Positions 1 through 64,000 of a stretch of 64,000 nt of DNA are shown here, one piece after another. Source of the stretch: Bordetella parapertussis (GTDB lineage Bacteria; Pseudomonadota; Gammaproteobacteria; Burkholderiales; Thiobacillaceae). Position 1 is the stretch's first letter, and each line of letters begins with the position of its first letter. Location of the stretch: the NCBI GenBank assembly GCA_945890495.1, contig CAMDCO010000005.1, positions 1-64,000 of the forward strand, in the 5' to 3' direction. The notes beneath the pieces are model-generated. The model was not told where the DNA came from, did no database searches, and worked only from the letters and a program-made list of their open reading frames with translations. Both the position numbers and the translations under genes were made by a program.

Positions 1-1107
1 CTGCGCGAATGGGCGCAAGCTAACCACATTGATTTGACGGTAGTCGGCCCCGAGGCCCCATTGGCAGGCGGCATTGTGGATGAATTTCGCCAACACGGAT
101 TGCGTATTTTTGGCCCCACGCAAGCGGCCGCGCAGCTCGAATCGTCCAAGGATTACGCCAAGCAATTCATGGCACGACACGGGATTCCCACAGCCAAATT
201 CGCTACCTTTACAGATGCCGCCGCCGCGCACGCCTACCTGGACGCCGAGGGCGCGCCCATCGTCATTAAGGCCGACGGGCTGGCTGCGGGCAAGGGTGTC
301 GTGGTCGCCACCACGCTGGAAGATGCCCACGCCGCCGTCGAACACATGCTCTCTGGCAATGCCTTTGGCGACGCCGGTGCGCGCGTGGTGATCGAGGAAT
401 GCCTGATGGGCGAAGAGGCTAGTTTCATGGTGATGGCCGATGGTGAGCACACACTTACACTGGCAACCAGTCAGGACCATAAGCGCCTGCTCGATCATGA
501 CCTGGGCCCCAACACCGGCGGCATGGGCGCTTATTCACCCGCCCCGGTCGTCACGCCCGAGATTCACGCCAAGGCGATGCGCGAGGTGATCCGCCCGGTG
601 ATGGACGGCATGAAGGCCGAGGGCATTCCGTTCACCGGCTTCCTGTACGCCGGGCTGATGATTACGCCAGAAGGCCGCATCGGCGTGCTGGAGTTCAACT
701 GCCGCATGGGCGACCCCGAAACGCAGCCGATCCTGATGCGTCTAAAAACGGATCTGGTGACACTGATGGAGGCCGCCATCGACGGTCGGCTCGATCAAGT
801 GGAGGCCGAATGGGACCGCCGTGTCGCGCTGGGCATCGTGCTCGCCGCCGCCGGTTATCCGGACAGCCCGCGCAAGGGCGATGTCATCACGGGCATCCCG
901 GCGCCAACCGCCGATGCCATCGTGTTCCACGCCGGAACCCTGTTGCAAGATGGCTTATTGCGCACCCACGGCGGCCGCGTGCTCTGCGCCACCGCGCTGG
1001 GTGACACGGTCAAGATCGCGCAGCAACACGCCTACACCCTGGCCCGCAGCGTCCAGTTCGATGGCTGCCAGATGCGCTCGGACATCGGCTGGCGCGCGAT
1101 CAAATAA
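1..1107 (+). CDS. purD: Phosphoribosylamine-glycine ligase (GAR synthetase), 5' end missing
   Basis: PurD joins phosphoribosylamine and glycine with ATP in the second step of de novo purine synthesis in the cytosol. The frame is open from base 1, and its first codons read straight into the conserved DLTVVGPEAPL segment, so the start lies left of the window. Visible family features are the ATP-grasp stretch IKADGLAAGKGVVVA, the metal/ATP-binding segment EFNCRMGDPETQ, and NTGGMGAYSPAP. About 368 codons are present of the usual 420-430, so only the N-terminal domain start is lost. The gene ends 11 bp before tsaC on the same strand, which suggests co-transcription. Family identification is secure. 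Confidence 0.96.
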   Translation: MREWAQANHIDLTVVGPEAPLAGGIVDEFRQHGLRIFGPTQAAAQLESSKDYAKQFMARHGIPTAKFATFTDAAAAHAYLDAEGAPIVIKADGLAAGKGVVVATTLEDAHAAVEHMLSGNAFGDAGARVVIEECLMGEEASFMVMADGEHTLTLATSQDHKRLLDHDLGPNTGGMGAYSPAPVVTPEIHAKAMREVIRPVMDGMKAEGIPFTGFLYAGLMITPEGRIGVLEFNCRMGDPETQPILMRLKTDLVTLMEAAIDGRLDQVEAEWDRRVALGIVLAAAGYPDSPRKGDVITGIPAPTADAIVFHAGTLLQDGLLRTHGGRVLCATALGDTVKIAQQHAYTLARSVQFDGCQMRSDIGWRAIK

Positions 1108-1118
1108 CGCCAACACCC

Positions 1119-1658
1119 ATGCCGCGCGACCTGTCGCTCTATCGCCACCTGCGCGCCGGCGGCGTCATCGCCTATGCCACCGAGTCCTGCTTCGGTCTGG
1201 GTTGCGACCCGATGAACCGTCACGCGGTGCAGCACATCCTGCGCCTCAAGGGTCGGCCACAAGCCAAGGGGTTAATCCTGATCGCGGCCGATCTGGCGCA
1301 ACTGCAACCCTATCTCGCACCCCTGCCGGCCGGACTGGATGTCGCCGCCTACTGGCCCGGCCCCACCACCTTGTTGCTGCCCGCCAGTCGTCGCTGCCCA
1401 CGCTGGTTGACGGGTAAGCACCAAACGATTGCCGTGCGCATCACGGCACATCCCGACGCACGCCAGGCCTGTCAGGCCGCTGGCATGGCTTTGGTATCGA
1501 CCAGCGCCAATCGCAGCGGGCAGCGCGCCCTGCGCAGCGCGGCCGCTTGCCATGCCTTGCTTGGCAATGAAGTACGCGTTCTGCCGGGACGCGTCGGCAC
1601 CCGCCGACGGCCTTCCACCGTCCTCAACCCTTTGAGCGGGCGCGTTATACGACAATAA
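1119..1658 (+). CDS. tsaC: Threonylcarbamoyl-AMP synthase (Sua5/YrdC family)
   Basis: TsaC condenses threonine, bicarbonate and ATP into threonylcarbamoyl-AMP, the precursor of t6A37 in ANN-decoding tRNAs. The 179-residue protein is the short, TsaC-like form without the C-terminal Sua5 domain. The family signature KGRPQAKG is at residues 44-51 and STSANRSG near residue 127. The ATG at 1119 follows purD by 11 bp. The main alternative is the YciO paralogue, which has the same fold. The length and intact KRxxxKG-like motif favour TsaC. Confidence 0.85.
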   Translation: MPRDLSLYRHLRAGGVIAYATESCFGLGCDPMNRHAVQHILRLKGRPQAKGLILIAADLAQLQPYLAPLPAGLDVAAYWPGPTTLLLPASRRCPRWLTGKHQTIAVRITAHPDARQACQAAGMALVSTSANRSGQRALRSAAACHALLGNEVRVLPGRVGTRRRPSTVLNPLSGRVIRQ

Positions 1659-1889
1659 AACGCAGCAACACCGGTTTATCGTTAACGCAACGGATGCCTC
1701 GAAAAACAGCAAAACCCGCTACAATCTCGCCGTGCCGAGCCTAGCCCATCCAAAGACCATCCTCGCCCATCGCCTCCTTTCGCAGGCGCGCCTCTACCCC
1801 TCTCCGAAAAGCACCCATAGTCCGGCCAGGCCCTTCCGTCCGCAGAGACCCGGTCCTACCCCGCCGAGTGCCGCCACAGGACCGCTGCA
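1659..1889. other. Intergenic region before the penicillin-binding protein gene
   Basis: No gene is seen in these 231 bp. A TACAAT hexamer at 1720-1725 could be a -10 element for the following gene, but I see no convincing -35 element. The stretch just before the downstream ATG is C-rich, and a CAGGA ribosome-binding site lies at about 1877-1881. Confidence 0.3.
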
Positions 1890-4800
1890 ATGAGTTCCCA
1901 ATACATCCCCCTAGAGCCCCCTCGTCCCGTGCGCCCAAAGCGGCGCTGGCCGTGGTGGGTCCTTGGTCTGGCCTTCTTCTTCGCCGCCTTGATCGCCGCC
2001 TACGAGATGATCGCCTCGCCGTTTCAGGCCCTGTTACTGGCCGGCTATGGCAAGCGTCTGAACTGGGAGGTTCTGGACGGCCCCAGCGAACAGATCCGCT
2101 TCCCGGACGCAGGCCCCTACGATGTCCGCTTGGGCTACAACCGCATTCCCTATTTCACCGAGCGACTCACTCAACGCGGCTATGTCCTCGCCAAACAAGC
2201 GCGCATCTCCGACGACATGAACCGGGTCGGCGCCCTCGGCCTGTTTCTGCCCTACAACGAGAAATCCGTGGCCGGCGTCACCCTGCGGGGCTGCAACCAA
2301 GAGACCTTGTTCAGCTTGCCGCAACCGCGCCGTCACTATGTCCGTTTCGAGGACATCCCGCCGGTCATCGCCAATACCCTGCTCTATATTGAAAACCGCG
2401 AACTGCTCGACCCCAACCACCCGCAACGCAACCCCGCCGTCGAATGGGACCGCTTTGCGCAGGCCGTGCTGGAAAAGGCCGTTCAGGTGGTTCAGCCTGG
2501 CCGCAAGGTCCCGGGCGGTTCCACCCTGGCCACGCAGATCGAAAAATACCGCCACTCCCCGGATGGCCTCACGCTGTCGGGCGGCGACAAACTGGGCCAG
2601 ATGGCCTCGGCCTCCCTGCGCGCCTACATCGACGGCACCGACACCCGCGCCACGCGCCGCCGACTGGTGCAGTCCTATCTCAACACCGTCCCCCTCTCGG
2701 CGGCCGCCGGACACGGCGAGGTGATCGGTACCGCCGATGCCCTCGATGCCTGGTTTGGCTTGGACTTCGACGAGGTCAACCGCTTGGTGCGCGGCCCGGC
2801 CATCACCGCCGACTCGGCCCGCGCCTATAAGCATGTCCTTGCCCTCCTGATCGCCCAGCGCCGCCCCTCGTTCTACCTCATCAGTGACCGCGCTCAACTC
2901 GAGATACAGGCCGACACCCACCTGCGCCTCTTGGCCAAGGCCGGCATCATCAACACCGAAATTCGTGACCTGGCCCTCAATTCCAAACTCCAGTTCCGCA
3001 AGCCCACGCAAGCCACGCCCGGCAAGACCTTAAGCTTCGTCGAAAACAAGGCGGCCAATGCCCTGCGCGCCCAAATCACCCGCCAATTGGGTCTGGCCCA
3101 GTTGTACGATCTGGATCGGCTCGACCTCAATGTCGATACCACGCTGCACGCAAACGCCCAACGCGCCGTCACCCAACAACTCAAACGCCTGAACGACCCG
3201 GCGGCCGTAAAGGAAATGGGCCTCTACGGTCACTACCTGCTCGAGCCGGACGATGACCTCTCCAAGATCATCTTCAGCTTCACCCTGCATGAGCTCACCG
3301 CCGACGGGGCGGTGGTCCGCATTCAGGCCGACAACCTCAATCAGCCCTTCGACATCAATCAGGGCGCCAAGCTGGACATGGGCTCGTCGGCCAAGCTGCG
3401 CACCCTGATCACCTATCTGGAGATCATCGCCGACCTGCATAAACAGTACGCCGGCCAAACGCCAGCCAAACTGGCCCGGGTCAGCGTGCCGGCCAAGGAT
3501 ATCCTCAGCGCCTGGGTGATCAGCTATCTACGCAGCCCGGGTGACCACAGCCTCAAGGCCATCCTCGAAGCGGCCATGGGGCGGCGCTATTCGGCCAACC
3601 CCGCCGAGGGTTTCTACACCGGTGGCGGGCTCCATCATTTCAACAACTTCCACAGCGAAGACAATCACAAGGTCATGGACATGTGGGAGGCCACACGCAA
3701 TTCGGTCAACCTGCCCTTCATCCGCTTGATGCGCGACATCATTCACCACCTGACCTACCGTGCGCCCTCCACGGCGGCGCGCGTCCTCGCCGATGTCAAT
3801 GACCCCAAGCGCGACACCTACCTGATCAAATTTGCCGACAGCGAAGGACGCGCCTTCCTCGCCCGCTTCCACAAAAAATATCGCGGCCTGACGCCCGCAC
3901 AGATCGACGACAACCTGCTCAACCACCTCGCCGCGCACCCCAAGCGCCTCGCCGCCGTATTCCGTTACCTGGAGCCGCAGGCCGATCTGGCCACCTTCAC
4001 CCACCTGATGCGCCGCCGCCTGGTGAAACCGGGGGCCTATGACGACAAGGACATGGCCTACCTGTTCGAGACCTACGGCTCGGACAAGTTCAACCTCGCC
4101 GATCGTGGCTACATCACCCAGATCCACCCATTAGAGCTCTGGCTGGCCGCCCATCTGCGCCAGAACCCCGGAACCCCATGGGACGAATTGGTAAAGCGAT
4201 CAGGGCGCGAACGCGTTGAGGTCTACGACTGGCTGTTCAAGACCGGCCGCAAGAACACCCAAGACAACCGCATCCAGTCGCTGATGGAGATCGAATCCTT
4301 CCAGGAATTGCACAAGCGCTGGCGCAAGCTGGGTTATCCCTTCAACAGCCTGGTACCGTCCTACGCCACCGCCATCGGTTCCTCCGCCGACCGTCCCGCC
4401 GCCTTGGCCGAGATGATGGGCGTCATCCGTAATGATGGCGTCAAACTCCCCGCCGTCAGCATCAAACAACTGGAGTTTGGCGCCGATACGCCCTATCACA
4501 CCGTCTTCCGCCTCAAGCCCCTGAAAACGGAAGAAATATTCAATCCCGTCGTCGCCCAGACCGTACGCAAGGCCCTGCTTGATGTGGTCCAAGAGGGCAC
4601 CGCGCGCCGCATCAAGGGGGCGTTCCCCACAGCAGAGGGCGAGTTGGCGATTGGCGGCAAGACCGGAACCGGAGATCACCGCATGCAAGTCATTGGCGCG
4701 GGCGGGCGAATCATTGAAGAAAAGGTTATGAATCGGGTCGCCACCTTTGCCTTCTTCATGGGCGAACGCTACTTCGGCGTCATCACCGCCTTCGTGCCGG

Positions 4801-5426
4801 GCGAACAAGCTGGAAACTATCACTTCACCAGCGGCCTGCCTGTGCAGCTCCTGAAGACCATGGCGCCCATCCTGCGTCCTCTGGTACTGGGAGCGGAAAA
4901 CGCCGAGTTGCCGTGGGAGGCCCAAGTACGCGCCTTTGACGCGGAGGCCAAGGCCGAGGCGCAGGCCCGGGCAGAAGCCAAGGCCGCAGAGGCCAAGATC
5001 GCCCCACCGGTCAAACCCGCGGCTACGGCAAGGCCCGTCGGCAAACCCATACCGACGCCGCCTGCCCTAACGCCCAAAACGGGCCAGACGCTACCGGCCC
5101 GGCCTGCCCAGGCCACCCCAGCGCCCGTCCGTGTTGAACCCACCCGCCCCGCCACGCGACCTGCGGTAGCACCCCAGACGATTCCGGCCCGACCTGCCCA
5201 GGCAATCCCAGCGCCCGCACCGGTCCGTGTTGAACCCGCCCCGGCCCTACGGCAGGAGCCCGTTGTGCAACCCACGCCTCAAGCTCGGCAAATGACCCCG
5301 CCACCGCAACCCGATTCGGCCACTACAACCTGGACAGGGGCGCCACAAACGACCCAACCCGCACCAGAGGCTCGCCCGCGGCCGCGCAACCCCTGGGTCT
5401 CGCCCGAGTATGAGTACCTCTTCTAA
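1890..5426 (+). CDS. Large bifunctional class A penicillin-binding protein, divergent
   Basis: Predicted peptidoglycan glycosyltransferase/transpeptidase anchored in the inner membrane. The 1178-residue protein has one N-terminal membrane segment (about residues 19-41). A GT51-like region follows, with IENREL near 167 and PGGSTLATQ near 207. The transpeptidase region has SSAK near 498 (SxxK nucleophile), NSVN (SxN) near 613 and GGKTGTGD near 923. After about residue 1010 comes an Ala/Lys then Pro-rich low-complexity tail with repeated PARPAQA units. It is several hundred residues longer than E. coli PBP1a/b, with a long segment between the two domains. The start has a CAGGA ribosome-binding site. 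Family assignment rests on the ordered motifs. The specific subtype is unknown. Confidence 0.82.
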   Translation: MSSQYIPLEPPRPVRPKRRWPWWVLGLAFFFAALIAAYEMIASPFQALLLAGYGKRLNWEVLDGPSEQIRFPDAGPYDVRLGYNRIPYFTERLTQRGYVLAKQARISDDMNRVGALGLFLPYNEKSVAGVTLRGCNQETLFSLPQPRRHYVRFEDIPPVIANTLLYIENRELLDPNHPQRNPAVEWDRFAQAVLEKAVQVVQPGRKVPGGSTLATQIEKYRHSPDGLTLSGGDKLGQMASASLRAYIDGTDTRATRRRLVQSYLNTVPLSAAAGHGEVIGTADALDAWFGLDFDEVNRLVRGPAITADSARAYKHVLALLIAQRRPSFYLISDRAQLEIQADTHLRLLAKAGIINTEIRDLALNSKLQFRKPTQATPGKTLSFVENKAANALRAQITRQLGLAQLYDLDRLDLNVDTTLHANAQRAVTQQLKRLNDPAAVKEMGLYGHYLLEPDDDLSKIIFSFTLHELTADGAVVRIQADNLNQPFDINQGAKLDMGSSAKLRTLITYLEIIADLHKQYAGQTPAKLARVSVPAKDILSAWVISYLRSPGDHSLKAILEAAMGRRYSANPAEGFYTGGGLHHFNNFHSEDNHKVMDMWEATRNSVNLPFIRLMRDIIHHLTYRAPSTAARVLADVNDPKRDTYLIKFADSEGRAFLARFHKKYRGLTPAQIDDNLLNHLAAHPKRLAAVFRYLEPQADLATFTHLMRRRLVKPGAYDDKDMAYLFETYGSDKFNLADRGYITQIHPLELWLAAHLRQNPGTPWDELVKRSGRERVEVYDWLFKTGRKNTQDNRIQSLMEIESFQELHKRWRKLGYPFNSLVPSYATAIGSSADRPAALAEMMGVIRNDGVKLPAVSIKQLEFGADTPYHTVFRLKPLKTEEIFNPVVAQTVRKALLDVVQEGTARRIKGAFPTAEGELAIGGKTGTGDHRMQVIGAGGRIIEEKVMNRVATFAFFMGERYFGVITAFVPGEQAGNYHFTSGLPVQLLKTMAPILRPLVLGAENAELPWEAQVRAFDAEAKAEAQARAEAKAAEAKIAPPVKPAATARPVGKPIPTPPALTPKTGQTLPARPAQATPAPVRVEPTRPATRPAVAPQTIPARPAQAIPAPAPVRVEPAPALRQEPVVQPTPQARQMTPPPQPDSATTTWTGAPQTTQPAPEARPRPRNPWVSPEYEYLF

Positions 5427-5445
5427 AGTGGATACGGGCATCAGT

Positions 5446-5451
5446 TACAAT
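5446..5451 (+). promoter_or_regulatory. Possible -10 element for hemA
   Basis: TACAAT lies 61 bp upstream of the hemA ATG in the only gap (85 bp) between the penicillin-binding protein and hemA. No clear -35 hexamer is seen, so this is a weak call. Confidence 0.25.
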
Positions 5452-5511
5452 GCGGTCCCTCCGCGCAGATAACCCGCGCCCCAGTCACCTCGAAACCAAC
5501 AGATCAACGGG

Positions 5512-6765
5512 ATGCAGCTCTTCGCCTTTGGCGTCAATCATCACACCGCGCCCGTCTCCATCCGGGAGCGCGTTGCTTTTCCGCCTGATACGCTGGAAAG
5601 GGCCTTGCACGCGCTGACGAGCGAGGGTCTGGCCAGCGAAGCCGTTATCCTGTCCACCTGCAACCGCACCGAGATCTACTGCAACACCCGTTCGCCTGAG
5701 GCCGTCGCCGATTGGCTGGCCGATTTCCACAAGATCGACCGCAACGAGCTCAATCCCTACCTCACCATCCTGCCCAATACCGATGCCGTGCGTCACGCCT
5801 TCCGTGTCGCCTCGGGTCTCGACTCCATGGTCCTCGGCGAGACCCAGATCCTCGGGCAACTGAAGCAGGCCGTGGACCGGGCCCAGACCGCCGGCACACT
5901 TGGCACCCTGCTCTCCAAGCTGTTCCAACGCACCTTTGCCGTCGCCAAAGAGGTGCGCACCGCCACCGAGATTGGTGCCAACACCGTATCCATGTCGGCC
6001 GCCGCCGTCAGCCTCGCCGAACGCATTTTCCCCTCCATTGCCGAGCAAGCCGTGCTGTTGATCGGGGCCGGCGAGATGATCGAACTGGTCGCCACCCACT
6101 TCGCCGCCCGCAACCCGCGCCGAATGATGGTCATCAATCGCACCGTCGAGCGCGCCCACGAGCTGTGCGACCGTTTTGGCGGCGAGGCCGCGGCCCTAAC
6201 CCAATTGCCGGAACTCCTGCACCAGTTCGACATCATCGTCACCTCCACCGCCAGCCCCCTGCCCATCCTCGGCTTAGGGCTGGCCGAACGCGCCCTCAAG
6301 GCCCGCCGCCACCGCCCCATGTTCATGGTGGATCTGGCCGTACCGCGCGATATCGAGGCGGAAGTGGGCGATCTGAGCGATGTCTACCTCTACACGGTAG
6401 ATGACTTGGGCGAGGTCATCCGTGCCGGACATGATGCCCGCCGCGCCAAGGTGGATGAGGCCGAGGCCATCATTGCCACGCGAGTCAACGAGTTCCTGCA
6501 CTGGATGGACAGCCGCCGTGCCGTGCCCACCGTACGCGCCTTGCGCGATCACGGCGAGCGCCTGCGGCGTCACGAACTGGAAAAGGCCCTCAAGCATTTG
6601 GCCCACGGCGAGGATCCGGCCCAGGTCATCGATGCCCTCTCCCGTGCGCTCACCAACAAATTCCTGCACGACCCCACCCACGCCCTCAACCTGGCCCAAG
6701 GCGCAGAGCGCGAGCGGCTCGTCCAACAGATCGAGCGGCTCTACAACCTGCACGGAGAACAGTGA
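5512..6765 (+). CDS. hemA: Glutamyl-tRNA reductase
   Basis: HemA reduces glutamyl-tRNA(Glu) to glutamate-1-semialdehyde with NADPH, the first committed step of C5-pathway tetrapyrrole synthesis. At 417 residues it is of normal length. The catalytic-cysteine motif STCNRTEIY is near residue 48, the NADP-binding loop LLIGAGEM near 181, and the C-terminal dimerisation helices are Arg/Leu-rich. Haem supply is relevant to the c-type cytochrome encoded later in the window. The stop codon overlaps the GTG start of prfA, so the two are translationally coupled, a conserved arrangement in beta- and gammaproteobacteria. Confidence 0.97.
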
Positions 6766-7847
6766 ACCTCTCACTCCTCAGCAAGCTGGATCAGCTCGCG
6801 GATCGCCTGTTAGAAATCGACGCCCTCCTGGCGCGTCCGGACGCGACCACCGACATGGATCGCTACCGGAAACTGACCCGCGAACACAGCGATATTGGCC
6901 CGGTGGTCCTCGAGTATCGCGCTTGGCGACAAACGCAGGCCGATCTCGCCACCGCCCGCGAACTGCTTTCTGACCCCGACATGCGCGAGCTGGCTGAGGC
7001 AGAACTGCAAGAGGCGCAACAGCGCCTGGAGACCCTGGAGGCCTCGCTGCAGATCCTGCTCTTGCCCAAGGACCCCAACGACGAGCGCAATGTCTTTCTG
7101 GAGATCCGCGCCGGTACGGGCGGCAATGAATCGGCCCTGTTCGCCGGCAACCTGTTTCGCATGTATGCCCGCTACGCCGAACGCCAGCGCTGGCCGGTCG
7201 AGATTATCTCCGAGAGCCCCGGCGAGGTCGGTGGCTACAAGGAGATCATCTGCCGCATCAGCGGCCAAGGCGTCTATTCACGGCTCAAGTTTGAATCGGG
7301 CGGACATCGCGTCCAGCGTGTCCCAGAGACCGAATCACAGGGCCGCATCCACACCTCGGCCTGCACCGTCGCGGTCATGCCCGAGGCCGACGAACGCGCG
7401 GCGGTGGAGATCAACCCGGCCGATCTCAGGATAGACACCTTCCGCGCCAGCGGGGCCGGCGGTCAGCACATCAACAAGACCGATTCGGCGGTACGCCTCA
7501 CCCACCTGCCCACCGGCATGGTGGTCGAGTGTCAGGACGGCCGCTCGCAGCACCAAAACAAGGCCCAAGCCCTGCGCGTACTCGCCGCTCGCATCCAGGA
7601 TGCCCAAGATCGCGAGGCGCACGCCAAGGAGGCCTCAACGCGCAAATCCCTGATCGGCAGCGGTGATCGCTCGGATCGCATCCGCACCTACAACTTTCCG
7701 CAAGGGCGAATCACCGACCACCGCATCAACCTCACGCTGTACAAGATTGACGCCCTCATGGACGGCGATCTGGACGATCTCTTCAGCGTACTGCTCAGCG
7801 AGCATCAGGCCGATCAACTCGCCACCCTCAGCGAAACCAGGCACTGA
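6762..7847 (+). CDS. prfA: Peptide chain release factor 1
   Basis: RF1 reads UAA and UAG stop codons and triggers peptide release in the ribosome. The 361-residue protein carries the universal GGQ in [16 protein letters not shown] near residue 232, and [15 protein letters not shown] upstream of it. It starts with GTG at 6762, overlapping the hemA TGA by four bases. No other start fits the conserved N terminus. PrmC, which methylates the GGQ glutamine, is encoded about 3.9 kb downstream rather than immediately after as in many relatives. Confidence 0.97.
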
Positions 7848-7918
7848 CTCAACTTTCATGGCTTCATGCCACCCCAAATCCTAAAACCGATTGCAGGGGC
7901 CGTCCTCGTGCCTGCCCA

Positions 7919-7975
7919 ACTAGGGCAACCACGGGGGGGGGTGCAGGGCAACCACGGGGGGTTGCCCCTACGCCA
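7919..7975. repeat. Short intergenic 'GGGCAACCACGGGG' repeat cluster
   Basis: Two tandem copies of a unit beginning GGGCAACCACGGGG precede a GGTTGCCCCTACG end. The same units recur at 13.7, 23.8 and 31.2 kb, always between genes. The unit can fold on itself (GGGCAACC against GGTTGCCC). It sits in the gap between the convergent prfA and DUF4412-like genes. Confidence 0.7.
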
Positions 7976-8022
7976 ATGACCGGGTTGTTTCACGCTGACA
8001 TCAGACCCGCTTCATATCCGCA

Positions 8023-8793
8023 TCAGCGCCGGTCGATCCGATAACCCGTCGGGACCGCAAACACGGTGTCGGCCAGATCCTTGTCCGTCTGGGTCTCATA
8101 GGCCATGCCGACACGCATGGGGGTACGCCGGGCCAGATCGGCCATCGGGCCATTCCCCTCAAATTTGAATTGCACATCGGTAGCGCAAACCATGCCCCGG
8201 CCCAACAACTTGCGACCGACCTCGTTGAACACCTTTACCTGAGGTGAGGCCGCGCGGCCGGGCGTCGGTACCCCAGCAAAGAAATCCTCGTTCTCCACCA
8301 CCCGCATGAAGGGCGCCAATTCCTTGCGCTCACTGGCCTTGCGATCCAGCCAGACCTGGCCATCCAGATGGATGGTCACGGTTTCCTGCCCCCACTGCAC
8401 GGGCATGCTGGCCGCGAGTGTAAATTCCTCGCAGGTCCAGTCACCCAAGGGGGTCTGCCGACCCGTCGGCTTGATGGAAAAGTGCAGGTTTCCGGCCGCA
8501 GCGCGTGCATGACTGGTCAGGGCACGCACCTCGACCGTGCGCATCAGATGATCGATCAAGGTCACCTCCTTGGCCTTCAAGTCATAGAGGTAACTGTAGG
8601 AACGGCCCTGCTCGGTCAGGTCGCGGCGCATCCGGTGTTCCTTCACCATCAAGGCCTCGCGCCCGGCCTGGGTCATGTTCATGGCCACGACGGAACTGCG
8701 GCCACTGAGCGAAAAATCAGCGCGGGAGGCGGGCGACAGGAACGCTGCACAGGCGGCCACCAGTGCCACCAGGAGGAGAGGGGAACGATTCAT
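8023..8793 (-). CDS. Secreted protein of LolA-fold / DUF4412-like type
   Basis: 256-residue protein with an N-terminal signal peptide ending near SRADF, so probably periplasmic. The body has the pattern of DUF4412/LolA-like beta-rich proteins: a repeated arrangement of RMRRDL, YLYDLKAKEVTLIDH and a C-terminal TVFAVPTGYRI segment. The ATG overlaps the stop of the upstream MMPL exporter gene by four bases. LolA-fold proteins are often paired with MMPL exporters, so a role in moving a lipid or lipid-like cargo across the periplasm is a reasonable inference. The cargo is unknown. Confidence 0.55.
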   Translation of the reverse strand: MNRSPLLLVALVAACAAFLSPASRADFSLSGRSSVVAMNMTQAGREALMVKEHRMRRDLTEQGRSYSYLYDLKAKEVTLIDHLMRTVEVRALTSHARAAAGNLHFSIKPTGRQTPLGDWTCEEFTLAASMPVQWGQETVTIHLDGQVWLDRKASERKELAPFMRVVENEDFFAGVPTPGRAASPQVKVFNEVGRKLLGRGMVCATDVQFKFEGNGPMADLARRTPMRVGMAYETQTDKDLADTVFAVPTGYRIDRR

Positions 8794-11099
8794 GGGTTAG
8801 TCCGGGAATTGAAGGGATCGTATTCGGAGAGGTTGAAGCGTCGATACAGGCGTTGCAAGGGTTCCGGCGCCCACCAATTGAGGCGACCCAAGAGACGCAA
8901 CGAGGCGGGGACCAGCAGGATGCGCACCAGCGTGGCGTCAATGATGACCGAGAACAGCAAACCCAGACCCATGGCCTTCATAAACACCACCTCGCCCATG
9001 GCAAAGCTCCCCAGCACCACCCCGATCAGCAGGGCCGCGCTGGTAATGATCGGGCCACTCTTCTGGATGCCCCGTGCGATCGAGGCCGTACTGTCGCCCG
9101 TGTGGTGACAGCTTTCCTTGATCCGTGAAAGCAGGAAGACCTCATAGTCGATTGACAGTCCGAAGGCCGTGGCGAAAATCAGCACCAGCACCGTCCCTTC
9201 CATCTGGCCCTGCGGCGTAAAGCCCAGCCAGCTAGCCATATTGCCATCCTGAAAGACCCACACCAGACCGCCAAAGGTCGCCGTCAGGGAAAGCAGGTTG
9301 GTCAGGATCGCCTTCAAGGGCAGGAAGACACTACCCAGCATCAGGAACAGCAGGACCCCGATCACCCCGGTAATCGCCGCCATGACCCAGGGCGTATGCT
9401 CGATGAGCGAGTCCACATAGTCCAGATGTTCAGCCGGGAAGCCACCGACCTGCATCGACGCCACGCCCGCCGGCAGGCTCAGGGCGCGCATCTGCCGTAC
9501 CAACTGGCGCGCATCGGGGCCGATCGGATCGTGACTAAAGCGCACCAGAATCAAGGTCTGAGGCCCCTTGGCGAAACGCCCAAGGGCCAGACTCGCAGCC
9601 GGAAACTGATCGGGATATTGATAGAAAAGCTGGTAATCGACCAAGGACATGCCGGTGTTCAGCGACACCAGGCCATCCACTCGGGTCACCCCGGGAAGGG
9701 CGCGAATCTGATGGGTCAGGGCGTCCAGGCTCGCCAGGCCCTTCGCCTCATGCGCCACCCCCTCGGTCCGCACGCTCACGATCAGCGGGCTCATGCCGGC
9801 CCGAGGAAACTCGTTTTCCAGGGTCTGCTGGACCTGCCGGCTTTCCGCACTGAGGGGCAAGGAGCGGCTATCGGCCGGGCCAATCTCCATATGCAAAATA
9901 GGCCAACCAAAAAAGCCGAGGATCAGGAAACTGACCACCAGCACCGCGCGGGCATTACGCATCACCCAAAAACTGAAGCGCTCCCAGCGCAAGGACCTGA
10001 CCGAAGGGCTTATCGGCCGCCGCATGGGGAAGGCGCAATAGTTGATACGATCACCGAGCAGGGCCAATAAGGGCGGCAGCAACAAAATGGCCGTCAGCAT
10101 TGCGGCAATCACCGAAAAGCCGGCCGCCAAGCCCATGTTCTGAAAGAATTGCTGCGGCATCAACATCAAACAGAACAGGCTCGCCGCCACCGTCACCCCA
10201 CTGAAGGCCACCGTGTGACCCGCCGTGGCCACGGTCGTACCCAAGGCCTGCTCGGGCGTATGGCCCAACGCCAGCTCCTCGCGGAAACGGGAAACCATAA
10301 AGAGGCCGTAATCGATGGCAAGGCCCAAGCCCAGCATTGAGACCACATTGGCCGCATAGATCGTGATGTCGGTGAACATGGAACAGAGCTTGAGCAGCGC
10401 CGTGCTCAACACCACCGTAACGACACCGATCACCAACGGCATCATGGCCGCCACCACCGAGCGGAACACCCACACCAAAAGCACCGCGAGGATGGCGAAA
10501 CTGATCCACTCGGCGCGCTCAACATCATGCGTCAACTGCGCACGCACATCCATGTAGGTCGCCAGCTCGCCCCCCGCCCGGATTAGCAAGCGATCAGAAG
10601 CCAGATGCCGGCGCAGGGCCTGATAAGTCGCGATCCCTTCATCTGACTGACGCGCCAGTCGGACTATGGCATAGGTCATGTCCCCATTGCGCGAGCGCAA
10701 GGCCGGGTCCAGCGATTGGAAATAGCTCTCAATACTGAGCACGCCGGAGGTGGCTCCGATCGGGTCCAGCACCGCCTCGACCGCCTGCCGATAGGCCGGG
10801 TCATCGACGCTGAAGGCCTGCCCCGGGCGCGGCTGAAACAACAGCACTACGGTCGTGTCATCGTGACCATACTGCTCGCGCACCGCCTGTCGCGCCAAGT
10901 CCGAACCACTGTCCGGCACGCTCCAGCCCGGTGCCAACGACAGATGCTGCATCACATTCGAGCCGTAAATGCCCGCCATAACCGTTAGCGCCAAGGCAAT
11001 GGCCAAAAAAACGCGGGGGGCATCGCTGATGCAGCGACCAAGGCGGCGGAACATGACGGGAGAAATCGTCTCTCTTATAGCTGGACTAGGGCGCATCAT
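8790..11099 (-). CDS. MMPL/RND-family exporter
   Basis: Inner-membrane proton-driven exporter of the MMPL (RND superfamily) type, about 769 residues. Two homologous halves are visible, each with one membrane helix, a large periplasmic loop and then five helices. The motif-rich segments are GLGLAIDYGLFMVSRFREE in the first half and TAFGLSIDYEVFLLSRIKE in the second, the duplicated sites of the proton-relay Asp/Tyr residues. The start is uncertain: ATG codons at 11123, 11099 and 11054 are all in frame. It overlaps the downstream secreted protein gene by four bases. Substrate unknown; lipids or hopanoids are typical of the family. Confidence 0.85.
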   Translation of the reverse strand: MMRPSPAIRETISPVMFRRLGRCISDAPRVFLAIALALTVMAGIYGSNVMQHLSLAPGWSVPDSGSDLARQAVREQYGHDDTTVVLLFQPRPGQAFSVDDPAYRQAVEAVLDPIGATSGVLSIESYFQSLDPALRSRNGDMTYAIVRLARQSDEGIATYQALRRHLASDRLLIRAGGELATYMDVRAQLTHDVERAEWISFAILAVLLVWVFRSVVAAMMPLVIGVVTVVLSTALLKLCSMFTDITIYAANVVSMLGLGLAIDYGLFMVSRFREELALGHTPEQALGTTVATAGHTVAFSGVTVAASLFCLMLMPQQFFQNMGLAAGFSVIAAMLTAILLLPPLLALLGDRINYCAFPMRRPISPSVRSLRWERFSFWVMRNARAVLVVSFLILGFFGWPILHMEIGPADSRSLPLSAESRQVQQTLENEFPRAGMSPLIVSVRTEGVAHEAKGLASLDALTHQIRALPGVTRVDGLVSLNTGMSLVDYQLFYQYPDQFPAASLALGRFAKGPQTLILVRFSHDPIGPDARQLVRQMRALSLPAGVASMQVGGFPAEHLDYVDSLIEHTPWVMAAITGVIGVLLFLMLGSVFLPLKAILTNLLSLTATFGGLVWVFQDGNMASWLGFTPQGQMEGTVLVLIFATAFGLSIDYEVFLLSRIKESCHHTGDSTASIARGIQKSGPIITSAALLIGVVLGSFAMGEVVFMKAMGLGLLFSVIIDATLVRILLVPASLRLLGRLNWWAPEPLQRLYRRFNLSEYDPFNSRTNP

Positions 11100-11190
11100 A
11101 ACTGCCTTGTGGCCTCTGGACACGCCAAAAAGACAAAAACCTTATCCTGAACATGGGGCATGACCATTCTTTTGCGGTATGCTGACCTAC

Positions 11191-11691
11191 ATGAAACCCA
11201 TTCGCACCCTTGCCTACCTCCTCTGCATGGCCCCCTCCCTCGCACTCGGCGCGGATCCCGTGCCGCCCGCAAGCAAGGGAGCGAACGGGATGCCACCCGC
11301 TGCCAACGGCACGCCCAAGGACACGCCGGTCGCCAACGGGGCCCCCAAGGAGGCCAAACCCAGCCTCTCTACGCAGGAACTCAAGGGTCGCTATAACAGC
11401 CTGAAAGAATATTTCACCGAAGATGAATGGAAACAGGTCTCGGCCTATCTTCTCGATTCTGCACTTGACGACCTGATAGGCACGGAAGATGCCACTCTGG
11501 CACCCGATCTGGCGTTTCGACTGGAGATCCTCAAACGGCGCATGACGGTAGAAGGCAATACCCTCATGAATGATCTCTCCAACCAGTGGCAGCAACTGAT
11601 GACCCCGCCGCCGCCGGTGCCCTACGAGCCGCGCCCCTTCCCAACTTGGGCTACCCCCGTCTATACCCCGCAGCCCGCCATTGCGCGCTAA
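11191..11691 (+). CDS. Hypothetical secreted protein
   Basis: I do not recognise this 166-residue protein. It starts with a clear signal peptide (MKPIRTLAYLLCMAPSLALG), then an Ala/Pro/Gly/Asn linker containing repeats of ANG-x-PK, then a helical region of about 80 residues with KEYFTEDEWKQV and LLDSALDDLIG, then a Pro-rich C terminus. Another in-frame ATG lies 12 bp upstream. It is divergent from the MMPL exporter and stands 57 bp before prmC. Confidence 0.6.
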   Translation: MKPIRTLAYLLCMAPSLALGADPVPPASKGANGMPPAANGTPKDTPVANGAPKEAKPSLSTQELKGRYNSLKEYFTEDEWKQVSAYLLDSALDDLIGTEDATLAPDLAFRLEILKRRMTVEGNTLMNDLSNQWQQLMTPPPPVPYEPRPFPTWATPVYTPQPAIAR

Positions 11692-11748
11692 GGCAGGCAT
11701 CAAAACAAACTCACGGTCCTTCGCCGCAGGGACACCGCTCCAGCACCC

Positions 11749-12576
11749 ATGAATCTCACCCACTGGCTGCGCGATACGGCCGGCCAATTTCAAACCGCCC
11801 TAGCGCTGGATGCCGCCTCTGCCCGCATCGAGGCGCGCCTGCTGGCCGCCGCCGCACTGCAACGCGATACCACCTGGCTGATTGCCCACGGCGATGAAGC
11901 GGCCGAATTGACGCGGCTGACCCCGTTTCTGCACCGCCGACTGAATGGTGAACCCGTGGCCTACATCCTCGGGCAGCGCGAGTTTTACGGGCGCGTGTTC
12001 AAGGTCAGCCCGGCGGTGCTGATTCCGCGCCCGGAGACCGAGCATCTGGTCGAGGCGGCGTTGCAACAGATGCCTTCGGGAGCAAGCGTTTTAGACCTGT
12101 GCACCGGCACCGGATGCGTGGCCATCACTCTCAAACTGGAACGACCGGACGGCTCCGTCACCGCGACCGACTTAAGCTTTGATGCCTTGGCCGTGGCCAA
12201 AGCCAATGCCGCCGCGCTCAATGCCACCGTCAGCTTCCACCCAGGCGACCTGTTCGCACCCGTCGTAGGCCAACGCTTCGACCTCATCGTCAGCAACCCG
12301 CCCTACATCGCCGCAGCAGATACGCACCTCGATCAAGGCGATGTGCGCTTCGAACCGCGCTTGGCCCTGGCCTCGGGCACCGATGGCCTTGACCTGATCC
12401 GCCGCTTGGTCAGCGCTGCACCAGACCACCTCAAGCCCGGCGGCTGGCTGTTGTTTGAACACGGCTTTGATCAAGGGACGGCCTGCCGCGAACGCCTGTC
12501 TCTGGCCGGGTTCAGGCAAATAAAAACCCTGCCGGATTGGGCAGGGTTAGAGCGGGTGACGCTCGGCCGGGCTTAG
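11749..12576 (+). CDS. prmC: Release-factor glutamine N5-methyltransferase
   Basis: PrmC methylates the glutamine of the GGQ motif in RF1 and RF2 using S-adenosylmethionine. The 275-residue protein has the substrate-binding motif NPPY near residue 183, the SAM-binding loop VLDLCTGTGCVAITL near 112, and the N-terminal helical domain with EPVAYILGQREFYG. It is separated from prfA by the MMPL locus. Its 3' end contains the hairpin that, read on the other strand, ends fbp. Confidence 0.95.
   Translation: MNLTHWLRDTAGQFQTALALDAASARIEARLLAAAALQRDTTWLIAHGDEAAELTRLTPFLHRRLNGEPVAYILGQREFYGRVFKVSPAVLIPRPETEHLVEAALQQMPSGASVLDLCTGTGCVAITLKLERPDGSVTATDLSFDALAVAKANAAALNATVSFHPGDLFAPVVGQRFDLIVSNPPYIAAADTHLDQGDVRFEPRLALASGTDGLDLIRRLVSAAPDHLKPGGWLLFEHGFDQGTACRERLSLAGFRQIKTLPDWAGLERVTLGRA
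12521..12548 (-). terminator. Intrinsic terminator of fbp, inside the prmC 3' end
   Basis: On the minus strand a 9-bp stem (AACCCTGCC / GGCAGGGTT) with a six-base loop is followed by TTTTTA. It lies about 47 bp after the fbp stop codon and within the last codons of the convergent prmC gene. Confidence 0.7.
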
Positions 12577-12594
12577 AGCCCCAGAAAAGCCGAA

Positions 12595-13602
12595 TCAGGC
12601 CTCTTGGTGATAACCCAGCACGATCTCAACCTCGTTCTTCGAGCCCAAAATGACCGGCACGCGCTGGTGCAGGCCCGTCGGGGCAATGTCAAGGATGCGC
12701 TCGTAGCCGGTTGAGGAGACGCCGCCGGCCTGTTCGACGATCATCGACATCGGGTTGGCCTCGTACATCAGGCGCAGCTTGCCCGGCTTGGACGGATCTT
12801 TAGTATCACGCGGGTACATGAAGATGCCGCCACGGTTGAGGATGCGATGCACCTCGGCCACCATCGAGGCCACCCAGCGCATATTGAAATCCCGGCCGCG
12901 CGGGCCTTCGGTGCCCGCCAGACATTCTTCGACATAACGCTGCACCGGCGGCTCCCAGAAACGGCGGTTAGATGCGTTGATCGCAAACTCGCCGGTGTCA
13001 GCCGGAATCTTCATGCCCGGGTGAGTGAGCAGGAACTCGCCGACATCGCGGTCCAGGGTGAAGCCATTCACGCCGTGGCCCGTGGTCAGCACCAACATGG
13101 TCGAAGAACCATACAACGCATAACCCGCGCACACCTGCTTGGTGCCGGGCTGGAGGAAGTCCTCAGCCGTGGCCGCACGGCCCGAAACCGGCGCACGCAG
13201 GATCGAAAAGATGGTGCCGACCGAGATGTTGATATCGACATTGGACGAGCCGTCGAGCGGATCGAACACCAGCAGATACTTGCCGAGCGGGTATTTGTGC
13301 GGAATGGGGCAAACATCGTCCATCTCTTCCGAGGCCATGCCGGCCAGGTGACCGGCCCATTCGTTAGCGCGGATCATGATGTCATTGGTGATGACATCCA
13401 GCTTTTTCTGGGTCTCACCCTGCACATTTTGCGAATCCAGCGCGCCCATGGTGCCCACCAGCGCACCCTTGTTGACGGCGTTGGCGATGACCTTGACGGA
13501 GGTCACCACATCATTGAGCAACGAGGTGAAGTCGCCGGTCGCGCCCGCGACATGGCGTTGTTCTTCGATGATGAATTGGGTCAGCGTGGTACCGGTATGC
13601 AT
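12595..13602 (-). CDS. fbp: Class I fructose-1,6-bisphosphatase
   Basis: Hydrolyses fructose-1,6-bisphosphate to fructose-6-phosphate in gluconeogenesis (and in the Calvin cycle where present). At 335 residues it has the class I metal/phosphate motif [17 protein letters not shown] near residue 112. The C-terminal half has the sugar-binding [20 protein letters not shown] segment. The ATG is preceded by GAGAGG. It is transcribed towards prmC and ends at a hairpin inside that gene. The gene stands alone, with no other Calvin-cycle gene beside it. Confidence 0.97.
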
Positions 13603-13671
13603 AATGAGCCTCTCATAAGATAGGGTGATTTAAAAACAGGTTTTATTGTACTCCTGCGGCCAGGATTTATT

Positions 13672-13902
13672 GGCTCTTGGTGATTGGTAGTGGATCTGGC
13701 CACATTACACATTTTGGCAACCACGACGGCCATGGCCCATGTAGGGGCAGGCCCCCGTGCCTGCCCTAACGGTACATGGGCAACCACAGGGGGTTGCCCC
13801 TACGAAAACCAGGCAAGCACAGGGTTTTCCCCTCCCCTCCGCAATTTCTCCTCGCGGGTCCGTACGATGAATTGCGCTACCCACTCGATTTCATATAGAG
13901 CC
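13672..13902. repeat. 231-bp dispersed intergenic repeat, copy 1
   Basis: Near-identical to 31170-31400 and exactly the same length (231 bp), in the same orientation. It starts GGCTCTTGGTGAT and ends TTTCATATAGAGCC. Inside are two self-complementary modules: one beginning GTAGGGGCAGG and one beginning GGGCAACCACAGG. A GC-rich stretch and a GCAATT...AATTGC inverted pair follow. There is no credible coding content. A partial third end lies at 14186-14210. Confidence 0.85.
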
Positions 13903-13919
13903 GATTCGGCTCTATATGA
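13891..13919. repeat. Perfect 14-bp inverted repeat at the end of the 231-bp element
   Basis: TCATATAGAGCCGA, one T, then TCGGCTCTATATGA. The left arm is the last part of the 231-bp repeat. It lies between fbp (transcribed away to the left) and the 3' end of tonB. It could be an element terminus or a transcription stop; there is no T-run. Confidence 0.7.
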
Positions 13920-13989
13920 TTTGTAGTGGATCATCCAGGCAATCGTGCCGCCCGTCGAGTCGTGCCGCCCGTCGAGTCAGGTGCGCGTG

Positions 13990-14210
13990 ACACCACCCTT
14001 CCCCCGCCGGGGGAAGGTGCCCGCAGGGCGGATGAGGGACGCGCGTGGATCAAACGACTGCGCTTTGTTGAGGCGGCTTTCCCTCTCCCCAACCCTCTCC
14101 CGGTGGGAGAGGGGGCAACGCCCTTCCGCATCTGGGCTGGCCTCCTGCAAAACACCCCTATCCAAAGGGCGAAGACGGGCGGTCTTACCCACTCTAAATC
14201 ACATAGAGCC
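13990..14210. repeat. REP-like palindromes and a partial repeat end
   Basis: A palindrome with arms CTTCCCCCG and CGGGGGAAG lies near 13997. A second, with arms CCCTCTCCC and GGGAGAGGG, lies near 14094. At 14186-14210 the sequence TACCCACTC(T)AAATCACATAGAGCC copies the tail of the 231-bp element. No gene is seen between 13603 and 14216. Confidence 0.6.
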
Positions 14211-14216
14211 GCCGAT

Positions 14217-15185
14217 TTATTGTGCCGAGAGCCGGTCTTCACGCGTAAAGACCCACACTCGGTTGATGCTGAGGATATCCGCCTTGGCACGCATCGCTTC
14301 ACTGAAGGCGGGGAAGGGTGCCGCCATCTCGACGATGCGGACCGCCGCCGCATCGAGGATGCGTGATCCGGAGCTGCGCTCGACCTCCACCTTGAGCAGG
14401 CGCCCGTCGGCCCCAATCTCCACATTGAGCATCAGGCTGCCGTAGAGTTTTTGCCGTCGCGCCGCCTCGGGGTAGTTCAGATTCCCGACCCGTTCCACCT
14501 TCATGCGCCAATCTTCGATGTAGCGGGCAAAGACATACTCCTCGGCCCGCGCACCGATGAACATCCGCCGGGGGCGTTGCTGATATTCGGAGACCTCCGC
14601 CTCGATGCGACCCATTTCCCGCGCCGCACTCAGGCTACGGGCCGCCAGACCCGGGGCCGGGTGCGGCTGCGGCACAGGAATGGCCGGGGTCGGCGTGGCA
14701 TATTCGGCGCGCGCCTGAATCAGCAATTGTTCCACCTGATTTTCCGCTGCGCGCACCCGCTGCTGAAGGGAGGGGGTGGGCGGTGGTGCGGGAGCGGGGA
14801 CCGGCACCGGTTGGGGGATCACGGCCTGCGGACTGCGCGCGATGCGCGCCTCGGTCGTCTGTCCACCGCCCTCGTTCGCGGCCTGGGCCATGACCTCCGC
14901 CTTGAGGGGTTTCGCGCCCGTCGGACGATGTAGAAGGACCACCTCCAGCGACGGCTGCGCGGATTCGAGCAAGGCCGGATTGACGGGCTTTAAACCCACC
15001 GACAACCCAAAAAACAGCGCATTATGAATCAGGGCAGAGACCCCAACCGCCAAGGCCAATCGTTCAGACGCGCGGGCCTTAGTCGACCACGCCGTCGACC
15101 ACGCCGTCAGCCCGCCAAAGCCAACACTCAGGCTTCCGGCGGAGCTGGCGATGGCTCGATCGTCAGGGTGGTTTCGTACTGGCAT
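14217..15185 (-). CDS. tonB: TonB-family energy transducer
   Basis: 322-residue protein of TonB type, spanning the periplasm to pass proton-motive energy from ExbB/ExbD to outer-membrane receptors. After a short cytosolic N terminus there is one membrane segment (LALAVGVSALIHNALFFGLS). A Pro/Ala-rich linker follows, and then a C-terminal TonB domain with NYPEAARRQKLYGSLMLNV and SSGSRILDAAAV. The ATG at 15185 has GAGG just upstream and overlaps the end of the exoribonuclease gene by 58 bp. No exbBD is adjacent; the nearest pair (19.1-20.2 kb) has its own TonB. Confidence 0.85.
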   Translation of the reverse strand: MPVRNHPDDRAIASSAGSLSVGFGGLTAWSTAWSTKARASERLALAVGVSALIHNALFFGLSVGLKPVNPALLESAQPSLEVVLLHRPTGAKPLKAEVMAQAANEGGGQTTEARIARSPQAVIPQPVPVPAPAPPPTPSLQQRVRAAENQVEQLLIQARAEYATPTPAIPVPQPHPAPGLAARSLSAAREMGRIEAEVSEYQQRPRRMFIGARAEEYVFARYIEDWRMKVERVGNLNYPEAARRQKLYGSLMLNVEIGADGRLLKVEVERSSGSRILDAAAVRIVEMAAPFPAFSEAMRAKADILSINRVWVFTREDRLSAQ

Positions 15186-17002
15186 GGCACCTCAATATCC
15201 AGCAGATCAGGCGGACCAAATTGGACGCGAACACGGTCGCCCGGGTTCAAGGCCGGTGCGCCGGTCATGCGCAACACCAGCGGCAGACCGTCAATGCGAA
15301 TCAGATTCTCCCGGATCACACTCGCCTCGGTCGCGTTAACGCCCTCCTGGGTCAACCAGCGCAGGCACCAGTAGCGCTCCATGCGCCGCTGATGTTCATT
15401 GTAGGCATCGTACGCCAGTTCGAAACCGCGCAGAACGGCAAACAGCCGCGTGTCGTTTTTCGCATAGGCCGGTGTCTCGCCCCGCGTCACGGCGAGGATC
15501 TGACGCTGATTGACCAGATCCACATAACGACGCAACGGCGAACTCGACCAGGCGTAATGATCCAGGCCCAAGCCCTCGTGCGGCGCGGCCTGCAACTGCA
15601 TGCGCACCTTGCCGCCGCCCTGCACGCGATAGATGCCCGGCACACCCGCCTCGTCCAGCAACGCGCCCCAACGGCTGTTGGCCAGGATCATCAACTCGGA
15701 CACCAGCTTATCGATGGGGTTGCCACGCAGACGGCGCTTGATCTCGACCCGATCGCCATCTACTTTGAAAATGAAATCGTGGCGCTGCACCTGATCGGCC
15801 TTGCCGCGCGCCGCCTCCAACTGCGTCGCAAGGTTCCACAGCCATTCCAGCTCGCGGCGGAAGGCATAGTCCGGTGCGGCCGGATTGCCGATGCTGTCCT
15901 CGTTGAACAGCGGTTCTAGCGTCTCGTGGCGCAAATTGGCAGCGATGGTGACCTGATCGACGCGGGTTTCAACCGCCGTGATGCGGTAATCGACCGCCAC
16001 CTCAACATACAGCGACAGCGCCGGGCAGGCGCGACCCTCGGCCAGGGTGTACGACTGCACCAGCGCATCCGGCAGCATAGTGATCTTGTGGCCCGGCATA
16101 TACACGGTGGACAACCGCCCACCCGCGATCTTGTCCAAGTCGGACTCCGGCGCGATGCCCAAGGCCGGGCAAGCAATATGCACGCCCACCCGCACCCCCC
16201 CATCGGGCCGGAAAATCACCGAAAAGGCGTCATCGATCTCGGTCGTCTCGGCATCGTCGATGGAAAAGGCCGGTGCATCAGCGGGCGGCAGATCCGGCGG
16301 CGGCGCCAGATCGGCCAACGCGGGAAAGCCCGTTCCCTTGGGGAAATGTTCGAGCAAAAAGCCTTGCAGATGAAACTCGTGCGGACTGGCGATCGCACCG
16401 CAGTGCTGAAAGAGGTGCAACGCCGACTGCCCGCTTTTCGTGCAGGCCTCGTCCAAGGCCTTGTACAGCAAGGTGTTCTTGTCCGGCCGATGCAACAGCA
16501 CAAACACCTGACCGGCAAAGGCCTCCGGCAGGCGGCCCGCGATCAGGTCATCGACCCACGCGGCCCGTTGTTCGGCCTCACGGGCGCGGCGCTCCAGACC
16601 CGCCTTGGCCGCCGCCAACACCTCGGCCGGCGCCGCGCGATACCGGCCCTTGCCCTTCTTGTGAAAATAGATCGGCGATTCGTGCAACTTGAGCAGCACT
16701 GCCCCCGCCTCGGCCGGTGTCGGGGCATGACCCCAATAGTCCGCAGCGATCGTATCAAAACCAAACTCGTCCGCGCCCGCCACTTCCCACAGGAAATCAG
16801 GGTCCAATTCAGCGGCCATCGCGCGCGCGCCCTCGATCGCCTCAGCCGGCGATGGCGACGCGAAACGCAACAGCACATTCGCCGCCTTCAGCTTGCCGCG
16901 CTTACCAAATTGCGACTCGATCTGTAGCGCCGCCGGTGTTTCGGACAGGATGCTGCCCACCTTGATGTCGCCGTCTTCTTCGTAAATCAAATACATATTC
17001 AA
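15128..17002 (-). CDS. RNB-domain exoribonuclease (RNase II/R family)
   Basis: Predicted 3'-5' hydrolytic exoribonuclease, 624 residues. The catalytic RNB region contains FSIDDAETTEIDDAFSV near residue 248 (the conserved Asp cluster) and VPGIYRVQGGGKVRM. The S1-like C terminus is short (FGPPDLLDIEVP). It is shorter than RNase R. It resembles the RNB proteins that stand next to tonB in betaproteobacteria. The start overlaps the stop of yqiA (ATGA). Confidence 0.88.
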   Translation of the reverse strand: MNMYLIYEEDGDIKVGSILSETPAALQIESQFGKRGKLKAANVLLRFASPSPAEAIEGARAMAAELDPDFLWEVAGADEFGFDTIAADYWGHAPTPAEAGAVLLKLHESPIYFHKKGKGRYRAAPAEVLAAAKAGLERRAREAEQRAAWVDDLIAGRLPEAFAGQVFVLLHRPDKNTLLYKALDEACTKSGQSALHLFQHCGAIASPHEFHLQGFLLEHFPKGTGFPALADLAPPPDLPPADAPAFSIDDAETTEIDDAFSVIFRPDGGVRVGVHIACPALGIAPESDLDKIAGGRLSTVYMPGHKITMLPDALVQSYTLAEGRACPALSLYVEVAVDYRITAVETRVDQVTIAANLRHETLEPLFNEDSIGNPAAPDYAFRRELEWLWNLATQLEAARGKADQVQRHDFIFKVDGDRVEIKRRLRGNPIDKLVSELMILANSRWGALLDEAGVPGIYRVQGGGKVRMQLQAAPHEGLGLDHYAWSSSPLRRYVDLVNQRQILAVTRGETPAYAKNDTRLFAVLRGFELAYDAYNEHQRRMERYWCLRWLTQEGVNATEASVIRENLIRIDGLPLVLRMTGAPALNPGDRVRVQFGPPDLLDIEVPCQYETTLTIEPSPAPPEA

Positions 17003-17550
17003 AACTCTGCAATCTGTAAAAGGGTGTCGGCAAAGCGGGTAAAACCATGATCGCCGCCCTCCAGAACGGTCTGTTTGGCCCCCGTGAAGAAAGCGACCGC
17101 TTCGCGGTAATCCAGTACGGCATCACCCTTCTCGACCAGCAACCAGTAACGCCCTGGGCGGGTGATGGCCGCCACCTTCAGCGCCTGCAACTCGGCCAAA
17201 TGTTCAGGGCCAAACACATATTCAGAACCGTCGTGCCAATTCGTTTGCGTCTGGCCCACCTCACGCGCCAGCTTTTCGTCGCAAGCCACACAGGGGTTGA
17301 TCAGCACCGCCTTCAAGCCATGCCGTTCGGCCAACCAGGTCGCGTAATAGCCGCCCAGCGAGCTGCCAATCAAGGTCACTGGCGTGGCGCTTTCGGCGAT
17401 CAGGCGCTCACACAGGGCCATCGCCTCGGCCGGTCGCACCGGCAAATCAGGGCACTGCGCCGGGATGCCGCGCTCAGCCGCCCACGCCAGCAAAACGCGC
17501 GCCTTGCCAGACTGCGCAGAAGAATTAAAGCCGTGCAAATAGAGCAGCAT
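16999..17550 (-). CDS. yqiA: YqiA-type alpha/beta-hydrolase esterase
   Basis: Small serine esterase of the YqiA/YcfP family, 183 residues. MLLYLHGFNSS opens the fold, the nucleophile elbow GSSLGGYYA is near residue 62, and the catalytic His lies in GGDHGF near the C terminus. The natural substrate is not known. It overlaps mpl upstream and the RNB gene downstream, so mpl-yqiA-rnb-tonB read as one operon. Confidence 0.88.
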   Translation of the reverse strand: MLLYLHGFNSSAQSGKARVLLAWAAERGIPAQCPDLPVRPAEAMALCERLIAESATPVTLIGSSLGGYYATWLAERHGLKAVLINPCVACDEKLAREVGQTQTNWHDGSEYVFGPEHLAELQALKVAAITRPGRYWLLVEKGDAVLDYREAVAFFTGAKQTVLEGGDHGFTRFADTLLQIAEF

Positions 17551-18932
17551 CAGGCCAATGCCTTCAGGAGTTTGCCGTGAATCCCGCCAAAACCCCCGTT
17601 GCTCATCACCAGGATGTGGTCGCCGGACCGCGCCTCCGCAACGATGGCCGCAACCATGTCCGCAAGATCGGTGTAAGTACCCGCCTTCGCTGCAATCGGC
17701 TGCATGGCCTCAGAAACATCCCAGTCCACGCCACCGGCATAGCAAAACACGCGGTCGGCCAAGGCCAGGCTGTCAGGCAACTGCGCCTTCATCGTGCCCA
17801 GCTTCATGGTGTTGGAACGCGGCTCCAGCACCGCGAGAATGCGTTGGCTACCCACCTTGGCGCGCAGCCCCTCCAGCGTGGTGGCAATAGCGGTCGGATG
17901 ATGGGCGAAGTCGTCGTACACAGTGATGCCGCTCGCCACGCCGCGCACCTCCATGCGTCGCTTCACATTTTCAAAGCGCGACAAGGCCTCGCAGGCGACG
18001 GCCGGCGTAACGCCGACATGACGCGCCGCCGCGATTGTCGCCAGCGCGTTTTGGCGGTTGTGCTCACCCAACAGCGGCCAATCCACGCGACCCTGCCGCT
18101 CACCGTTAAGCGTCACATCGAAGGCATTAGGGCCATCGGCCAGCGCCTGCCAACCGCCCCCCTCTCCCACCGGGGTTGGGGAAGAAGGTCGTTTCATTTC
18201 AGCCGCAAAGCGCTCCACCGGCGTCCAGCAACCGCGCGCCAACACCCGATCCAGACTCGCCTCGCGACCATTGGCGATGACCAAACCCTCGCCCGGCACG
18301 GTCCGCACCAAGTGATGGAACTGCGTCTCGATGGCCGCAAGGTCCGGGAAGATGTCGGCGTGGTCGTATTCCAGATTGTTCAAGATCGCCGTGCGCGGGT
18401 GGTAATGCACAAACTTGCTGCGCTTGTCGAAAAAGGCCGTGTCGTACTCATCCGCCTCAATGACAAAAAAGGGCGAATCGGTCAGCCGCGCCGAGATGCC
18501 AAAGTTTTGTGGCACGCCACCGACCAGAAAACCGGGATTGAGGCCCGCATCTTCCAGCACCCAAGCCAGCATCCCCGAGGTCGTCGTCTTGCCATGCGTC
18601 CCCGCAACAGCAAGCACCCACTTATCTCTCAAGACCTGTTCATACAGCCATTGCGGCCCAGACACATACGCTTTGCCACGATTCAGGATCGCCTCGATCA
18701 GCGGCTGCTTGCCGCGCGTCACCACATTACCGATCACGAATAAATCAGCGCCAATATCCACCTGCGCCGCATCAAAGCCCTCGATCAGCTCGATCCCCTG
18801 CGCCTCTAGTTGCGTGCTCATCGGCGGATAGACATTGGCATCGCAACCGGTCACGGTATGCCCCGCCTGCCGGGCGATGGCCGCAATGCCGCCCATGAAG
18901 GTGCCGCAAATGCCGAGGATGTGTATGTGCAT
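17550..18932 (-). CDS. mpl: Murein tripeptide ligase (UDP-MurNAc:L-Ala-gamma-D-Glu-meso-DAP ligase)
   Basis: Mpl re-attaches the recycled tripeptide L-Ala-D-Glu-meso-DAP to UDP-MurNAc with ATP in cell-wall recycling. The 460-residue protein has the Mur-ligase ATP loop VAGTHGKTTTSGML near residue 110, IEADEYDTAFFDKRSKF near 167 and YDDFAHHPTAI near 340. An unusual short insertion, KRPSSPTPVGEGGG at about residues 246-259, is encoded by a piece of a dispersed REP-like repeat (18157-18182). It begins with ATG at 18932. Confidence 0.95.
   Translation of the reverse strand: MHIHILGICGTFMGGIAAIARQAGHTVTGCDANVYPPMSTQLEAQGIELIEGFDAAQVDIGADLFVIGNVVTRGKQPLIEAILNRGKAYVSGPQWLYEQVLRDKWVLAVAGTHGKTTTSGMLAWVLEDAGLNPGFLVGGVPQNFGISARLTDSPFFVIEADEYDTAFFDKRSKFVHYHPRTAILNNLEYDHADIFPDLAAIETQFHHLVRTVPGEGLVIANGREASLDRVLARGCWTPVERFAAEMKRPSSPTPVGEGGGWQALADGPNAFDVTLNGERQGRVDWPLLGEHNRQNALATIAAARHVGVTPAVACEALSRFENVKRRMEVRGVASGITVYDDFAHHPTAIATTLEGLRAKVGSQRILAVLEPRSNTMKLGTMKAQLPDSLALADRVFCYAGGVDWDVSEAMQPIAAKAGTYTDLADMVAAIVAEARSGDHILVMSNGGFGGIHGKLLKALA
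18157..18182. repeat. REP-like repeat fragment inside mpl
   Basis: CCCCCTCTCCCACCGG followed by GGTTGGGGA matches, on the opposite strand, the intergenic palindrome at about 14083-14115 with the central bases missing. It is in frame and adds a Pro/Gly-rich loop to Mpl. Confidence 0.65.
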
Positions 18933-19031
18933 AGGGAGAGGCCGAGAAAGAACGGCGTCATGATAGCCGATCAGCTCCCGCTAACGGACCCCGTAATCCA
19001 CCCACTTACACGATATGTCATGGGCAATAGG

Positions 19032-19037
19032 TATAAT
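19032..19037 (+). promoter_or_regulatory. -10 element upstream of exbB
   Basis: A consensus TATAAT lies 42 bp before the exbB ATG, in the 146-bp gap between the divergent mpl and exbB genes. The -35 match is poor (TTACAC about 20 bp upstream). Confidence 0.5.
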
Positions 19038-19078
19038 CGCACCCGATTTGTCCCATCATTCACTTCTCCATAAAAACC

Positions 19079-19735
19079 ATGATCCATCTGTCCCCCTCTG
19101 CCGCCGTCAATGCCACCCTGTTCCTGCTCCTCAGCTTCTCGCTGGTGACCTGGTTTCTGATCTTCACCAAGTCCTGGATGCAATGGCAATTGAACACGCT
19201 GGATGAAGATTTCCGCACCCGTTTCTGGGCCGCCGCCAACCTGATGGAGGCCGAGAAGGCCGCACAGGGAAATGAAGGCAGCCTGGCGCGCCTGTTCCGC
19301 GCCGGCATCAACAGCCTGCGCGAGGCCGACAAGGCCGGACAAAGCCTACAGATGTCGGGCGATCGGCAGGACATCCTGGAACGGGGCCTGCGCCAGCAAG
19401 TTCAGATTGAACAACACCGCTTGGAATCCGGCCTCATGGTCCTGGCCAGCATCGGCAGCACGGCGCCCTTCGTCGGCCTGTTTGGTACGGTGTGGGGCAT
19501 CATGACCGCGCTGCAAGACATTGCCCGAGCAGGAACGGCCGGTCTGGATGTGGTGGCCGGCCCGGTGGGCGAGGCCCTGATCGCAACGGCCATCGGTATT
19601 GCTGCGGCCATCCCTGCGGTCCTGGCCTACAACTACGGGGTCCGCAAGGTGCGCCTGATGGTGGCCGACCTGGAGCGCTTCGCCAACGACTTCCTGCATG
19701 TCGCGATGCGTACCGACTATCGCCTGGAGGCCTGA
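19079..19735 (+). CDS. exbB: ExbB/TolQ/MotA-family proton channel protein
   Basis: Inner-membrane subunit of the proton-driven motor that energises TonB. The 218-residue protein has three membrane segments: near residues 10-30, around GLMVLASIGSTAPFVGLFGT at about 120-140, and the third after ALIATAIGIAAAIPAVLAYN. The ExbB signature GTVWGIM is present. It is followed after 1 bp by exbD and then by a TonB gene, a complete exbB-exbD-tonB set. Confidence 0.92.
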   Translation: MIHLSPSAAVNATLFLLLSFSLVTWFLIFTKSWMQWQLNTLDEDFRTRFWAAANLMEAEKAAQGNEGSLARLFRAGINSLREADKAGQSLQMSGDRQDILERGLRQQVQIEQHRLESGLMVLASIGSTAPFVGLFGTVWGIMTALQDIARAGTAGLDVVAGPVGEALIATAIGIAAAIPAVLAYNYGVRKVRLMVADLERFANDFLHVAMRTDYRLEA

Positions 19736-19736
19736 T

Positions 19737-20168
19737 ATGGCCTTCCGCACGGAATCCGAATTTACCGCGATGAGCGAGATCAATGTCACACCGCTCGTCG
19801 ATGTGATGCTGGTTCTGCTAGTCGTTTTCATGGTCACCGCGCCGCTGCTGATGCAATCAGTCTCGGTCAAACTGCCCAAGACGGCCGCCGTCGCGCCCCT
19901 AAAACCTGCCGCCGCGCTAGAACTCAACCTGACCAATCAGGGTGACATCCTGCTGGGTCGCAACAAGATTGCGGCAAACGCCCTGGAGGCCGAACTCAAG
20001 GCCCGCTATGCCAAGACCCCGGATGCCGCCATCCGTCTGCGTGCCGACGAACGCGTACCCTATGGCCAGATTGCTCAGGTCATGGCCGCCGTCAGCCGTT
20101 CCGGCTTCCAAAAGGTGGCACTGGTCACGGCCGTGGGTCCTGCGGCGGGCACTAAAACCGCGAAGTGA
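19737..20168 (+). CDS. exbD: ExbD/TolR-family biopolymer transport protein
   Basis: 143-residue single-pass protein. INVTPLVDVMLVLLVVFMVT holds the conserved membrane aspartate of the ExbD proton path (Asp near residue 21). The periplasmic domain has IRLRADERVPYGQIAQVM. The ATG directly follows the exbB stop. It works with ExbB and, by position, the following long TonB. Confidence 0.92.
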   Translation: MAFRTESEFTAMSEINVTPLVDVMLVLLVVFMVTAPLLMQSVSVKLPKTAAVAPLKPAAALELNLTNQGDILLGRNKIAANALEAELKARYAKTPDAAIRLRADERVPYGQIAQVMAAVSRSGFQKVALVTAVGPAAGTKTAK

Positions 20169-20173
20169 TCCCC

Positions 20174-22111
20174 ATGTCTTTCCAGCCTCGCCACCGTTGG
20201 TCGGCGCTCTCCAGCGTTGCCCTGCATGGGTTGATCATCGCCCTCTTGATGCGCCTCCCCGAACCGATCCCGGAGCGCCCACCGGAGGTCGAGGTCACGA
20301 TTGAACTGCCGCCGCCAAAACCGCGCGCCAAGAAGGCCAAGGCCGACCACAAGCGTCAAGCGGACAAGAAACGCCCGGCCAAAAAACCGAAGAAAGAACC
20401 GCACACCCTGGAGGCCCGTTGGGAGCCGGACAAGGCCGCCGTTAAATCGCCTGAAACCGCGCCTGCCGTGCAACTGCCCGCCGTAAAGGTCGAGCCGGTC
20501 GCCACTGCCCACACACCGGCCGCCCCCACGCCCGACGCCGCTGTCAGCACACCCGCGACCGCGCGCGCTGCCACGCCTGAGCCGAGCAGCGAGACCTCCG
20601 CGTCCGAACAGGCCACCACGCCGCTGCAACCCGCTCCGGTAGCCGCAATCGCCCCTACACCAACGGCAGCGAAGCTGAAGACGGCCGAGACCACGGCACG
20701 GAACGAGGCCAGTACCCAAACCGGCGAAGGCGGTGAGTTGTCCCTGCCCAGCAGTGCCTCCAGCCAAACCAGCCGTAGCGGAAGTACCGGCCTTGACATG
20801 GCCGCGGCTGAACGCCCGGGTGCTCTGGCTCATCAACCCAACAGCGGCTCCGCCACCCTGTCGCAAAGCGCCCAGCGCGCCAGTGCTGCTGATGTTGAGC
20901 CGGGCCGGCAACTCCGCGCCGCCGACACCGCAAGCACCGTTCAACCCGCCGACCAACGCGCCAGCACGGGCGGAGGCGGGGCCGCCCTTAGCGGACAGAA
21001 CCGACGCGCCTCGGCCGCCGGACAGGAACCCACCGACCCCCGTCCGCTCCGCGTCGCCGGCTCCGGAAGCCGCAGCGCAACCCAAAAAAACCTTGCCGAC
21101 AGCCAAAAGGTTGGGCACGGGGCTCAACTCGCGGCCACACCCCAGACAGCGCGCGGCGGAGCCTCTGCCGGTACGGCAGCAGGCCCAGCGTCCACGGCCG
21201 CCCACACCACACCATCGGGGTTGGGCCTAACCGAGGCCCCTCCGGGGACGCGCACCCTCGCCGAGGAGCCTGCCTCACTACCCGGCATGGTTATGTCCTG
21301 GGCTCGGGGCCGGTCGCCGGGTGGCTATAGCGTCACCCCGCCCGTCCCGACCGGCGTCGACCAGATGAAGATGGCCACCGCCCTCGCGCCGCGCACCACC
21401 ACAGGAGAATCCACCGGCACCAGCGCACCCGCTTGGCAGACCACCGCACAGCGGGCCGGATCACCCCTGCCCGGCGAGGGCAAAACGATCCGCATGGCCC
21501 CGCTTGAGATCGGCCCGGCCCGCATCGGTCTAGACACCGGACGCTTCGCCCCAACCCCAGGCCCTGCCGCAGGATCGACGGCCGCAAAACCAACCCCCTC
21601 CGGGGGCACCGGGGGCACCGGCAGCGAGGCCGAATCAAGCCAAGCCGGCTTGCGTGCATCGGCCAACCCGATCGCGAGCCAAACCAGCGGTCTGGCGCGG
21701 GCCAGCGGCGGTCAACGCACCCAGGCCGCCGCACAGGATAGTGCCATGACCGGGCTGGAGACCACGGCCGCCAATACCTTCTGCAAACTCCCGGAGGCCA
21801 ACGATACCAATCTCCTCAAAGCGGCCAAGGGCGCGCCTCGCCTGATCAAAGGTACCCCGATGTTCAACCCCGTCTGGGTGCCACCAGGCAAGCTGATCCT
21901 GCGCGTCCATGTCCTCGCCAATGGCGAGCCCGATCAGGTGCTAATCAAGGAATCCAGTGGCAGCAACATCCTTGATGACGAGGCCGTCAGCCAGATCCGT
22001 TCCGCCCGATTCCAGCCGGGCGAGCGCGACGGCCACATCACTGACTACTGGGTCGATTTGCCGATTACCTACAACAAACCGGGCTTCTTTGGCTTCGGTG
22101 CCGCACCCTAA
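20174..22111 (+). CDS. Long TonB-like energy transducer
   Basis: 645-residue TonB-type protein, more than twice the usual length. The N terminus has one membrane anchor (SALSSVALHGLIIALLM) and a Pro/Lys stretch (KPRAKKAKADHKR). A very long Ala/Thr/Ser/Gly/Pro-rich low-complexity region, about residues 70-530, follows. The C-terminal TonB domain (LILRVHVLANGEPDQVLIKE, SSGSNILDDEAV) ends near FGFGAAP. Another in-frame ATG lies 9 bp upstream. Its place after exbBD and before the Sel1 gene supports an ExbB/D/TonB operon. Substrate unknown. Confidence 0.8.
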   Translation: MSFQPRHRWSALSSVALHGLIIALLMRLPEPIPERPPEVEVTIELPPPKPRAKKAKADHKRQADKKRPAKKPKKEPHTLEARWEPDKAAVKSPETAPAVQLPAVKVEPVATAHTPAAPTPDAAVSTPATARAATPEPSSETSASEQATTPLQPAPVAAIAPTPTAAKLKTAETTARNEASTQTGEGGELSLPSSASSQTSRSGSTGLDMAAAERPGALAHQPNSGSATLSQSAQRASAADVEPGRQLRAADTASTVQPADQRASTGGGGAALSGQNRRASAAGQEPTDPRPLRVAGSGSRSATQKNLADSQKVGHGAQLAATPQTARGGASAGTAAGPASTAAHTTPSGLGLTEAPPGTRTLAEEPASLPGMVMSWARGRSPGGYSVTPPVPTGVDQMKMATALAPRTTTGESTGTSAPAWQTTAQRAGSPLPGEGKTIRMAPLEIGPARIGLDTGRFAPTPGPAAGSTAAKPTPSGGTGGTGSEAESSQAGLRASANPIASQTSGLARASGGQRTQAAAQDSAMTGLETTAANTFCKLPEANDTNLLKAAKGAPRLIKGTPMFNPVWVPPGKLILRVHVLANGEPDQVLIKESSGSNILDDEAVSQIRSARFQPGERDGHITDYWVDLPITYNKPGFFGFGAAP

Positions 22112-22143
22112 TAATTCCGACAGCACACCCTAATGAGTTCCCG

Positions 22144-23751
22144 ATGAAATCGCTGCGCACCCCCCTTCTGATCTCCGCCGCAATCGCCACCTGGGCGGCC
22201 AGCTCACCCGCAATGGCAAGCCAGACCGTATCCCTGGCCAACCTGGTCCTGCGTTACTACAACCAAGCCGCCCAGCAGGGCGACCCGGAGGCGCAAAACC
22301 GCCTCGGTGTCTTGAGCGACCAGGGGCAACTGATGCCGCAGAATTCCACCCAAGCCTTGGCGTGGTTCCGGCGCGCGGCCGAGCAGGGCTACCCTCTGGC
22401 GCAATACAACCTCGGCCTCCTGCTCTTGCAGGGGCGCGGTACAGCCGCCGATCCATCCCAAGCCGCCACCTGGTTCCTGAAGGCCGCCGAGCAGGGTTAC
22501 CCGGCGGCGCAAGAACAAATAGCCGCCCTCTACGATCAAGGAATCGGCATCAAGGCCGACCCCACACAAGCCGTGGCCTGGCTGCAGAAGGCCGCTCAGA
22601 ACGGTGACCCCACGGCGCAAAACGCCCTCGCCTTGCGCCTTTTGGAAGGTCGCGGCATCGCCAAAGATGCCACCGCGGCCGTGCGCTGGATGGGCCAGGC
22701 CGCCGAGGCCGGTTTCGTGGTGGCGCAACACAACCTAGGCGTGATCTATCGCGAAGGTCAGGCCCCCGTCGCCCGCGACCCGGCCCTCGCTCTCAAATGG
22801 CTGGGAGCGGCCGCCAACCAAGGTTATGTCGCCGCCCAAAGCAAACTCGGCTGGCTGCTGGAAAAGGGTGAGGCCGGGCCCGCCGATCCGGTGGCCGCCC
22901 GCGCCTGGTTCCTGAAGGCCGCCGAGGCCAACGATATAGACAGCCAATTGCACTTGGCCCAGTCGGCCGAGCAGGCCCACGCCTGGCCCGAGGCCCTGCA
23001 CTGGTTCCAGCGCGCCGCCGCTCAAAACAACGCCGTCGCCCAGAATCAGCTTGGCCTGATCTTCCTGGATGGCAACTCGGCCCTATCCATCGCACCCGAT
23101 TTTGCCACCGCACAGGCCTGGTTCCAGAAGGCCGCCAGCCAAAGCAACGCCGATGCCCTGGCCAATCTCGGCATCATGGCGGAAACGGGGCAAGGCTCGC
23201 CCATCGACCTCGCCGCGGCCCGCGCCTGGTTCCAAAAGGCCGCCGATCTTGGCCACACGCTCGCTCAAACCCGTTTAGGCGCGCTCTACCTGCAACAGAA
23301 TCAGGTAAATGAGGCCACGCTCTGGATCACCCGGGCGGCCGAGGCCGGCTATGCCCCGGCGCAGAACAACCTCGGGACGCTGCTCGAAAAGGGGCAGGGC
23401 GTGGCCAAGGATGCCGTGCAAGCCGCCGTGTGGTATCGCAAGGCCGCAAACCAGGGCGATCGCATCGCCCAATTCAACCTCGGCCTGCTCTACCGTGACG
23501 GGGTTGGCGTGACGCGCAATGAAGAGTCCGCGCTCGACTGGTTCCAGAAATCGGCCGAACAAGGCCACGCCAAGGCCCAGTTCAACCTTGCCCAGATGTA
23601 CGAACGGCTGCTGGAAAAGGCCAAGACACCCGCCCAAGTACCGGCAGCCCCCGTGACTGCCCCGGCGGCCACGCCGACAGCCGCCCCTGTGGTCACACCA
23701 ACAGCCGCCGCCGTAGCCACACCGGCGACTATGCCGGCACCGACACCTTGA
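22144..23751 (+). CDS. Secreted Sel1-like (TPR) repeat protein
   Basis: 535-residue protein with a signal peptide (cleavage near SPAMASQ) followed by roughly a dozen 36-residue Sel1 repeats of the pattern AQxxLGxLYxxGxGVxxDxxxAxxWFxKAAEQG. A short Ala/Pro/Thr-rich tail ends it. Sel1 solenoids serve as protein-protein scaffolds. Placed 32 bp after the long tonB gene, it is probably a periplasmic partner of that system. The exact role is unknown. The last codons run into an intergenic repeat. Confidence 0.8.
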   Translation: MKSLRTPLLISAAIATWAASSPAMASQTVSLANLVLRYYNQAAQQGDPEAQNRLGVLSDQGQLMPQNSTQALAWFRRAAEQGYPLAQYNLGLLLLQGRGTAADPSQAATWFLKAAEQGYPAAQEQIAALYDQGIGIKADPTQAVAWLQKAAQNGDPTAQNALALRLLEGRGIAKDATAAVRWMGQAAEAGFVVAQHNLGVIYREGQAPVARDPALALKWLGAAANQGYVAAQSKLGWLLEKGEAGPADPVAARAWFLKAAEANDIDSQLHLAQSAEQAHAWPEALHWFQRAAAQNNAVAQNQLGLIFLDGNSALSIAPDFATAQAWFQKAASQSNADALANLGIMAETGQGSPIDLAAARAWFQKAADLGHTLAQTRLGALYLQQNQVNEATLWITRAAEAGYAPAQNNLGTLLEKGQGVAKDAVQAAVWYRKAANQGDRIAQFNLGLLYRDGVGVTRNEESALDWFQKSAEQGHAKAQFNLAQMYERLLEKAKTPAQVPAAPVTAPAATPTAAPVVTPTAAAVATPATMPAPTP

Positions 23752-23754
23752 ATT

Positions 23755-23920
23755 TCCCACCGTAGGGGCAACCCCCCGTGGTTGCCCTGCGCCCCCCGTG
23801 GCTGCCCATTCACCGCCAGGGCAGGCACAGGGGCCTGCCCCTACGATCAGGCCATGGTTAACGGATATTTCCTTGCCGCCGACACCCTAAATTTCCCACC
23901 GTTGGGGCAAGCCCCTGTGC
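23755..23920. repeat. Intergenic repeat cluster of the GTAGGGGCA family
   Basis: Inverted modules starting GTAGGGGCAACCCCC and ending GGCCTGCCCCTACG match parts of the 231-bp element in reverse order. In addition, the stretch GACACC(T/C)T(G/A)AATTTCCCACCGT, which ends the sel1 gene (about 23742), recurs at about 23881, so a segment of about 140 bp was duplicated here. Confidence 0.65.
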
Positions 23921-24066
23921 TTAGCCCGGCGCCGACACCACCTGCATCGCCTGCTGGTCCGCGTGATAGCTTGAGCGCACCAGCGGCCCACACGCCGCGT
24001 TAACAAAACCCAACGCGGTCGCCAGACGGCCAAGCTGTTCAAACGCCTCTGGTGGGGCGAAGCCAT
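23921..24066 (-). pseudogene. Detached lipA 3'-end fragment
   Basis: Read on the minus strand this gives [20 protein letters not shown] and then continues to [10 protein letters not shown] and a TAA stop. It matches the last 45-48 residues of the intact LipA encoded 744 bp to the right. Over 23927-24073 against 24671-24817 I count about 132 of 147 identical bases without gaps. The first 86 bases differ at one site; the distal 61 differ at about 14, many at third positions. There is no start codon or upstream part, so it cannot be functional. It forms a direct repeat with the lipA 3' end around the toxin-antitoxin pair. Confidence 0.88.
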
Positions 24067-24067
24067 C

Positions 24068-24083
24068 TACCACATTTGTGGTA
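24068..24083. promoter_or_regulatory. Palindromic operator candidate of the ParD-like/RelE-like module
   Basis: TACCAC-ATTT-GTGGTA is a perfect 6-bp inverted repeat 45 bp before the antitoxin ATG, where a dimeric antitoxin would be expected to bind for autoregulation. It begins where the lipA-fragment homology fades. Confidence 0.5.
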
Positions 24084-24127
24084 ATGTACAAGCCTTCGTG
24101 ACCCAGACGCCTTGCAGGAGTGCCTCC

Positions 24128-24361
24128 ATGACGACATCAACCTCCATCCGTATCGGACAGAAGCTCTACGACCAGGCACGCAGCGAAGCCCTGGCCGAGC
24201 ATCGGACCATTGTTGGCCAAGTCGAGTATTGGGCCACGGTGGGTCGCGCCGCGCTGGACAATCCCGATCTACCGGTCAGTTTCATTGCTGAAGCCCTGGC
24301 CGCGATGGCCGAGTCGCGTGAAGACGCCACACCCTTCGAGCCCAAACACCGTCGCCAATGA
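24128..24361 (+). CDS. ParD-like type II antitoxin
   Basis: 77-residue protein of the ParD-like antitoxin family. The N-terminal part ([19 protein letters not shown]) is a ribbon-helix-helix type DNA-binding segment and the C-terminal half would wrap the toxin. The stop overlaps the toxin ATG by four bases, the usual antitoxin-first coupling. The module lies inside a duplication of the lipA 3' end, opposite in direction to lipA. Confidence 0.8.
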
Positions 24362-24639
24362 GCTACGCGCTCAAGCAAACCCGCCGCTTCGCCCGTGCCT
24401 ACAAGAAACTCTACGATCCTGTTGCGGCCGATGTCGATACAGCGACAAAGGTCGTCGCGCAGGATCCCGCCATCGGAGAACGCAAGAAGGGGGACCTTGC
24501 CGACCTGTTTGTCTACAAGTTCCGCAGCCAGAACCAGCTCTACCTACTCGGCTACACGGTCGATGACGCCGTGCGACTGGTCTATCTCGAAGCGGTAGGC
24601 CCCCACGAAAACTTCTATCGGGACATCAAGCGTTCATAA
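24358..24639 (+). CDS. RelE/ParE-family type II toxin
   Basis: 93-residue RelE/ParE-fold protein. The pattern RRFARAYKKLYD, DLADLFVYKFRSQNQLYLLGY and the C-terminal PHENFYRDIKR fit the RelE branch (mRNA interferase-like). Activity is not certain from sequence. It follows the antitoxin with a 4-bp overlap and ends 25 bp from the convergent lipA stop. The frame is intact. Confidence 0.8.
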   Translation: MSYALKQTRRFARAYKKLYDPVAADVDTATKVVAQDPAIGERKKGDLADLFVYKFRSQNQLYLLGYTVDDAVRLVYLEAVGPHENFYRDIKRS

Positions 24640-24664
24640 CATCCGATGGCCGTCCCGCCCGCAG

Positions 24665-25606
24665 CTATGCCGGCGCCGACACCACCTGCATCGCCTGCTG
24701 GTCTGCGTGATAGCTTGAGCGCACCAGCGGCCCACACGCCGCGTTAACAAAACCCAGCGCCGTCGCCAAACGACCGAGCTGCTCAAACTCCTCGGGGGGT
24801 GCAAAGCGCTCCACCGCGAGGTGATGCGGCGAGGGTTGCAGATACTGCCCGACAGTCAGCATATCCACCCCGTGGGCGCGCAAATCGCGTAACACCTGCT
24901 CCACCTCGTCCGCCGCCTCGCCGAGGCCCAGCATGATGCCGGACTTGGTCGGTACGGTCGGCACGCGGGCCTTGAACGCGGCCAGTAATTGCAAGGAATG
25001 GGCGTAATCGGCACCGGGACGCACGGCCTTGTATAAACGCGGCGCGGTTTCCAGATTGTGATTCAGCACATCGGGCGGATCCGCCGCCAAGATATCCAAC
25101 GCAATCTCCAGGCGGCCGCGAAAATCCGGCACCAGGATTTCAATCCGCGTCGCGGGCGATTGGGCACGCACGGCGCGAATACAAGCGGCGAACTGGCCGG
25201 CACCGCCGTCGCGCAGGTCGTCGCGGTCCACACTGGTAATCACCACATAACGCAGGCCCATCAGCGCCACCGCCTCGGCCAGCTTTTCGGGTTCGTCCGC
25301 AGCGGGCGGCAGGGGCGTGCCGTGGCCAACATCGCAAAACGGACAACGCCGCGTGCACAGGTCGCCCAGGATCATGAAGGTCGCCGTGCCATGGCTGAAA
25401 CACTCGCCCAGATTGGGGCAGGCCGCCTCTTCGCAGACGGTGTGCAGATTGCGCTCACGCAACAAGGTCTTGATGCGGCTGACCTCGGGCGTGGCCGGGG
25501 CCTTGATACGGATCCACGGCGGCAGACGCAGGCGCGGCTTGGCCTCGACCTTGACCGGGATGCGCGAGACCTTGGCCGCGCCTTTATGCAATACGGGATC
25601 GGCCAT
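24665..25606 (-). CDS. lipA: Lipoyl synthase
   Basis: Radical-SAM enzyme that inserts two sulfurs into octanoyl groups on lipoyl domains. The 313-residue protein has both cluster motifs: [12 protein letters not shown] (auxiliary cluster) and CTRRCPFC (CxxxCxxC, radical SAM). The C-terminal RSSYHAD is also present. The ATG at 25606 (MADPVLHKG) is preferred over an upstream extension without homology. Its 3' end is duplicated at 23921-24066 beyond the toxin-antitoxin module. lipB is not in the window. It is divergent from the CobW-type gene. Confidence 0.96.
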
Positions 25607-25650
25607 CGCAGCCCTTGTCACCACACACGAAAGCCGGCATTGTAGCCGAC

Positions 25651-26742
25651 ATGACCCCACCCCCTTCCTCCATTCCCGTCACGCTGTTGACCGGCTTTCT
25701 GGGCAGCGGCAAGACCACCTTGCTCAACACCCTGCTGCGCGCTCAGCCCCTCACGGCCGTGGTCATGAACGAGTTCGGCGCCGTCGCCCTCGACCACCAA
25801 CTCCTGGAAGAGCAACGCGGCCCGCTCGCCCTGCTATCCGGCGGCTGCGTCTGCTGCCAGATTCAGGGCACGCTGGCACCGACCCTGAAAAACCTGTGGA
25901 TGGAACGGGCCAGCGGCCGCTTGCCACCCTACGAGCGACTGATCATCGAGACCACAGGCATCGCCGACCCCGCGCCCATTATCGACACCTTGGTCTCCGA
26001 GCGCTGGATCGCGGCGCGTCACCGTCTCGATGCCGTCATCACCCTGGTCGATGCGCAACTGGGCGCCGGGCAACTGACTGACCATTTCGAGGCCGAACGA
26101 CAGGTCGCTGCCGCCGATCGACTGCTGCTGACCAAGACCGACCTCGCCAGCCACGCCGAAATAGAGGCCACCCGCGAACGACTGAACCACCTTAACCCGG
26201 GCGCGGCACAGATCGTGGTCACGGGCGGACAGATCAACCCGGACGAGATCCTCAATCTGGACGCCTGGCGACCGCAGGCGCGTCCGGAACAACTATCACG
26301 CTGGTTGGCCATGCCCCGCTTTGCCGCCGTCAAAAGCGGGCGCCTGGTCGCTCCCGCCGCGCCCATTTCCTCCGGCGCGGCGCATGGCGAACGCATCCGC
26401 AGCTTCAGCCTCCACTTCGACGCCCCGCTTGACGAGACCGCACTGGGGGCCGCCCTGAACATGCTGCATCATTTCCGCGCCGAAAACCTGCTGCGCATGA
26501 AGGCCATCGTCAACCTCAAGGGTCACGACCGTCCCGTGGTCCTGCACGGCGTGCAACATGTGCTCTACCCACCGGCCGAGCTGGCGGCCTGGCCCGATGC
26601 CGACCGACGCAGCCGCTTCGTCTTTATCACCGCCGACCTTGAGCCCGAGTTTGTCGCCCGGCTGCTCGACGATTTCACCACCGAATGCACGACCGAATTC
26701 ACCCCTGAGGCGGCCAACCCCGCGCAAAGCGTCACAAACTAG
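25651..26742 (+). CDS. CobW/COG0523-family GTPase (metal chaperone type)
   Basis: G3E-family GTPase, 363 residues. It has a Walker A loop [11 protein letters not shown] at residues 14-24, the metal-binding GGCVCCQ (CxCC) near 67, the guanine-specificity motif TKTD near 166, and a CobW C-terminal domain with [10 protein letters not shown]. Family members insert or deliver Zn, Co or other metals. No cobalamin or Zur-linked gene is adjacent, so the metal is open. It starts 44 bp from the divergent lipA. Confidence 0.88.
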
Positions 26743-26758
26743 GCTAATCTTCTGCACC

Positions 26759-27619
26759 ATGAAATTTACTGTCGATTCCTTCCGCGCCTGTACCAACCGC
26801 CGCGTCACCCTGCTGGGCATGTCCGGCGTGGGCAAGACCTACCTCTCGTCCCTGTTGCGCCGCAACGACTGGTTTCACTATTCCGGCGACTACCGCATCG
26901 GTACACGCTACCTCGACGAGCCGATTCTCGACCTGATCAAGCAGCAGGCGATGCAGGTGCCCTTCCTGCGCGATCTATTGCGCAATGACTGGATTGGCAT
27001 CAACAACCACATCCGCATCGACGACCTGGGGCCGGTGATGTCCTTCGTCGGCAAGCTCGGCAGCCCGGATCTAGGCGGCCTCTCGCTGGAGGAGTTCTCG
27101 CGCCGCCAAGCCCTCTACCGCGAGGCCGAGATCGCGGCGATGTTCGATGTCCCGGCGTTCGTTCGCAAGGGCCAGGAGATCTACGGCTACCACCACTTCG
27201 TCAACGATGTCGGCGGCAGCCTATGCGAGCTCTTTGATGCGGCTGATGACAACCGCGTCATCGACCTTCTGGCCGAGAACTCACTGATCCTGTACATCAA
27301 GGTCACCACGGCCGAGGAAGAAGAAACCCTCATCCGCCGTGCGGTATCCGACCCCAAGCCGCTCTACTTCCGTCCCGCCTTTTTGGCCGAACATCTACCG
27401 GTGTACATGGCCGAGAAGGGCGTGAGTTATGTCGCCGAGATCGACCCCAACGACTGGGGCCGCTGGATATTTCCGCGCCTGTTCCACTCGCGCGTGCCGC
27501 GTTACGAGGCCATTGCCCGGCGCGGTTACACCGTCACCTCACAAGAAGTGTCGCAGGTGCGCGATGAGCAGGACTTTCTGAACCTGCTGGAAACAGCCAT
27601 CGCGCGGACCCCTAACTAA
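26759..27619 (+). CDS. P-loop ATPase/kinase of unknown function
   Basis: 286-residue cytosolic protein with a Walker A motif GMSGVGKTYLS near residue 20 followed by FHYSGDYRIGTRYL, an arrangement like small nucleotide or shikimate-type kinases. No other domain is recognised. The predicted fold contains several conserved-looking stretches (YGYHHFVNDVGGSLCELFD, YVAEIDPNDWGRWIFPRLFH). It lies between the CobW GTPase (16 bp gap) and metA (83 bp gap) and may be co-transcribed with them. Function unknown. Confidence 0.7.
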   Translation: MKFTVDSFRACTNRRVTLLGMSGVGKTYLSSLLRRNDWFHYSGDYRIGTRYLDEPILDLIKQQAMQVPFLRDLLRNDWIGINNHIRIDDLGPVMSFVGKLGSPDLGGLSLEEFSRRQALYREAEIAAMFDVPAFVRKGQEIYGYHHFVNDVGGSLCELFDAADDNRVIDLLAENSLILYIKVTTAEEEETLIRRAVSDPKPLYFRPAFLAEHLPVYMAEKGVSYVAEIDPNDWGRWIFPRLFHSRVPRYEAIARRGYTVTSQEVSQVRDEQDFLNLLETAIARTPN

Positions 27620-27702
27620 CATGAAACGACCCCCTTACTCGCTACGCTCGTTTCCCCCCGTGGGGGAGGTCCGTTCCTTCGGTACGGCCGTGCGGAACTA
27701 AC
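27620..27702. repeat. REP-like palindromic spacer before metA
   Basis: The spacer carries ACTCGCTACGCTCGT, CCCCCCGTGGGGGAGG and a CCGTTCCTTCGGTACGG hairpin, typical of short GC-rich intergenic palindromes in betaproteobacteria. A hairpin here could modulate read-through into metA. Confidence 0.5.
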
Positions 27703-28776
27703 ATGCCCCTCGTCGCCCATTCCGAACTGCCCACCTTCGATCGCCTGCGCGAGGCCGGCGTCACCGTGCTGTCCACCGATCGCGCCGGCACCCAGGTGAT
27801 TCGCGAACTGCATGTGGGCCTGCTCAACATGATGCCGGACGCGGCGCTGGAGGCCACCGAGCGGCAGTTCATGCGCCTCGTCGGCGAATCCAACCCGATC
27901 GCGCAGTTTTATGTCCATCCCTTCACACTCGATGCCCTGCCGCGCGGCGAGAAGGGGCGAGCGCATATTGACGCCTATTACGAGACCTTCGACCAGATTC
28001 GCGCCGCCGGACTGGACGCGCTGATCATCACCGGCGCCAATGTCACCGGCGAAGACCTCACCCTCGAACCGTTCTGGAACCCGTTGATCGAGGTCATCGA
28101 CTGGGCCATGGAAAATGTCACCTCCACGCTCTGTTCTTGTCTAGCCACCCACGCGGTGATGCACTTCCGCTACGGCCAGCCGCGCGTGCGCCAATCGCAA
28201 AAGCGCTGGGGCGTGTTTGAACACCGCGTGGTCGAGCCGCGCCACCCGCTGGTCGCCGATGTGAACACCCGCTTCGATGTGCCGCATTCACGCTGGAACG
28301 ACATCTCCACCGCACAGTTTTCCGCTGCGGGTGTGCGCGTCCTGGTAGAAAGTCCGGAGGTCGGCGTTCATCTGGCGGTCAGTGGCGACGGCCTGCGCGC
28401 CGTGTTTTTTCAAGGCCATCCCGAATACGACACCATCTCACTGCTCAAGGAATACAAACGCGACGCGCTGCTGGTGGCACGCGGAAAATTCCCGGCCTAC
28501 CCCCCCTTTCCGTCACGCTATTTCAATCGCCACGCTCAGGCCGTGCTGGATGAATACCGTCTGCGACTGCAAACCGCGATCGCGGCCGGTGCGCCCGAGC
28601 CCGCGTTTCCAGAGGCCTTGCTGCTGCCGCATCTGGACAACACCTGGCACGACACCGCCGAGGCCATCATGGGCAACTGGATGGGCTGCGTCTATCAAGT
28701 CACCCACGGCGAGCGCGCCAAACCCTTCATGGAAGGCGTTGATCCCAACGATCCGCTCAATCTGGGGTGGGGTTAA
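27703..28776 (+). CDS. metA: Homoserine O-succinyl/acetyltransferase (MetA family)
   Basis: Activates homoserine for methionine synthesis by O-acylation. The 357-residue protein has the MetA N-terminal signature GLLNMMPDAALEATERQF, the nucleophile region STLCSCLATHAVM (catalytic Cys near residue 145) and the catalytic His/Glu in FFQGHPEYD near 239. Acyl-donor preference cannot be read safely. metW, commonly beside metX in betaproteobacteria, is not here. It starts with ATG at 27703. Confidence 0.93.
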   Translation: MPLVAHSELPTFDRLREAGVTVLSTDRAGTQVIRELHVGLLNMMPDAALEATERQFMRLVGESNPIAQFYVHPFTLDALPRGEKGRAHIDAYYETFDQIRAAGLDALIITGANVTGEDLTLEPFWNPLIEVIDWAMENVTSTLCSCLATHAVMHFRYGQPRVRQSQKRWGVFEHRVVEPRHPLVADVNTRFDVPHSRWNDISTAQFSAAGVRVLVESPEVGVHLAVSGDGLRAVFFQGHPEYDTISLLKEYKRDALLVARGKFPAYPPFPSRYFNRHAQAVLDEYRLRLQTAIAAGAPEPAFPEALLLPHLDNTWHDTAEAIMGNWMGCVYQVTHGERAKPFMEGVDPNDPLNLGWG

Positions 28777-28858
28777 CTCAAAACGGTGTTAGTTTTTAAA
28801 GCACTCGTGGCATAATCGCGCGGATTTTTCCTAACCCCCTTACTGTCCGGAGGCAATT

Positions 28859-30124
28859 GTGGCAAAAACTACAGCAGCAAAAACGGTCGCCAAGAAAGCC
28901 ACCCCAGCCGAGGGAATCCCCAAGCCTGCCGCCGATAAAGCGGCTGTGAAGAAGCCAGCACCCAAGGCCGCCGCCAAGGTGACGGCCAAATCCGTAACCA
29001 AGGTCGTAAAACCCGCTGTTAAGGCCGTTGTTAAAGCCGTTGCAAAACCAACACCCAAGCCGAACACAAAGGCGGCTGCAAAACCTGTAACCGCCAAAGC
29101 AGCGGCCAAACCGGCGGCGAAGGCCGTCATCAAAGTCGCGGCTAAAACTCCGCCTAAGGCCGTTGCCAAGGTCACCGCAAAGAAACCCGCTACAGCAAAG
29201 GCTATAGCAAAACCGGTCGCCAAAGCCGTTGCAAAACCAACAGCCAAGCCGATCACAAAGGCGGCCGCAAAACCTGTAACCGCCAAAGCGGTGGCGAAGG
29301 TCGCCGTCAAAGTCGCGGCCAAGCCCGTTGCAAAGAAACCGACAACCGCAAAGGCGGTGGTAAAGGCTGTAGCCAAACCGGTAGCCAAACCCGTTGCAAA
29401 AAAATCAGCGCCCAAGGTCGCCGCCAAGCCCATCAGCAAAGTTGCAACGAAACCTTTGGCCAAACCGGCTGCAAAAACAGCCGCAAAACCAACCATTAAG
29501 CCGGCCGTGAAAAAAGCGGCCACCCCATCGGCAACCCAGGCCCCCGCCAAAGTTCCGGCTAAAACTCCGACTAAGGCCCCGACGAAAGCCGTTGCCAAAG
29601 TCGCCGCAAAGAAACCCGCTCCCGCCGCGCCCAAGCGCGTGGAACCCCCTCGTAACACACCGACTGCGCCGGCTGCCCCCAAACGCGCAGCCACGCGCAT
29701 CAAACCGCTGGATGGATCTGTTTTGACTGAAGCACAATTACTGAAGATGTCCGATAAGGACTACATGAACGCCAAGCAACTCGGTTTTTTCAAGGCCTTG
29801 TTGATCACCATGAAGGACGAGATTCTCGTCAATGCCCGTGAGACCGGCGAACACCTCAAAGACAACGAGACCTTTGCTGACCCCAATGATCGCGCCACCG
29901 TGGAAGAAGAAAACATGCTGGAACAGCGGGTGCGCGACCGCGAGCGCAAGCTGCTGAAAAAGATCGAGCAATCGCTCACACGGCTCGAAGAGGGTGAATA
30001 TGGCTATTGCCTGGAAACGGGCGATCCGATTGGCCTGCCACGCCTCTTGGCCCGTCCCACCGCCGATTTGTCCATCGAGGCGCAAGAAAAACACGAGCGT
30101 CGCGAGAAGCTGTTCGCCGACTGA
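28859..30124 (+). CDS. dksA: DksA/TraR-family transcription factor with a long histone-like N terminus
   Basis: DksA binds RNA polymerase in its secondary channel and, with ppGpp, redirects transcription in the stringent response. In this 421-residue protein the C-terminal 135 residues are DksA: coiled-coil [20 protein letters not shown], then [19 protein letters not shown]. Only one of the four zinc-finger cysteines is kept, as in many alpha/beta homologues. The first ~280 residues are an Ala/Lys/Pro/Val repeat region like histone H1 or AlgP tails, with an internal 189-bp (63-codon) duplication (29041 onward and 29230 onward). The start is GTG with GGAGG 5 bases upstream. Confidence 0.88.
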
Positions 30125-30167
30125 TCTCGTCCATCGTTTTCCCCGCGCTGTCCGCACACACCCACGC

Positions 30168-30386
30168 ATGAACCTGCCACAACGGTTTCTCGTGGGCCTT
30201 GTGCGCGTCTATCAGATCGCCCTGTCGCCCTACTTCGGCAGCCAATGCCGCTTCACGCCGACCTGTTCGCAATACACGCGCGAGGCTATCGAAAAACACG
30301 GCGCGATCAAGGGCACCTGGCTGGGCATCAAGCGCATCGGTCACTGCCACCCGCGCCACCCTGGCGGCTACGACCCGGTGCCGTAA
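30168..30386 (+). CDS. yidD: Membrane protein insertion efficiency factor
   Basis: 72-residue protein of the YidD family, which assists YidC-dependent insertion at the inner membrane. The conserved core [15 protein letters not shown] and the C-terminal [17 protein letters not shown] are complete. The ATG at 30168 gives the standard length. Unusually it is not beside rnpA/yidC but follows dksA by 43 bp. Confidence 0.93.
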
Positions 30387-30413
30387 CTCACCGACACCCC
30401 TCACCGACACCCC
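30387..30413. repeat. Tandem 13-bp repeat after yidD
   Basis: Two copies of CTCACCGACACCC follow the yidD stop directly. The complement of its CCGACACCC core recurs at the end of parE (about 30481), giving a long-range inverted repeat. Confidence 0.5.
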
Positions 30414-30476
30414 GTTCGCCCTTCTCAAGGTCGCCGCCGCCCGCCCCAATGGCAACCCCTTTCGCTTGAGCGCGAC

Positions 30477-30806
30477 TCAGAGGGTGTCGGGCCCCTGCAT
30501 CCACGCCGGGATGTCGCGTTGACCGTGCAGCACGCGCCAGACATCAATGTGCTCTGGACGCTCGATGTAAAACACAAGGTAGGGATAGCGAGCCAGCGGC
30601 CAGAAGCGCAGGCCGGGCAGGTTCAATTCGTGGGCGTAGCGTGGTGATCCGGTTGCTGGATGGCGACTGATATGCGCATAGGCCCGCTCCAAGGCGTCAA
30701 TGAAGCCGAGCGCCGCAGGTGAGGTGCCTTCGCTGAGATAGTAGGCAAGCGCATCATCAATGTCCCGGTTGGCCAGATCACGCGGAACAACGGGCTTGAC
30801 CGTCAC
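30477..30806 (-). CDS. parE: ParE-family toxin
   Basis: 109-residue RelE/ParE-superfamily protein. Helical start RDLANRDIDDALAYYLSEG, beta-sheet region LRFWPLARYPYLVFYIERP and C-terminal VLHGQRDIPA are typical of ParE toxins, which usually poison DNA gyrase. The start overlaps the parD stop by four bases. The frame is intact. Confidence 0.88.
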   Translation of the reverse strand: MTVKPVVPRDLANRDIDDALAYYLSEGTSPAALGFIDALERAYAHISRHPATGSPRYAHELNLPGLRFWPLARYPYLVFYIERPEHIDVWRVLHGQRDIPAWMQGPDTL

Positions 30807-31054
30807 CCGTGAGCGCCAACCTTGGCCACCTGGCGCACCCGATCGCGTAGCCCTTCAAAATAGGCTGGATCGGCCGGGGCTACGGCTACTGACGCCGCGC
30901 CCGCAAGTAAGAGGCTGCGCAGGTGCAGGCGATCCTGATCTTTGCGGATCAGCTCACGCACATATTCGCTGCTGGTTCCGTAGCTGCCTTGGTTGACCTG
31001 CTCATCCACAAAGGACTTGAGCGTGTCGGGCAGGGAGATGTTCATTGTGCTCAT
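30803..31054 (-). CDS. parD: ParD-family antitoxin
   Basis: 83-residue ribbon-helix-helix antitoxin. MNISLPDTLKSFVDEQVNQG followed by YGTSSEYVRELIRKDQDR is the CopG/ParD pattern. The first ATG is at 31054; an equally plausible one lies three codons later. It neutralises the ParE encoded downstream and probably represses its own promoter. Confidence 0.9.
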   Translation of the reverse strand: MSTMNISLPDTLKSFVDEQVNQGSYGTSSEYVRELIRKDQDRLHLRSLLLAGAASVAVAPADPAYFEGLRDRVRQVAKVGAHG

Positions 31055-31066
31055 GGCTCAAGATTA

Positions 31067-31090
31067 GCCAATTTGGCAAAATTTGGCAAG
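31067..31090. promoter_or_regulatory. parDE operator candidate
   Basis: GCCAATTTGGC is an 11-bp palindrome 13 bp before the parD ATG. The half-site repeats as AATTTGGCAAAATTTGGCAA, so several ParD dimers could bind side by side. Confidence 0.5.
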
Positions 31091-31169
31091 ATTCATGTTT
31101 TGTGTTCCTGTTTTTGTGACTGACCAGTCTTTTGACATGACTCCCCTGCCTGAAGGCAGAAAAAAAATG

Positions 31170-31400
31170 GGCTCTTGGTGATGGGTAGTAGATCTGGCCA
31201 CATGACACATTTTGACGACCACGACGGCCATGGCCCATGTAGGGGCAGGCCCCCGTGCCTGCCCTAACGGTGAATGGGCAACCACAGGGGGTTGCCCCTA
31301 CGAAAATCAGGCCGGCACGGGTTTTTCCCCTCCCCTCCGCAATTCCTCCTCGCGGGTCCGTACGATGAATTGCACTACCCACTCGATTTCATATGGAGCC
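31170..31400. repeat. 231-bp dispersed intergenic repeat, copy 2
   Basis: Same length, orientation and order of modules as 13672-13902, with scattered substitutions. It fills most of the 374-bp gap between parD and the 3' end of tcdA. After the shared end (TTTCATATGGAGCC) the flanks differ completely. Reading frames through it are not gene-like. Confidence 0.85.
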
Positions 31401-31428
31401 AAAAAATGTCAAAAATCTCAGCGCGCGT

Positions 31429-32205
31429 CTAGCGCGTGATCTGCGCCAAGACCTGCGCGGCCGCGGCACAGCCAAACGCCGCCGTGACGCACATCGAAGA
31501 GCCGTAACCCGCGCAGTTCAAAGCCCCGCCCGCCTCTTCCGTACAAACCGCCGTCACCGGTTGCACCATCGGCTCATCGGAATACACGCAGAGACAGCCA
31601 AAGTCGCCCTCACCGCCGCGTGGAAACCCATATTCACGCCGCAACCGGGTGCGTAGGCTCGCCGCCAGCGGATCACGATTCACCGCCGCCAGATCCGCCA
31701 CGCGGATCCGGGTCGGATCGCGTCGGCCACCCGCGCCGCCGGTTGTCACCACAAACTGCTCACGCGCCCGACACTGCGCGATCAACGCCGCCTTGGGGCC
31801 CATCTGATCAATCGCGTCCAGCACCAGCGCATCGGCCGGGACGCGCTCGGCGAGATTCGCCACCGTGATGAAATCGTCCACGCAAACCACCTGACAGGCC
31901 GGATTGATCTGCGCAATCCGCTCGGCCATCGCCCCCACCTTGGCCTGACCCAGCGTGGACTCCAACGCGTGGATCTGCCGATTCAGGTTCGACTCAGCGA
32001 TGTGATCCATGTCGATCAGGGTCAGCCGGCCCACGCCCGAACGCGCCAGCGCCTCGGCCGCCCACGACCCAACGCCGCCAATCCCGATCACGCAGACATG
32101 CGCAGCGGCCAGACGATCCAACGCCGTCTCGCCATACAAGCGATTCAAGCCGCCAAAGCGGCGTGCATAAGGGTTTTGCGGGGCAATGAGGTCTTCGGTT
32201 TCCAT
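31429..32205 (-). CDS. tcdA: tRNA threonylcarbamoyladenosine dehydratase
   Basis: ThiF/MoeB-fold enzyme that converts t6A37 of tRNA to cyclic ct6A using ATP. The 258-residue protein has the nucleotide-binding loop GIGGVGSWAAEALARSGVG near residue 41, LIDMDHIAESNLNRQIHAL, and the TcdA-specific C-terminal part. It is functionally connected with TsaC at the window's left end (the t6A precursor), but not in the same operon. Confidence 0.92.
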   Translation of the reverse strand: METEDLIAPQNPYARRFGGLNRLYGETALDRLAAAHVCVIGIGGVGSWAAEALARSGVGRLTLIDMDHIAESNLNRQIHALESTLGQAKVGAMAERIAQINPACQVVCVDDFITVANLAERVPADALVLDAIDQMGPKAALIAQCRAREQFVVTTGGAGGRRDPTRIRVADLAAVNRDPLAASLRTRLRREYGFPRGGEGDFGCLCVYSDEPMVQPVTAVCTEEAGGALNCAGYGSSMCVTAAFGCAAAAQVLAQITR

Positions 32206-32308
32206 GGAGGCCGATCATAACGCGACCCCGCGCTGTAGGTCGCCCTCCGGCTAACTCAAGGTAACTCCGGGTAACAAGCTCAGGGCGGCCACTTATCAAG
32301 CACCGCCG

Positions 32309-32343
32309 CGTCAGCGGCTCGCCAAGGTCGCGCTCAAGTCCAG
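32309..32343 (-). pseudogene. Detached 3' end of the XRE regulator gene
   Basis: Thirty-five bases match 33026-33060 with three mismatches. On the minus strand they still read LDLSATLASR and a stop, against LDLSATLAGR in the intact regulator. It forms a direct repeat flanking the frameshifted toxin-antitoxin pair. Confidence 0.75.
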
Positions 32344-32383
32344 CAGGAACAGCACCACTGAGCCCATCCGGGCAAACAAATGG

Positions 32384-32669
32384 CTACCCCACAACCGGTG
32401 GCCACTGTCTTGCCGTGTGCACCAAAGCCAAAATCCACACGGCGTTCTGTTCGATCTCATAAACCAGGCAGTAGCTTTGGTGCGGGATGAGTTCTCGCGT
32501 GCCAGCAACCGGGCCTGTGCGCCCAAGACCCGGATTTGTCCGAAAGGCGAGCGGCGGCCTCGCTGAACAGGCTGTCCATATGAACTGCCGCACTGGGGTT
32601 TTGGGTGGCGATGAAATCAAAAATGTGGGCGCGGTCGGCTTCTGCCTCAAGCGACCAGACAACCCTCAC
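32384..32669 (-). pseudogene. Frameshifted RelE/ParE-family toxin
   Basis: The N terminus MRVVWSLEAEADRAHIFDFI runs to LSD in one frame. The family pattern continues in the next frame as NPGLGRTGPVAGTRELIPHQ and then SYCLVYEIEQNAVWILALVH. One extra A in the run at 32535-32537 (TTT on the plus strand) explains the shift. As written the product stops early, after about 70 residues, without the C-terminal catalytic sheet. Either the toxin has been inactivated or this is a sequencing error. The start overlaps the antitoxin stop by four bases. Confidence 0.8.
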
Positions 32670-32938
32670 GGGCTGACAGCCAGACGCCGTGCCGCAAAGT
32701 CAGCCTCGACATCCTCATTGGAGCGTCCACGGCCCGCACGCAGGGAAGCGCGCCCGGCCTCTACTTTGTTGAGAAAGTACGCATCATATTCACGCACTTC
32801 ATGCTGGCGTTGAACATAGTCACGCATCAGCTCACGCAGTAATTGTGAGGCCGGCCGATGGGCTGCGTGAGCCGCCGCCATAAAATCTGCGCGCAGCTCC
32901 GGTTCCAGCTTCATGGTAAATACCGCTTCCTTGGACAT
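32666..32938 (-). CDS. Ribbon-helix-helix type antitoxin
   Basis: 90-residue antitoxin-like protein. FTMKLEPELRADFMAAAHAA and RPASQLLRELMRDYV form the DNA-binding ribbon-helix-helix, and the C-terminal NKVEAGRASLRAGRGRSNED segment would bind the toxin. The frame is intact although its toxin partner is frameshifted. The promoter region before it holds two ACTTC repeats. Confidence 0.8.
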   Translation of the reverse strand: MSKEAVFTMKLEPELRADFMAAAHAAHRPASQLLRELMRDYVQRQHEVREYDAYFLNKVEAGRASLRAGRGRSNEDVEADFAARRLAVSP

Positions 32939-33027
32939 GAATGGCCTCTTGCTGAAGTACTGACGAAGTATAGATCCGGATTAAAGCGCCAACAACGGCG
33001 TGCAGGCCGGCCCACAGAGGCCATCCG

Positions 33028-33357
33028 TCAGCGCCCCGCCAAGGTCGCGCTCAAATCCAGTATCAGGCGGCGGCGTTCCTCCGTCATGGCGCGAAAGCGC
33101 TCCACCAGCAGCGCCTCGGCCTGCTCGGGGAGGCGCGCCATCAGCGGCAACGGTTCGCCTTCCGCCAGCGCATACAGCTCATGCACCTTGATCCCGAACT
33201 CGCGCGCCAAGTCCTGCATTACCTCCGGGCCAGGGCGGTGCTTGTTGTTCTCGATGCGGGAGATGTTGGCGGCCGTCACGCCCACACGAAAGCCAATCTC
33301 CTCTTGAGACCAGCCTTTTTGCTCACGAAGAGTGCGTATCGCCATGCCTAGATTCAT
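33028..33357 (-). CDS. Solitary XRE-family transcriptional regulator
   Basis: 109-residue protein with an N-terminal helix-turn-helix (AIRTLREQKGWSQEEIGFRV and then TAANISRIENNKHRPG) like HigA or SinR regulators. The C terminus ERRRLILDLSATLAGR is probably for dimerisation. The ATG at 33357 is chosen; one at 33345 is possible. No toxin is paired with it. It is divergent from the beta-barrel gene 133 bp away and may control it. Confidence 0.82.
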   Translation of the reverse strand: MNLGMAIRTLREQKGWSQEEIGFRVGVTAANISRIENNKHRPGPEVMQDLAREFGIKVHELYALAEGEPLPLMARLPEQAEALLVERFRAMTEERRRLILDLSATLAGR

Positions 33358-33436
33358 GCAGCAAATATGCGACGCACTTACCAATTTCGCAAAAACAATG
33401 CCGTTAATTGATCATTAGTTGTAACTTATTGTTAAG

Positions 33437-33451
33437 ATATGGTCGCCATAT
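33437..33451. promoter_or_regulatory. Palindrome between the XRE regulator and the beta-barrel gene
   Basis: ATATGG-TCG-CCATAT is a perfect inverted repeat in the 133-bp divergent spacer, 40 bp before the barrel gene start. It is a plausible operator for the neighbouring XRE protein. This is inference only. Confidence 0.4.
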
Positions 33452-33490
33452 GACTAAATTGGCAACCTTAAACCTTTTGGGAGAATCACA

Positions 33491-34114
33491 ATGAAGATGA
33501 CGAAAATCGCGCTGGCCGCTGTGCTGGCAATGGGTGCTACGGCAGCGAATGCAGCGGGTTATGTAGGCTTTGATGCTGGTTGGGCATCTGCCGACCAAAA
33601 ACCCTTGGTGGATGCGCTTGGCCAAAGCCTAGCAAACGCTTCCGGCCATACTGTTAATGTTGTTTATGACACAGCCACCTCAGCCGGGCGCATATTTGCT
33701 GGCTGGAATGTTGCTCAGGGCGTGGACATCGAAGTTGGATACCTGAAATCCGGGGATTTGGCAGCCACTTACACAGGCACTACAGCAGGTAATGCCGCCT
33801 ATAGCCTCAAAACGGATATGAGTGTGAGCGGCTTTGATGTGGCTGCTGTTTGGTGGCCCACCGAAAACATCTTCATCAAGGGCGGCGCTCATTCAACGGA
33901 AGCAGAGCTGTCATTGAGTGCCAATGTATCAGGTACCTCTGCAACCTATACAGCAACCGAGTCCGGCACGGGACTGTTGGTGGGTGTTGGCTATGAAGCT
34001 GCCCTAAGCAAGAATATCAACTGGCGCGCTGCTTATACCTACTACAACAGCCTAGGCGGGATGAGCGATACAAATTCGCAGATCTCCACCGTCGGCTTGA
34101 AAATGAAGTTCTAA
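33491..34114 (+). CDS. Outer-membrane beta-barrel protein
   Basis: 207-residue exported protein. The signal peptide is MKMTKIALAAVLAMGATAANA with cleavage before AGYVG. The mature part alternates polar and hydrophobic residues in about eight strands and ends in LKMKF, with the terminal phenylalanine typical of outer-membrane barrels. It resembles OmpA-like or OmpW-size porin-fold proteins. The specific role is unknown. GGGAG precedes the ATG. Base composition is clearly lower in GC than its neighbours, suggesting later acquisition. A strong terminator follows 7 bp after the stop. Confidence 0.78.
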   Translation: MKMTKIALAAVLAMGATAANAAGYVGFDAGWASADQKPLVDALGQSLANASGHTVNVVYDTATSAGRIFAGWNVAQGVDIEVGYLKSGDLAATYTGTTAGNAAYSLKTDMSVSGFDVAAVWWPTENIFIKGGAHSTEAELSLSANVSGTSATYTATESGTGLLVGVGYEAALSKNINWRAAYTYYNSLGGMSDTNSQISTVGLKMKF

Positions 34115-34121
34115 CCATTCC

Positions 34122-34144
34122 CGGCGGCTTCGGCCGCCGTTTTT
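34122..34144 (+). terminator. Intrinsic terminator of the beta-barrel gene
   Basis: CGGCGGC-TTCG-GCCGCCG forms a 7-bp stem with a UUCG tetraloop followed by TTTTT. Closely similar hairpins recur at 34545 and 35401. Confidence 0.9.
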
Positions 34145-34192
34145 AGTAGCGGCTGCGCCAGCCGCCCAGAATCCATCCGTGCGTCCCATGTC

Positions 34193-34441
34193 TCATACGA
34201 AAAATACGCCCACCTCGACTGCGTCCAGCTTGCCACCCGGATGGGTGACATGCGCGCCGAGTTGGAAAAATACTCCAAGCTCCAAGACAGCAAAGCCAAT
34301 GGCGATGCCGTCGGTGTGTTCCTGGTCTTGATCCCCGTCAGCAAGTTGACCGGCGATCACGAAGGCGATGTGGCTCGGTATAAGGGCGAGGTCGAGGCCG
34401 TCGAAACCGCGCAGATCAAACTGAAATGCAAGAGCATTTGA
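34193..34441 (+). pseudogene. 5'-truncated gene for a small lipoprotein-like protein
   Basis: An open frame reads SYEKYAHLDCVQLATRMGDM and continues to AQIKLKCKSI. It resembles the C-terminal two-thirds of short bacterial lipoproteins with conserved cysteines at both ends and a central hydrophobic stretch (GDAVGVFLVLIPVSKL). Homology-like sequence starts at about 34193 with no start codon or lipobox. Upstream sequence is the terminator region of the barrel gene. An internal ATG at 34241 would give only 66 residues. Confidence 0.5.
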
Positions 34442-34663
34442 GGGTGTTCAAGAAAACCCTAGCACTTGTCGCTATATCAAACATCAAAATATTGGCCTTG
34501 GGAACGATCCTAAAAACTGGCATGTAAGGCAGCCATTCACACTCCGGCGGCCTCGGCCGCCGTTTTTATTTCCGCTACCCGTGCGTTTTAACCGGAAAGT
34601 CGGCGAACGCGGTGTCCACTGTTAGCAGTGCTACCCCGTCCGTCCCTTCAGGCGAGCCGGTTG
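34442..34663. other. Spacer between gene remnant and PIN toxin gene
   Basis: AT-richer than the surroundings. It holds a 27-codon frame starting GTG at 34444 that looks like a signal-peptide beginning (FKKTLALVAIS) but stops at once, and then the second terminator-like repeat at 34544. I see no complete gene. Confidence 0.5.
34544..34588. repeat. 45-bp direct repeat flanking the AbrB/PIN module, left copy
   Basis: It includes a hairpin (CGGCGGCCTCGGCCGCCG plus TTTTTA) and then TTTCCGCTACCCGTGCGTTT. It matches 35400-35444 with one mismatch, and weaker similarity continues for about 45 bp more. Confidence 0.85.
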
Positions 34664-35083
34664 TCAACGCGTCGGCTCGGGTGTCAACGGAAGCAGGCGC
34701 GCCTCCTGCCCTTGTGCTGTAAGCAACGCGACCGCGGCCTTGTCGAACGAGACGAAGGTGCTTCCGCCAAGCCAGCGGCCTTCGTAGGCAATGACGCCAT
34801 CGGCGAAGTCACCCCCGGCATCCAGCAGGGCCAGTCCTGCCTCGACCGCAGGCCTGTTCATTTCCACATTGGCGGCCGCCAGTAGTGCGCGAATCGCACG
34901 CGCAGCATCGACAGAATGGAAGCCATAAACCCTGAGGAGGACCCACACGAACTCGCACAAACAAGGCAACGCGACCGCAATCAATTCGGCCTCTGTCAAC
35001 ACCTTGACGGCAAGGTCTGCCTGTACCGGGTCATCGCGCACGACGGCACGGACAAGAACATTGGTGTCGGCGGTGAGCTTCAT
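34664..35083 (-). CDS. PIN-domain toxin (VapC-like ribonuclease)
   Basis: 139-residue PIN protein, a predicted Mg-dependent RNA endonuclease. Acidic active-site residues are visible in LTADTNVLVRAVVRDD (residues 3-18), CEFVW near 43, and GGDFADGVIA near 90. It overlaps the AbrB-type antitoxin gene upstream by four bases. The exact RNA target is unknown. Confidence 0.88.
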   Translation of the reverse strand: MKLTADTNVLVRAVVRDDPVQADLAVKVLTEAELIAVALPCLCEFVWVLLRVYGFHSVDAARAIRALLAAANVEMNRPAVEAGLALLDAGGDFADGVIAYEGRWLGGSTFVSFDKAAVALLTAQGQEARLLPLTPEPTR

Positions 35084-35331
35084 GTCCTATCGGCCCAAGC
35101 TTGCGAAATCGCTTGGTTGATTTCCTCGATGCTGGCCACTTTCTGGGTCTTCCCCGCCAGCAACCCGACAAAATTCTCGATCGTCCCCGTCGTGCGCGCC
35201 GCCCGGAGCACGCTCCGACCGTCCGGCAGCAGGTCTAGCTCAATCTTCTCGCCTGGCTTAACACCGAGGTGTTGCAGCACATCCTTCCGGAAAGTGACTT
35301 GCCCGCGGGCCGTAACGGTCAGTGTGGTCAT
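35080..35331 (-). CDS. AbrB/MazE-fold (SpoVT-AbrB) antitoxin
   Basis: 83-residue protein whose first half (MTTLTVTARGQVTFRKDVLQ, then LGVKPGEKIELD) is a swapped-hairpin AbrB DNA-binding domain. The second half would bind the PIN toxin. The ATG at 35331 gives the standard start; a GTG 14 codons upstream is less likely. Confidence 0.88.
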   Translation of the reverse strand: MTTLTVTARGQVTFRKDVLQHLGVKPGEKIELDLLPDGRSVLRAARTTGTIENFVGLLAGKTQKVASIEEINQAISQAWADRT

Positions 35332-35399
35332 GGCATCGCCTCGAATGAATAATGAAACCGCATTGTAAGGCACATCTGCATTATTTTGCGCGACCCGCC

Positions 35400-35444
35400 C
35401 CGGCGGCCTCGGCCGCCGTTTTTATTTCCGCTACCCGCGCGTTT
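35400..35444. repeat. 45-bp direct repeat flanking the AbrB/PIN module, right copy
   Basis: Matches 34544-34588 with one mismatch. It again contains the CGGCGGCC/GGCCGCCG hairpin and a T-run. No gene end lies on its left on the plus strand, so as a terminator it has nothing to stop. That supports it being a copied segment. Confidence 0.85.
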
Positions 35445-35506
35445 GGATAGGAAAAGCAGCGAGCGCTGCGCCCACCGTCAGCCGCATCGACGGCTTGTTA
35501 CGAGCC

Positions 35507-36052
35507 TCACCCTGGTGAGGGCCGCTTGCCGAGTTTGCGTTGCAGGGTGCGGCGGTGCATCTTGAGGGCGCGGGCGGCGGCGGAGACATTGCCGCCCTGT
35601 TCGGCAAGGACGCGCTGGATGTGTTCCCACTCGACACGATCAATGCTCATCGGGGCCTCCTCAATCACGATGTCCGGCACTCCACTCAGGCGCCCGAGGG
35701 CCGCGAGGATTTCATCGGCACTGCTGGGTTTGGCCAAGTAGTGCGTAGCGCCGAGTTTGATGGCCTCGATGGCCGTGGCAATGCTGGCATAACCGGTCAG
35801 CAACAGGATACGGATCTCGGGATGTCGCTCGCGTAGCGGCGCGATCAGGCTGAGGCCGTTTCCTGGCGCGGCCTCATTGGCCAGACGCAGATCCAGCACG
35901 GCATCATCAAAGGGCTGTTGCGCGGCCAGCGCCAGGGCATCGGCCAGCGTATGGGCGGAAGTCACGCAACACCCCCGCCGGGTCAGTGCCTCGGCAAGGA
36001 TCTCGGCGTATTCCTCATCATCGTCCACCAACAACAGGCGTTGCTTCGTCAT
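35507..36052 (-). CDS. regA: RegA/PrrA/ActR-type response regulator
   Basis: 181-residue redox response regulator. The receiver domain has the acidic pocket VDDDEEYAE, the phosphoacceptor in DAVLDLRLAN near residue 53 and LLTGYASIATAIEA. After a short linker, a Fis-type helix-turn-helix (SAAARALKMHRRTLQRKL) is the hallmark of the RegA/ActR family. Its ATG at 36052 overlaps the kinase stop by four bases. Family members control respiration, denitrification and carbon metabolism genes. RegR-type boxes are found at 37328 and 38885. Confidence 0.92.
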   Translation of the reverse strand: MTKQRLLLVDDDEEYAEILAEALTRRGCCVTSAHTLADALALAAQQPFDDAVLDLRLANEAAPGNGLSLIAPLRERHPEIRILLLTGYASIATAIEAIKLGATHYLAKPSSADEILAALGRLSGVPDIVIEEAPMSIDRVEWEHIQRVLAEQGGNVSAAARALKMHRRTLQRKLGKRPSPG

Positions 36053-37290
36053 CGGACCTCCGGCAGAAACAGGCTGACACAACTACCACCGTCCGGATGG
36101 CGCGGGGCCATTTCTAGTCGGCCACCCAAGCGTTCAAGGCTGGCTTGCGCCAGTCTCAGGCCGACGCCCCAGCCACCCAACTTGGGGCCCGCCAGCTCAA
36201 AGCCGGGGCCGCGATCGAGGACCCGAATCTCCCAGCCGTCCGCACGGGCCTCGGCCTCCAGGATGACCTCACCGGGCGAGGCGTCAGCCGCATTGTTAAG
36301 CACGGTGGTGAGGATCGACACCCACGCGGCCGGCGCCACCAGGGCACGCTCCGCCAGCGCCGTATCGCGAAGGGCGCCGAGGCGTGCCTGAACCTGCGGG
36401 CGCATCAATTGCCAGTGCTCAAAGGTCTGCCGCAGCCACGCCTCGAAGGTCTCGGCGGGCGCCGCTTCACCGGCACGGCCAGCACCGGCGGCCACGGCAA
36501 GTCGGGCCAGGGTGTGTTGCATCCGCTCGGCCTGGCGTTTCAATCGGTTGAGTGGCGGGGTCAGTTCTTCGTCACCCTCGTATTCGTAGCCCAGTTCATC
36601 CAACCCCAGTTTGAGCGCGGCCAAGGGCGTGGCCAGGTCGTGCGCCGCCGAGGCCGCCTGCATGCCCAGCAGGAAGATTTGTTCATCGCGCAGGGCGCGT
36701 TCGCGCGCCTCGGCCAGGGTCTGGTCACGCTGACGCAGGGCGGCCGACAATTTCACCAGCGCCAATGTCACAAACAACACCGTAAAGATGAAGTTCAGCC
36801 ACATGCCGGTGAGGTGCAGGTCGATCGCGTTGGCTGTGCTGACGGTCAGGATCAAGGGCTGATACCAGAACGCCAAGAGCGAATACAGGATGACGGTCCA
36901 AATGGCCATGATCCAGGTAGCCCTCGGTGGCAACAGGGTCGCGGCCAGCAACAGCGGTACCAGCAACAACGAGATGAAGGGGTTGGCGTAACCACCGGTG
37001 AAGTAGATCAAGGCCGCCAACAAGGCGGCGTCGGTGGCGAGTTCGATCTGGATCTCGCCCTCCGTGGGATCGCGCCGGGTACGCAGCCGCCAAAGCGCTG
37101 CGCCAATCAGACCGGCATGAAGACCCATCAGCCACCAGACAATCGACCCCTGAAGCCGGGCCTCCAGCCAAAAGACCAGCAACCCCACACCGCCGAGTTC
37201 AAGGCCCAGTAAGGCCGCACGCACCCATAACAGGCCACGCTGCGGATCGGGCGTAACGAGTGAATTCTCAGTTAAAATTATTGCCGTCAT
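36049..37290 (-). CDS. regB: RegB/PrrB/ActS-type redox sensor histidine kinase
   Basis: 413-residue membrane kinase with about six N-terminal membrane segments. FTGGYANPFISL near residue 99 holds the GGxxNPF quinone-binding motif of RegB. The phosphorylated His is in AASAAHDLATPLAAL near 217, and the ATPase domain has LNNAADASPG and GGWGVGLRL. The single cysteine is near the C terminus, so the redox-active Cys known near the H-box of Rhodobacter RegB is missing; quinone sensing may be the main input. The ATG at 37290 is preferred because GGAG lies 6 bases before it. It is divergent from the copper chaperone gene. Confidence 0.9.
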   Translation of the reverse strand: MTAIILTENSLVTPDPQRGLLWVRAALLGLELGGVGLLVFWLEARLQGSIVWWLMGLHAGLIGAALWRLRTRRDPTEGEIQIELATDAALLAALIYFTGGYANPFISLLLVPLLLAATLLPPRATWIMAIWTVILYSLLAFWYQPLILTVSTANAIDLHLTGMWLNFIFTVLFVTLALVKLSAALRQRDQTLAEARERALRDEQIFLLGMQAASAAHDLATPLAALKLGLDELGYEYEGDEELTPPLNRLKRQAERMQHTLARLAVAAGAGRAGEAAPAETFEAWLRQTFEHWQLMRPQVQARLGALRDTALAERALVAPAAWVSILTTVLNNAADASPGEVILEAEARADGWEIRVLDRGPGFELAGPKLGGWGVGLRLAQASLERLGGRLEMAPRHPDGGSCVSLFLPEVR

Positions 37291-37327
37291 GGGCTCCATT
37301 TTAACGGCCCCGGCCCGCATTACGGCT

Positions 37328-37342
37328 GCGACAATTTGCCGC
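37328..37342. promoter_or_regulatory. RegR/RegA-type box between regB and pcuC
   Basis: GCGAC-AATTT-GCCGC fits the RegA-family pattern GCGRC-N5-GNCGC, and fits the RegR consensus GNGRCRTTNNGNCGC with one mismatch. It is 38 bp before regB and 75 bp before the copper chaperone. The extended form TGCGACAATTTGCCGCAC differs from the nosZ box at one base. Confidence 0.65.
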
Positions 37343-37416
37343 ACGACGAACAGCGCGTCTTGGGCTATTGTTGGCCCACCTCTTATCTAATTCTCTCAAA
37401 CCCTTTCGGAGCCTCT

Positions 37417-37899
37417 ATGAAACGCCTTGCCTTTTCCGTCCTCACCACCGCCCTCCTGACCGCCACTCTCAGCATCACCGCGCAGGCTGACACGGTCAAG
37501 ATCAGCGACCCTTGGGCGCGGGCCACCGCCCCCGGCGCCCCGGCTGGCGGCGCCTTCATGGGCCTGACGGCCGATGCCAACATGACCTTGATTGCGGCCG
37601 AAAGCCAAGCCTCCAAGGCAGTTGAACTGCACACCATGAAGATGGAGAACGGGGTGATGATCATGCGCGCAGTGCCCCAGATCGATCTGCCCAAGGGCCA
37701 GACCGTCAGCCTCAAGCCGGGCGGCCTGCATGTCATGCTGATCGGCCTCCATGCCCCCCTCAAGGCCGGTGAAAAGGTGGACATGACCCTGCGCGTGAAG
37801 GACAGCCAGGGCAAGGAGCAACGCATTCCGGTGACTGCCGAGATCCGCACCATGAAGCCCATGGCCATGCCGGCGGCCCCTATGCATCAGCATCACTAA
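37417..37899 (+). CDS. pcuC: Periplasmic copper chaperone PCu(A)C
   Basis: 160-residue secreted protein. The signal peptide ends near ITAQAD. The Cu(I) site is made by the family's His/Met set: AVELHTMKM near residue 69, VMIMRAVP, and GGLHVMLIGL near 109. A His/Met-rich tail (MKPMAMPAAPMHQHH) may bind more copper. PCu(A)C proteins deliver copper to CuA/CuB centres of oxidases. Here, next to regB and 1 kb before nosZ, delivery to N2O reductase CuA is a reasonable inference. CGGAG precedes the ATG. A terminator follows. Confidence 0.92.
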   Translation: MKRLAFSVLTTALLTATLSITAQADTVKISDPWARATAPGAPAGGAFMGLTADANMTLIAAESQASKAVELHTMKMENGVMIMRAVPQIDLPKGQTVSLKPGGLHVMLIGLHAPLKAGEKVDMTLRVKDSQGKEQRIPVTAEIRTMKPMAMPAAPMHQHH

Positions 37900-37930
37900 G
37901 AGCCCCACAGAAACAACCTCTCTCCCACGA

Positions 37931-37955
37931 AAAAGGGCGCCAAGGCGCCCTTTTT
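37931..37955. terminator. Bidirectional terminator between pcuC and phoU
   Basis: GGGCGCC-AA-GGCGCCC with AAAA before and TTTTT after works in both directions. It separates the convergent pcuC and phoU genes. Confidence 0.88.
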
Positions 37956-37996
37956 CTTTGGCATCGTCCGCCGCTCGCGGGCGGACGGTTTATACC

Positions 37997-38704
37997 TCAG
38001 CCTTTTTGAACCTCGTGCTCCAGTTGTTCCAGCGTGACATGGCGCACATTGGCACCGGTCACCATATAGACCACATTCTCGGCAATGTTCTTGGCGTGAT
38101 CGCCCACGCGCTCAATGGCCTTGGCCACAAACAACAGTTCGATACAGGTCGAAATGGTGCGCGGGTCTTCCATCATGTAGGTAATGAGATGACGGACGAT
38201 GAGGTGATACTCCTCGTCAACCTGGATGTCCTGCCGCGCCAGATCGGGAATCCCCGCCACCTCAATTCGCGCAAAGGCGTTCAACGACTGGCGCAACATG
38301 CGCATCGCCAGTTCGGACAGATAACGAATTTCCGCATGGCGCGGCACGAGGATGCGACCTCCGGTCTGCATCTTCAGGGCAAAGCGGGCAATCTTTACCG
38401 CCTCGTCGCCGATGCGCTCCAGGTCAGAAATGCTGCGCAGAATGGACAGCACCATGCGCAAATCGATGGCGGTCGGACAGCGCAGGGCAATAATGTTGGT
38501 GCAGGCCTCATCGGACAAAGACTCTAGGAGGTTGACATCGACCTCTTTCTCGATAACCTGCTGCGCCAACGCCAGATTGCCCTCCATCAGGGCCAACACG
38601 GCATTGTTCAATTGCTCTTCGACCAGCCCGCCCATCTCCAGCACGCGCGCGCGCATGGATTCAAGTTCTTCATCAAAGGGTTTGTAGGTATGTTCCGTCA
38701 GCAT
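37997..38704 (-). CDS. phoU: Phosphate uptake regulator PhoU
   Basis: Cytosolic helical protein that links the Pst transporter to PhoR and limits phosphate uptake. The 235-residue protein consists of two three-helix repeats, each with the metal-binding E/DxxxD pattern (SDLERIGDEAVKIA and AKAIERVGDHAKNIAE). No pst, phoB or phoR gene is adjacent, so it is an isolated phoU within the nitrous-oxide region. It is divergent from nosZ. Confidence 0.95.
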   Translation of the reverse strand: MLTEHTYKPFDEELESMRARVLEMGGLVEEQLNNAVLALMEGNLALAQQVIEKEVDVNLLESLSDEACTNIIALRCPTAIDLRMVLSILRSISDLERIGDEAVKIARFALKMQTGGRILVPRHAEIRYLSELAMRMLRQSLNAFARIEVAGIPDLARQDIQVDEEYHLIVRHLITYMMEDPRTISTCIELLFVAKAIERVGDHAKNIAENVVYMVTGANVRHVTLEQLEHEVQKG

Positions 38705-38840
38705 TCCGTTATCTCCAAAGGCCTTCCAACAGGCTGGATTTGATTATAGGACCCCTTCACCCGCATTTGGTTACATCTTTGTGACAGCGACGCGTCTATA
38801 AGCGAAAACTGATATTGTCGCAATAGAGGACATCCGAATC

Positions 38841-38854
38841 TTGACATCGGTCAA
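38841..38854 (+). promoter_or_regulatory. FNR/DNR-type box upstream of nosZ
   Basis: TTGAC-ATCG-GTCAA is a perfect inverted repeat of the FNR/CRP-family form (consensus TTGAT-N4-ATCAA). It is centred about 86 bp before the nosZ ATG. Activation under low oxygen or by NO/nitrogen oxides would be expected. Confidence 0.72.
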
Positions 38855-38884
38855 CTCGGGACCTACCTTGCACGCCATCGTTGT

Positions 38885-38899
38885 GCGACATTTTGCCGC
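38885..38899 (+). promoter_or_regulatory. RegR/RegA-type box in the nosZ leader
   Basis: GCGAC-ATTTT-GCCGC fits the RegR consensus GNGRCRTTNNGNCGC at every fixed position. It lies between the FNR-type box and the ribosome-binding site of nosZ. The box at 37328 differs by one base. Confidence 0.68.
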
Positions 38900-38933
38900 A
38901 CCTATCCGTTACTTTTACCTTTGGAGACACACC

Positions 38934-41234
38934 ATGAGTATACGCATCAAGCAACTTGCACTGCTGATTGCCCTTGGAGCCGGTGCAACCAGCCCCGCGT
39001 GGGCCAGCGAAGACCTGAAAGATGTCATGAAGCGACGCGGCCTGTCGCAACAAGACTTGCTCTCGGCGGCGAAGACCTATGTGCCGACTGGCAAGCGCGA
39101 TGAATTCCTCGCCTTCAGCTCCGGCGGCCACTCCGGCCAAGTCATGGTCTACGGCATTCCTTCGATGCGCATCCTCAAATACATCGGTGTGTTCACGCCA
39201 GAGCCTTGGCAAGGCTTTGGCTTTGACGAGGAATCCAAAAAGATTCTGCGTGATGGTCAGCCGCCCAACGCCAAGGAACCCATCCTGTGGGGCGACTCGC
39301 ACCACCCGGCCATCTCTGAAACCAATGGCAAATATGACGGTCAGTTCCTGTTCATCAACGACAAGGCCAACCCACGCATCGCCGTGATTGACCTGCGCGA
39401 CTTCGAGACCAAGCAGATCGTCGCCAACCCGATTTTCAAATCCGAGCATGGCGGCGCCTTCGTCACCCCGAACACCGAGTATGTGATTGAGGCCACGCAA
39501 TACGCCGCACCGCTGGAACCCAACAAATATGTGCCGTTGGAAAGGTTCAACGACGAGTACCGCGGCGGCATGACCTTCTGGAAGTTCGACCGCAAGGCCG
39601 GTCGCATCGACAAGAAGGCCTCGTTCTCCTTCGAGCTGCCGCCGTATAGCCAGGACTTGTCTGACGCCGGCAAGGGCCCGTCCGATGGCTGGGCCTTCAC
39701 CAACTCGTTCTGCTCCGAGCGTTATGTCGGCGGCATCGAACGCGGCCGCCCGCCCTTTGAGGCCGGTTGCTCCGCCCGCGATACCGACTACATGCATGTC
39801 ATGAACTGGAAGAAGGCCGAGCAGGTCGTCGCCGCTGGCAAGACCAAGACCATCAATGGCCACAGAGTCATCCCGATGGATGTCGCGGTCAAAGAAGGCA
39901 TCTTGTTCCTGATCCCCGAACCGAAGAGCCCGCACGGCGTCGATGTGACCCCGGACGGCAGCAAGATCATCGTCGCCGGCAAACTGGACACCCATGTGTC
40001 CGTGTATAGCTTCGACAAGATCCAGGCCGCCATCAAGGCCGGCAAGTTTGAGGGCAAAGACCCGTATGGCATCCCAATCATCGCCATGAAGGATGCGCTC
40101 GACAAGCAGGTACAACTCGGCCTAGGCCCGTTGCACACCCAGTTCGACAGCAAGAAATGCGTGGCCTACACCTCCCTGTATGTCGATTCACAAGTCGCCA
40201 AATGGGACTTCTGCGCCGGCAAGGTGCTGGACAAGATCAGCGTGCACTACAACATTGGTCACCTGATGACGATGGAAGGCGACTCCACCTCACCCGAAGG
40301 CAAGTATCTGGTGGCGCTGAACAAACTGGCCATCGACCGCTTCAACCCGGTTGGCCCGCTGCATCCGCAAAACCACCAGCTCATCGACATCAGCAACGAC
40401 AAGATGCATCTGATCTACGACATGCCGGTGCCACTGGGTGAGCCGCACTACGCCGTGGCCATCGATGCCAATAGCCTGAAGCCGGGTATCCGCTACAAAC
40501 TGGGCACCGACAGCCGTACCGATTCTCCGCACCCGGGCGCTGTGAAGGCCGGCTCTGAAAAGACCGTGAAGAAGGGCAACAAGGTCGAGGTGTTCGGCAC
40601 CCTGATCCGTTCGCATATCGTTCCCGAGATCATCGACAATGTTGAGGTCGGCGACGAGGTCACGATCCACCTGACCAACCTCGAGCGCGCCCAGGACGAG
40701 ACGCACGGCTTCACCATCGGTGGCTACAACCTCCACGCCTCGGTTGAGCCAGGCAAGACGGTCACGGTCAAGTTCAAGGCCGAGCGTCCTGGCGTGTATC
40801 CGTACTACTGCACCGAGTTCTGCTCCGCGCTGCACTTGGAAATGCAGGGCTACCTACTGGTCAAGCCGAAGGGCTACAAAGACAGCGGCGTTGCTGGCAA
40901 GGCAGGCACGAACTACACCAAGGCAGACTACGACAAGCAGTACAAGACCAACATCGAAACCCAAGCAGTGATCGATTCTGTGGTCGGCTACATCACCAGC
41001 GTTAACTACAAGGACTTCCCGGAAGCGGTGGCCATGGTGGAAGACGCCTTTGACCAAGCCGGTAAGATCACCGATGTGAAGGTCAAGATGGATGCCGCCG
41101 TGAAGACCGGTGACTGGAACAACGCCACCTTGTGGGCAGGCCAGTGGTGGCAGTATCAGGTCAAGACCGCAGACCTCGGCCTGCGCGCCAAGACCTACCT
41201 AGAGCAAAACGGTGCCAAGAAAGTGAAGAAGTAA
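38934..41234 (+). CDS. nosZ: Nitrous-oxide reductase, Sec-exported (clade II type)
   Basis: NosZ reduces N2O to N2 in the periplasm. The 766-residue protein has a Sec signal peptide (MSIRIKQLALLIALGAGATS, cleavage after AWA) without twin arginines, as in clade II enzymes. The seven-bladed propeller carries CuZ histidines in GDSHHPAIS, SEHGGAF, YMHVMNW, SPHGVDV, GPLHTQFD and YNIGHLMTMEGDS. The CuA site is in YCTEFCSALHLEM, with C626, C630, H634 and M637. A further ~115 residues follow the CuA domain with no haem motif (CxxCH). The start at 38934 is set by GGAGAC and the signal peptide. FNR- and RegR-type boxes precede it. Confidence 0.97.
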   Translation: MSIRIKQLALLIALGAGATSPAWASEDLKDVMKRRGLSQQDLLSAAKTYVPTGKRDEFLAFSSGGHSGQVMVYGIPSMRILKYIGVFTPEPWQGFGFDEESKKILRDGQPPNAKEPILWGDSHHPAISETNGKYDGQFLFINDKANPRIAVIDLRDFETKQIVANPIFKSEHGGAFVTPNTEYVIEATQYAAPLEPNKYVPLERFNDEYRGGMTFWKFDRKAGRIDKKASFSFELPPYSQDLSDAGKGPSDGWAFTNSFCSERYVGGIERGRPPFEAGCSARDTDYMHVMNWKKAEQVVAAGKTKTINGHRVIPMDVAVKEGILFLIPEPKSPHGVDVTPDGSKIIVAGKLDTHVSVYSFDKIQAAIKAGKFEGKDPYGIPIIAMKDALDKQVQLGLGPLHTQFDSKKCVAYTSLYVDSQVAKWDFCAGKVLDKISVHYNIGHLMTMEGDSTSPEGKYLVALNKLAIDRFNPVGPLHPQNHQLIDISNDKMHLIYDMPVPLGEPHYAVAIDANSLKPGIRYKLGTDSRTDSPHPGAVKAGSEKTVKKGNKVEVFGTLIRSHIVPEIIDNVEVGDEVTIHLTNLERAQDETHGFTIGGYNLHASVEPGKTVTVKFKAERPGVYPYYCTEFCSALHLEMQGYLLVKPKGYKDSGVAGKAGTNYTKADYDKQYKTNIETQAVIDSVVGYITSVNYKDFPEAVAMVEDAFDQAGKITDVKVKMDAAVKTGDWNNATLWAGQWWQYQVKTADLGLRAKTYLEQNGAKKVKK

Positions 41235-41253
41235 TCGCCGCTCGCCAAAAGCC

Positions 41254-41281
41254 AAGGAGGGGGGCTTATGCCCCCCTCCTT
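41254..41281 (+). terminator. Hairpin after nosZ
   Basis: An 11-bp perfect stem (AAGGAGGGGGG / CCCCCCTCCTT) with loop CTTATG. There is no long T-run, so it may act as an mRNA 3'-end stabiliser or partial terminator. The next gene has its own FNR-type box directly after. Confidence 0.7.
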
Positions 41282-41283
41282 GA

Positions 41284-41297
41284 TTGATACGGGTCAA
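41284..41297 (+). promoter_or_regulatory. FNR/DNR-type box upstream of the dihaem cytochrome gene
   Basis: TTGAT-ACGG-GTCAA matches the FNR consensus at nine of ten positions. It lies about 94 bp before the cytochrome ATG, a distance like that at nosZ. Confidence 0.65.
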
Positions 41298-41384
41298 TAT
41301 TGATTGTTGCCCAATGAATATTAGTATTGTCTAATGTGCACGCATTCACGCGCACCGCCATTTCTTATTTACAGGAGCTTCACC

Positions 41385-42023
41385 ATGAAATTACGCCCCA
41401 GCCTATTTCTGATCCTCACCCTTGCAGCGGGTTCAGCCTTTGCCGCTCGCCCGGGCGCCTCTGCCTCTACCGATGAAATCCTCAAGCTCAAGGGCGACGC
41501 CAAGAATGGCGAAGAGGTCTATGAAGTCTGCTCCGCCTGTCACCTGCCCGATGGCATGGGCCGCTCGGACGGCACCCTGCCGGTCGTCGCCGGCCAGCAT
41601 GAGAAGGTGTTGGTCAAGCAGATGATCGACATTCGCACCGGTCATCGCGACAACCCCACCATGTACCCCTTCGCCCAAGGCATGGAACCGCAGGACATCG
41701 CCGACAGCGCCGCCTACATGGCAAAACTCAAACTCAAGACCACCAACGGCAAGGGCTCGGGCAAAGACCTGAGCCGGGGTGCCGATCTGTACAAGAAGGA
41801 CTGCCTCTCCTGTCACAAGGACAATGGCGTGGGCGACCAAGCCAAATTTGTGCCCTTGCTGACGGCGCAGCATTACGAATACACCATGCGTCAGTTGGAT
41901 GAGATGAAGGCAGGCAAGCGCAAGAACGCCGACAAGGAGATGATGAAGGTCGTCAAGGCCTACTCCAAGGCCGACATGCAGGCCGTGGCCGACTACATGT
42001 CACGCCTTAAGCCTAAAAAGTAA
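41385..42023 (+). CDS. Periplasmic dihaem cytochrome c (c4-like), N2O-reductase donor candidate
   Basis: 212-residue exported cytochrome. The signal peptide is MKLRPSLFLILTLAAGSAFA. Two class I domains follow, each with a haem site (CSACH near residue 48, CLSCH near 143) and distal Met candidates (MYPFAQGM; EMMKVV). It belongs to the c4/c553 type. Between nosZ and nosB it occupies the place of the cytochromes encoded in clade II nos clusters, so it probably passes electrons from the quinol side to NosZ. AGGAG precedes the ATG. Confidence 0.9.
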   Translation: MKLRPSLFLILTLAAGSAFAARPGASASTDEILKLKGDAKNGEEVYEVCSACHLPDGMGRSDGTLPVVAGQHEKVLVKQMIDIRTGHRDNPTMYPFAQGMEPQDIADSAAYMAKLKLKTTNGKGSGKDLSRGADLYKKDCLSCHKDNGVGDQAKFVPLLTAQHYEYTMRQLDEMKAGKRKNADKEMMKVVKAYSKADMQAVADYMSRLKPKK

Positions 42024-42037
42024 GACCCAGTGAACGG

Positions 42038-42058
42038 TAGGCCGCCTCGTGCGGCCTA
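42038..42058 (+). terminator. Hairpin after the cytochrome gene
   Basis: TAGGCCGC-CTCGT-GCGGCCTA forms an 8-bp stem 15 bp after the stop codon, followed only by TT. It is a weak terminator or a processing signal. Confidence 0.55.
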
Positions 42059-42081
42059 TTCGAACCCCCAACTTTCGGATC

Positions 42082-42136
42082 CCAATTCCCTGAGCGGGTG
42101 TCGCTCTGCACTATGATGGCGCCCTCAGAGAATTGG
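42082..42136 (+). promoter_or_regulatory. Long inverted repeat in the nosB leader
   Basis: CCAATTCCCTGAG and CTCAGAGAATTGG pair at 12 of 13 positions across a 29-base spacer. The right arm ends about 10 bases before the AGGAG of nosB. The large hairpin could be an operator or an RNA structure setting nosB translation. A TATGAT hexamer in the spacer (about 42112) could be a -10 element. Confidence 0.45.
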
Positions 42137-42155
42137 CATTCAACAGGAGTTTCCC

Positions 42156-43118
42156 ATGTCCAGCTTTGTTCAGGACTTTACCGGTAACAAATCCAGCCGC
42201 TTTGCCCTGATGGCACTGCTGTTACTGGCCGTCGCGTATTTCACGCCCATCTGGTGGGTCTCGCTCACCGCCCCCAACTACCCGCCCGACGCCTTCCCAG
42301 ACGGGATTCGCATCCACTTCCACTTTGACGGGGTCAAAAACGGCTGCACCCAAGCCATCATCAAAAAGAGTGAGATCTATCAGGGCGACCTAGGTAGCGA
42401 AAACGAGGCCACCGAGCGCTATCAGAAGGATCAGGCCCAACAGCTCGACTGTGTGCACGAGATGAATACCATCAACCACTATGTCGGCATGTATCCGATC
42501 GCCTCGGGCGGCCCGGTGGAAAAGGAGTTATCCAAGTACATCATGGCCTTCCTCGGCGTCATGCTGCTGGCCTTTGCCGCCAACAACCGCAAGCGCGAAC
42601 TGCAAATCCTAGGCGTGGGCTTTGCGGCCGTCGCTGTCTGGATGTACGGTCAAATGCTGGGACTCGGCGCGCTTGATGCCTATGTCCAGACCTATGAAGA
42701 GGCCACGGCCACCTTCTTCAACGAGCCCGAGGTGATCACCCGCTGGAGCGCCAACCTGCGCTTGGCGATGCATGTCGTCATGGGCGGGATGCTTGCCGCC
42801 ATGCTGATCGTCCTCGCCGGTTGCTGGAAGTGGCGCAAGTTTTCACTGCTACTGGCCTTTGTACCCGCCTTGCTGCCGGTCTTTTTCGTCCTCGAATACG
42901 CCGGCTGGCTGTGGTTCTTCGGCCATAACCTGCACCCCTGGGGCGCATTCACGGTGAAGCCCTTCATGCCGACCGTGTTTGGCGAGGGGATGGTGGCGCA
43001 GTTCTCCACCTTCTCCTACCCGGATATTGGTTACGCCCTGTTGCTGGCCCTCTCTGGTCTGCTGATCGTGGCTACCCTGCTGCGCCGCAAGCAACTGGCC
43101 CAAGACACCGCCCCCTGA
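42156..43118 (+). CDS. nosB: NosB-like membrane protein of the clade II nos cluster
   Basis: 320-residue inner-membrane protein with about six hydrophobic segments: one near residue 15, a large periplasmic loop with two cysteines at about 50-115, then five segments in the second half. No cofactor motif is visible. Its position right after nosZ and the cytochrome gene and before nosD matches NosB, a membrane protein characteristic of clade II nos clusters. Its biochemical role is unsettled; a part in electron flow or assembly is assumed. Name given by context and topology. Confidence 0.7.
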   Translation: MSSFVQDFTGNKSSRFALMALLLLAVAYFTPIWWVSLTAPNYPPDAFPDGIRIHFHFDGVKNGCTQAIIKKSEIYQGDLGSENEATERYQKDQAQQLDCVHEMNTINHYVGMYPIASGGPVEKELSKYIMAFLGVMLLAFAANNRKRELQILGVGFAAVAVWMYGQMLGLGALDAYVQTYEEATATFFNEPEVITRWSANLRLAMHVVMGGMLAAMLIVLAGCWKWRKFSLLLAFVPALLPVFFVLEYAGWLWFFGHNLHPWGAFTVKPFMPTVFGEGMVAQFSTFSYPDIGYALLLALSGLLIVATLLRRKQLAQDTAP

Positions 43119-43129
43119 AACGGCCCGCC

Positions 43130-44476
43130 ATGCGTCGCACTCGACTCCTCGCCCTGCTCGCCATCGCCCTGATCTTGCCGGCCGGACAATCCGCGGGCTA
43201 CATTGCCGCTGAGGACGCCGTACAAGACTTCAGCGCCATGGGCGCGGTGCGCAACACCGTTGATGCCGAGCGCCCCGTGTACCCGCTCTATCTGCGCGAC
43301 AAGCGCATCCATGGCCTGCAACCGTTTCAGGCGCTGGTCGATGCCGCGCCCGCCGGTTCGGTGCTGCGCCCTCCGCCGGGAATCTACGCCGGGCCGGTAC
43401 TGCTAACCAAACCGCTGACCATCGAGGGCGATGGCAAGGTCACCATCGACGCCGGTGACAAGGGCGTGGTGTTCCGCATCGAGACCGAAGATGCCGTGCT
43501 GCGCGGCGTGCGCTTGACCGGCTCGGGCGAGTCGCACGACATGGAAGATGCCGCACTGGAGATTCGTGGCCATCGCAACACCGTCGAAAACCTGATCATC
43601 GACAATAGCCTGTTCGGCATCGACCTGCGCCAGGCCAACGACAACATCGTACGCAACAACCGCATCACCTCCAAGATCGCCGATCTGGGCATGCGCGGCG
43701 ATGCCATCCGCCTCTGGTACAGCCTGCGCAACCGCATCGAAGGCAACCAGATCAAAGATTCACGCGATATCGTGATCTGGTATTCAAACAACAATGCCTT
43801 GATCAACAACACCAGCAGCGGCAGCCGCTACTCCATCCACTTCATGTTCGCGCAACATAATCTGGTCGAAGGCAATCGCTTCACCAACAACGCCGTCGGC
43901 ATCTATGTGATGTACACGGAAGGCGTCATCATCCGCAACAATCTGGTCTCCCACGCCACTGGAGCCACCGGGATGGGCATTGGCTTCAAGGAGGCCAGCG
44001 ACTCCATTCTTGAAAACAATCAAATCATCTATTGCGCGACGGGTATCGCCTCCGATCTATCGCCCTTCCAGCCTGACACTCAGATATGGATGCGCAACAA
44101 CCGGTTAGCGTACAACGGCATCGGCCTGTTGTTTAACAGTGAACGCGAAGGCAATGTCGTCACCAACAACCGTTTTGTCGGCAACCTGACCGATGTCGCC
44201 GTCAACGGCGGCGGCACCGCCCGGCAAAACACTTGGTCGGGTAATGTGTGGGATGTGTACGAAGGCTTCGACCGCAACGGCGATGGGCGCGGCGACCTGC
44301 CCCATCGTCAATACGCCTATGCCGATCGCATCTGGATGGATACGCCCATCACCCAGTTCTTTCGTGCCTCGCCCGCACTGGAACTGCTCGACTTTCTAGA
44401 ACGGCTGGCCCCGTTCTCCGAGCCCGACTTGCTGTTTGAAGACACGCGCCCCCGCATGAGGCCCGCCCATGGCTAG
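43130..44476 (+). CDS. nosD: Periplasmic NosD, copper-site maturation protein
   Basis: 448-residue exported protein. The signal peptide ends near QSAGY. The body is a right-handed parallel beta-helix of CASH/NosD repeats (RNNRIT, IEGNQIKD, NNTSSGSRYSIHFMFA, EGNRFTNN). It ends with FDRNGDGRGDLPHRQYAYAD and a LELLDFLERLAPFSEPD tail. NosD works with the ABC transporter NosFY in assembling the CuZ centre. It starts 11 bp after nosB and overlaps nosG by 8 bp. Confidence 0.94.
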   Translation: MRRTRLLALLAIALILPAGQSAGYIAAEDAVQDFSAMGAVRNTVDAERPVYPLYLRDKRIHGLQPFQALVDAAPAGSVLRPPPGIYAGPVLLTKPLTIEGDGKVTIDAGDKGVVFRIETEDAVLRGVRLTGSGESHDMEDAALEIRGHRNTVENLIIDNSLFGIDLRQANDNIVRNNRITSKIADLGMRGDAIRLWYSLRNRIEGNQIKDSRDIVIWYSNNNALINNTSSGSRYSIHFMFAQHNLVEGNRFTNNAVGIYVMYTEGVIIRNNLVSHATGATGMGIGFKEASDSILENNQIIYCATGIASDLSPFQPDTQIWMRNNRLAYNGIGLLFNSEREGNVVTNNRFVGNLTDVAVNGGGTARQNTWSGNVWDVYEGFDRNGDGRGDLPHRQYAYADRIWMDTPITQFFRASPALELLDFLERLAPFSEPDLLFEDTRPRMRPAHG

Positions 44477-45260
44477 AGAACCCGAACGCCGCCGCTTTCT
44501 GCGTACCGGATTAGGCCTGGCGGCCCTCTTGGGTGCCAGCGGCATCGCCTGGTTGCCCACACCCGCCGCATCCGCCAACCGCCTGCGCCCCCCCGGCGCG
44601 CTGGAAGAACAAGACTACCTGTCGGCCTGCATCAAATGTGGCCAATGCGTCCAAGTCTGCCCGGTCTCGGCCCTCAAACTCGCCGATCTCGGCGACGGCT
44701 ACGGCATCGGCGCACCCTATATCGATGCCCGCGCCCAGGCCTGTGATTTTTCCTGTGACGCGGTGCAATGCATCCTCGCCTGCCCGACCGGGGCACTGAC
44801 CTATCACAAGCCGACTGACCTTTCCATCCGCACCGGCATGCCCGTCGCCCAAGCCCCGGTGCTTCTGGCCAAGAAAAAAGACCCTGAACCAACGCTGAAC
44901 CTGAAGGAGCGCATGGGCGTTGCCGTGCTGACCCGACCCGATGCCTGCCTTGCCCGTCAGGGCAAAGGCCATAAAGGGCCGGCGCGGGCCGCAGGGTTCG
45001 CCGGGCACCTGCGCTTCATGGAGGTGGATCGCTGGAAACCGATCCCGCTCAACGATCACCCGTTTGCGGTGGAGATCTGCGACCTGTGCGTACAAACCTG
45101 TCCGATCGAGGGCGCGATCCGCCTGGTTCCCATGGCTAACGGAGGCATGACCCCGGAAGTGCTGGAACCCTGTCTGGGCTGCGGCGTGTGCGAGATGGCC
45201 TGCCCCACCGAGCCGGCCTCTATTGAAATCAAGCCGCGCCAAGGGTGGCCACATGCATAA
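44469..45260 (+). CDS. nosG: NosG, Tat-exported polyferredoxin (NapG-like)
   Basis: 263-residue iron-sulfur protein. The N terminus has a twin-arginine export signal (RRRFLRTGLG). Four [4Fe-4S] cluster motifs follow: CIKCGQCVQVCP near residue 55, CDFSCDAVQCILACP near 94, CDLCVQTCP near 208 and CLGCGVCEMACP near 237. By analogy with NapG/NosG it takes electrons from the NosH membrane subunit. It is coupled by overlap to nosD and nosH. Confidence 0.93.
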   Translation: MAREPERRRFLRTGLGLAALLGASGIAWLPTPAASANRLRPPGALEEQDYLSACIKCGQCVQVCPVSALKLADLGDGYGIGAPYIDARAQACDFSCDAVQCILACPTGALTYHKPTDLSIRTGMPVAQAPVLLAKKKDPEPTLNLKERMGVAVLTRPDACLARQGKGHKGPARAAGFAGHLRFMEVDRWKPIPLNDHPFAVEICDLCVQTCPIEGAIRLVPMANGGMTPEVLEPCLGCGVCEMACPTEPASIEIKPRQGWPHA

Positions 45261-46224
45261 CCGCTTCAGCGAATCTTGGCGGCAGTTGCTGGGCTACGCG
45301 CCGCGCAGGCCCGTGGCCGGACAGCAAAGGCCCGAGGCACAGGTCATTCACCGCACGAAGCGAGAAGATGTCAATCGCGTCGCAGAACTAAAGGCGCACC
45401 GCGCCACGCTCGTGCACTCGAACACATGGCGCAACCGCCGTTGGGTCGTTCTGATCCTCACCAACCTGCTGTTCGTGGCCTCCTTCTGGCTCGACATCCA
45501 GTTGCTGGAAGGCTCGCTCACCGCCTCGCGCTTCCTCGGCTTTCACATGATCGACCTCAACGCCGCCCTGCAAGTGGCGTTGGCGCACAAACACATCCCC
45601 ATCAACCTGATCATCGGCACCGTCACCATTCTCCTGTTCTGGGCCTTGCTGGGGGGGCGAGCGTTTTGTTCCTGGGTGTGTCCGTACCACCTGCTCGCCG
45701 AATGGACCGAACGGCTGCATCTCGCGCTGGCCGAGCGCAAGGTCGTCTCTGACCACAGCTTCCACCGTGGCCTGCGTACCGTATTGTGGCTGCTGTTTGC
45801 CATCCTGGCCTTCATCAGCGGCTATACCGTGTTCGAAACCCTGTCGCCCACAGGCATCCTGTCGCGCGCCCTGATCTACGGGCCTGGCCTAGGGTTGGCC
45901 TGGGTCTTATTGCTACTGCTGTTCGAAGTCGCCTACTCACGCCGCGCCTGGTGCCGCTATTTCTGCCCCATCGGCCTCACCTATGGCGCGGTGGGCAGCG
46001 TCTCCCCGCTACAGATCGGCTATCACCTCGACAGTTGTTTCCACGAAGGCGATTGCCGCAAGGTCTGTCTGGTGCCGCATGTGCTCGATTGCGTCATCAA
46101 AGGCCGCGCCAGCGACACCCATGTCAACCTCGGCGCCGACTGCACCCGCTGCGGTCTATGCGTCGATACCTGTCCCACCGGCTCGTTGCGCTTTGAAATA
46201 CGCGGCCTGCAAAACCTGTTGTAG
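45253..46224 (+). CDS. nosH: NosH, membrane polyferredoxin (NapH-like quinol dehydrogenase)
   Basis: 323-residue inner-membrane protein with four helices. CxxxCP motifs lie on the membrane loops (FCSWVCPYHLLAEW, WCRYFCPIGLTYG). Two ferredoxin clusters lie at the C terminus (CRKVCLVPH region; CTRCGLCVDTCP). NapH/NosH proteins are thought to oxidise menaquinol and pass electrons to the G subunit. In this operon the menaquinone genes follow, which fits that role. The ATG at 45253 overlaps nosG by 8 bp. Confidence 0.93.
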   Translation: MHNRFSESWRQLLGYAPRRPVAGQQRPEAQVIHRTKREDVNRVAELKAHRATLVHSNTWRNRRWVVLILTNLLFVASFWLDIQLLEGSLTASRFLGFHMIDLNAALQVALAHKHIPINLIIGTVTILLFWALLGGRAFCSWVCPYHLLAEWTERLHLALAERKVVSDHSFHRGLRTVLWLLFAILAFISGYTVFETLSPTGILSRALIYGPGLGLAWVLLLLLFEVAYSRRAWCRYFCPIGLTYGAVGSVSPLQIGYHLDSCFHEGDCRKVCLVPHVLDCVIKGRASDTHVNLGADCTRCGLCVDTCPTGSLRFEIRGLQNLL

Positions 46225-46246
46225 GCCTGTAGTAAAGTCACCCCCC

Positions 46247-47104
46247 ATGATCGAACTCAAACAACTCTCCAAACACTTCCGCAAAAGCCGCGTCCTCGAT
46301 GGCATCGACCTCACGGTGGCCGATGGCGAACGCATCGCCCTGATCGGTTCCAACGGGGCCGGAAAGACCACCCTGATCCGCTGCCTGCTGGGGGAATATA
46401 TCCACGAAGGCACGGTGCTCATTAGGGGCATCGATCCGCGCCAAGATCGTGCCCGCGTCCTGCGCGAGATTGGCTTCGTGCCACAGTTGCCGCCGCCGCT
46501 GCGCATGTCGGTACACGAGCTGCTGCGCTTTACCAGCGAGCTGACCGATACCCCCGTTTCCGCCATGACCGCCATTGCCGCCCGTTTAGGGCTAGATCTC
46601 GCTCGCGCCGAACACCTGCCTTTCGCCAAGTTATCGGGCGGTCAAAAACAAAAGGTGCTGATTGCCCTGGCGCTAGGCCGTCCTTGCTCGCTCTTGATTC
46701 TGGACGAGCCGGCCGCCAACCTCGACCCTGAAGCGCGGCACGCCTTTTTTGACCTGCTGGCCGAACAGGTCGCCGCGCGCCCCATCACCCTGCTCATCTC
46801 CAGCCATCGCCTCGACGAAGTGGCGCCGCTGGTTAACCGCGTAGTGGAAATGGACATGGGTCGCATCGTCCTCGACGACAGCGTAGCCGACAGCGTGGCC
46901 CTGGACGGCAAACTCAGCGCGCGCCTTGTCCTGTCCCGCGCCGAACCGGCCATCGCCCGTGCGCTGGGCCAATGGGGACTGACCGCAGACGCGGCGGGCC
47001 TCGCTTGGGAGGGCGTCATCGCCAGCCCCGACCGTCTGCGCTTCATCGGCATGCTATCGCGCTATGTCGGCCTGATCCACAGCGTCTCCATCGAGGAGCT
47101 GTGA
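46247..47104 (+). CDS. nosF: NosF, ABC transporter ATP-binding protein
   Basis: 285-residue ATPase. Walker A GSNGAGKTTLI near residue 36, signature LSGGQKQKVLIAL near 130, Walker B LLILDEPAANLD near 150. With NosY it forms the transporter that supports copper/sulfur-site assembly of NosZ. The ATG at 46247 begins MIELKQLSK. It is 22 bp after nosH and 5 bp before nosL. Confidence 0.95.
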   Translation: MIELKQLSKHFRKSRVLDGIDLTVADGERIALIGSNGAGKTTLIRCLLGEYIHEGTVLIRGIDPRQDRARVLREIGFVPQLPPPLRMSVHELLRFTSELTDTPVSAMTAIAARLGLDLARAEHLPFAKLSGGQKQKVLIALALGRPCSLLILDEPAANLDPEARHAFFDLLAEQVAARPITLLISSHRLDEVAPLVNRVVEMDMGRIVLDDSVADSVALDGKLSARLVLSRAEPAIARALGQWGLTADAAGLAWEGVIASPDRLRFIGMLSRYVGLIHSVSIEEL

Positions 47105-47109
47105 GCCCC

Positions 47110-47613
47110 ATGAACCGCCGCGAACTATTGCTGGGTTGCGCCGCCATCCCCGTGCTCTGGCTGACCGGCTGTGGCGAGAAGGATGCCGGGCACGGCCCTG
47201 GCAAGATTCATTGGGATCGCGACACCTGCGTGCGCTGCAACATGATTATCAGCGACCGCCGCTTTGCCGCGCAGATTCGTGGCGGCGAGATGGGCGGCGA
47301 GATGGGCGGCGAGATGGGCGGCAAGAAGGGCGGCAAGACGGGAGTTGGCAAACGCAAGCTCTACAAGTTCGACGATATCGGCTGCGCGCTGTTCTGGCTC
47401 AAGGAACAAAAAATCCCTTGGGCGGACGCGCCTGACACCGAGATCTGGGTGACCGACGCCAAAACCGGGGAGTGGCTGGAGGCCCGCACGGCACATTACA
47501 TCGCCGGGAAGACCACGCCCATGCTCTACGGCTACGGTGCGCTGCGTGAGCCGGTGGCCGGCAGTGTCGATTTTAAAACCATGAAGGCGGCCATTCTGGC
47601 CAAGGGACGCTAA
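47110..47613 (+). CDS. nosL: NosL, copper-binding outer-membrane-type lipoprotein
   Basis: 167-residue lipoprotein. The lipobox is LTGC near residue 20. The Cu(I) site region is DTCVRCNMIISDRRFAAQI near 37-55, with the conserved Met. NosL delivers copper to NosZ/NosD. Unlike typical NosL, an insert of three GGEM tetrapeptides and two GGK units (from 12-bp tandem repeats at 47281-47330) follows the copper site. Stop and the nosY start overlap (TAATG). Confidence 0.94.
   Translation: MNRRELLLGCAAIPVLWLTGCGEKDAGHGPGKIHWDRDTCVRCNMIISDRRFAAQIRGGEMGGEMGGEMGGKKGGKTGVGKRKLYKFDDIGCALFWLKEQKIPWADAPDTEIWVTDAKTGEWLEARTAHYIAGKTTPMLYGYGALREPVAGSVDFKTMKAAILAKGR
47281..47330 (+). repeat. 12-bp in-frame tandem repeat in nosL
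   Basis: GGCGGCGAGATG is repeated three times and then degenerates to GGCGGCAAGAAG and GGCGGCAAG. It encodes GGEM-GGEM-GGEM-GGKK-GGK directly after the copper-binding segment. Confidence 0.9.
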
Positions 47614-48455
47614 TGTTTAATGACCTTAAAACCAGCCTCAAACCCGCACTGCGCCTAGAGATGACCGAATCCCTGCGGGCGCGCTGGTTCATGCTCTACG
47701 CCTTGGTATTCGGCGGCATCGTCGCCTTGCTGTTCGCCTTCGGTCTGACCGAATCGCGCATCCTGGGCTTCATCGGCCTGTCGCGCCTCCTGGTCACCTA
47801 TATCCAATTGGTGATGGCCATCCTGCCGGTGTTTGTGCTGATCTCCACCGTACGATCCATCGCCGGTGACCGCGAGGCGGGCGTGTTCGAATACCTGCTG
47901 TCACTACCGGTTTCGCTGGCCGGCTGGTTCTGGGGCAAGTTTATCGGCCGTTACCTGATGGTCTTCGCGCCCGTGTTTGCCGCCATGCTGGGCGCCGTGC
48001 TGTGGGCGCTGATTACTGCGATCGAAGTGCCGTGGGACATCTTCCTGTATTACACCGCCCTTCTGGCCAGCCTGTCGCTCTGCTTCCTCGGCATCGCCAT
48101 GCTGATCTCGGTACTGGCCCGTTCGTCCGACATCGCCCAGGGCGTCGCCTTTCTGGTCTGGCTGTTCCTGCTCCTGTTCCTCGACCTCATCCTGCTCGGC
48201 GTGCTGATCCAGGAACAAATCCCGTCCGAGATCGCCATCACCATCGCCCTCTTCAACCCCCTGCAAACCTTCCGCACCGCCGCCCTGATGCTGTTCGACC
48301 CGCAACTCATCGTTCTGGGCCCGGCCGCCTTCGTACTGTTCGACCTGTTCGGCACCCTCGGCTACAAGATCTTCGCGCTGCTCTACCCGGCGACCATCGG
48401 ACTTGTGTGCGCCTTCTTGGCCTATCGCAGCTTTAAACGCGGAGACCTGCTATGA
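47613..48455 (+). CDS. nosY: NosY, ABC transporter permease
   Basis: 280-residue inner-membrane permease with six helices in the ABC-2-like NosY arrangement. Two are before SIAGDREAGVFEYLLSLPVS (the coupling segment), then WFWGKFIGRYLMVF and four more. It is the partner of NosF and NosD. It starts within the nosL stop and overlaps the thioredoxin-like gene by four bases. Confidence 0.95.
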   Translation: MFNDLKTSLKPALRLEMTESLRARWFMLYALVFGGIVALLFAFGLTESRILGFIGLSRLLVTYIQLVMAILPVFVLISTVRSIAGDREAGVFEYLLSLPVSLAGWFWGKFIGRYLMVFAPVFAAMLGAVLWALITAIEVPWDIFLYYTALLASLSLCFLGIAMLISVLARSSDIAQGVAFLVWLFLLLFLDLILLGVLIQEQIPSEIAITIALFNPLQTFRTAALMLFDPQLIVLGPAAFVLFDLFGTLGYKIFALLYPATIGLVCAFLAYRSFKRGDLL

Positions 48456-48949
48456 AATTAACCCTGAAACGCGGCCTGGCCCTCTTGGGTCTGTGCCTAT
48501 TCCCCAGTCTGTTCCCCAGCCTGGCGCTCGCCCTGAATCTGTATGAACAACCGGGCCTGCAATTCGCCCGCCCCGATGCCGCGCCGCTCGATCTAACCAG
48601 CCTGCGCGGCAAGCCCGCCGTCATCAACTTCTGGGCCACCTGGTGCCCGCCTTGTCGCGACGAACTACCCGAACTGGCGGCCCTGCATAGCAAAACCGGT
48701 GCGACCTTCGTTGGCATCGCGGTAGAAGACAACCTGAAATTCGCCGCCGAATTCGCCCGCGTTGAAGATGTCGTCTATCCCATCGCCGGCGGAAGAGACA
48801 CGGCCATTGCCTTGATGAAAACCTTGGGCAACACCTATGCAGTAATGCCCTTCACCGTGTTGATCGACGCTAACGGCGAGGTGCTCTGGGCGCGCAAGGG
48901 ACGCATCCCCATGGACGAACTCGAGCAGCGCCTGCGGGATCTGCGTTGA
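48452..48949 (+). CDS. TlpA-like thioredoxin-fold protein
   Basis: 165-residue exported thiol-disulfide protein. The signal peptide is followed by NFWATWCPPCRDELPEL near residue 52 (CPPC active site) and the cis-Pro in VMPFTVLIDANG. Such TlpA proteins keep the CuA cysteines of target enzymes reduced for metalation, and can serve cytochrome c maturation. Within the nos operon, reduction of NosZ CuA cysteines is the simplest inference. It overlaps nosY by four bases. Confidence 0.88.
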   Translation: MKLTLKRGLALLGLCLFPSLFPSLALALNLYEQPGLQFARPDAAPLDLTSLRGKPAVINFWATWCPPCRDELPELAALHSKTGATFVGIAVEDNLKFAAEFARVEDVVYPIAGGRDTAIALMKTLGNTYAVMPFTVLIDANGEVLWARKGRIPMDELEQRLRDLR

Positions 48950-48970
48950 GACCGTGTTGAGCCACAGGCC

Positions 48971-50185
48971 ATGCCCGTCTGGCCGCTCCTGCTCTGCCTG
49001 CTGATCGCGCCTGCCGCAGCGAGTCCGTTACCCCCCCTGCAACCCTTGCTCGATGCCGCCCCGCCGCACGCCATTCTCAAACTCGGCCCCGGCTGCTACG
49101 CCGGCCCCGCCGTCATTCGCAAGCCGCTGACCCTGGACGGCGGCGGCCGAGCCTGCATCGACAACAACGGGCGCGGCACCATACTAACCGTGCTGGCCGC
49201 CGACACCGTCATCCGTGGCCTGCGCCTGACCGGATCGGGAGAGAGCTTCGACGCCATGGACGCCGGTATCTTGGTCGAGGCCGACCGCGTGCGCATCGAG
49301 GACAACCGCATCGAGGCTGTGTTGTTCGGCATCCACCTCAAGGCGGCCAATGACGCGCGGATCCTGCGCAACACCGTGCGCGGCCAACCCGCGCCGCTCA
49401 ACCTGCGCGGCGACGCAGTGCGTATCTGGTACGGCCATGGCAATCGCATCGAGGCCAACGATTTCGCCGGCCTGCGCGACATCACCCTGGCCAACGCCCC
49501 GGGCAACCAGATTCGTAAAAACCGTATCCGCGCGGGGCGCTACGCCATCCATCTAATCTTCTCGCCTAACAACGCCATCCTCGACAACGACATCGCCCAC
49601 ACCACCACGGGCATCGCCGTGCTGTATTCAGACAACGCCCGCATTGAGGGCAACCGCATCCACCATGTCCGCTCCGAGGCCGGGGCCGCGCTGGCCCTCA
49701 AAGAAACGAACGGCACGCAGATTCGCCGCAACGAGATCCTGCATTGCGCCGTGGGTCTGCAAGCCAACTCACCGCTCTACGGCCACGACACCCTCCAGAT
49801 TGAAGGCAACCGCTTTGCCCACAACGACACCGCGCTGTACTTTTATGGCGACAATGGCGGCCATGTGCTGCGTCACAACCGCTTCGAAAAGAATCTCACC
49901 CCCTTGATGGTCAGCCATGCCAACGCCACGCGCGGCCATGTCTGGGAAGACAACGCTTGGGACGACTACGAAGGTTTCGACCGCAACGGCGACGGTATCG
50001 GCGACACCCCGCATGAACTCTGGCTGTACGCCGACCGCATCTGGATGGAAACCCCCAGCACCCGTTTCTTTCGCAACAGCCCTGGCATGGAACTGCTCGA
50101 CTTCCTTGAACGACTCGCCCCTTTTTCCGCCCCTGAGCGCCTGCTTCAGGACCCCCGCCCCCGGATAACACGGCAGGCACCATGA
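48971..50185 (+). CDS. Second NosD paralogue
   Basis: 404-residue NosD-like beta-helix protein. It has a signal peptide (LLLCLLIAPAAASP), CASH repeats (LRGDAVRIWYGHGNRIE, RYAIHLIFSPNN) and the same terminal block as NosD (FDRNGDGIGDTPHELWLYAD; MELLDFLERLAPFSAPE). It lacks about 40 residues of the first NosD's N terminus. Its place between the TlpA-like gene and menA is unusual. Its stop overlaps the menA start by four bases, tying the nos and men parts together. Confidence 0.88.
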   Translation: MPVWPLLLCLLIAPAAASPLPPLQPLLDAAPPHAILKLGPGCYAGPAVIRKPLTLDGGGRACIDNNGRGTILTVLAADTVIRGLRLTGSGESFDAMDAGILVEADRVRIEDNRIEAVLFGIHLKAANDARILRNTVRGQPAPLNLRGDAVRIWYGHGNRIEANDFAGLRDITLANAPGNQIRKNRIRAGRYAIHLIFSPNNAILDNDIAHTTTGIAVLYSDNARIEGNRIHHVRSEAGAALALKETNGTQIRRNEILHCAVGLQANSPLYGHDTLQIEGNRFAHNDTALYFYGDNGGHVLRHNRFEKNLTPLMVSHANATRGHVWEDNAWDDYEGFDRNGDGIGDTPHELWLYADRIWMETPSTRFFRNSPGMELLDFLERLAPFSAPERLLQDPRPRITRQAP

Positions 50186-51090
50186 GCGTCCACACCCCGC
50201 CGACGCGCTGGCAAATCGTCCAGGCTGCTATCCGTCCCCAGACCCTGTCACTGACCGCAACGCCGATCCTGGTCGGGATCAGCCTGGCCTGGGCTGAGGG
50301 CGCCACACCCCACGGCGGGATTGCGCTGGCGACCTTGCTAACCGCTGGGCTCATCCAGATCGGCGTCAACCTGCACAACGATGCGACCGATCACCTGCGC
50401 GGCAACGACACCGCCGCACGCATCGGCCCGTTACGCGTCACCGCCGCAGGTTGGGCCAGCGCAAAGGCGGTGTTGCGCGCGGCCTATCTCAGCCTCGGTC
50501 TGGCCTTTATGCTGGGCATCAGCTTGGCCCTAGCTGGCGGCCCGGTCATCGTCGCCATCGGAATCGCCTCCCTGCTGGCGGCGCTGGCCTATTCCGGCGG
50601 ACCCCGACCGCTGTCCCATAGCGCCCTCGGCGAGTTATTCGTCTGGGCCTTCTTCGGCCTTGCCGCTGTCGCAGGGAGTCACTGGCTGCAAGCCGGACAG
50701 TTTTCCGCCGCCGCGTTAATCGCCGGGGCTGCGCTCGGCCTACCCGCCGCTGCCGTCCTCTTGGTCAACAACCTGCGCGACATCGACACCGACGCCATCG
50801 CCGGTCGCCGCACCCTCGCCGCCCGACTCGGCGAGGCACACAGCCGTCGCCTGCATACCGTGCTGATGCTCACCCCCTTTCTATCTCTACCCTTCCTGGC
50901 CGCCCACCTCCATGCGCTGTGGCCCGGGTTGGCCCTGCTGGCGCTACCCGCCTGCCTGCGAGTCAGCGCCCGTATGCAGCACACCACGGGCCCGGCCCTG
51001 AACGCAGTTCTTGCCGACACCGCACGCGCCCAATTACAGTTCGGCTGTCTGCTATCCATAGCGTATCTGCTCATCCTTCTCCTGCCATGA
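50182..51090 (+). CDS. menA: 1,4-dihydroxy-2-naphthoate polyprenyltransferase
   Basis: 302-residue UbiA-family membrane enzyme that attaches the isoprenoid tail to DHNA, giving demethylmenaquinone. About eight helices are present. The two Asp-rich motifs are [12 protein letters not shown] near residue 66 and [16 protein letters not shown] near 194, the latter with the MenA-like form. The start overlaps the nosD2 stop (ATGA) and the stop overlaps menB. Confidence 0.93.
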
Positions 51091-51917
51091 CCTCCTTCGC
51101 CTGGATCCCCGCCGCCGAGTTCACCGACATTCGCTACGAGTTGTCCGGTGACGGCATCGCCAAGATTTCCATCAACCGCCCCGAACGACGCAACGCCTTC
51201 CGGCCCGAAACCGTAAACGAGCTGATGGACGCCTTTTCGCGGGCTCATCGCGACCCCGCCGTCGGTGTGATCATCTTCACCGGCGTCGGCGATCAGGCCT
51301 TCTGTTCCGGGGGCGACCAAACGGTGCGTGGCGACGATGGTGGCTATCACGATGCCGCGACCGACACACCGCACCTCAATGTGCTCGACCTGCAAATGCA
51401 GATTCGCCGCTTACCCAAACCCGTCGTGGCGATGGTCGCGGGCTATGCCATCGGCGGTGGCCATGTACTACACCTCGTTTGCGACCTGACCCTCGCCGCC
51501 GACAACGCCCGTTTCGGCCAGACCGGCCCGCGCGTCGGCAGTTTTGATGCGGGCCTCGGTGCCGGCCTGATGGCGCGCGCCATTGGCCTTAAACGGGCCA
51601 AAGAAATTTGGCTGCTGTGCCGCCAGTACGATGCACAAACGGCCCTGGACTGGGGCCTGGTCAACGCCGTCGTGCCACTTGCCCAATTAGAAGAAGAAAC
51701 GGTGGCTTGGTGCCGCGAGATGTTGCAACTCTCGCCCACCGCACTGCGCCTGATCAAGGCCGGTTTCAACGCCGATAGCGACGGACTGGCCGGCATTCAG
51801 GAGTTGGCCGGCAATGCCACAGGGCTCTTTTACATGACCGCCGAGGGGCGGGAAGGGCGCGATGCCTGGCTAGAAAAACGCCCGCCAGACTTCACAAAAT
51901 ACCGTCGCCGCCCCTAG
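51087..51917 (+). CDS. menB: 1,4-dihydroxy-2-naphthoyl-CoA synthase
   Basis: 276-residue crotonase-fold enzyme closing the second ring of DHNA-CoA from o-succinylbenzoyl-CoA. Oxyanion-hole and active-site segments are visible: [15 protein letters not shown] near residue 72, [16 protein letters not shown] near 121 and [14 protein letters not shown] near 145. These are MenB-specific rather than general enoyl-CoA hydratase. The ATG at 51087 overlaps the menA stop. Confidence 0.96.
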
Positions 51918-51924
51918 CAGCCCC

Positions 51925-52926
51925 ATGTCGGCGCGCGTCCTTCCCTACTGCCTACCCCTCGTGCGCCCTTGGGTCGCGGCCTCCGTGACCCTCACCGAGC
52001 GGCGCGGCTGGCTGATTGCGCTCGATGAAGACGGGCTCACCGGATGGGGCGATTGCGCACCGCTCCCCTCCGCCCACAGCGAGATGCCCTGCCGCACCGC
52101 GCTGGCGCACCTGGCGGCCACCGGCACACTTCCGCCAGATGCGCCGCCAGAGACCCTCTGGGCACTAGATACCGCACGGCATGACCTTGACGCGCAACGA
52201 CAAGGGATTCCGCTCGCACGCGCCCTTGCCCCGGATGCAGCGTCAGAGATCGCCGTCAATGCCGCGCTCGGGACGCTGGATGCGGGTTGTGTGGAACGCG
52301 CCCATACCGCCCGAATGCAAGGGTTCCGCATCGCCAAGATCAAGGTCGGCCTCGCCCCCATCGCGGAAGAGTTGGCCCATTTGGGCGAAATTGCCGCCGT
52401 CTTTGGTGGGCGGCTAAGGCTCGACGCCAACCGCGCATGGCCCGAGGCCGCAGCGCGACGCTTCCTGACGGCCATCGCCGATCTACCCATCGATGCCGTT
52501 GAAGAGCCCTTGGCACACCCCTCTCCCCATACGCTTGCTGCATTGCAGGCGGCCTTACCCTACGCCCTCGCCGTTGATGAATCCCTGCCCAGCCTCGGTA
52601 TCCGTGCGCTGATCGACACCCGTGCCGTCCGCCGTCTCGTGCTCAAGCCGGCGCGTCTGGGCCGCTTCGCGGCAACACACGCCATCGCCCGACAGGCTCA
52701 AGCCGCCGGCATCGAGATCGTCCTCACCTCGGTCATCGATTCGGCCATCGGCGTCGCCGCTGCCGCGCATCTGGCCGCCGCACTCGCGCCCAACGAAACC
52801 CACGGGCTGGGCACCTGTGCGTGGCTGGCGGCCGATGTCGCCACCGCACCGCCCATCGTAGACGGCAGAATGGCCTTGCCGCAGTGCCCCGGGCTGTGTA
52901 TCCAGCCCCACAAAGACCCCGCCTAA
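51925..52926 (+). CDS. menC: o-Succinylbenzoate synthase
   Basis: 333-residue enolase-superfamily enzyme dehydrating SHCHC to o-succinylbenzoate. Catalytic residues are seen in IAKIKVG (Lys near residue 139), RLDANRAW (Asp), DAVEEPLA (Glu), AVDESLP (Asp) and LVLKPAR (Lys). It starts 7 bp after menB and ends 1 bp before the menEF fusion. Confidence 0.93.
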   Translation: MSARVLPYCLPLVRPWVAASVTLTERRGWLIALDEDGLTGWGDCAPLPSAHSEMPCRTALAHLAATGTLPPDAPPETLWALDTARHDLDAQRQGIPLARALAPDAASEIAVNAALGTLDAGCVERAHTARMQGFRIAKIKVGLAPIAEELAHLGEIAAVFGGRLRLDANRAWPEAAARRFLTAIADLPIDAVEEPLAHPSPHTLAALQAALPYALAVDESLPSLGIRALIDTRAVRRLVLKPARLGRFAATHAIARQAQAAGIEIVLTSVIDSAIGVAAAAHLAAALAPNETHGLGTCAWLAADVATAPPIVDGRMALPQCPGLCIQPHKDPA

Positions 52927-52927
52927 G

Positions 52928-55486
52928 ATGCCAACCTTACCGATCGTCCAAGCCTGGGTTCGCCGCATGCCTGCAAACGCCACCGCCCTGATCCTGCCCA
53001 ATGGCGAAACGCGGCGTTTTGGCGACTGGGCCCCACAGCAAGACGGCCTGCGCCTACTCCATGGCGATACGACAAGCCTTGCGTGCGGCCTCATTGACGC
53101 CGCCCTCAGCGGCGACACGGCCTTTCCTTTGCCGCCCGGCATCCAGCCCGAACAACGGCACTTACTGGTCACCCTGGCCCAGGCCGCTGCGACGCCAAAA
53201 CTGGCGCTCATCATCGCCACCAGCGGCTCGAGCGGCCAACCCAAAGGCGTGCGTCTCTCTTGGCGCGCCATCGCCGCCGCCAGCCGCATGAGCGCCCGGG
53301 CGCTAAACTTGCAGCGCGGCGATGCCTGGCTGGTCTGCCTGCCGCTCTATCACATCGGCGGCGCCATGATCCTGTACCGCTGCCTACGCGCCGGGGCCAC
53401 GGCCGTGGTGCATGACGGCTTTAATGTTGCGGCCATCGCGCGTGACCTTACCGTGCAACGCATCACTCACCTGTCACTCGTACCCGCGATGCTCGCCAAA
53501 CTCCTGGAGGCGGGCGTTCAACCGGTACCCACATTGAAATGCGTCTTGGTCGGCGGTGCAGCGCTTAATGACACGCTACGAGAACAGGCCCGCGCAGCCG
53601 GTTGGCCCATCCGCACAAGCTGGGGCATGAGCGAGACCAGCGCGATGATTACGCTCGACGGTCGACCCCTGCCCGGCGTGAGGCTGCGCGTCGCCCAAAC
53701 AGGCGTGCTCGAGGTCGCCACTCCAGCCCGCATGACCGGCTATCTGAGTGAAGCGGATATAAACGAATGGGTCACGACACACGACCTAGGGCACCTCGAT
53801 GCCGAGGGCCGAGTACACATCCTGGGCCGCGCCGATGCGATGTTGATTTCCGGCGGCGAGAACATCCATCCCCTTGAAGTTGAGGCACTACTGACCGCAT
53901 GCCCAGGCCTGCGTGAGGTCGGCATCACGGGGCTGCATGACCCCGCCTGGGGCGACATCGTCGCCTGTGCCTACCGTGGAGAGATTACGGAAACGGCCCT
54001 GGCCGACTGGTGTCGCGCCCATATCCCCGCTGCCCGTCGTCCCCGCCGTTTTCTGCGCCTCGGTCACTTGCCACACTTGGCCAATGGCAAGCTCGACCGC
54101 TGCGCACTGCCAAAACTATGGCCGCTCCATCATGACGCGGAAAACCTGGTGGACTGGACATGGGTGGCGAACGAGCTAGAACGACTCGCGCGGACGGCCG
54201 GAGAGGCCCAACTGTTAAGCGTCACGCTGCCGCTCTCCCGCTGGCCGGTCGCCGCACGACTCACCCCCACCGACGGCATTTTCTGGCAACGGCCCGATGC
54301 GGGCCTACGGATGCTGGGCATGGGTCGTGCCTGCCACTTCACCAGCACCGGCACTGGCCGCTTTGCGGCGCTACAAGCCGCGCATCGGGGCCTCATGGAA
54401 TCGTTGCGCTACACCCCAAACACCCCACCCCCCCTAGCCTTCACCGGCTTCGCCTTTGCCCCCCACGGCGGTGCGCCGCTGCCTAACACAGCCCTCTGGG
54501 TGCCCGAGCTATTGCTGCGCGAACACGCCGGAAAAATCTGGCTAACCCTATCGTATGCCGTCTCTCATTTCCGCCATGCCATGCACCGCTGGCAAGCGCA
54601 ATGGCAGGCCTTGCAGGCCAAAGACACCTTAGGGAAAAACGAGGCCACCCAGGCGCGCTGCGCAATGCTCGATGCCCAACCCAACCCCATCACAGACGCC
54701 CTGTTCCGGGCGCGTGGCCGGGTCGCGCTGGAGGCCATCACGCAAGGCCTCGTAGACAAGCTGGTGTTGACCCGCACGCTGCATCTCGACAGTGGCATGC
54801 CCATCCCCCCTGACGCGATCCTCACCACACTCGCTGCACAGCAGCCCAACTGCGCCATCTATGGCGTTAGCCAGGAAGGCCGTGTGTTTCTCGGCGCATC
54901 GCCAGAAACCCTGCTGACCTTGCGTGGCGATCAGGTCAGCGCAGACGCGCTGGCTGGTACGGCTTGGCACGAGGCCGCGCTGCCCTTGAGTGCCCACAAA
55001 AATCACCGCGAGCACGACTTTGTCGCCCACGCCATCGCCCAAGCCTTGGCCCCTCTGTGTCTGGATTTACGCATCCCTGCCACCCCCGAAGTCATGCAAC
55101 TCCATGGCCTGAGCCATCTACGACGCCGCGTCACGGCACAACGACAACCGACCACTTCGGCCTTCGATCTCATCGCCCGCTTACATCCCACCTCAGCCGT
55201 CGGCGGCGTTCCCCGCGAGGCCGCACTCGACTGGCTGGCACACCAAGGCGATGTACGCAGCGCGTGGTACACCGGCGGCGTCGGCTGGATTGATGCCCGC
55301 GGCGATTGCGACATCGCCGTCGCCCTGCGTTGTGGTCTATTTGAAGGCAGCGCAATAACCCTGTACGCCGGTGCCGGTTTTGTCGCCGGCTCCGTCGTCG
55401 AGCAGGAGTTCGCCGAGACCGAGGCCAAATTTCATACCCTGCGCGAGGCCATCGCCTGCGCGTGCAAAGAGAGGGCACCCGCATGA
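52928..55486 (+). CDS. Fused o-succinylbenzoate-CoA ligase and isochorismate synthase (MenE-MenF)
   Basis: 852-residue two-domain protein. Residues 1 to about 395 are an adenylating enzyme of MenE type: P-loop ATSGSSGQPKGV near 100, SWGMSETS near 236, LGRADAMLISGGENIHPLEV near 300 and the catalytic Lys in NGKLDRC near 387. After a short linker, about 405-852 is an isochorismate synthase (MenF/EntC type): FLGASPETLL, HPTSAVGGVP, the SAWYTGGVGWID segment and LYAGAGFVAGSVVEQEF with EAKF. The frame is continuous with no internal stop, and both active sites look complete. The two domains catalyse the first and a later step of the pathway, which are not consecutive. It overlaps menD by four bases. 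Confidence 0.92.
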   Translation: MPTLPIVQAWVRRMPANATALILPNGETRRFGDWAPQQDGLRLLHGDTTSLACGLIDAALSGDTAFPLPPGIQPEQRHLLVTLAQAAATPKLALIIATSGSSGQPKGVRLSWRAIAAASRMSARALNLQRGDAWLVCLPLYHIGGAMILYRCLRAGATAVVHDGFNVAAIARDLTVQRITHLSLVPAMLAKLLEAGVQPVPTLKCVLVGGAALNDTLREQARAAGWPIRTSWGMSETSAMITLDGRPLPGVRLRVAQTGVLEVATPARMTGYLSEADINEWVTTHDLGHLDAEGRVHILGRADAMLISGGENIHPLEVEALLTACPGLREVGITGLHDPAWGDIVACAYRGEITETALADWCRAHIPAARRPRRFLRLGHLPHLANGKLDRCALPKLWPLHHDAENLVDWTWVANELERLARTAGEAQLLSVTLPLSRWPVAARLTPTDGIFWQRPDAGLRMLGMGRACHFTSTGTGRFAALQAAHRGLMESLRYTPNTPPPLAFTGFAFAPHGGAPLPNTALWVPELLLREHAGKIWLTLSYAVSHFRHAMHRWQAQWQALQAKDTLGKNEATQARCAMLDAQPNPITDALFRARGRVALEAITQGLVDKLVLTRTLHLDSGMPIPPDAILTTLAAQQPNCAIYGVSQEGRVFLGASPETLLTLRGDQVSADALAGTAWHEAALPLSAHKNHREHDFVAHAIAQALAPLCLDLRIPATPEVMQLHGLSHLRRRVTAQRQPTTSAFDLIARLHPTSAVGGVPREAALDWLAHQGDVRSAWYTGGVGWIDARGDCDIAVALRCGLFEGSAITLYAGAGFVAGSVVEQEFAETEAKFHTLREAIACACKERAPA

Positions 55487-57150
55487 ACACCGCCACACTC
55501 AACCTCGCTTGGGCTGATGCCTTCATCGCCGCCCTAACGGCCGCCGGGTTGCGCCATATTGTGCTCGCCCCCGGCGCCCGTTCGGCCCCCTTGGCGGTTG
55601 CCGCCTTGCGTCGCCCGGAGTTGACCTGCCATGTCATCAGCGACGAACGCGCGGCGGGTTATTTTGGCCTCGGCCTGGCCCGCATCACGCGCACACCGGC
55701 CGCCGTGATCTGCACCTCAGGTACCGCCGCCGCCAACCTGCTGCCCGCCGTCATGGAGGCCACCCTGGCCGCCGTGCCCCTGCTCATCCTCAGCGCCGAC
55801 CGGCCGCCCGAGGCGCACGGCTGGGGAAGCAACCAAACCGCCGACCAACTCAAGCTGTATGGCGACCAGGTCCGACGCTTTGTGGCATTACCTGTGCCCT
55901 TTGTCCGCGAAGAGGGCAGCCTCGATCTTCGCTTCCTAAACACCCTCGCCGCTCAACTGATCGAGGCCTGTGTGTCACCGCACCCCGGCCCAGTACACGC
56001 CAATCAGCCCTTTCGGGAACCGCTGCTACCCATCGACCCCGCCGCCATCCCGCCCGCACCCAACCTGCCCATGTCCGTCACGATTCACGCCCCGGTGCCG
56101 CAAGCAGCCTCCGGGATTGAGGCTGTGGCAGCGCGGTTATCCGGACGACCCGGCGTTATCGTCTGCGGTGAGGGTGACTATCCCGAGACCTTCGCCGCAG
56201 CACTCGTCGCATTGGCCGAAAAACTGGGCGCACCCATCTTGGCCGAACCGCTCTCCAACCTGCGTTTTGGGCCGCATGACCGCCGCCTCGTCCTAGCCCG
56301 TGCATCCCGCTTCTTGCGCCGCACCGACCTGCCCCAACCCGAATGGGTGCTGCGGCTAGGCCGTTTTCCCGTCTCGCGTACATTGGAACGCTGGCTCAGC
56401 GGTCTGGAACACACGCTGCACCTCCTGATCGCCCCACCGGGCCCCTGGCCAGACCCGCTCCAGCGCAGCGACATTATCCTGCGCGGCGATGCTTGGGCCA
56501 CCGTCACAGCCCTGCACGCCGCCCCCACAGCAAGCGCCCCCGCAGGTTGGCTTTCCACCTGGCAGGCCCAGGAGATCGACGCCGCCCAGCACGCCGACCT
56601 CTGCCATGATGGCCACGCGTTTGCGCAGGCCGTCAGCACCCTGATTGCGGCGCTACCTGCAAAGGCCGCTCTATTCGTCGGCAATTCATTGTCGATTCGC
56701 GCGGTAGATTCATTCTCCGGCACCGATGCCAAGCCCATCGCCCTGTACGGCAATCGCGGCGCCTCGGGTATCGACGGCAATATCGCCACCGCCGCCGGGA
56801 TCGCCGCCGCCAGCGGCGCGCCCATGGCCGTATTGATAGGCGATCAAACCGCCCTGCACGACTGCGGCAGCTTGGCCTTACTGGCCGGTCGGCCCGTGGT
56901 CATCATCGTCGTGGACAATGGCGGCGGCGGCATCTTCGAACAACTGGCCTTCAGTGCGGCCTTGCCACGCGCGCTTTTGACACGCGGCTTTATTGCGCCG
57001 CCCCAAGTTGATTTCGCCGCGCTGGCCGCCGCGTTTGGGCTGTCGTATGCCGAGACCGGTGATACACAGCGGCTTCAGCCCCTGCTGGATCAGGCCTTTA
57101 CCAGCGGCCAGCCGTGGCTCATCCGACTCGCGCTCAAATCAAGCGCGTAA
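55483..57150 (+). CDS. menD: SEPHCHC synthase
   Basis: 555-residue thiamine-diphosphate enzyme that adds 2-oxoglutarate to isochorismate. N-terminal pyrimidine-binding part: APGARSAPLAVAAL near residue 34 and ERAAGYFGLGLAR. C-terminal ThDP/Mg site: GNRGASGIDGNIATAAGIAA, LIGDQTALHD and VDNGGGGIFEQL. The ATG at 55483 overlaps the menEF stop. It is the last gene of the 15-kb run. menH does not follow. Confidence 0.96.
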   Translation: MNTATLNLAWADAFIAALTAAGLRHIVLAPGARSAPLAVAALRRPELTCHVISDERAAGYFGLGLARITRTPAAVICTSGTAAANLLPAVMEATLAAVPLLILSADRPPEAHGWGSNQTADQLKLYGDQVRRFVALPVPFVREEGSLDLRFLNTLAAQLIEACVSPHPGPVHANQPFREPLLPIDPAAIPPAPNLPMSVTIHAPVPQAASGIEAVAARLSGRPGVIVCGEGDYPETFAAALVALAEKLGAPILAEPLSNLRFGPHDRRLVLARASRFLRRTDLPQPEWVLRLGRFPVSRTLERWLSGLEHTLHLLIAPPGPWPDPLQRSDIILRGDAWATVTALHAAPTASAPAGWLSTWQAQEIDAAQHADLCHDGHAFAQAVSTLIAALPAKAALFVGNSLSIRAVDSFSGTDAKPIALYGNRGASGIDGNIATAAGIAAASGAPMAVLIGDQTALHDCGSLALLAGRPVVIIVVDNGGGGIFEQLAFSAALPRALLTRGFIAPPQVDFAALAAAFGLSYAETGDTQRLQPLLDQAFTSGQPWLIRLALKSSA

Positions 57151-57180
57151 GCGCAGGCAACCTCGATTCGACTGGCTGGG

Positions 57181-57618
57181 TTACTGCAACGCTTCCGTGG
57201 TAAACGGCACCTCCAGCGCCACCTCTTTCAACCGCAGGGTCAAAACCCAGTCACCGCGCCCTGAAATACAAAAAGGCAGGGTGGCCTTGACGCGATAGGT
57301 GCCATCCGGGCCCGGGCGCAAGGTGTACAGGTTGTAGCCCATGTTCATGTTGACCATGCTGAAATCGGCCTCGATCTTGCCAGGCCGAGGCGGCTTGACC
57401 CAGATCTCAAAGGGTTGCAGGGGGCGAATCTTTTCTGAGATACCGAGTGTGACGGGCCCATCCGCCGTTGCGGCCGTGCAGCCTGCCACCAAATCCGCGC
57501 AGGCAATGCGTTGCGCCTTGGCCGGCAGGGGCTGGAACTGTTGCCAAAGAACGACCCCTGCGGCCACGAGCACGACCAGCAAGGCGATTCGGCTGTAGTT
57601 TGATTTCAATATCGACAT
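57181..57618 (-). CDS. Membrane-anchored YtkA/FixH-like protein
   Basis: 145-residue protein with one N-terminal membrane segment (SRIALLVVLVAAGVVLW) and a periplasmic beta-rich domain. VNMNMGYNLYTLRP and GTYRVKATLPFCISGRGDWV give the Met/Cys pattern of YtkA/FixH-like domains, several of which relate to copper or cytochrome oxidase assembly. It converges with menD and lies 10 bp after the Nudix-ThiE gene. A link to copper supply for NosZ is possible but not shown. Confidence 0.55.
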   Translation of the reverse strand: MSILKSNYSRIALLVVLVAAGVVLWQQFQPLPAKAQRIACADLVAGCTAATADGPVTLGISEKIRPLQPFEIWVKPPRPGKIEADFSMVNMNMGYNLYTLRPGPDGTYRVKATLPFCISGRGDWVLTLRLKEVALEVPFTTEALQ

Positions 57619-57628
57619 AGCGTTTCCT

Positions 57629-58564
57629 TTATATTTTCCAGGCACTGCCTTTGACGGCAATACCTTGGGCACCCTGTTGGCGAGCCATTTCCAGTGTTTT
57701 TGTAGATTGCCCACCCAAGGCATAAACCGGGATCGGACTGCCGCGCACGATCTTGGCAAAGACCTCCCAACCCAAGGCCGGTTCGCCTGGGTGCGAGGTC
57801 GTCGGCAAGACCGGCGACAGCACGGCGAGGTCACAACCGATGGCCGCCGCTCGCGCCAGCTCCTCGGCATTATGGCAGGATGCGGCAACCCATGGCAGAT
57901 CGGGCCGTGTGGAAAGCGTGGCCAGTTGCTGGCTGTTGAGATGCACGCCAGCGCCGACTTGATCGGCCAGTTCCCGGTTCGCGTTGATCAACAACTTGGC
58001 CCCGTGAGCGTGGCAACGCTCGGCCACGGCCTTCGCCAGCGCCGCGTAATCCGCCGGTGCAAAGGCCTTTTCGCGCAGTTGCACCAGTCGCAGGCCGTCT
58101 TTCAATCGCGTCTCTAGCCGTGCCAGAAAATCATCGATGCCGTATTTCTCCGCCTCGGAGATCGCATATTCAAAAGGCAGTTGCAGGCCACGCAGGATCG
58201 GCCCGTTGGCCGGCAGGATCGGTTCAACCGTGGGATTTTCGGCCCGCGTCCAAGCCAATCCGCCTTGGCCTTCGTGCGGGTGCGGCTCGCCCGTCCATGC
58301 GGTGACACGGAAAAAGTGGAGGCGCACCCGGGCGTGTTCGTAGTCGAACTCACGCACGATCCACGGATAGGCCGTCGTCACCGTAATGCCCAGTTCCTCG
58401 TGCAACTCGCGGCTCAAGGCGTGTTCCAGCGACTCGCCCGCCTCCACCTTGCCGCCGGGAAACTCCCACCAGCCGGCATAGACGCGGCCCTCGGGCCGAC
58501 TCGCCATCAGGAACGCCCCGTCCGGGCGCTCGATGACGGCGGCAACGACCTCAACGCGATTCAC
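57629..58564 (-). CDS. Nudix hydrolase fused to a ThiE-like domain
   Basis: 311-residue two-domain protein. Residues 1-130 are MutT-like with the Nudix box GGKVEAGESLEHALSRELHE followed by ELG. Residues about 130-311 are a thiamine-phosphate-synthase-like barrel (GLRLVQLREKAFAPADYAAL, LLINANRELA, GVHLNSQQL, YALGGQSTKTLEMA). The combination is known from beta/gammaproteobacteria. The ThiE part may not make thiamine phosphate. The start is GTG at 58564. Confidence 0.88.
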   Translation of the reverse strand: MNRVEVVAAVIERPDGAFLMASRPEGRVYAGWWEFPGGKVEAGESLEHALSRELHEELGITVTTAYPWIVREFDYEHARVRLHFFRVTAWTGEPHPHEGQGGLAWTRAENPTVEPILPANGPILRGLQLPFEYAISEAEKYGIDDFLARLETRLKDGLRLVQLREKAFAPADYAALAKAVAERCHAHGAKLLINANRELADQVGAGVHLNSQQLATLSTRPDLPWVAASCHNAEELARAAAIGCDLAVLSPVLPTTSHPGEPALGWEVFAKIVRGSPIPVYALGGQSTKTLEMARQQGAQGIAVKGSAWKI

Positions 58565-58629
58565 TTAGCCCCCCCGTTCCCGCGTAGGCGGCCATGCCAC
58601 GACAGGCATCGACACCCATCGTCGTTAGA

Positions 58630-59859
58630 TCAGCTGCGGTATTCGGCATTGATCTTCACATAGTCGTAGGAAAAGTCGCAGGTCCACACGGTGGCGGCAG
58701 ACGGACCCCGGGCAAGATCGACGCGGATGCGGATGTCAGCGTTTTTCATCACGGCCGCCCCCTCGGCCTCGACATAGCGGGCGGCACGACCACCGTGCTC
58801 GGCCACTAATACATCCCCTAACCACATCCGAACGCCATTTACATCGAGGTCAAGGATGCCAGCATAGCCGATGGCAGCGAGGATGCGGCCCAGGTTGGGG
58901 TCGGAGGCAAAGAAGGCGGTCTTGACCAAGGGCGAACGGCCAATGGCGTAGCCGACCTGTTTGCACTCGGCCTCCGTCGCGCCGCCCTCGACGGCGATCT
59001 CCATGAACTTGGTGGCCCCTTCGCCGTCGCGAACGATGGCCTGCGCCAGTTCGATCATCAGCTCGGTGATGGCGTCGCGCAGGGCCGGGAAGCGGGCATC
59101 GCCATCGTCCAGGATGACGGGGGCCGCCGTAGCGCCGGTGGCGGTGAGGATGCAGGAATCGTTGGTCGAGGTGTCGCCATCGACGGTGATGCAGTTGAAG
59201 GACTTGTTGACCGCGTGACGCAGGATGGCTTCCAGGGCTTCACAGGAGACCGGCGCGTCGGTGGCGAGAAAACTCAGCATGGTGGCCATGTTGGGATGGA
59301 TCATGCCGGAGCCTTTGGCGATGCCGGTGATGACGAAATCGACGCCGCCCAGGTTGAGGCGACGGCTGGCCGCCTTGGACACGATGTCGGTCGTCATGAT
59401 GGCCTCGGCCGCCTGCGCCCAGTTCGCTGGCTTGAGGTCGGCAATGGCATCCGGCAAGGCGGCGATAATCTTACCGACCGGCAAGGGCTCGAGGATGACG
59501 CCGGTGGAGAAGGGCAGGATTTGTTCGGGTTTGAGGCCGAGTAAATTGGCCGCGGCGATGCAGGTCTCGCGGGCGCGCATCAGGCCATCCTCACCCGTGC
59601 CGGCGTTGGCATTGCCGGTATTAACCACGAGGGCACGAATGCCAGTCTCGTTATGCAGGTGTTCTTTGCATACCGTCACCGGTGCGGCGCAAAAACGGTT
59701 TTGGGTGAACACACCGACGGTCTCTGAATCGAGTGCAACACGCATCACCAGCACATCTTTACGGCCGGGCTTTTTGATGCCCGCAGAGGCAATGCCGAGC
59801 TCAATGCCAGGCACGGGCAACAGGGCGGCGGGATCGGGGGCGGTGAGATTAACGGGCAT
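58630..59859 (-). CDS. argJ: Bifunctional ornithine acetyltransferase / N-acetylglutamate synthase
   Basis: 409-residue self-processing enzyme of the cyclic arginine pathway. The autocleavage site is in [14 protein letters not shown], with the Thr of MATML becoming the N-terminal nucleophile. The C-terminal [20 protein letters not shown] and a Ser/Arg end are normal. The first substrate-binding segment [11 protein letters not shown] is near residue 80. It stands 35 bp after the helicase gene in the same direction. Confidence 0.95.
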
Positions 59860-59894
59860 GAGGCTACCTTACAGAGGATAAGTTCGCGGTAATT

Positions 59895-62800
59895 TTAGCC
59901 GTTGCCGCCCGAGTCGGGCATGACAAATACTTGGCCGTCGCCATAGAGTAGGGCGGCCTGCACCGGCTGACCCGGATAGATCAGCATGACCGCCGCCCTA
60001 TAGGCCTCCATCTGCGCTCGGTGCGGTTCAGAACGACAGGCCAGATCGGCCTCGTTCAATCCGCCCGTCTTGTAGTCAAGGATCCACCAACCATCGGCCT
60101 GGCGCACCAGCCGGTCGATACGCCCCAAGGCCCCGGCTGCATCCACAAAGTCCATTTCATTGCGCACCTCCAAGCACTGCGCCGGATCAAAAAATCGCCG
60201 TGCTGCCGGGCTGCTACGCATACGCTCGCCCGCCTCGGCGACCGCTCGGAAGTCGTCCGCCGACAAGCCCAGGCGTTCGCGCAGGGCAGGCCCCTCAAAA
60301 TCGTCATGGAGCTCTAGATAACGATGCACACGAATACCAAACTCGGTCTCGGCCGCCGGCGGCGCAAGGCGTTCTCCGACGGGCTTCAAGTCTGGCAGGG
60401 CCGATAGCCACCGGGGTTCTGTGTATAGCGTCTCGGATGCGCCATGGCCGGCGGCTTCCCTATCCAGATCCCCGAGGCCCACCTCCAGATCCCCGGGCCC
60501 CGCCTCCCGATCTCCCACCAAGGCCAGCCACGACCCTTCCGGCGGTTGAAGGGCCTTGCCACTCAGCCTGCCGCTGAGCACCAAGACCTGCCGGGCGCGG
60601 GTCATGGCCACATAGAGCAGGTTGTAGCGCTCGCGCTCGGCCAGGGCCGCATCGGCCTCCAGCAAGGCATCTCGGCCATGGCCAAACCACCCCTTCGTAC
60701 CCATCAAGGAGAAATGGGTCGGGCGCTCCGAGTCCGGCGGCCAGTCAACGAGGATATCCGGAACGCTACGGTCAGGCTTTTCGTCCGCCTTGATGAGATA
60801 AACGATCGGCGCCTCCAGCCCTTTGGCGGCATGGATGGTCATGATGCGCACCACATCACCCACCGCGACGGGGGCCTCATCCGGCGCCTCGTCGCCCGCC
60901 TTGCGGCGCAGGGCGGTCAGCCGATCGAGAAACTGCGGCAGGCTGGGATAACGGCCACCGCCCTGTTGCAGACCTTGGGCGAGGAGGGCGCGCAGATTGG
61001 CCAACGCCGAAGGCGCGCGATCGGGCGGCAGCGCGGCGGCATAACGCGCCTCCAGATCGGCCTCGTGATAAATCCGGTCGAGCACATCGTGCGGCGGCAG
61101 GCGGGTCGCCATCGCTCGCCAAGCCGTCAACTGGCGGGCCGCGCGCTGCAAGGCATTCGACAGGCCCGGTTGTTCCCGCTGACTTTGTTGCTGACTTTGT
61201 TGCAAACGCATCAACCACGGGCCCATCGGCGCCAACTCCGAGCCATCGCCGTGCGCCAACAGCCACAGATCGGCCTCGCTGCAGCCGTAGATCGGGCTAC
61301 GCAAGACCTGCACCAAGGCCAGGTCATCCTCAGGATTAACCAAAACTCGCAGCAGGGCGAGGACATCCTCAACCTCCAGCGCGTCCAACAGGCCACCCCG
61401 CCGACCGGTCAGATAGGGAATATCCGCCGCGCGAAAAGCGGCCTCAAAGGCCTCCAGACCGCTGCGCTTGGCGCACAACACCAACACATCCGCGTAGCGC
61501 GCCGGCCGCCTCCGGATCTGTCCGACCTCACCAAACTCAACCTCGATTCGGCCTACCACGCCTTGGATATGGACCGCGACGGCGGCGGCCTCATCGGCCC
61601 GGTTATCCGGCGTCTCCGCGATGGCCTCACGCAAGGGATCGCGCAGGCCCTGACGCGGGGGCGTTTCCGGCGCTGGAGCCGTTGGCAAGATTAAACGCTG
61701 GCAGGAACCCGGTCGTGACAGCGCATGGGCCATGTGCGCGGTGAAGCGCGGATAACGTTCGCCCAGCGGCAAGAAGGTCTGGTTAATCCAGTCCACAATA
61801 GCGGGCGCGCAGCGGCGGGTGTGGTTTTCTGCCGCCGTACGCGCCGCAAAGTGGGTCTCAAGAAACTGCCGCGCCGCCTCGAACAAGCGCGCATCCGCCC
61901 GCCGAAAACGATAGATCGACTGCTTTGGATCGCCGACCAGAAAGACCGTCGGGCGATCGCCATCGGCCCCGTAGGCCTCCAGCCAGACACGCAAGATCCC
62001 CCATTGCACAGGATTGGCATCCTGAAACTCGTCCAACAACAGATGCCGCCAACGCGCATCTAGGCGCGCCAACAGGGCATCGGCATGGTCCGGGCTGTGC
62101 AACAGGCGCGCCGCAAACCATTCGGCATCCGAGTAATCGAGGCCATCGCGTTGCGCCTTCTGTTGCTGATAATGCGCGGCCAGATCAACCGCCAGCGGCA
62201 ACCAATGGCCCTGTAGCCAAAGGGCGCGGACATCGCGCTGGCGGGACAAGGCCTGCTGCAGGGCCTCGGCCAAGAATTCGTAAAGCTCAAAATAGCGCGC
62301 CATCCCCGCTGCGCCAAGCCGACCCTCCATCGCCTTGCTCGGCTTGACGTCCCGATAGGGCTCCTGCTCCGTGCTCAGCAATGCCGCCACGAATGACTCT
62401 GGCGCACCGCTATCAATAGCCTGTTGTAAACGAAGTAATCGCTCACCTCCCCGCACGCCGCCGTTCTTTGCCTGCAAAGGCAAGAACTCCCGGCAGGCCT
62501 CCTGAAAGGCCACCGAGTGCACCCGATCGGCCAGCGGCTCTTCACCTGCGCGCACCCCCAGCATGGCCGCCAGATCGGCAAGATTCTCTGCCACCGGATC
62601 GCCTCGCCCCTCGGCCCAAGCCGACCAGTCGCTATATACGGGAAGAAACTTGTGCAGGCGCTCCTTCAGGGTTTGCAAGCTGAGATCAGGGGCGGCGAAC
62701 AGGGCTTGCAGATGCGCATGCAAGGCCACCTTGTCCGCGTGGCGCAGGGTCTCCAGCCAGGTCTGCCAAGCCTCATCGATCCGCAGGGCCGTGTCGTCAA

Positions 62801-63242
62801 GGATCTGACTGGGCACTCGTTCGACCAACGGGGCACGGGCCAGTAAGTGCAGAAACCAGCCGTGAAAGGTCGTGATCATCGGCCCCGGCCGCGCCTGTGC
62901 CACCCGCTCCAGCAGGCCACGCGCCCTCGGCAACGCGGCCTCGGCCTCCGTCAGGGAAAGGCCGCGTTCACGCAGGAATGCCAAGACCTGCTCGTCTGCC
63001 TCGCAGGCCAGGTACATAAGCCACTCGTCCAGCCGCGCCCGCATCTCGCCCGCCGCCTTGCGCGTAAAGGTGATTGCCAACAAGGCGGAGGGCGGTTCGC
63101 CCGCCAACAAGAGCCGCAACACGCGCGACACTAGAAGCCAGGTCTTACCGCTGCCCGCGCAGGCCTCGACAACAAAACTACCTTCGGGATTGAGGGTCTC
63201 GATCGGCGTCACCCTGGACGCTTCTGGTTGTTCAGTGCGCAT
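59895..63242 (-). CDS. UvrD-type helicase-nuclease (AddA/RecB-like)
   Basis: 1115-residue protein for DNA double-strand break processing. Walker A is ACAGSGKTWLL near residue 28, motif II LLLDEFQDANPVQW near 390, motif III FLVGDPKQSIYRFR, motif V MTIHAAKGLEAPIV, and motif VI YVAMTRARQVLVL. The C-terminal PD-(D/E)xK nuclease has GRIDRLV followed by WILDYKTGG. It fits AddA of proteobacterial AddAB. AddB is not in the window. The ATG at 63242 overlaps the upstream YgfX-like gene by 11 bp. Confidence 0.9.
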   Translation of the reverse strand: MRTEQPEASRVTPIETLNPEGSFVVEACAGSGKTWLLVSRVLRLLLAGEPPSALLAITFTRKAAGEMRARLDEWLMYLACEADEQVLAFLRERGLSLTEAEAALPRARGLLERVAQARPGPMITTFHGWFLHLLARAPLVERVPSQILDDTALRIDEAWQTWLETLRHADKVALHAHLQALFAAPDLSLQTLKERLHKFLPVYSDWSAWAEGRGDPVAENLADLAAMLGVRAGEEPLADRVHSVAFQEACREFLPLQAKNGGVRGGERLLRLQQAIDSGAPESFVAALLSTEQEPYRDVKPSKAMEGRLGAAGMARYFELYEFLAEALQQALSRQRDVRALWLQGHWLPLAVDLAAHYQQQKAQRDGLDYSDAEWFAARLLHSPDHADALLARLDARWRHLLLDEFQDANPVQWGILRVWLEAYGADGDRPTVFLVGDPKQSIYRFRRADARLFEAARQFLETHFAARTAAENHTRRCAPAIVDWINQTFLPLGERYPRFTAHMAHALSRPGSCQRLILPTAPAPETPPRQGLRDPLREAIAETPDNRADEAAAVAVHIQGVVGRIEVEFGEVGQIRRRPARYADVLVLCAKRSGLEAFEAAFRAADIPYLTGRRGGLLDALEVEDVLALLRVLVNPEDDLALVQVLRSPIYGCSEADLWLLAHGDGSELAPMGPWLMRLQQSQQQSQREQPGLSNALQRAARQLTAWRAMATRLPPHDVLDRIYHEADLEARYAAALPPDRAPSALANLRALLAQGLQQGGGRYPSLPQFLDRLTALRRKAGDEAPDEAPVAVGDVVRIMTIHAAKGLEAPIVYLIKADEKPDRSVPDILVDWPPDSERPTHFSLMGTKGWFGHGRDALLEADAALAERERYNLLYVAMTRARQVLVLSGRLSGKALQPPEGSWLALVGDREAGPGDLEVGLGDLDREAAGHGASETLYTEPRWLSALPDLKPVGERLAPPAAETEFGIRVHRYLELHDDFEGPALRERLGLSADDFRAVAEAGERMRSSPAARRFFDPAQCLEVRNEMDFVDAAGALGRIDRLVRQADGWWILDYKTGGLNEADLACRSEPHRAQMEAYRAAVMLIYPGQPVQAALLYGDGQVFVMPDSGGNG

Positions 63243-63654
63243 GCGCGCCCCATCGACGCAGCCAGACGCGCAGGCGGCGGAAATCATCGCCGGACAGGCT
63301 GTCCGGCAGGATCAAAACGCGGCCTTGCTTGCCCGGCGGTTGTCCGTCCCCTTGCGCCTTAAGGATCAAGGAGCAATACAGCGGGGTGACATGACTGGCC
63401 CCATCCACTTGGCAGGCCACCCATGGGGCGTCGGGCGCAATCCCTGCGCTGTAGTGCAACACCCCATCGGGATCTGCCCGCAAACGATAACCTCGCAAGG
63501 GTGGCAACCCGAACAGCGACGCGCCGACCAGCATCGCGGCCAAGCCCTGAACGGCCCAAGGCAGTGCCGCCAAGCCGATCGCCAGCCAAGCCAATCCGTG
63601 CAGGCCCCACAAGAGGGCGCGCAAGATTCGGGAAGGTGCCACTTCAAAGGACAT
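63232..63654 (-). CDS. YgfX-like small membrane protein
   Basis: 140-residue protein. Two adjacent hydrophobic segments (ALLWGLHGLAWLAIGLAAL and AVQGLAAMLVGASLFGL) are followed by a cytosolic beta-rich part ending PDSLSGDDFRRLRVWLRRW, the pattern of the YgfX/CptA family. GGAGAG precedes the ATG at 63654; a longer upstream frame lacks homology-like content. It overlaps the helicase gene, an odd partner; a regulatory meaning is not evident. CptA function as a toxin is contested. Confidence 0.7.
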   Translation of the reverse strand: MSFEVAPSRILRALLWGLHGLAWLAIGLAALPWAVQGLAAMLVGASLFGLPPLRGYRLRADPDGVLHYSAGIAPDAPWVACQVDGASHVTPLYCSLILKAQGDGQPPGKQGRVLILPDSLSGDDFRRLRVWLRRWGAHAH

Positions 63655-63709
63655 CCGCTCTCCAGACTCCACCGCTACAATGCCAACACCGCACACCAAG
63701 GCCTTTCTG

Positions 63710-64000
63710 ATGCCCACCGCCTTACGACGCTCCCCGTGCCTCGCCGCTCTATGCCTCGCCGCTCTATGCCTGGGTCTCCCAGCGCAGGCAGCCTTAACCG
63801 CGCCCTTACCCTTACCCATCGCTCAGGCCCTCGCACGCGCCAACATCCCTGCCGAGGCCGTCGGTCTTTGGGTACAACCGAGCGGCCAGACCGAGCCCAG
63901 CCTCATCCATCAAGAACAGCACCTCTTCAACCCGGCCTCGGTGATGAAACTCGTCACCACCCTAGCCGCCCTAGACCGTTTCGGCCCCGCGCACACCTTC
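63710..64000 (+). CDS. dacB: D-alanyl-D-alanine carboxypeptidase/endopeptidase (PBP4), 3' end missing
   Basis: The first 97 codons of a periplasmic PBP4-type enzyme that trims and cleaves peptidoglycan cross-links. A signal peptide (LAALCLAALCLGLPAQAA) is followed by NIPAEAVGLWVQPSG and the active-site SxxK motif in NPASVMKLVTTLAALD near residue 79. An in-frame ATG 30 bp upstream is possible. The rest is beyond the right edge. Confidence 0.88.
   Translation, partial: MPTALRRSPCLAALCLAALCLGLPAQAALTAPLPLPIAQALARANIPAEAVGLWVQPSGQTEPSLIHQEQHLFNPASVMKLVTTLAALDRFGPAHTF

What the first reader, a model, noticed from the sequence alone, without database searches (positions are those of the whole stretch)
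42156..57150. One ~15-kb run links N2O-reductase assembly genes directly to menaquinone biosynthesis
Seen: nosB-nosD-nosG-nosH-nosF-nosL-nosY-tlpA-nosD2-menA-menB-menC-menEF-menD are all on the plus strand. The largest gap is 22 bp and most junctions are 4-11 bp overlaps, including nosD2/menA. Known: clade II nos clusters carry NosG/NosH, thought to draw on menaquinol, but the men genes are normally elsewhere. Inference: the host may use ubiquinone for its main chain and build menaquinone specifically when it respires N2O, with donor quinone and reductase made from one transcript. The module could be transferable as a self-contained N2O respiration unit.
Basis: partly seen in the sequence, partly recalled or inferred. 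Interest (0 to 1): 0.93.

Follow-up and report, generated by a model that had tools for sequence, protein, structure and literature searches.

The report
N2O-respiration operon carrying menaquinone synthesis genes
In an uncultured bacterium that is likely a relative of Thiobacillus, the genes that assemble the enzyme destroying the greenhouse gas N2O run without a break into genes predicted to make menaquinone, and bacteria of two other families carry the same pairing, so the cell likely makes its own electron carrier as part of its N2O-respiration kit.

Summary
From nosB (42156) to menD (57150), 14 same-strand genes run with 7 overlaps of 1-8 bp and 6 gaps of 1-22 bp; nosD2/menA overlap by 4 bp. 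Family models confirm clade II NosZ upstream, NosH, two NosD, MenA, MenB, MenC, a MenE-MenF fusion and MenD. It recurs: of 399 genomes of the order (window's included), 22 of 29 with clade II NosZ have MenD against 4 of 370 others (8 of 13 genera against 2 of 146), and 12 of the 22 hold nos and men within about 20 kb, in three families and several gene orders. Linked clusters of relatives often add a dedicated menG. In the host the two halves have different histories: nos groups with its genus and family, MenD inside the Azospira/Dechloromonas family (both 100/100). A congener has the same flanks with a single MenA-like gene at that spot. The host has ubiA, one ubiE, no MqnA/D-family hit and no second MenD. 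Against: 7 of 29 clade II genomes, and the host's own family, manage without men. That menaquinol feeds NosGH is untested. My searches found no paper on the linkage.

The parts
38841..38854 (+). FNR/CRP-type palindrome TTGACATCGGTCAA upstream of nosZ
   Evidence: One of only two TTGA[CT]N4[AG]TCAA sites in the window; a site of that form stands at the aligned place in congeners L150 and L151. Function inferred; the motif's meaning is recalled.
38934..41234 (+). nosZ, Sec-dependent (clade II) N2O reductase
   Evidence: TIGR04246 910 bits, cut-off 625; start codon chosen
41284..41297 (+). FNR/CRP-type palindrome TTGATACGGGTCAA upstream of the cytochrome c gene
   Evidence: second of the two sites; present at the aligned place in L150 and L151
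41334..42023 (+). cytochrome c, two heme domains (nosC-like)
   Evidence: PF00034, two stretches
42156..43118 (+). nosB-like protein
   Evidence: no family model hit; 57-67% identical proteins at the same place in the closely similar clusters
43130..44476 (+). nosD (first copy)
   Evidence: TIGR04247 380.5 bits, cut-off 300
44469..45260 (+). nosG, polyferredoxin
   Evidence: NapG/MauM models 112-134 bits, below cut-offs; 4Fe-4S domains
45253..46224 (+). nosH, NapH-type membrane ferredoxin
   Evidence: TIGR02163 236.7 bits, cut-off 213
46247..47104 (+). nosF, ABC ATPase
   Evidence: PF00005; start
47110..47613 (+). nosL-like protein
   Evidence: no model hit in the window copy; relative at the same place in L113 hits PF05573, 26.1 bits, cut-off 24
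47613..48455 (+). nosY, ABC-2 permease
   Evidence: PF12679; 70-79% identical to 13 relatives
48452..48949 (+). tlpA-like thioredoxin
   Evidence: PF08534; ResA/TlpA models below cut-off
48971..50185 (+). nosD2, second NosD
   Evidence: TIGR04247 321.7 bits, cut-off 300
50182..51090 (+). menA, DHNA polyprenyltransferase; first gene of the men block, 4-bp overlap with nosD2
   Evidence: TIGR00751 189.5 bits, cut-off 102
51087..51917 (+). menB, DHNA-CoA synthase
   Evidence: TIGR01929 396.8 bits, cut-off 342.7
51925..52926 (+). menC, o-succinylbenzoate synthase
   Evidence: TIGR01927 138.9 bits, cut-off 130.6
52928..55486 (+). menE-menF fusion (OSB-CoA ligase + isochorismate synthase), 852 aa
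   Evidence: TIGR01923 246.6 bits (below cut-off 330) over residues 89-393; TIGR00543 250.9 bits (cut-off 224.8) over 504-842; three full-length fused relatives among the 120 listed matches
55483..57150 (+). menD, SEPHCHC synthase; last gene of the run
   Evidence: TIGR00173 403 bits, cut-off 244

Best explanation
The run is a clade II N2O-reductase assembly operon whose tail carries a predicted menaquinone-synthesis block, by its tree imported from another bacterial family, likely so that the cell makes menaquinol for the NosGH quinol dehydrogenase together with the reductase. Shown: gene identity by family models, packing, recurrence in other families, different tree neighbours of the two halves, and the place of the men block between nosD2 and the next chromosomal genes. 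Inferred: promoters at nosZ and at the cytochrome c gene (each with an FNR/CRP-type box) drive anoxic transcription that reads through into the men genes; MenF, MenD, MenC, MenE, MenB and MenA turn chorismate into demethylmenaquinone with a host thioesterase and without a dedicated MenH; the host's single UbiE methylates it; NosH and NosG oxidise menaquinol and pass electrons through the cytochrome c to NosZ. Inferred too: ubiquinone remains the quinone of the main chain.
For: (a) 14 genes in one run, nosD2/menA 4-bp overlap; one promoter-like match in 19 kb (4.0 expected), not next to menA. (b) MenD in 22 of 29 clade II NosZ genomes, 4 of 370 others, 0 of 39 genomes whose NosZ stays below the clade II cut-off (Fisher p 2.6e-26; by genus 8 of 13 against 2 of 146, p 6.4e-9). 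(c) nos and men within about 20 kb in 12 of those 22, in families f1, f15 and f21 with at least three gene orders; 2 more have menE beside nosY at a contig end. (d) Linked clusters of relatives carry a second UbiE/MenG and in G297 a 4HBT thioesterase between menC and nosZ. (e) MenD tree: host with G272, G109, G236 of family f21 at 100/100; f21 held together without the host is rejected, p-AU 6e-8 (group named after the tree was seen); nos tree: host with congeners and family at 100/100. (f) Congener L150 aligns up to 50166 and again from 57190; the 7 kb between is the men block. (g) Host has ubiA and ubiE, no MqnA/D-family match. (h) Two FNR-type boxes, also present in two congeners.
Against: 7 of 29 clade II genomes have no MenD, and each of the 7 has NosG and NosH relatives, G007, G025, G113 and G331 at 60-74% identity; of the 9 other clade II genomes in the host's family 8 were tested and none has MenB. 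So NosGH seems able to work with another quinol. In Azospira and Dechloromonas menD lies away from nos. No FNR-type box stands before nosB or menA; an inverted repeat (seen by eye) lies between the cytochrome c gene and nosB; terminator-like matches are slightly above chance (22 against 15.3, sd 4.2), six of them on the + strand inside genes of the run. The block lacks menG, menH and menI. No expression or quinone data. The draft is 81% complete, so a second pathway cannot be excluded. Menaquinol as donor of NosGH is recalled from Wolinella work; I saw only that paper's title in a reference list and a sentence on NosC1/C2.
Confidence: 0.62

Rival explanations
1. General anaerobic quinone: the men genes serve all anaerobic respiration or redox balance, and sit behind nos only because that operon is already switched on without oxygen.
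For: 7 of 29 clade II genomes do without MenD and 8 of 8 tested clade II relatives in the family without MenB; Azospira and Dechloromonas keep menD apart from nos; FNR-type boxes suggest anoxic control in general.
Against: 0 of 39 genomes with a NosZ below the clade II cut-off have MenD, although they too have an N2O reductase; different gene orders keep men next to nos in two other families.
Confidence: 0.27
2. Assembly chimera: the draft genome wrongly joins a nos contig of the host to a men contig of a co-occurring Rhodocyclaceae-like bacterium.
For: nos and men have different tree neighbours; the genome is a 40-contig draft.
Against: Host-like sequence continues on both sides: congener L150 aligns to 50166 and from 57190 onward, so two false joins would be needed, one of them giving a 4-bp nosD2/menA overlap. 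GC3 of the men genes (0.73-0.78) lies in the range of the other genes measured (0.72-0.84). Other genomes show real nos-men pairing. A 96% identical MenE-MenF fusion is in an ENA-sourced cluster, which supports the fusion but not the join.
Confidence: 0.06
3. The block makes DHNA or another naphthoquinone for export or cross-feeding rather than menaquinone for this cell.
For: No menG in the block; DHNA cross-feeding is described in lactic acid bacteria (PMC10746273, passages seen).
Against: menA, which commits DHNA to a membrane quinone, is the first gene of the block, and linked clusters of relatives include menG.
Confidence: 0.04

Closest known systems
Clade II (Sec-type) nos cluster nosZ-nosB-nosD-nosG-nosC-nosH-nosF-nosY-nosL (Wolinella, Dechloromonas; composition recalled)
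   Same: NosZ type, the NosB/NosD/NosG/NosH/NosF/NosL/NosY set and a cytochrome c
   Different: tlpA and a second nosD, then menA-menB-menC-menEF-menD in the same run
Classical menaquinone pathway (MenF-D-H-C-E-B-I-A-G)
   Same: MenA, B, C, D, E and F by family models
   Different: MenE and MenF fused in one chain; no MenH, MenI or MenG in the block; placed behind a respiratory operon
Sulfuricella-type nos-men locus (family f15: G150, G193, G297, G326, G355, G411 and others)
   Same: nos and men genes contiguous
   Different: men genes on both sides of nos (menB-menA-tlpA-menC before nosZ; menG-menE-menF-menD after nosY)
Family f21 nos-men locus (G109, G236, G272)
   Same: nosZ..nosY-tlpA, then menA, menB, menC, menE, menF, menD in that order; closest MenD relatives of the window
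   Different: menG between tlpA and menA; menE and menF separate; nosD2 after menD in G109 and G236

Membership tests
clade II nos cluster | Sec-dependent NosZ | tested here: met
   TIGR04246 910 bits over cut-off 625; TAT-type TIGR04244 394 bits, below its cut-off 625
clade II nos cluster | NosB, NosG and NosH in the cluster | tested here: inconclusive
   NosH over cut-off; NosG NapG-like below cut-offs; NosB without any model, named by position and similarity to relatives
clade II nos cluster | NosD, NosF, NosY maturation set | tested here: met
   NosD over cut-off; NosF and NosY by ABC ATPase and ABC-2 permease domains and position
classical menaquinone pathway | MenF, MenD, MenC, MenB, MenA | tested here: met
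   each over the cut-off of a TIGRFAM model; MenA is below the separate NF004751 cut-off (256.6 of 264)
classical menaquinone pathway | MenE (OSB-CoA ligase) | tested here: inconclusive
   best match is MenE but 246.6 bits against a cut-off of 330; the match starts at model position 112
classical menaquinone pathway | methyltransferase MenG/UbiE in the genome | tested here: met
   one TIGR01934 match over cut-off at G000:C20, not in the block
classical menaquinone pathway | MenH and a DHNA-CoA thioesterase | not tested
   no gene is left over for them inside the block; the rest of the genome was not searched for them
self-contained transferable N2O-respiration unit | nos and men share one history | tested here: not met
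   nos tree: with congeners and family; MenD tree: inside family f21
menaquinone-fed N2O respiration | electrons from menaquinol reach NosZ through NosGH | not testable with these tools
   needs quinone profiling and mutants

The most novel reading that the evidence does not exclude
In ubiquinone-making Betaproteobacteria the clade II nos operon is a platform that keeps recruiting its own naphthoquinone supply, at three grades: a full chorismate-to-menaquinone block (window, Sulfuricella and Rhodocyclaceae types); only the last two steps, menG and menA, beside nos in genomes where no MenD or MenB was found (G485-G488), which would live on DHNA taken from neighbours; and a relocated MenA-like prenyltransferase of unknown substrate behind nosD2 or tlpA (congener L150, Sulfurisoma and kin). 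N2O consumption by some denitrifiers would then depend on vitamin-K precursors leaked by other microbes.
Probability: 0.3. Interest if true: 0.88.

Novelty: new variant of a known kind. Interest (0 to 1): 0.8.

Why it matters
Organisms with N2O reductase are the known biological sink for a strong greenhouse gas, and clade II reducers are a large part of them (recalled). It also fits a known oddity: in a survey of 1,294 genomes the only two betaproteobacteria with both the classical menaquinone pathway and UbiC were Ca. Accumulibacter phosphatis and Dechloromonas aromatica (PMC3914697, passages seen); Dechloromonas- and Accumulibacter-named records are among the clade II nos loci found here, though men genes were not checked in the Accumulibacter ones.

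Tried and rejected
Idea rejected: clade II genomes without men have a MenA-like enzyme instead (suggested). In the order sample that gene occurs in 5 of 29 clade II genomes and 50 of 370 others (p 0.58), and in the unlinked stretches that I read its usual place is between ruvC and ruvA or beside them (gene names by eye); so its mere presence says nothing about nos. Viral scan with MenEF: one unrelated AMP-binding hit. The MenA tree resolved poorly (5 of 19 branches starred) and is not used. GC and GC3 show no sign of recent import. MqnA/D family in 33 genomes: two weak matches, none over cut-off. Paper searches that could have shown the linkage; papers opened for passages only: PMC11102522, PMC10746228, PMC3914697, PMC6747719, PMC10746273, PMC10390337; no listing or passage that I saw describes it. 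Supplementary files and most subscription papers could not be searched.

Rows dropped: tblastn pieces covering under 55% of the query were left out and one best piece per gene and genome was used (G236 MenD came in two pieces); the divergent clusters G330, G341, G450 and taxa with fewer than 5 of 7 nos genes were left out. One search looked at the best 80 of 428 relatives, many cut by contig ends; one search counted men matches of at least 35% identity. Some genomes entered twice under two handles (G477 = G004, G478 = G001, G483 = G331, G479 = G071, G484 = G050, judged by identical coordinates).
Full report
What is there. The window lies in contig C5 of a 1.69-Mb, 40-contig draft genome, 81% complete. 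ORF lists and family models confirm nosZ (clade II by TIGR04246, 910 bits), a cytochrome c, then nosB-nosD-nosG-nosH-nosF-nosL-nosY-tlpA-nosD2-menA-menB-menC-menEF-menD on one strand. With the start codons I chose, the 13 junctions give 7 overlaps of 1-8 bp and 6 gaps of 1-22 bp. NosB and NosL hit no model here; NosG and the MenE half fall below their curated cut-offs.

Is it more than one odd contig. A search of the order (399 genomes, the window's included) found MenD at E 1e-50 or better in 26 and clade II NosZ over cut-off in 29; 22 have both, 4 have MenD alone (G255, G390, G418, G443), 7 have clade II NosZ alone (G007, G025, G113, G330, G331, G341, G450), and 0 of the 39 genomes whose NosZ stays below the cut-off (presumably clade I) have MenD (Fisher p 2.6e-26; 21 of 28 without the window genome, p 3.1e-25). 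Genomes are not independent; by genus it is 8 of 13 against 2 of 146 (p 6.4e-9).

Linkage. Reading the fetched stretches with the window's proteins, nos and men lie within about 20 kb in 12 of the 22: G000, G103, G109, G150, G155, G193, G236, G272, G297, G326, G355, G411. Two more (G437, G461) have menE beside nosY at a contig end. In G267, G302, G360 and G388 menD is on the same contig as nosZ but far away; in G198, G383, G416 and G442 it is on another contig. Of the best 80 of 428 named loci found by NosY, 13 carry a true men gene (menG included, at least 35% identity) and 5 a MenA-like gene; many loci are cut by contig ends.

Extra genes in relatives. Between tlpA and menA of G109 and between nosY and menE of G297 lies a UbiE/MenG methyltransferase over the TIGR01934 cut-off; in G272 one overlaps menA. 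Across 39 genomes such an extra copy lies in the nos locus of 13 of the 22, and in the separate men cluster of G267 and G383; the other 7, the host among them, have none there. G297 has a 4HBT thioesterase between menC and nosZ, a candidate for the DHNA-CoA thioesterase. The host's one UbiE is on contig C20.

Two histories. The MenD tree of 26 genomes puts the host inside family f21, with G272, G109 and G236, at 100/100; forcing f21 together without the host is rejected (p-AU 6e-8; I named the group after seeing the tree). The tree of seven concatenated Nos proteins from 36 clusters puts it with its two congeners, then with four clusters of its family (two of them, L156 and L225, assigned by identical coordinates with G071 and G050), at 100/100. 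With the MenEF protein, G109 (adjacent genes) and G103 were the only other genomes of the 148 relatives with a match better than E 1e-40; none of the 4 congeners or of the rest of the family came near. Nucleotide alignment with congener L150 runs to window 50166 (nosD2) and resumes at 57190; in between L150 has one MenA-like gene, itself overlapping nosD2 by 4 bp, where the window has the 7-kb men block. So men genes were apparently imported to the tail of a resident nos operon, perhaps replacing that gene. The same alignment argues against a false join.

Quinones of the host. UbiA is over its cut-off and UbiE present; the MqnA/D family is not found; MenD and MenB occur once each over cut-off. 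So the host can be expected to make ubiquinone and, through this block, menaquinone. Of the 33 genomes, UbiA is over cut-off in 30.

Regulation. TTGA[CT]N4[AG]TCAA occurs twice in 64 kb, before nosZ and before the cytochrome c gene, and a site of that form stands at both places in the two congeners. The looser consensus with two mismatches gave 30 matches against 11.8 expected, spread over the window, so only these two sites are used. No such box precedes nosB or menA. An inverted repeat, seen by eye, stands between the cytochrome c gene and nosB. The sigma-70 scan found one match in 19 kb, inside nosD2 about 1 kb before menA (4.0 expected); terminator-like matches were 22 against 15.3 expected (sd 4.2), six on the + strand within genes of the run. 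Transcription of men from the nos promoters is therefore inferred, not shown.

Against the tight reading. All 7 clade II genomes without MenD have NosG and NosH relatives, four of them (G007, G025, G113, G331) at 60-74% identity, and no MqnA/D-family gene over cut-off. In the host's family 10 of 117 genomes have clade II NosZ; of the 9 others 8 were tested for MenB and none has it (G511 not tested). NosGH must then be able to use another quinol, or these strains take a naphthoquinone from outside. In Azospira and Dechloromonas menD is apart from nos, though menB lies 29-33 kb from nosZ in four g84 genomes and a UbiA-family gene, probably menA, about 8 kb from nosZ in Azospira.

Menaquinone at the last steps only. 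Four genomes (G485-G488; L187, L224, L227, L186) have menG and menA in the nos neighbourhood, in L186 with menA on the other strand, but no MenD over cut-off and no MenB at E 1e-60. They are bins of unknown completeness. If real, they would use DHNA from outside, as described for Lactiplantibacillus plantarum (PMC10746273, passages).

Literature. Nine searches of the held library with combinations of nos, clade II, menaquinone and genus terms gave no paper that reports the linkage in the listings and passages I saw. The presence of the classical pathway in two betaproteobacteria was noted in 2014 (PMC3914697, passages).

Verdict. A real, recurrent coupling of a greenhouse-gas-consuming respiratory operon with genes for a second quinone; a new variant of known parts rather than a new system. 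The functional step, menaquinol to NosGH to NosZ, is likely but untested, and the men-less relatives show that it is not the only way.

Noticed in passing
L150:12499-13461 (congener of the host): A MenA-like UbiA-family prenyltransferase (33% to the window's MenA, below the NCBIfam cut-offs) overlaps nosD2 by 4 bp exactly where the window has the men block; 54-57% identical genes follow tlpA in L194, L200, L205 and L221.
   Followed up: yes
L302, L303, L304, L306, L309 (ruvC region): In the unlinked cases read, the same MenA-like gene follows ruvC, mostly with ruvA after it (ruv names by eye); its substrate is unknown.
   Followed up: partly
L187, L224, L227, L186: menG and menA in the nos neighbourhood of genomes without detectable MenD or MenB: possible DHNA scavengers.
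   Followed up: partly
window 52928-55486: MenE-MenF fusion protein; three full-length fused relatives (96, 71 and 65% identical) among the 120 matches listed of 405.
   Followed up: partly
G236 and G109 (L107, L035, L148): Two clade II nosZ copies with equal model scores about 5 kb apart beside the nos-men locus; G236 resembles Ca. Nitricoxidivorans perseverans, identity unconfirmed. G236 MenD comes in two pieces, so it may be frameshifted.
   Followed up: no
G302, G416, G442, G198 (genus g84, Dechloromonas-type) and G360: menB lies 29-33 kb from nosZ on the same contig in all four although menD is far away or on another contig; in G360 a UbiA-family gene, probably menA, lies about 8 kb from nosZ.
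   Followed up: no
window 47290-47330 (nosL): Short repeat MGGEMGGEMGGKKGGK inside the window's NosL, which may be why it misses the NosL model.
   Followed up: no
G330 (L312): A genome with divergent nos has a strong MenB (460.8 bits) but no MenD over cut-off; a gene that looks MenE-like by eye lies next to it.
   Followed up: no
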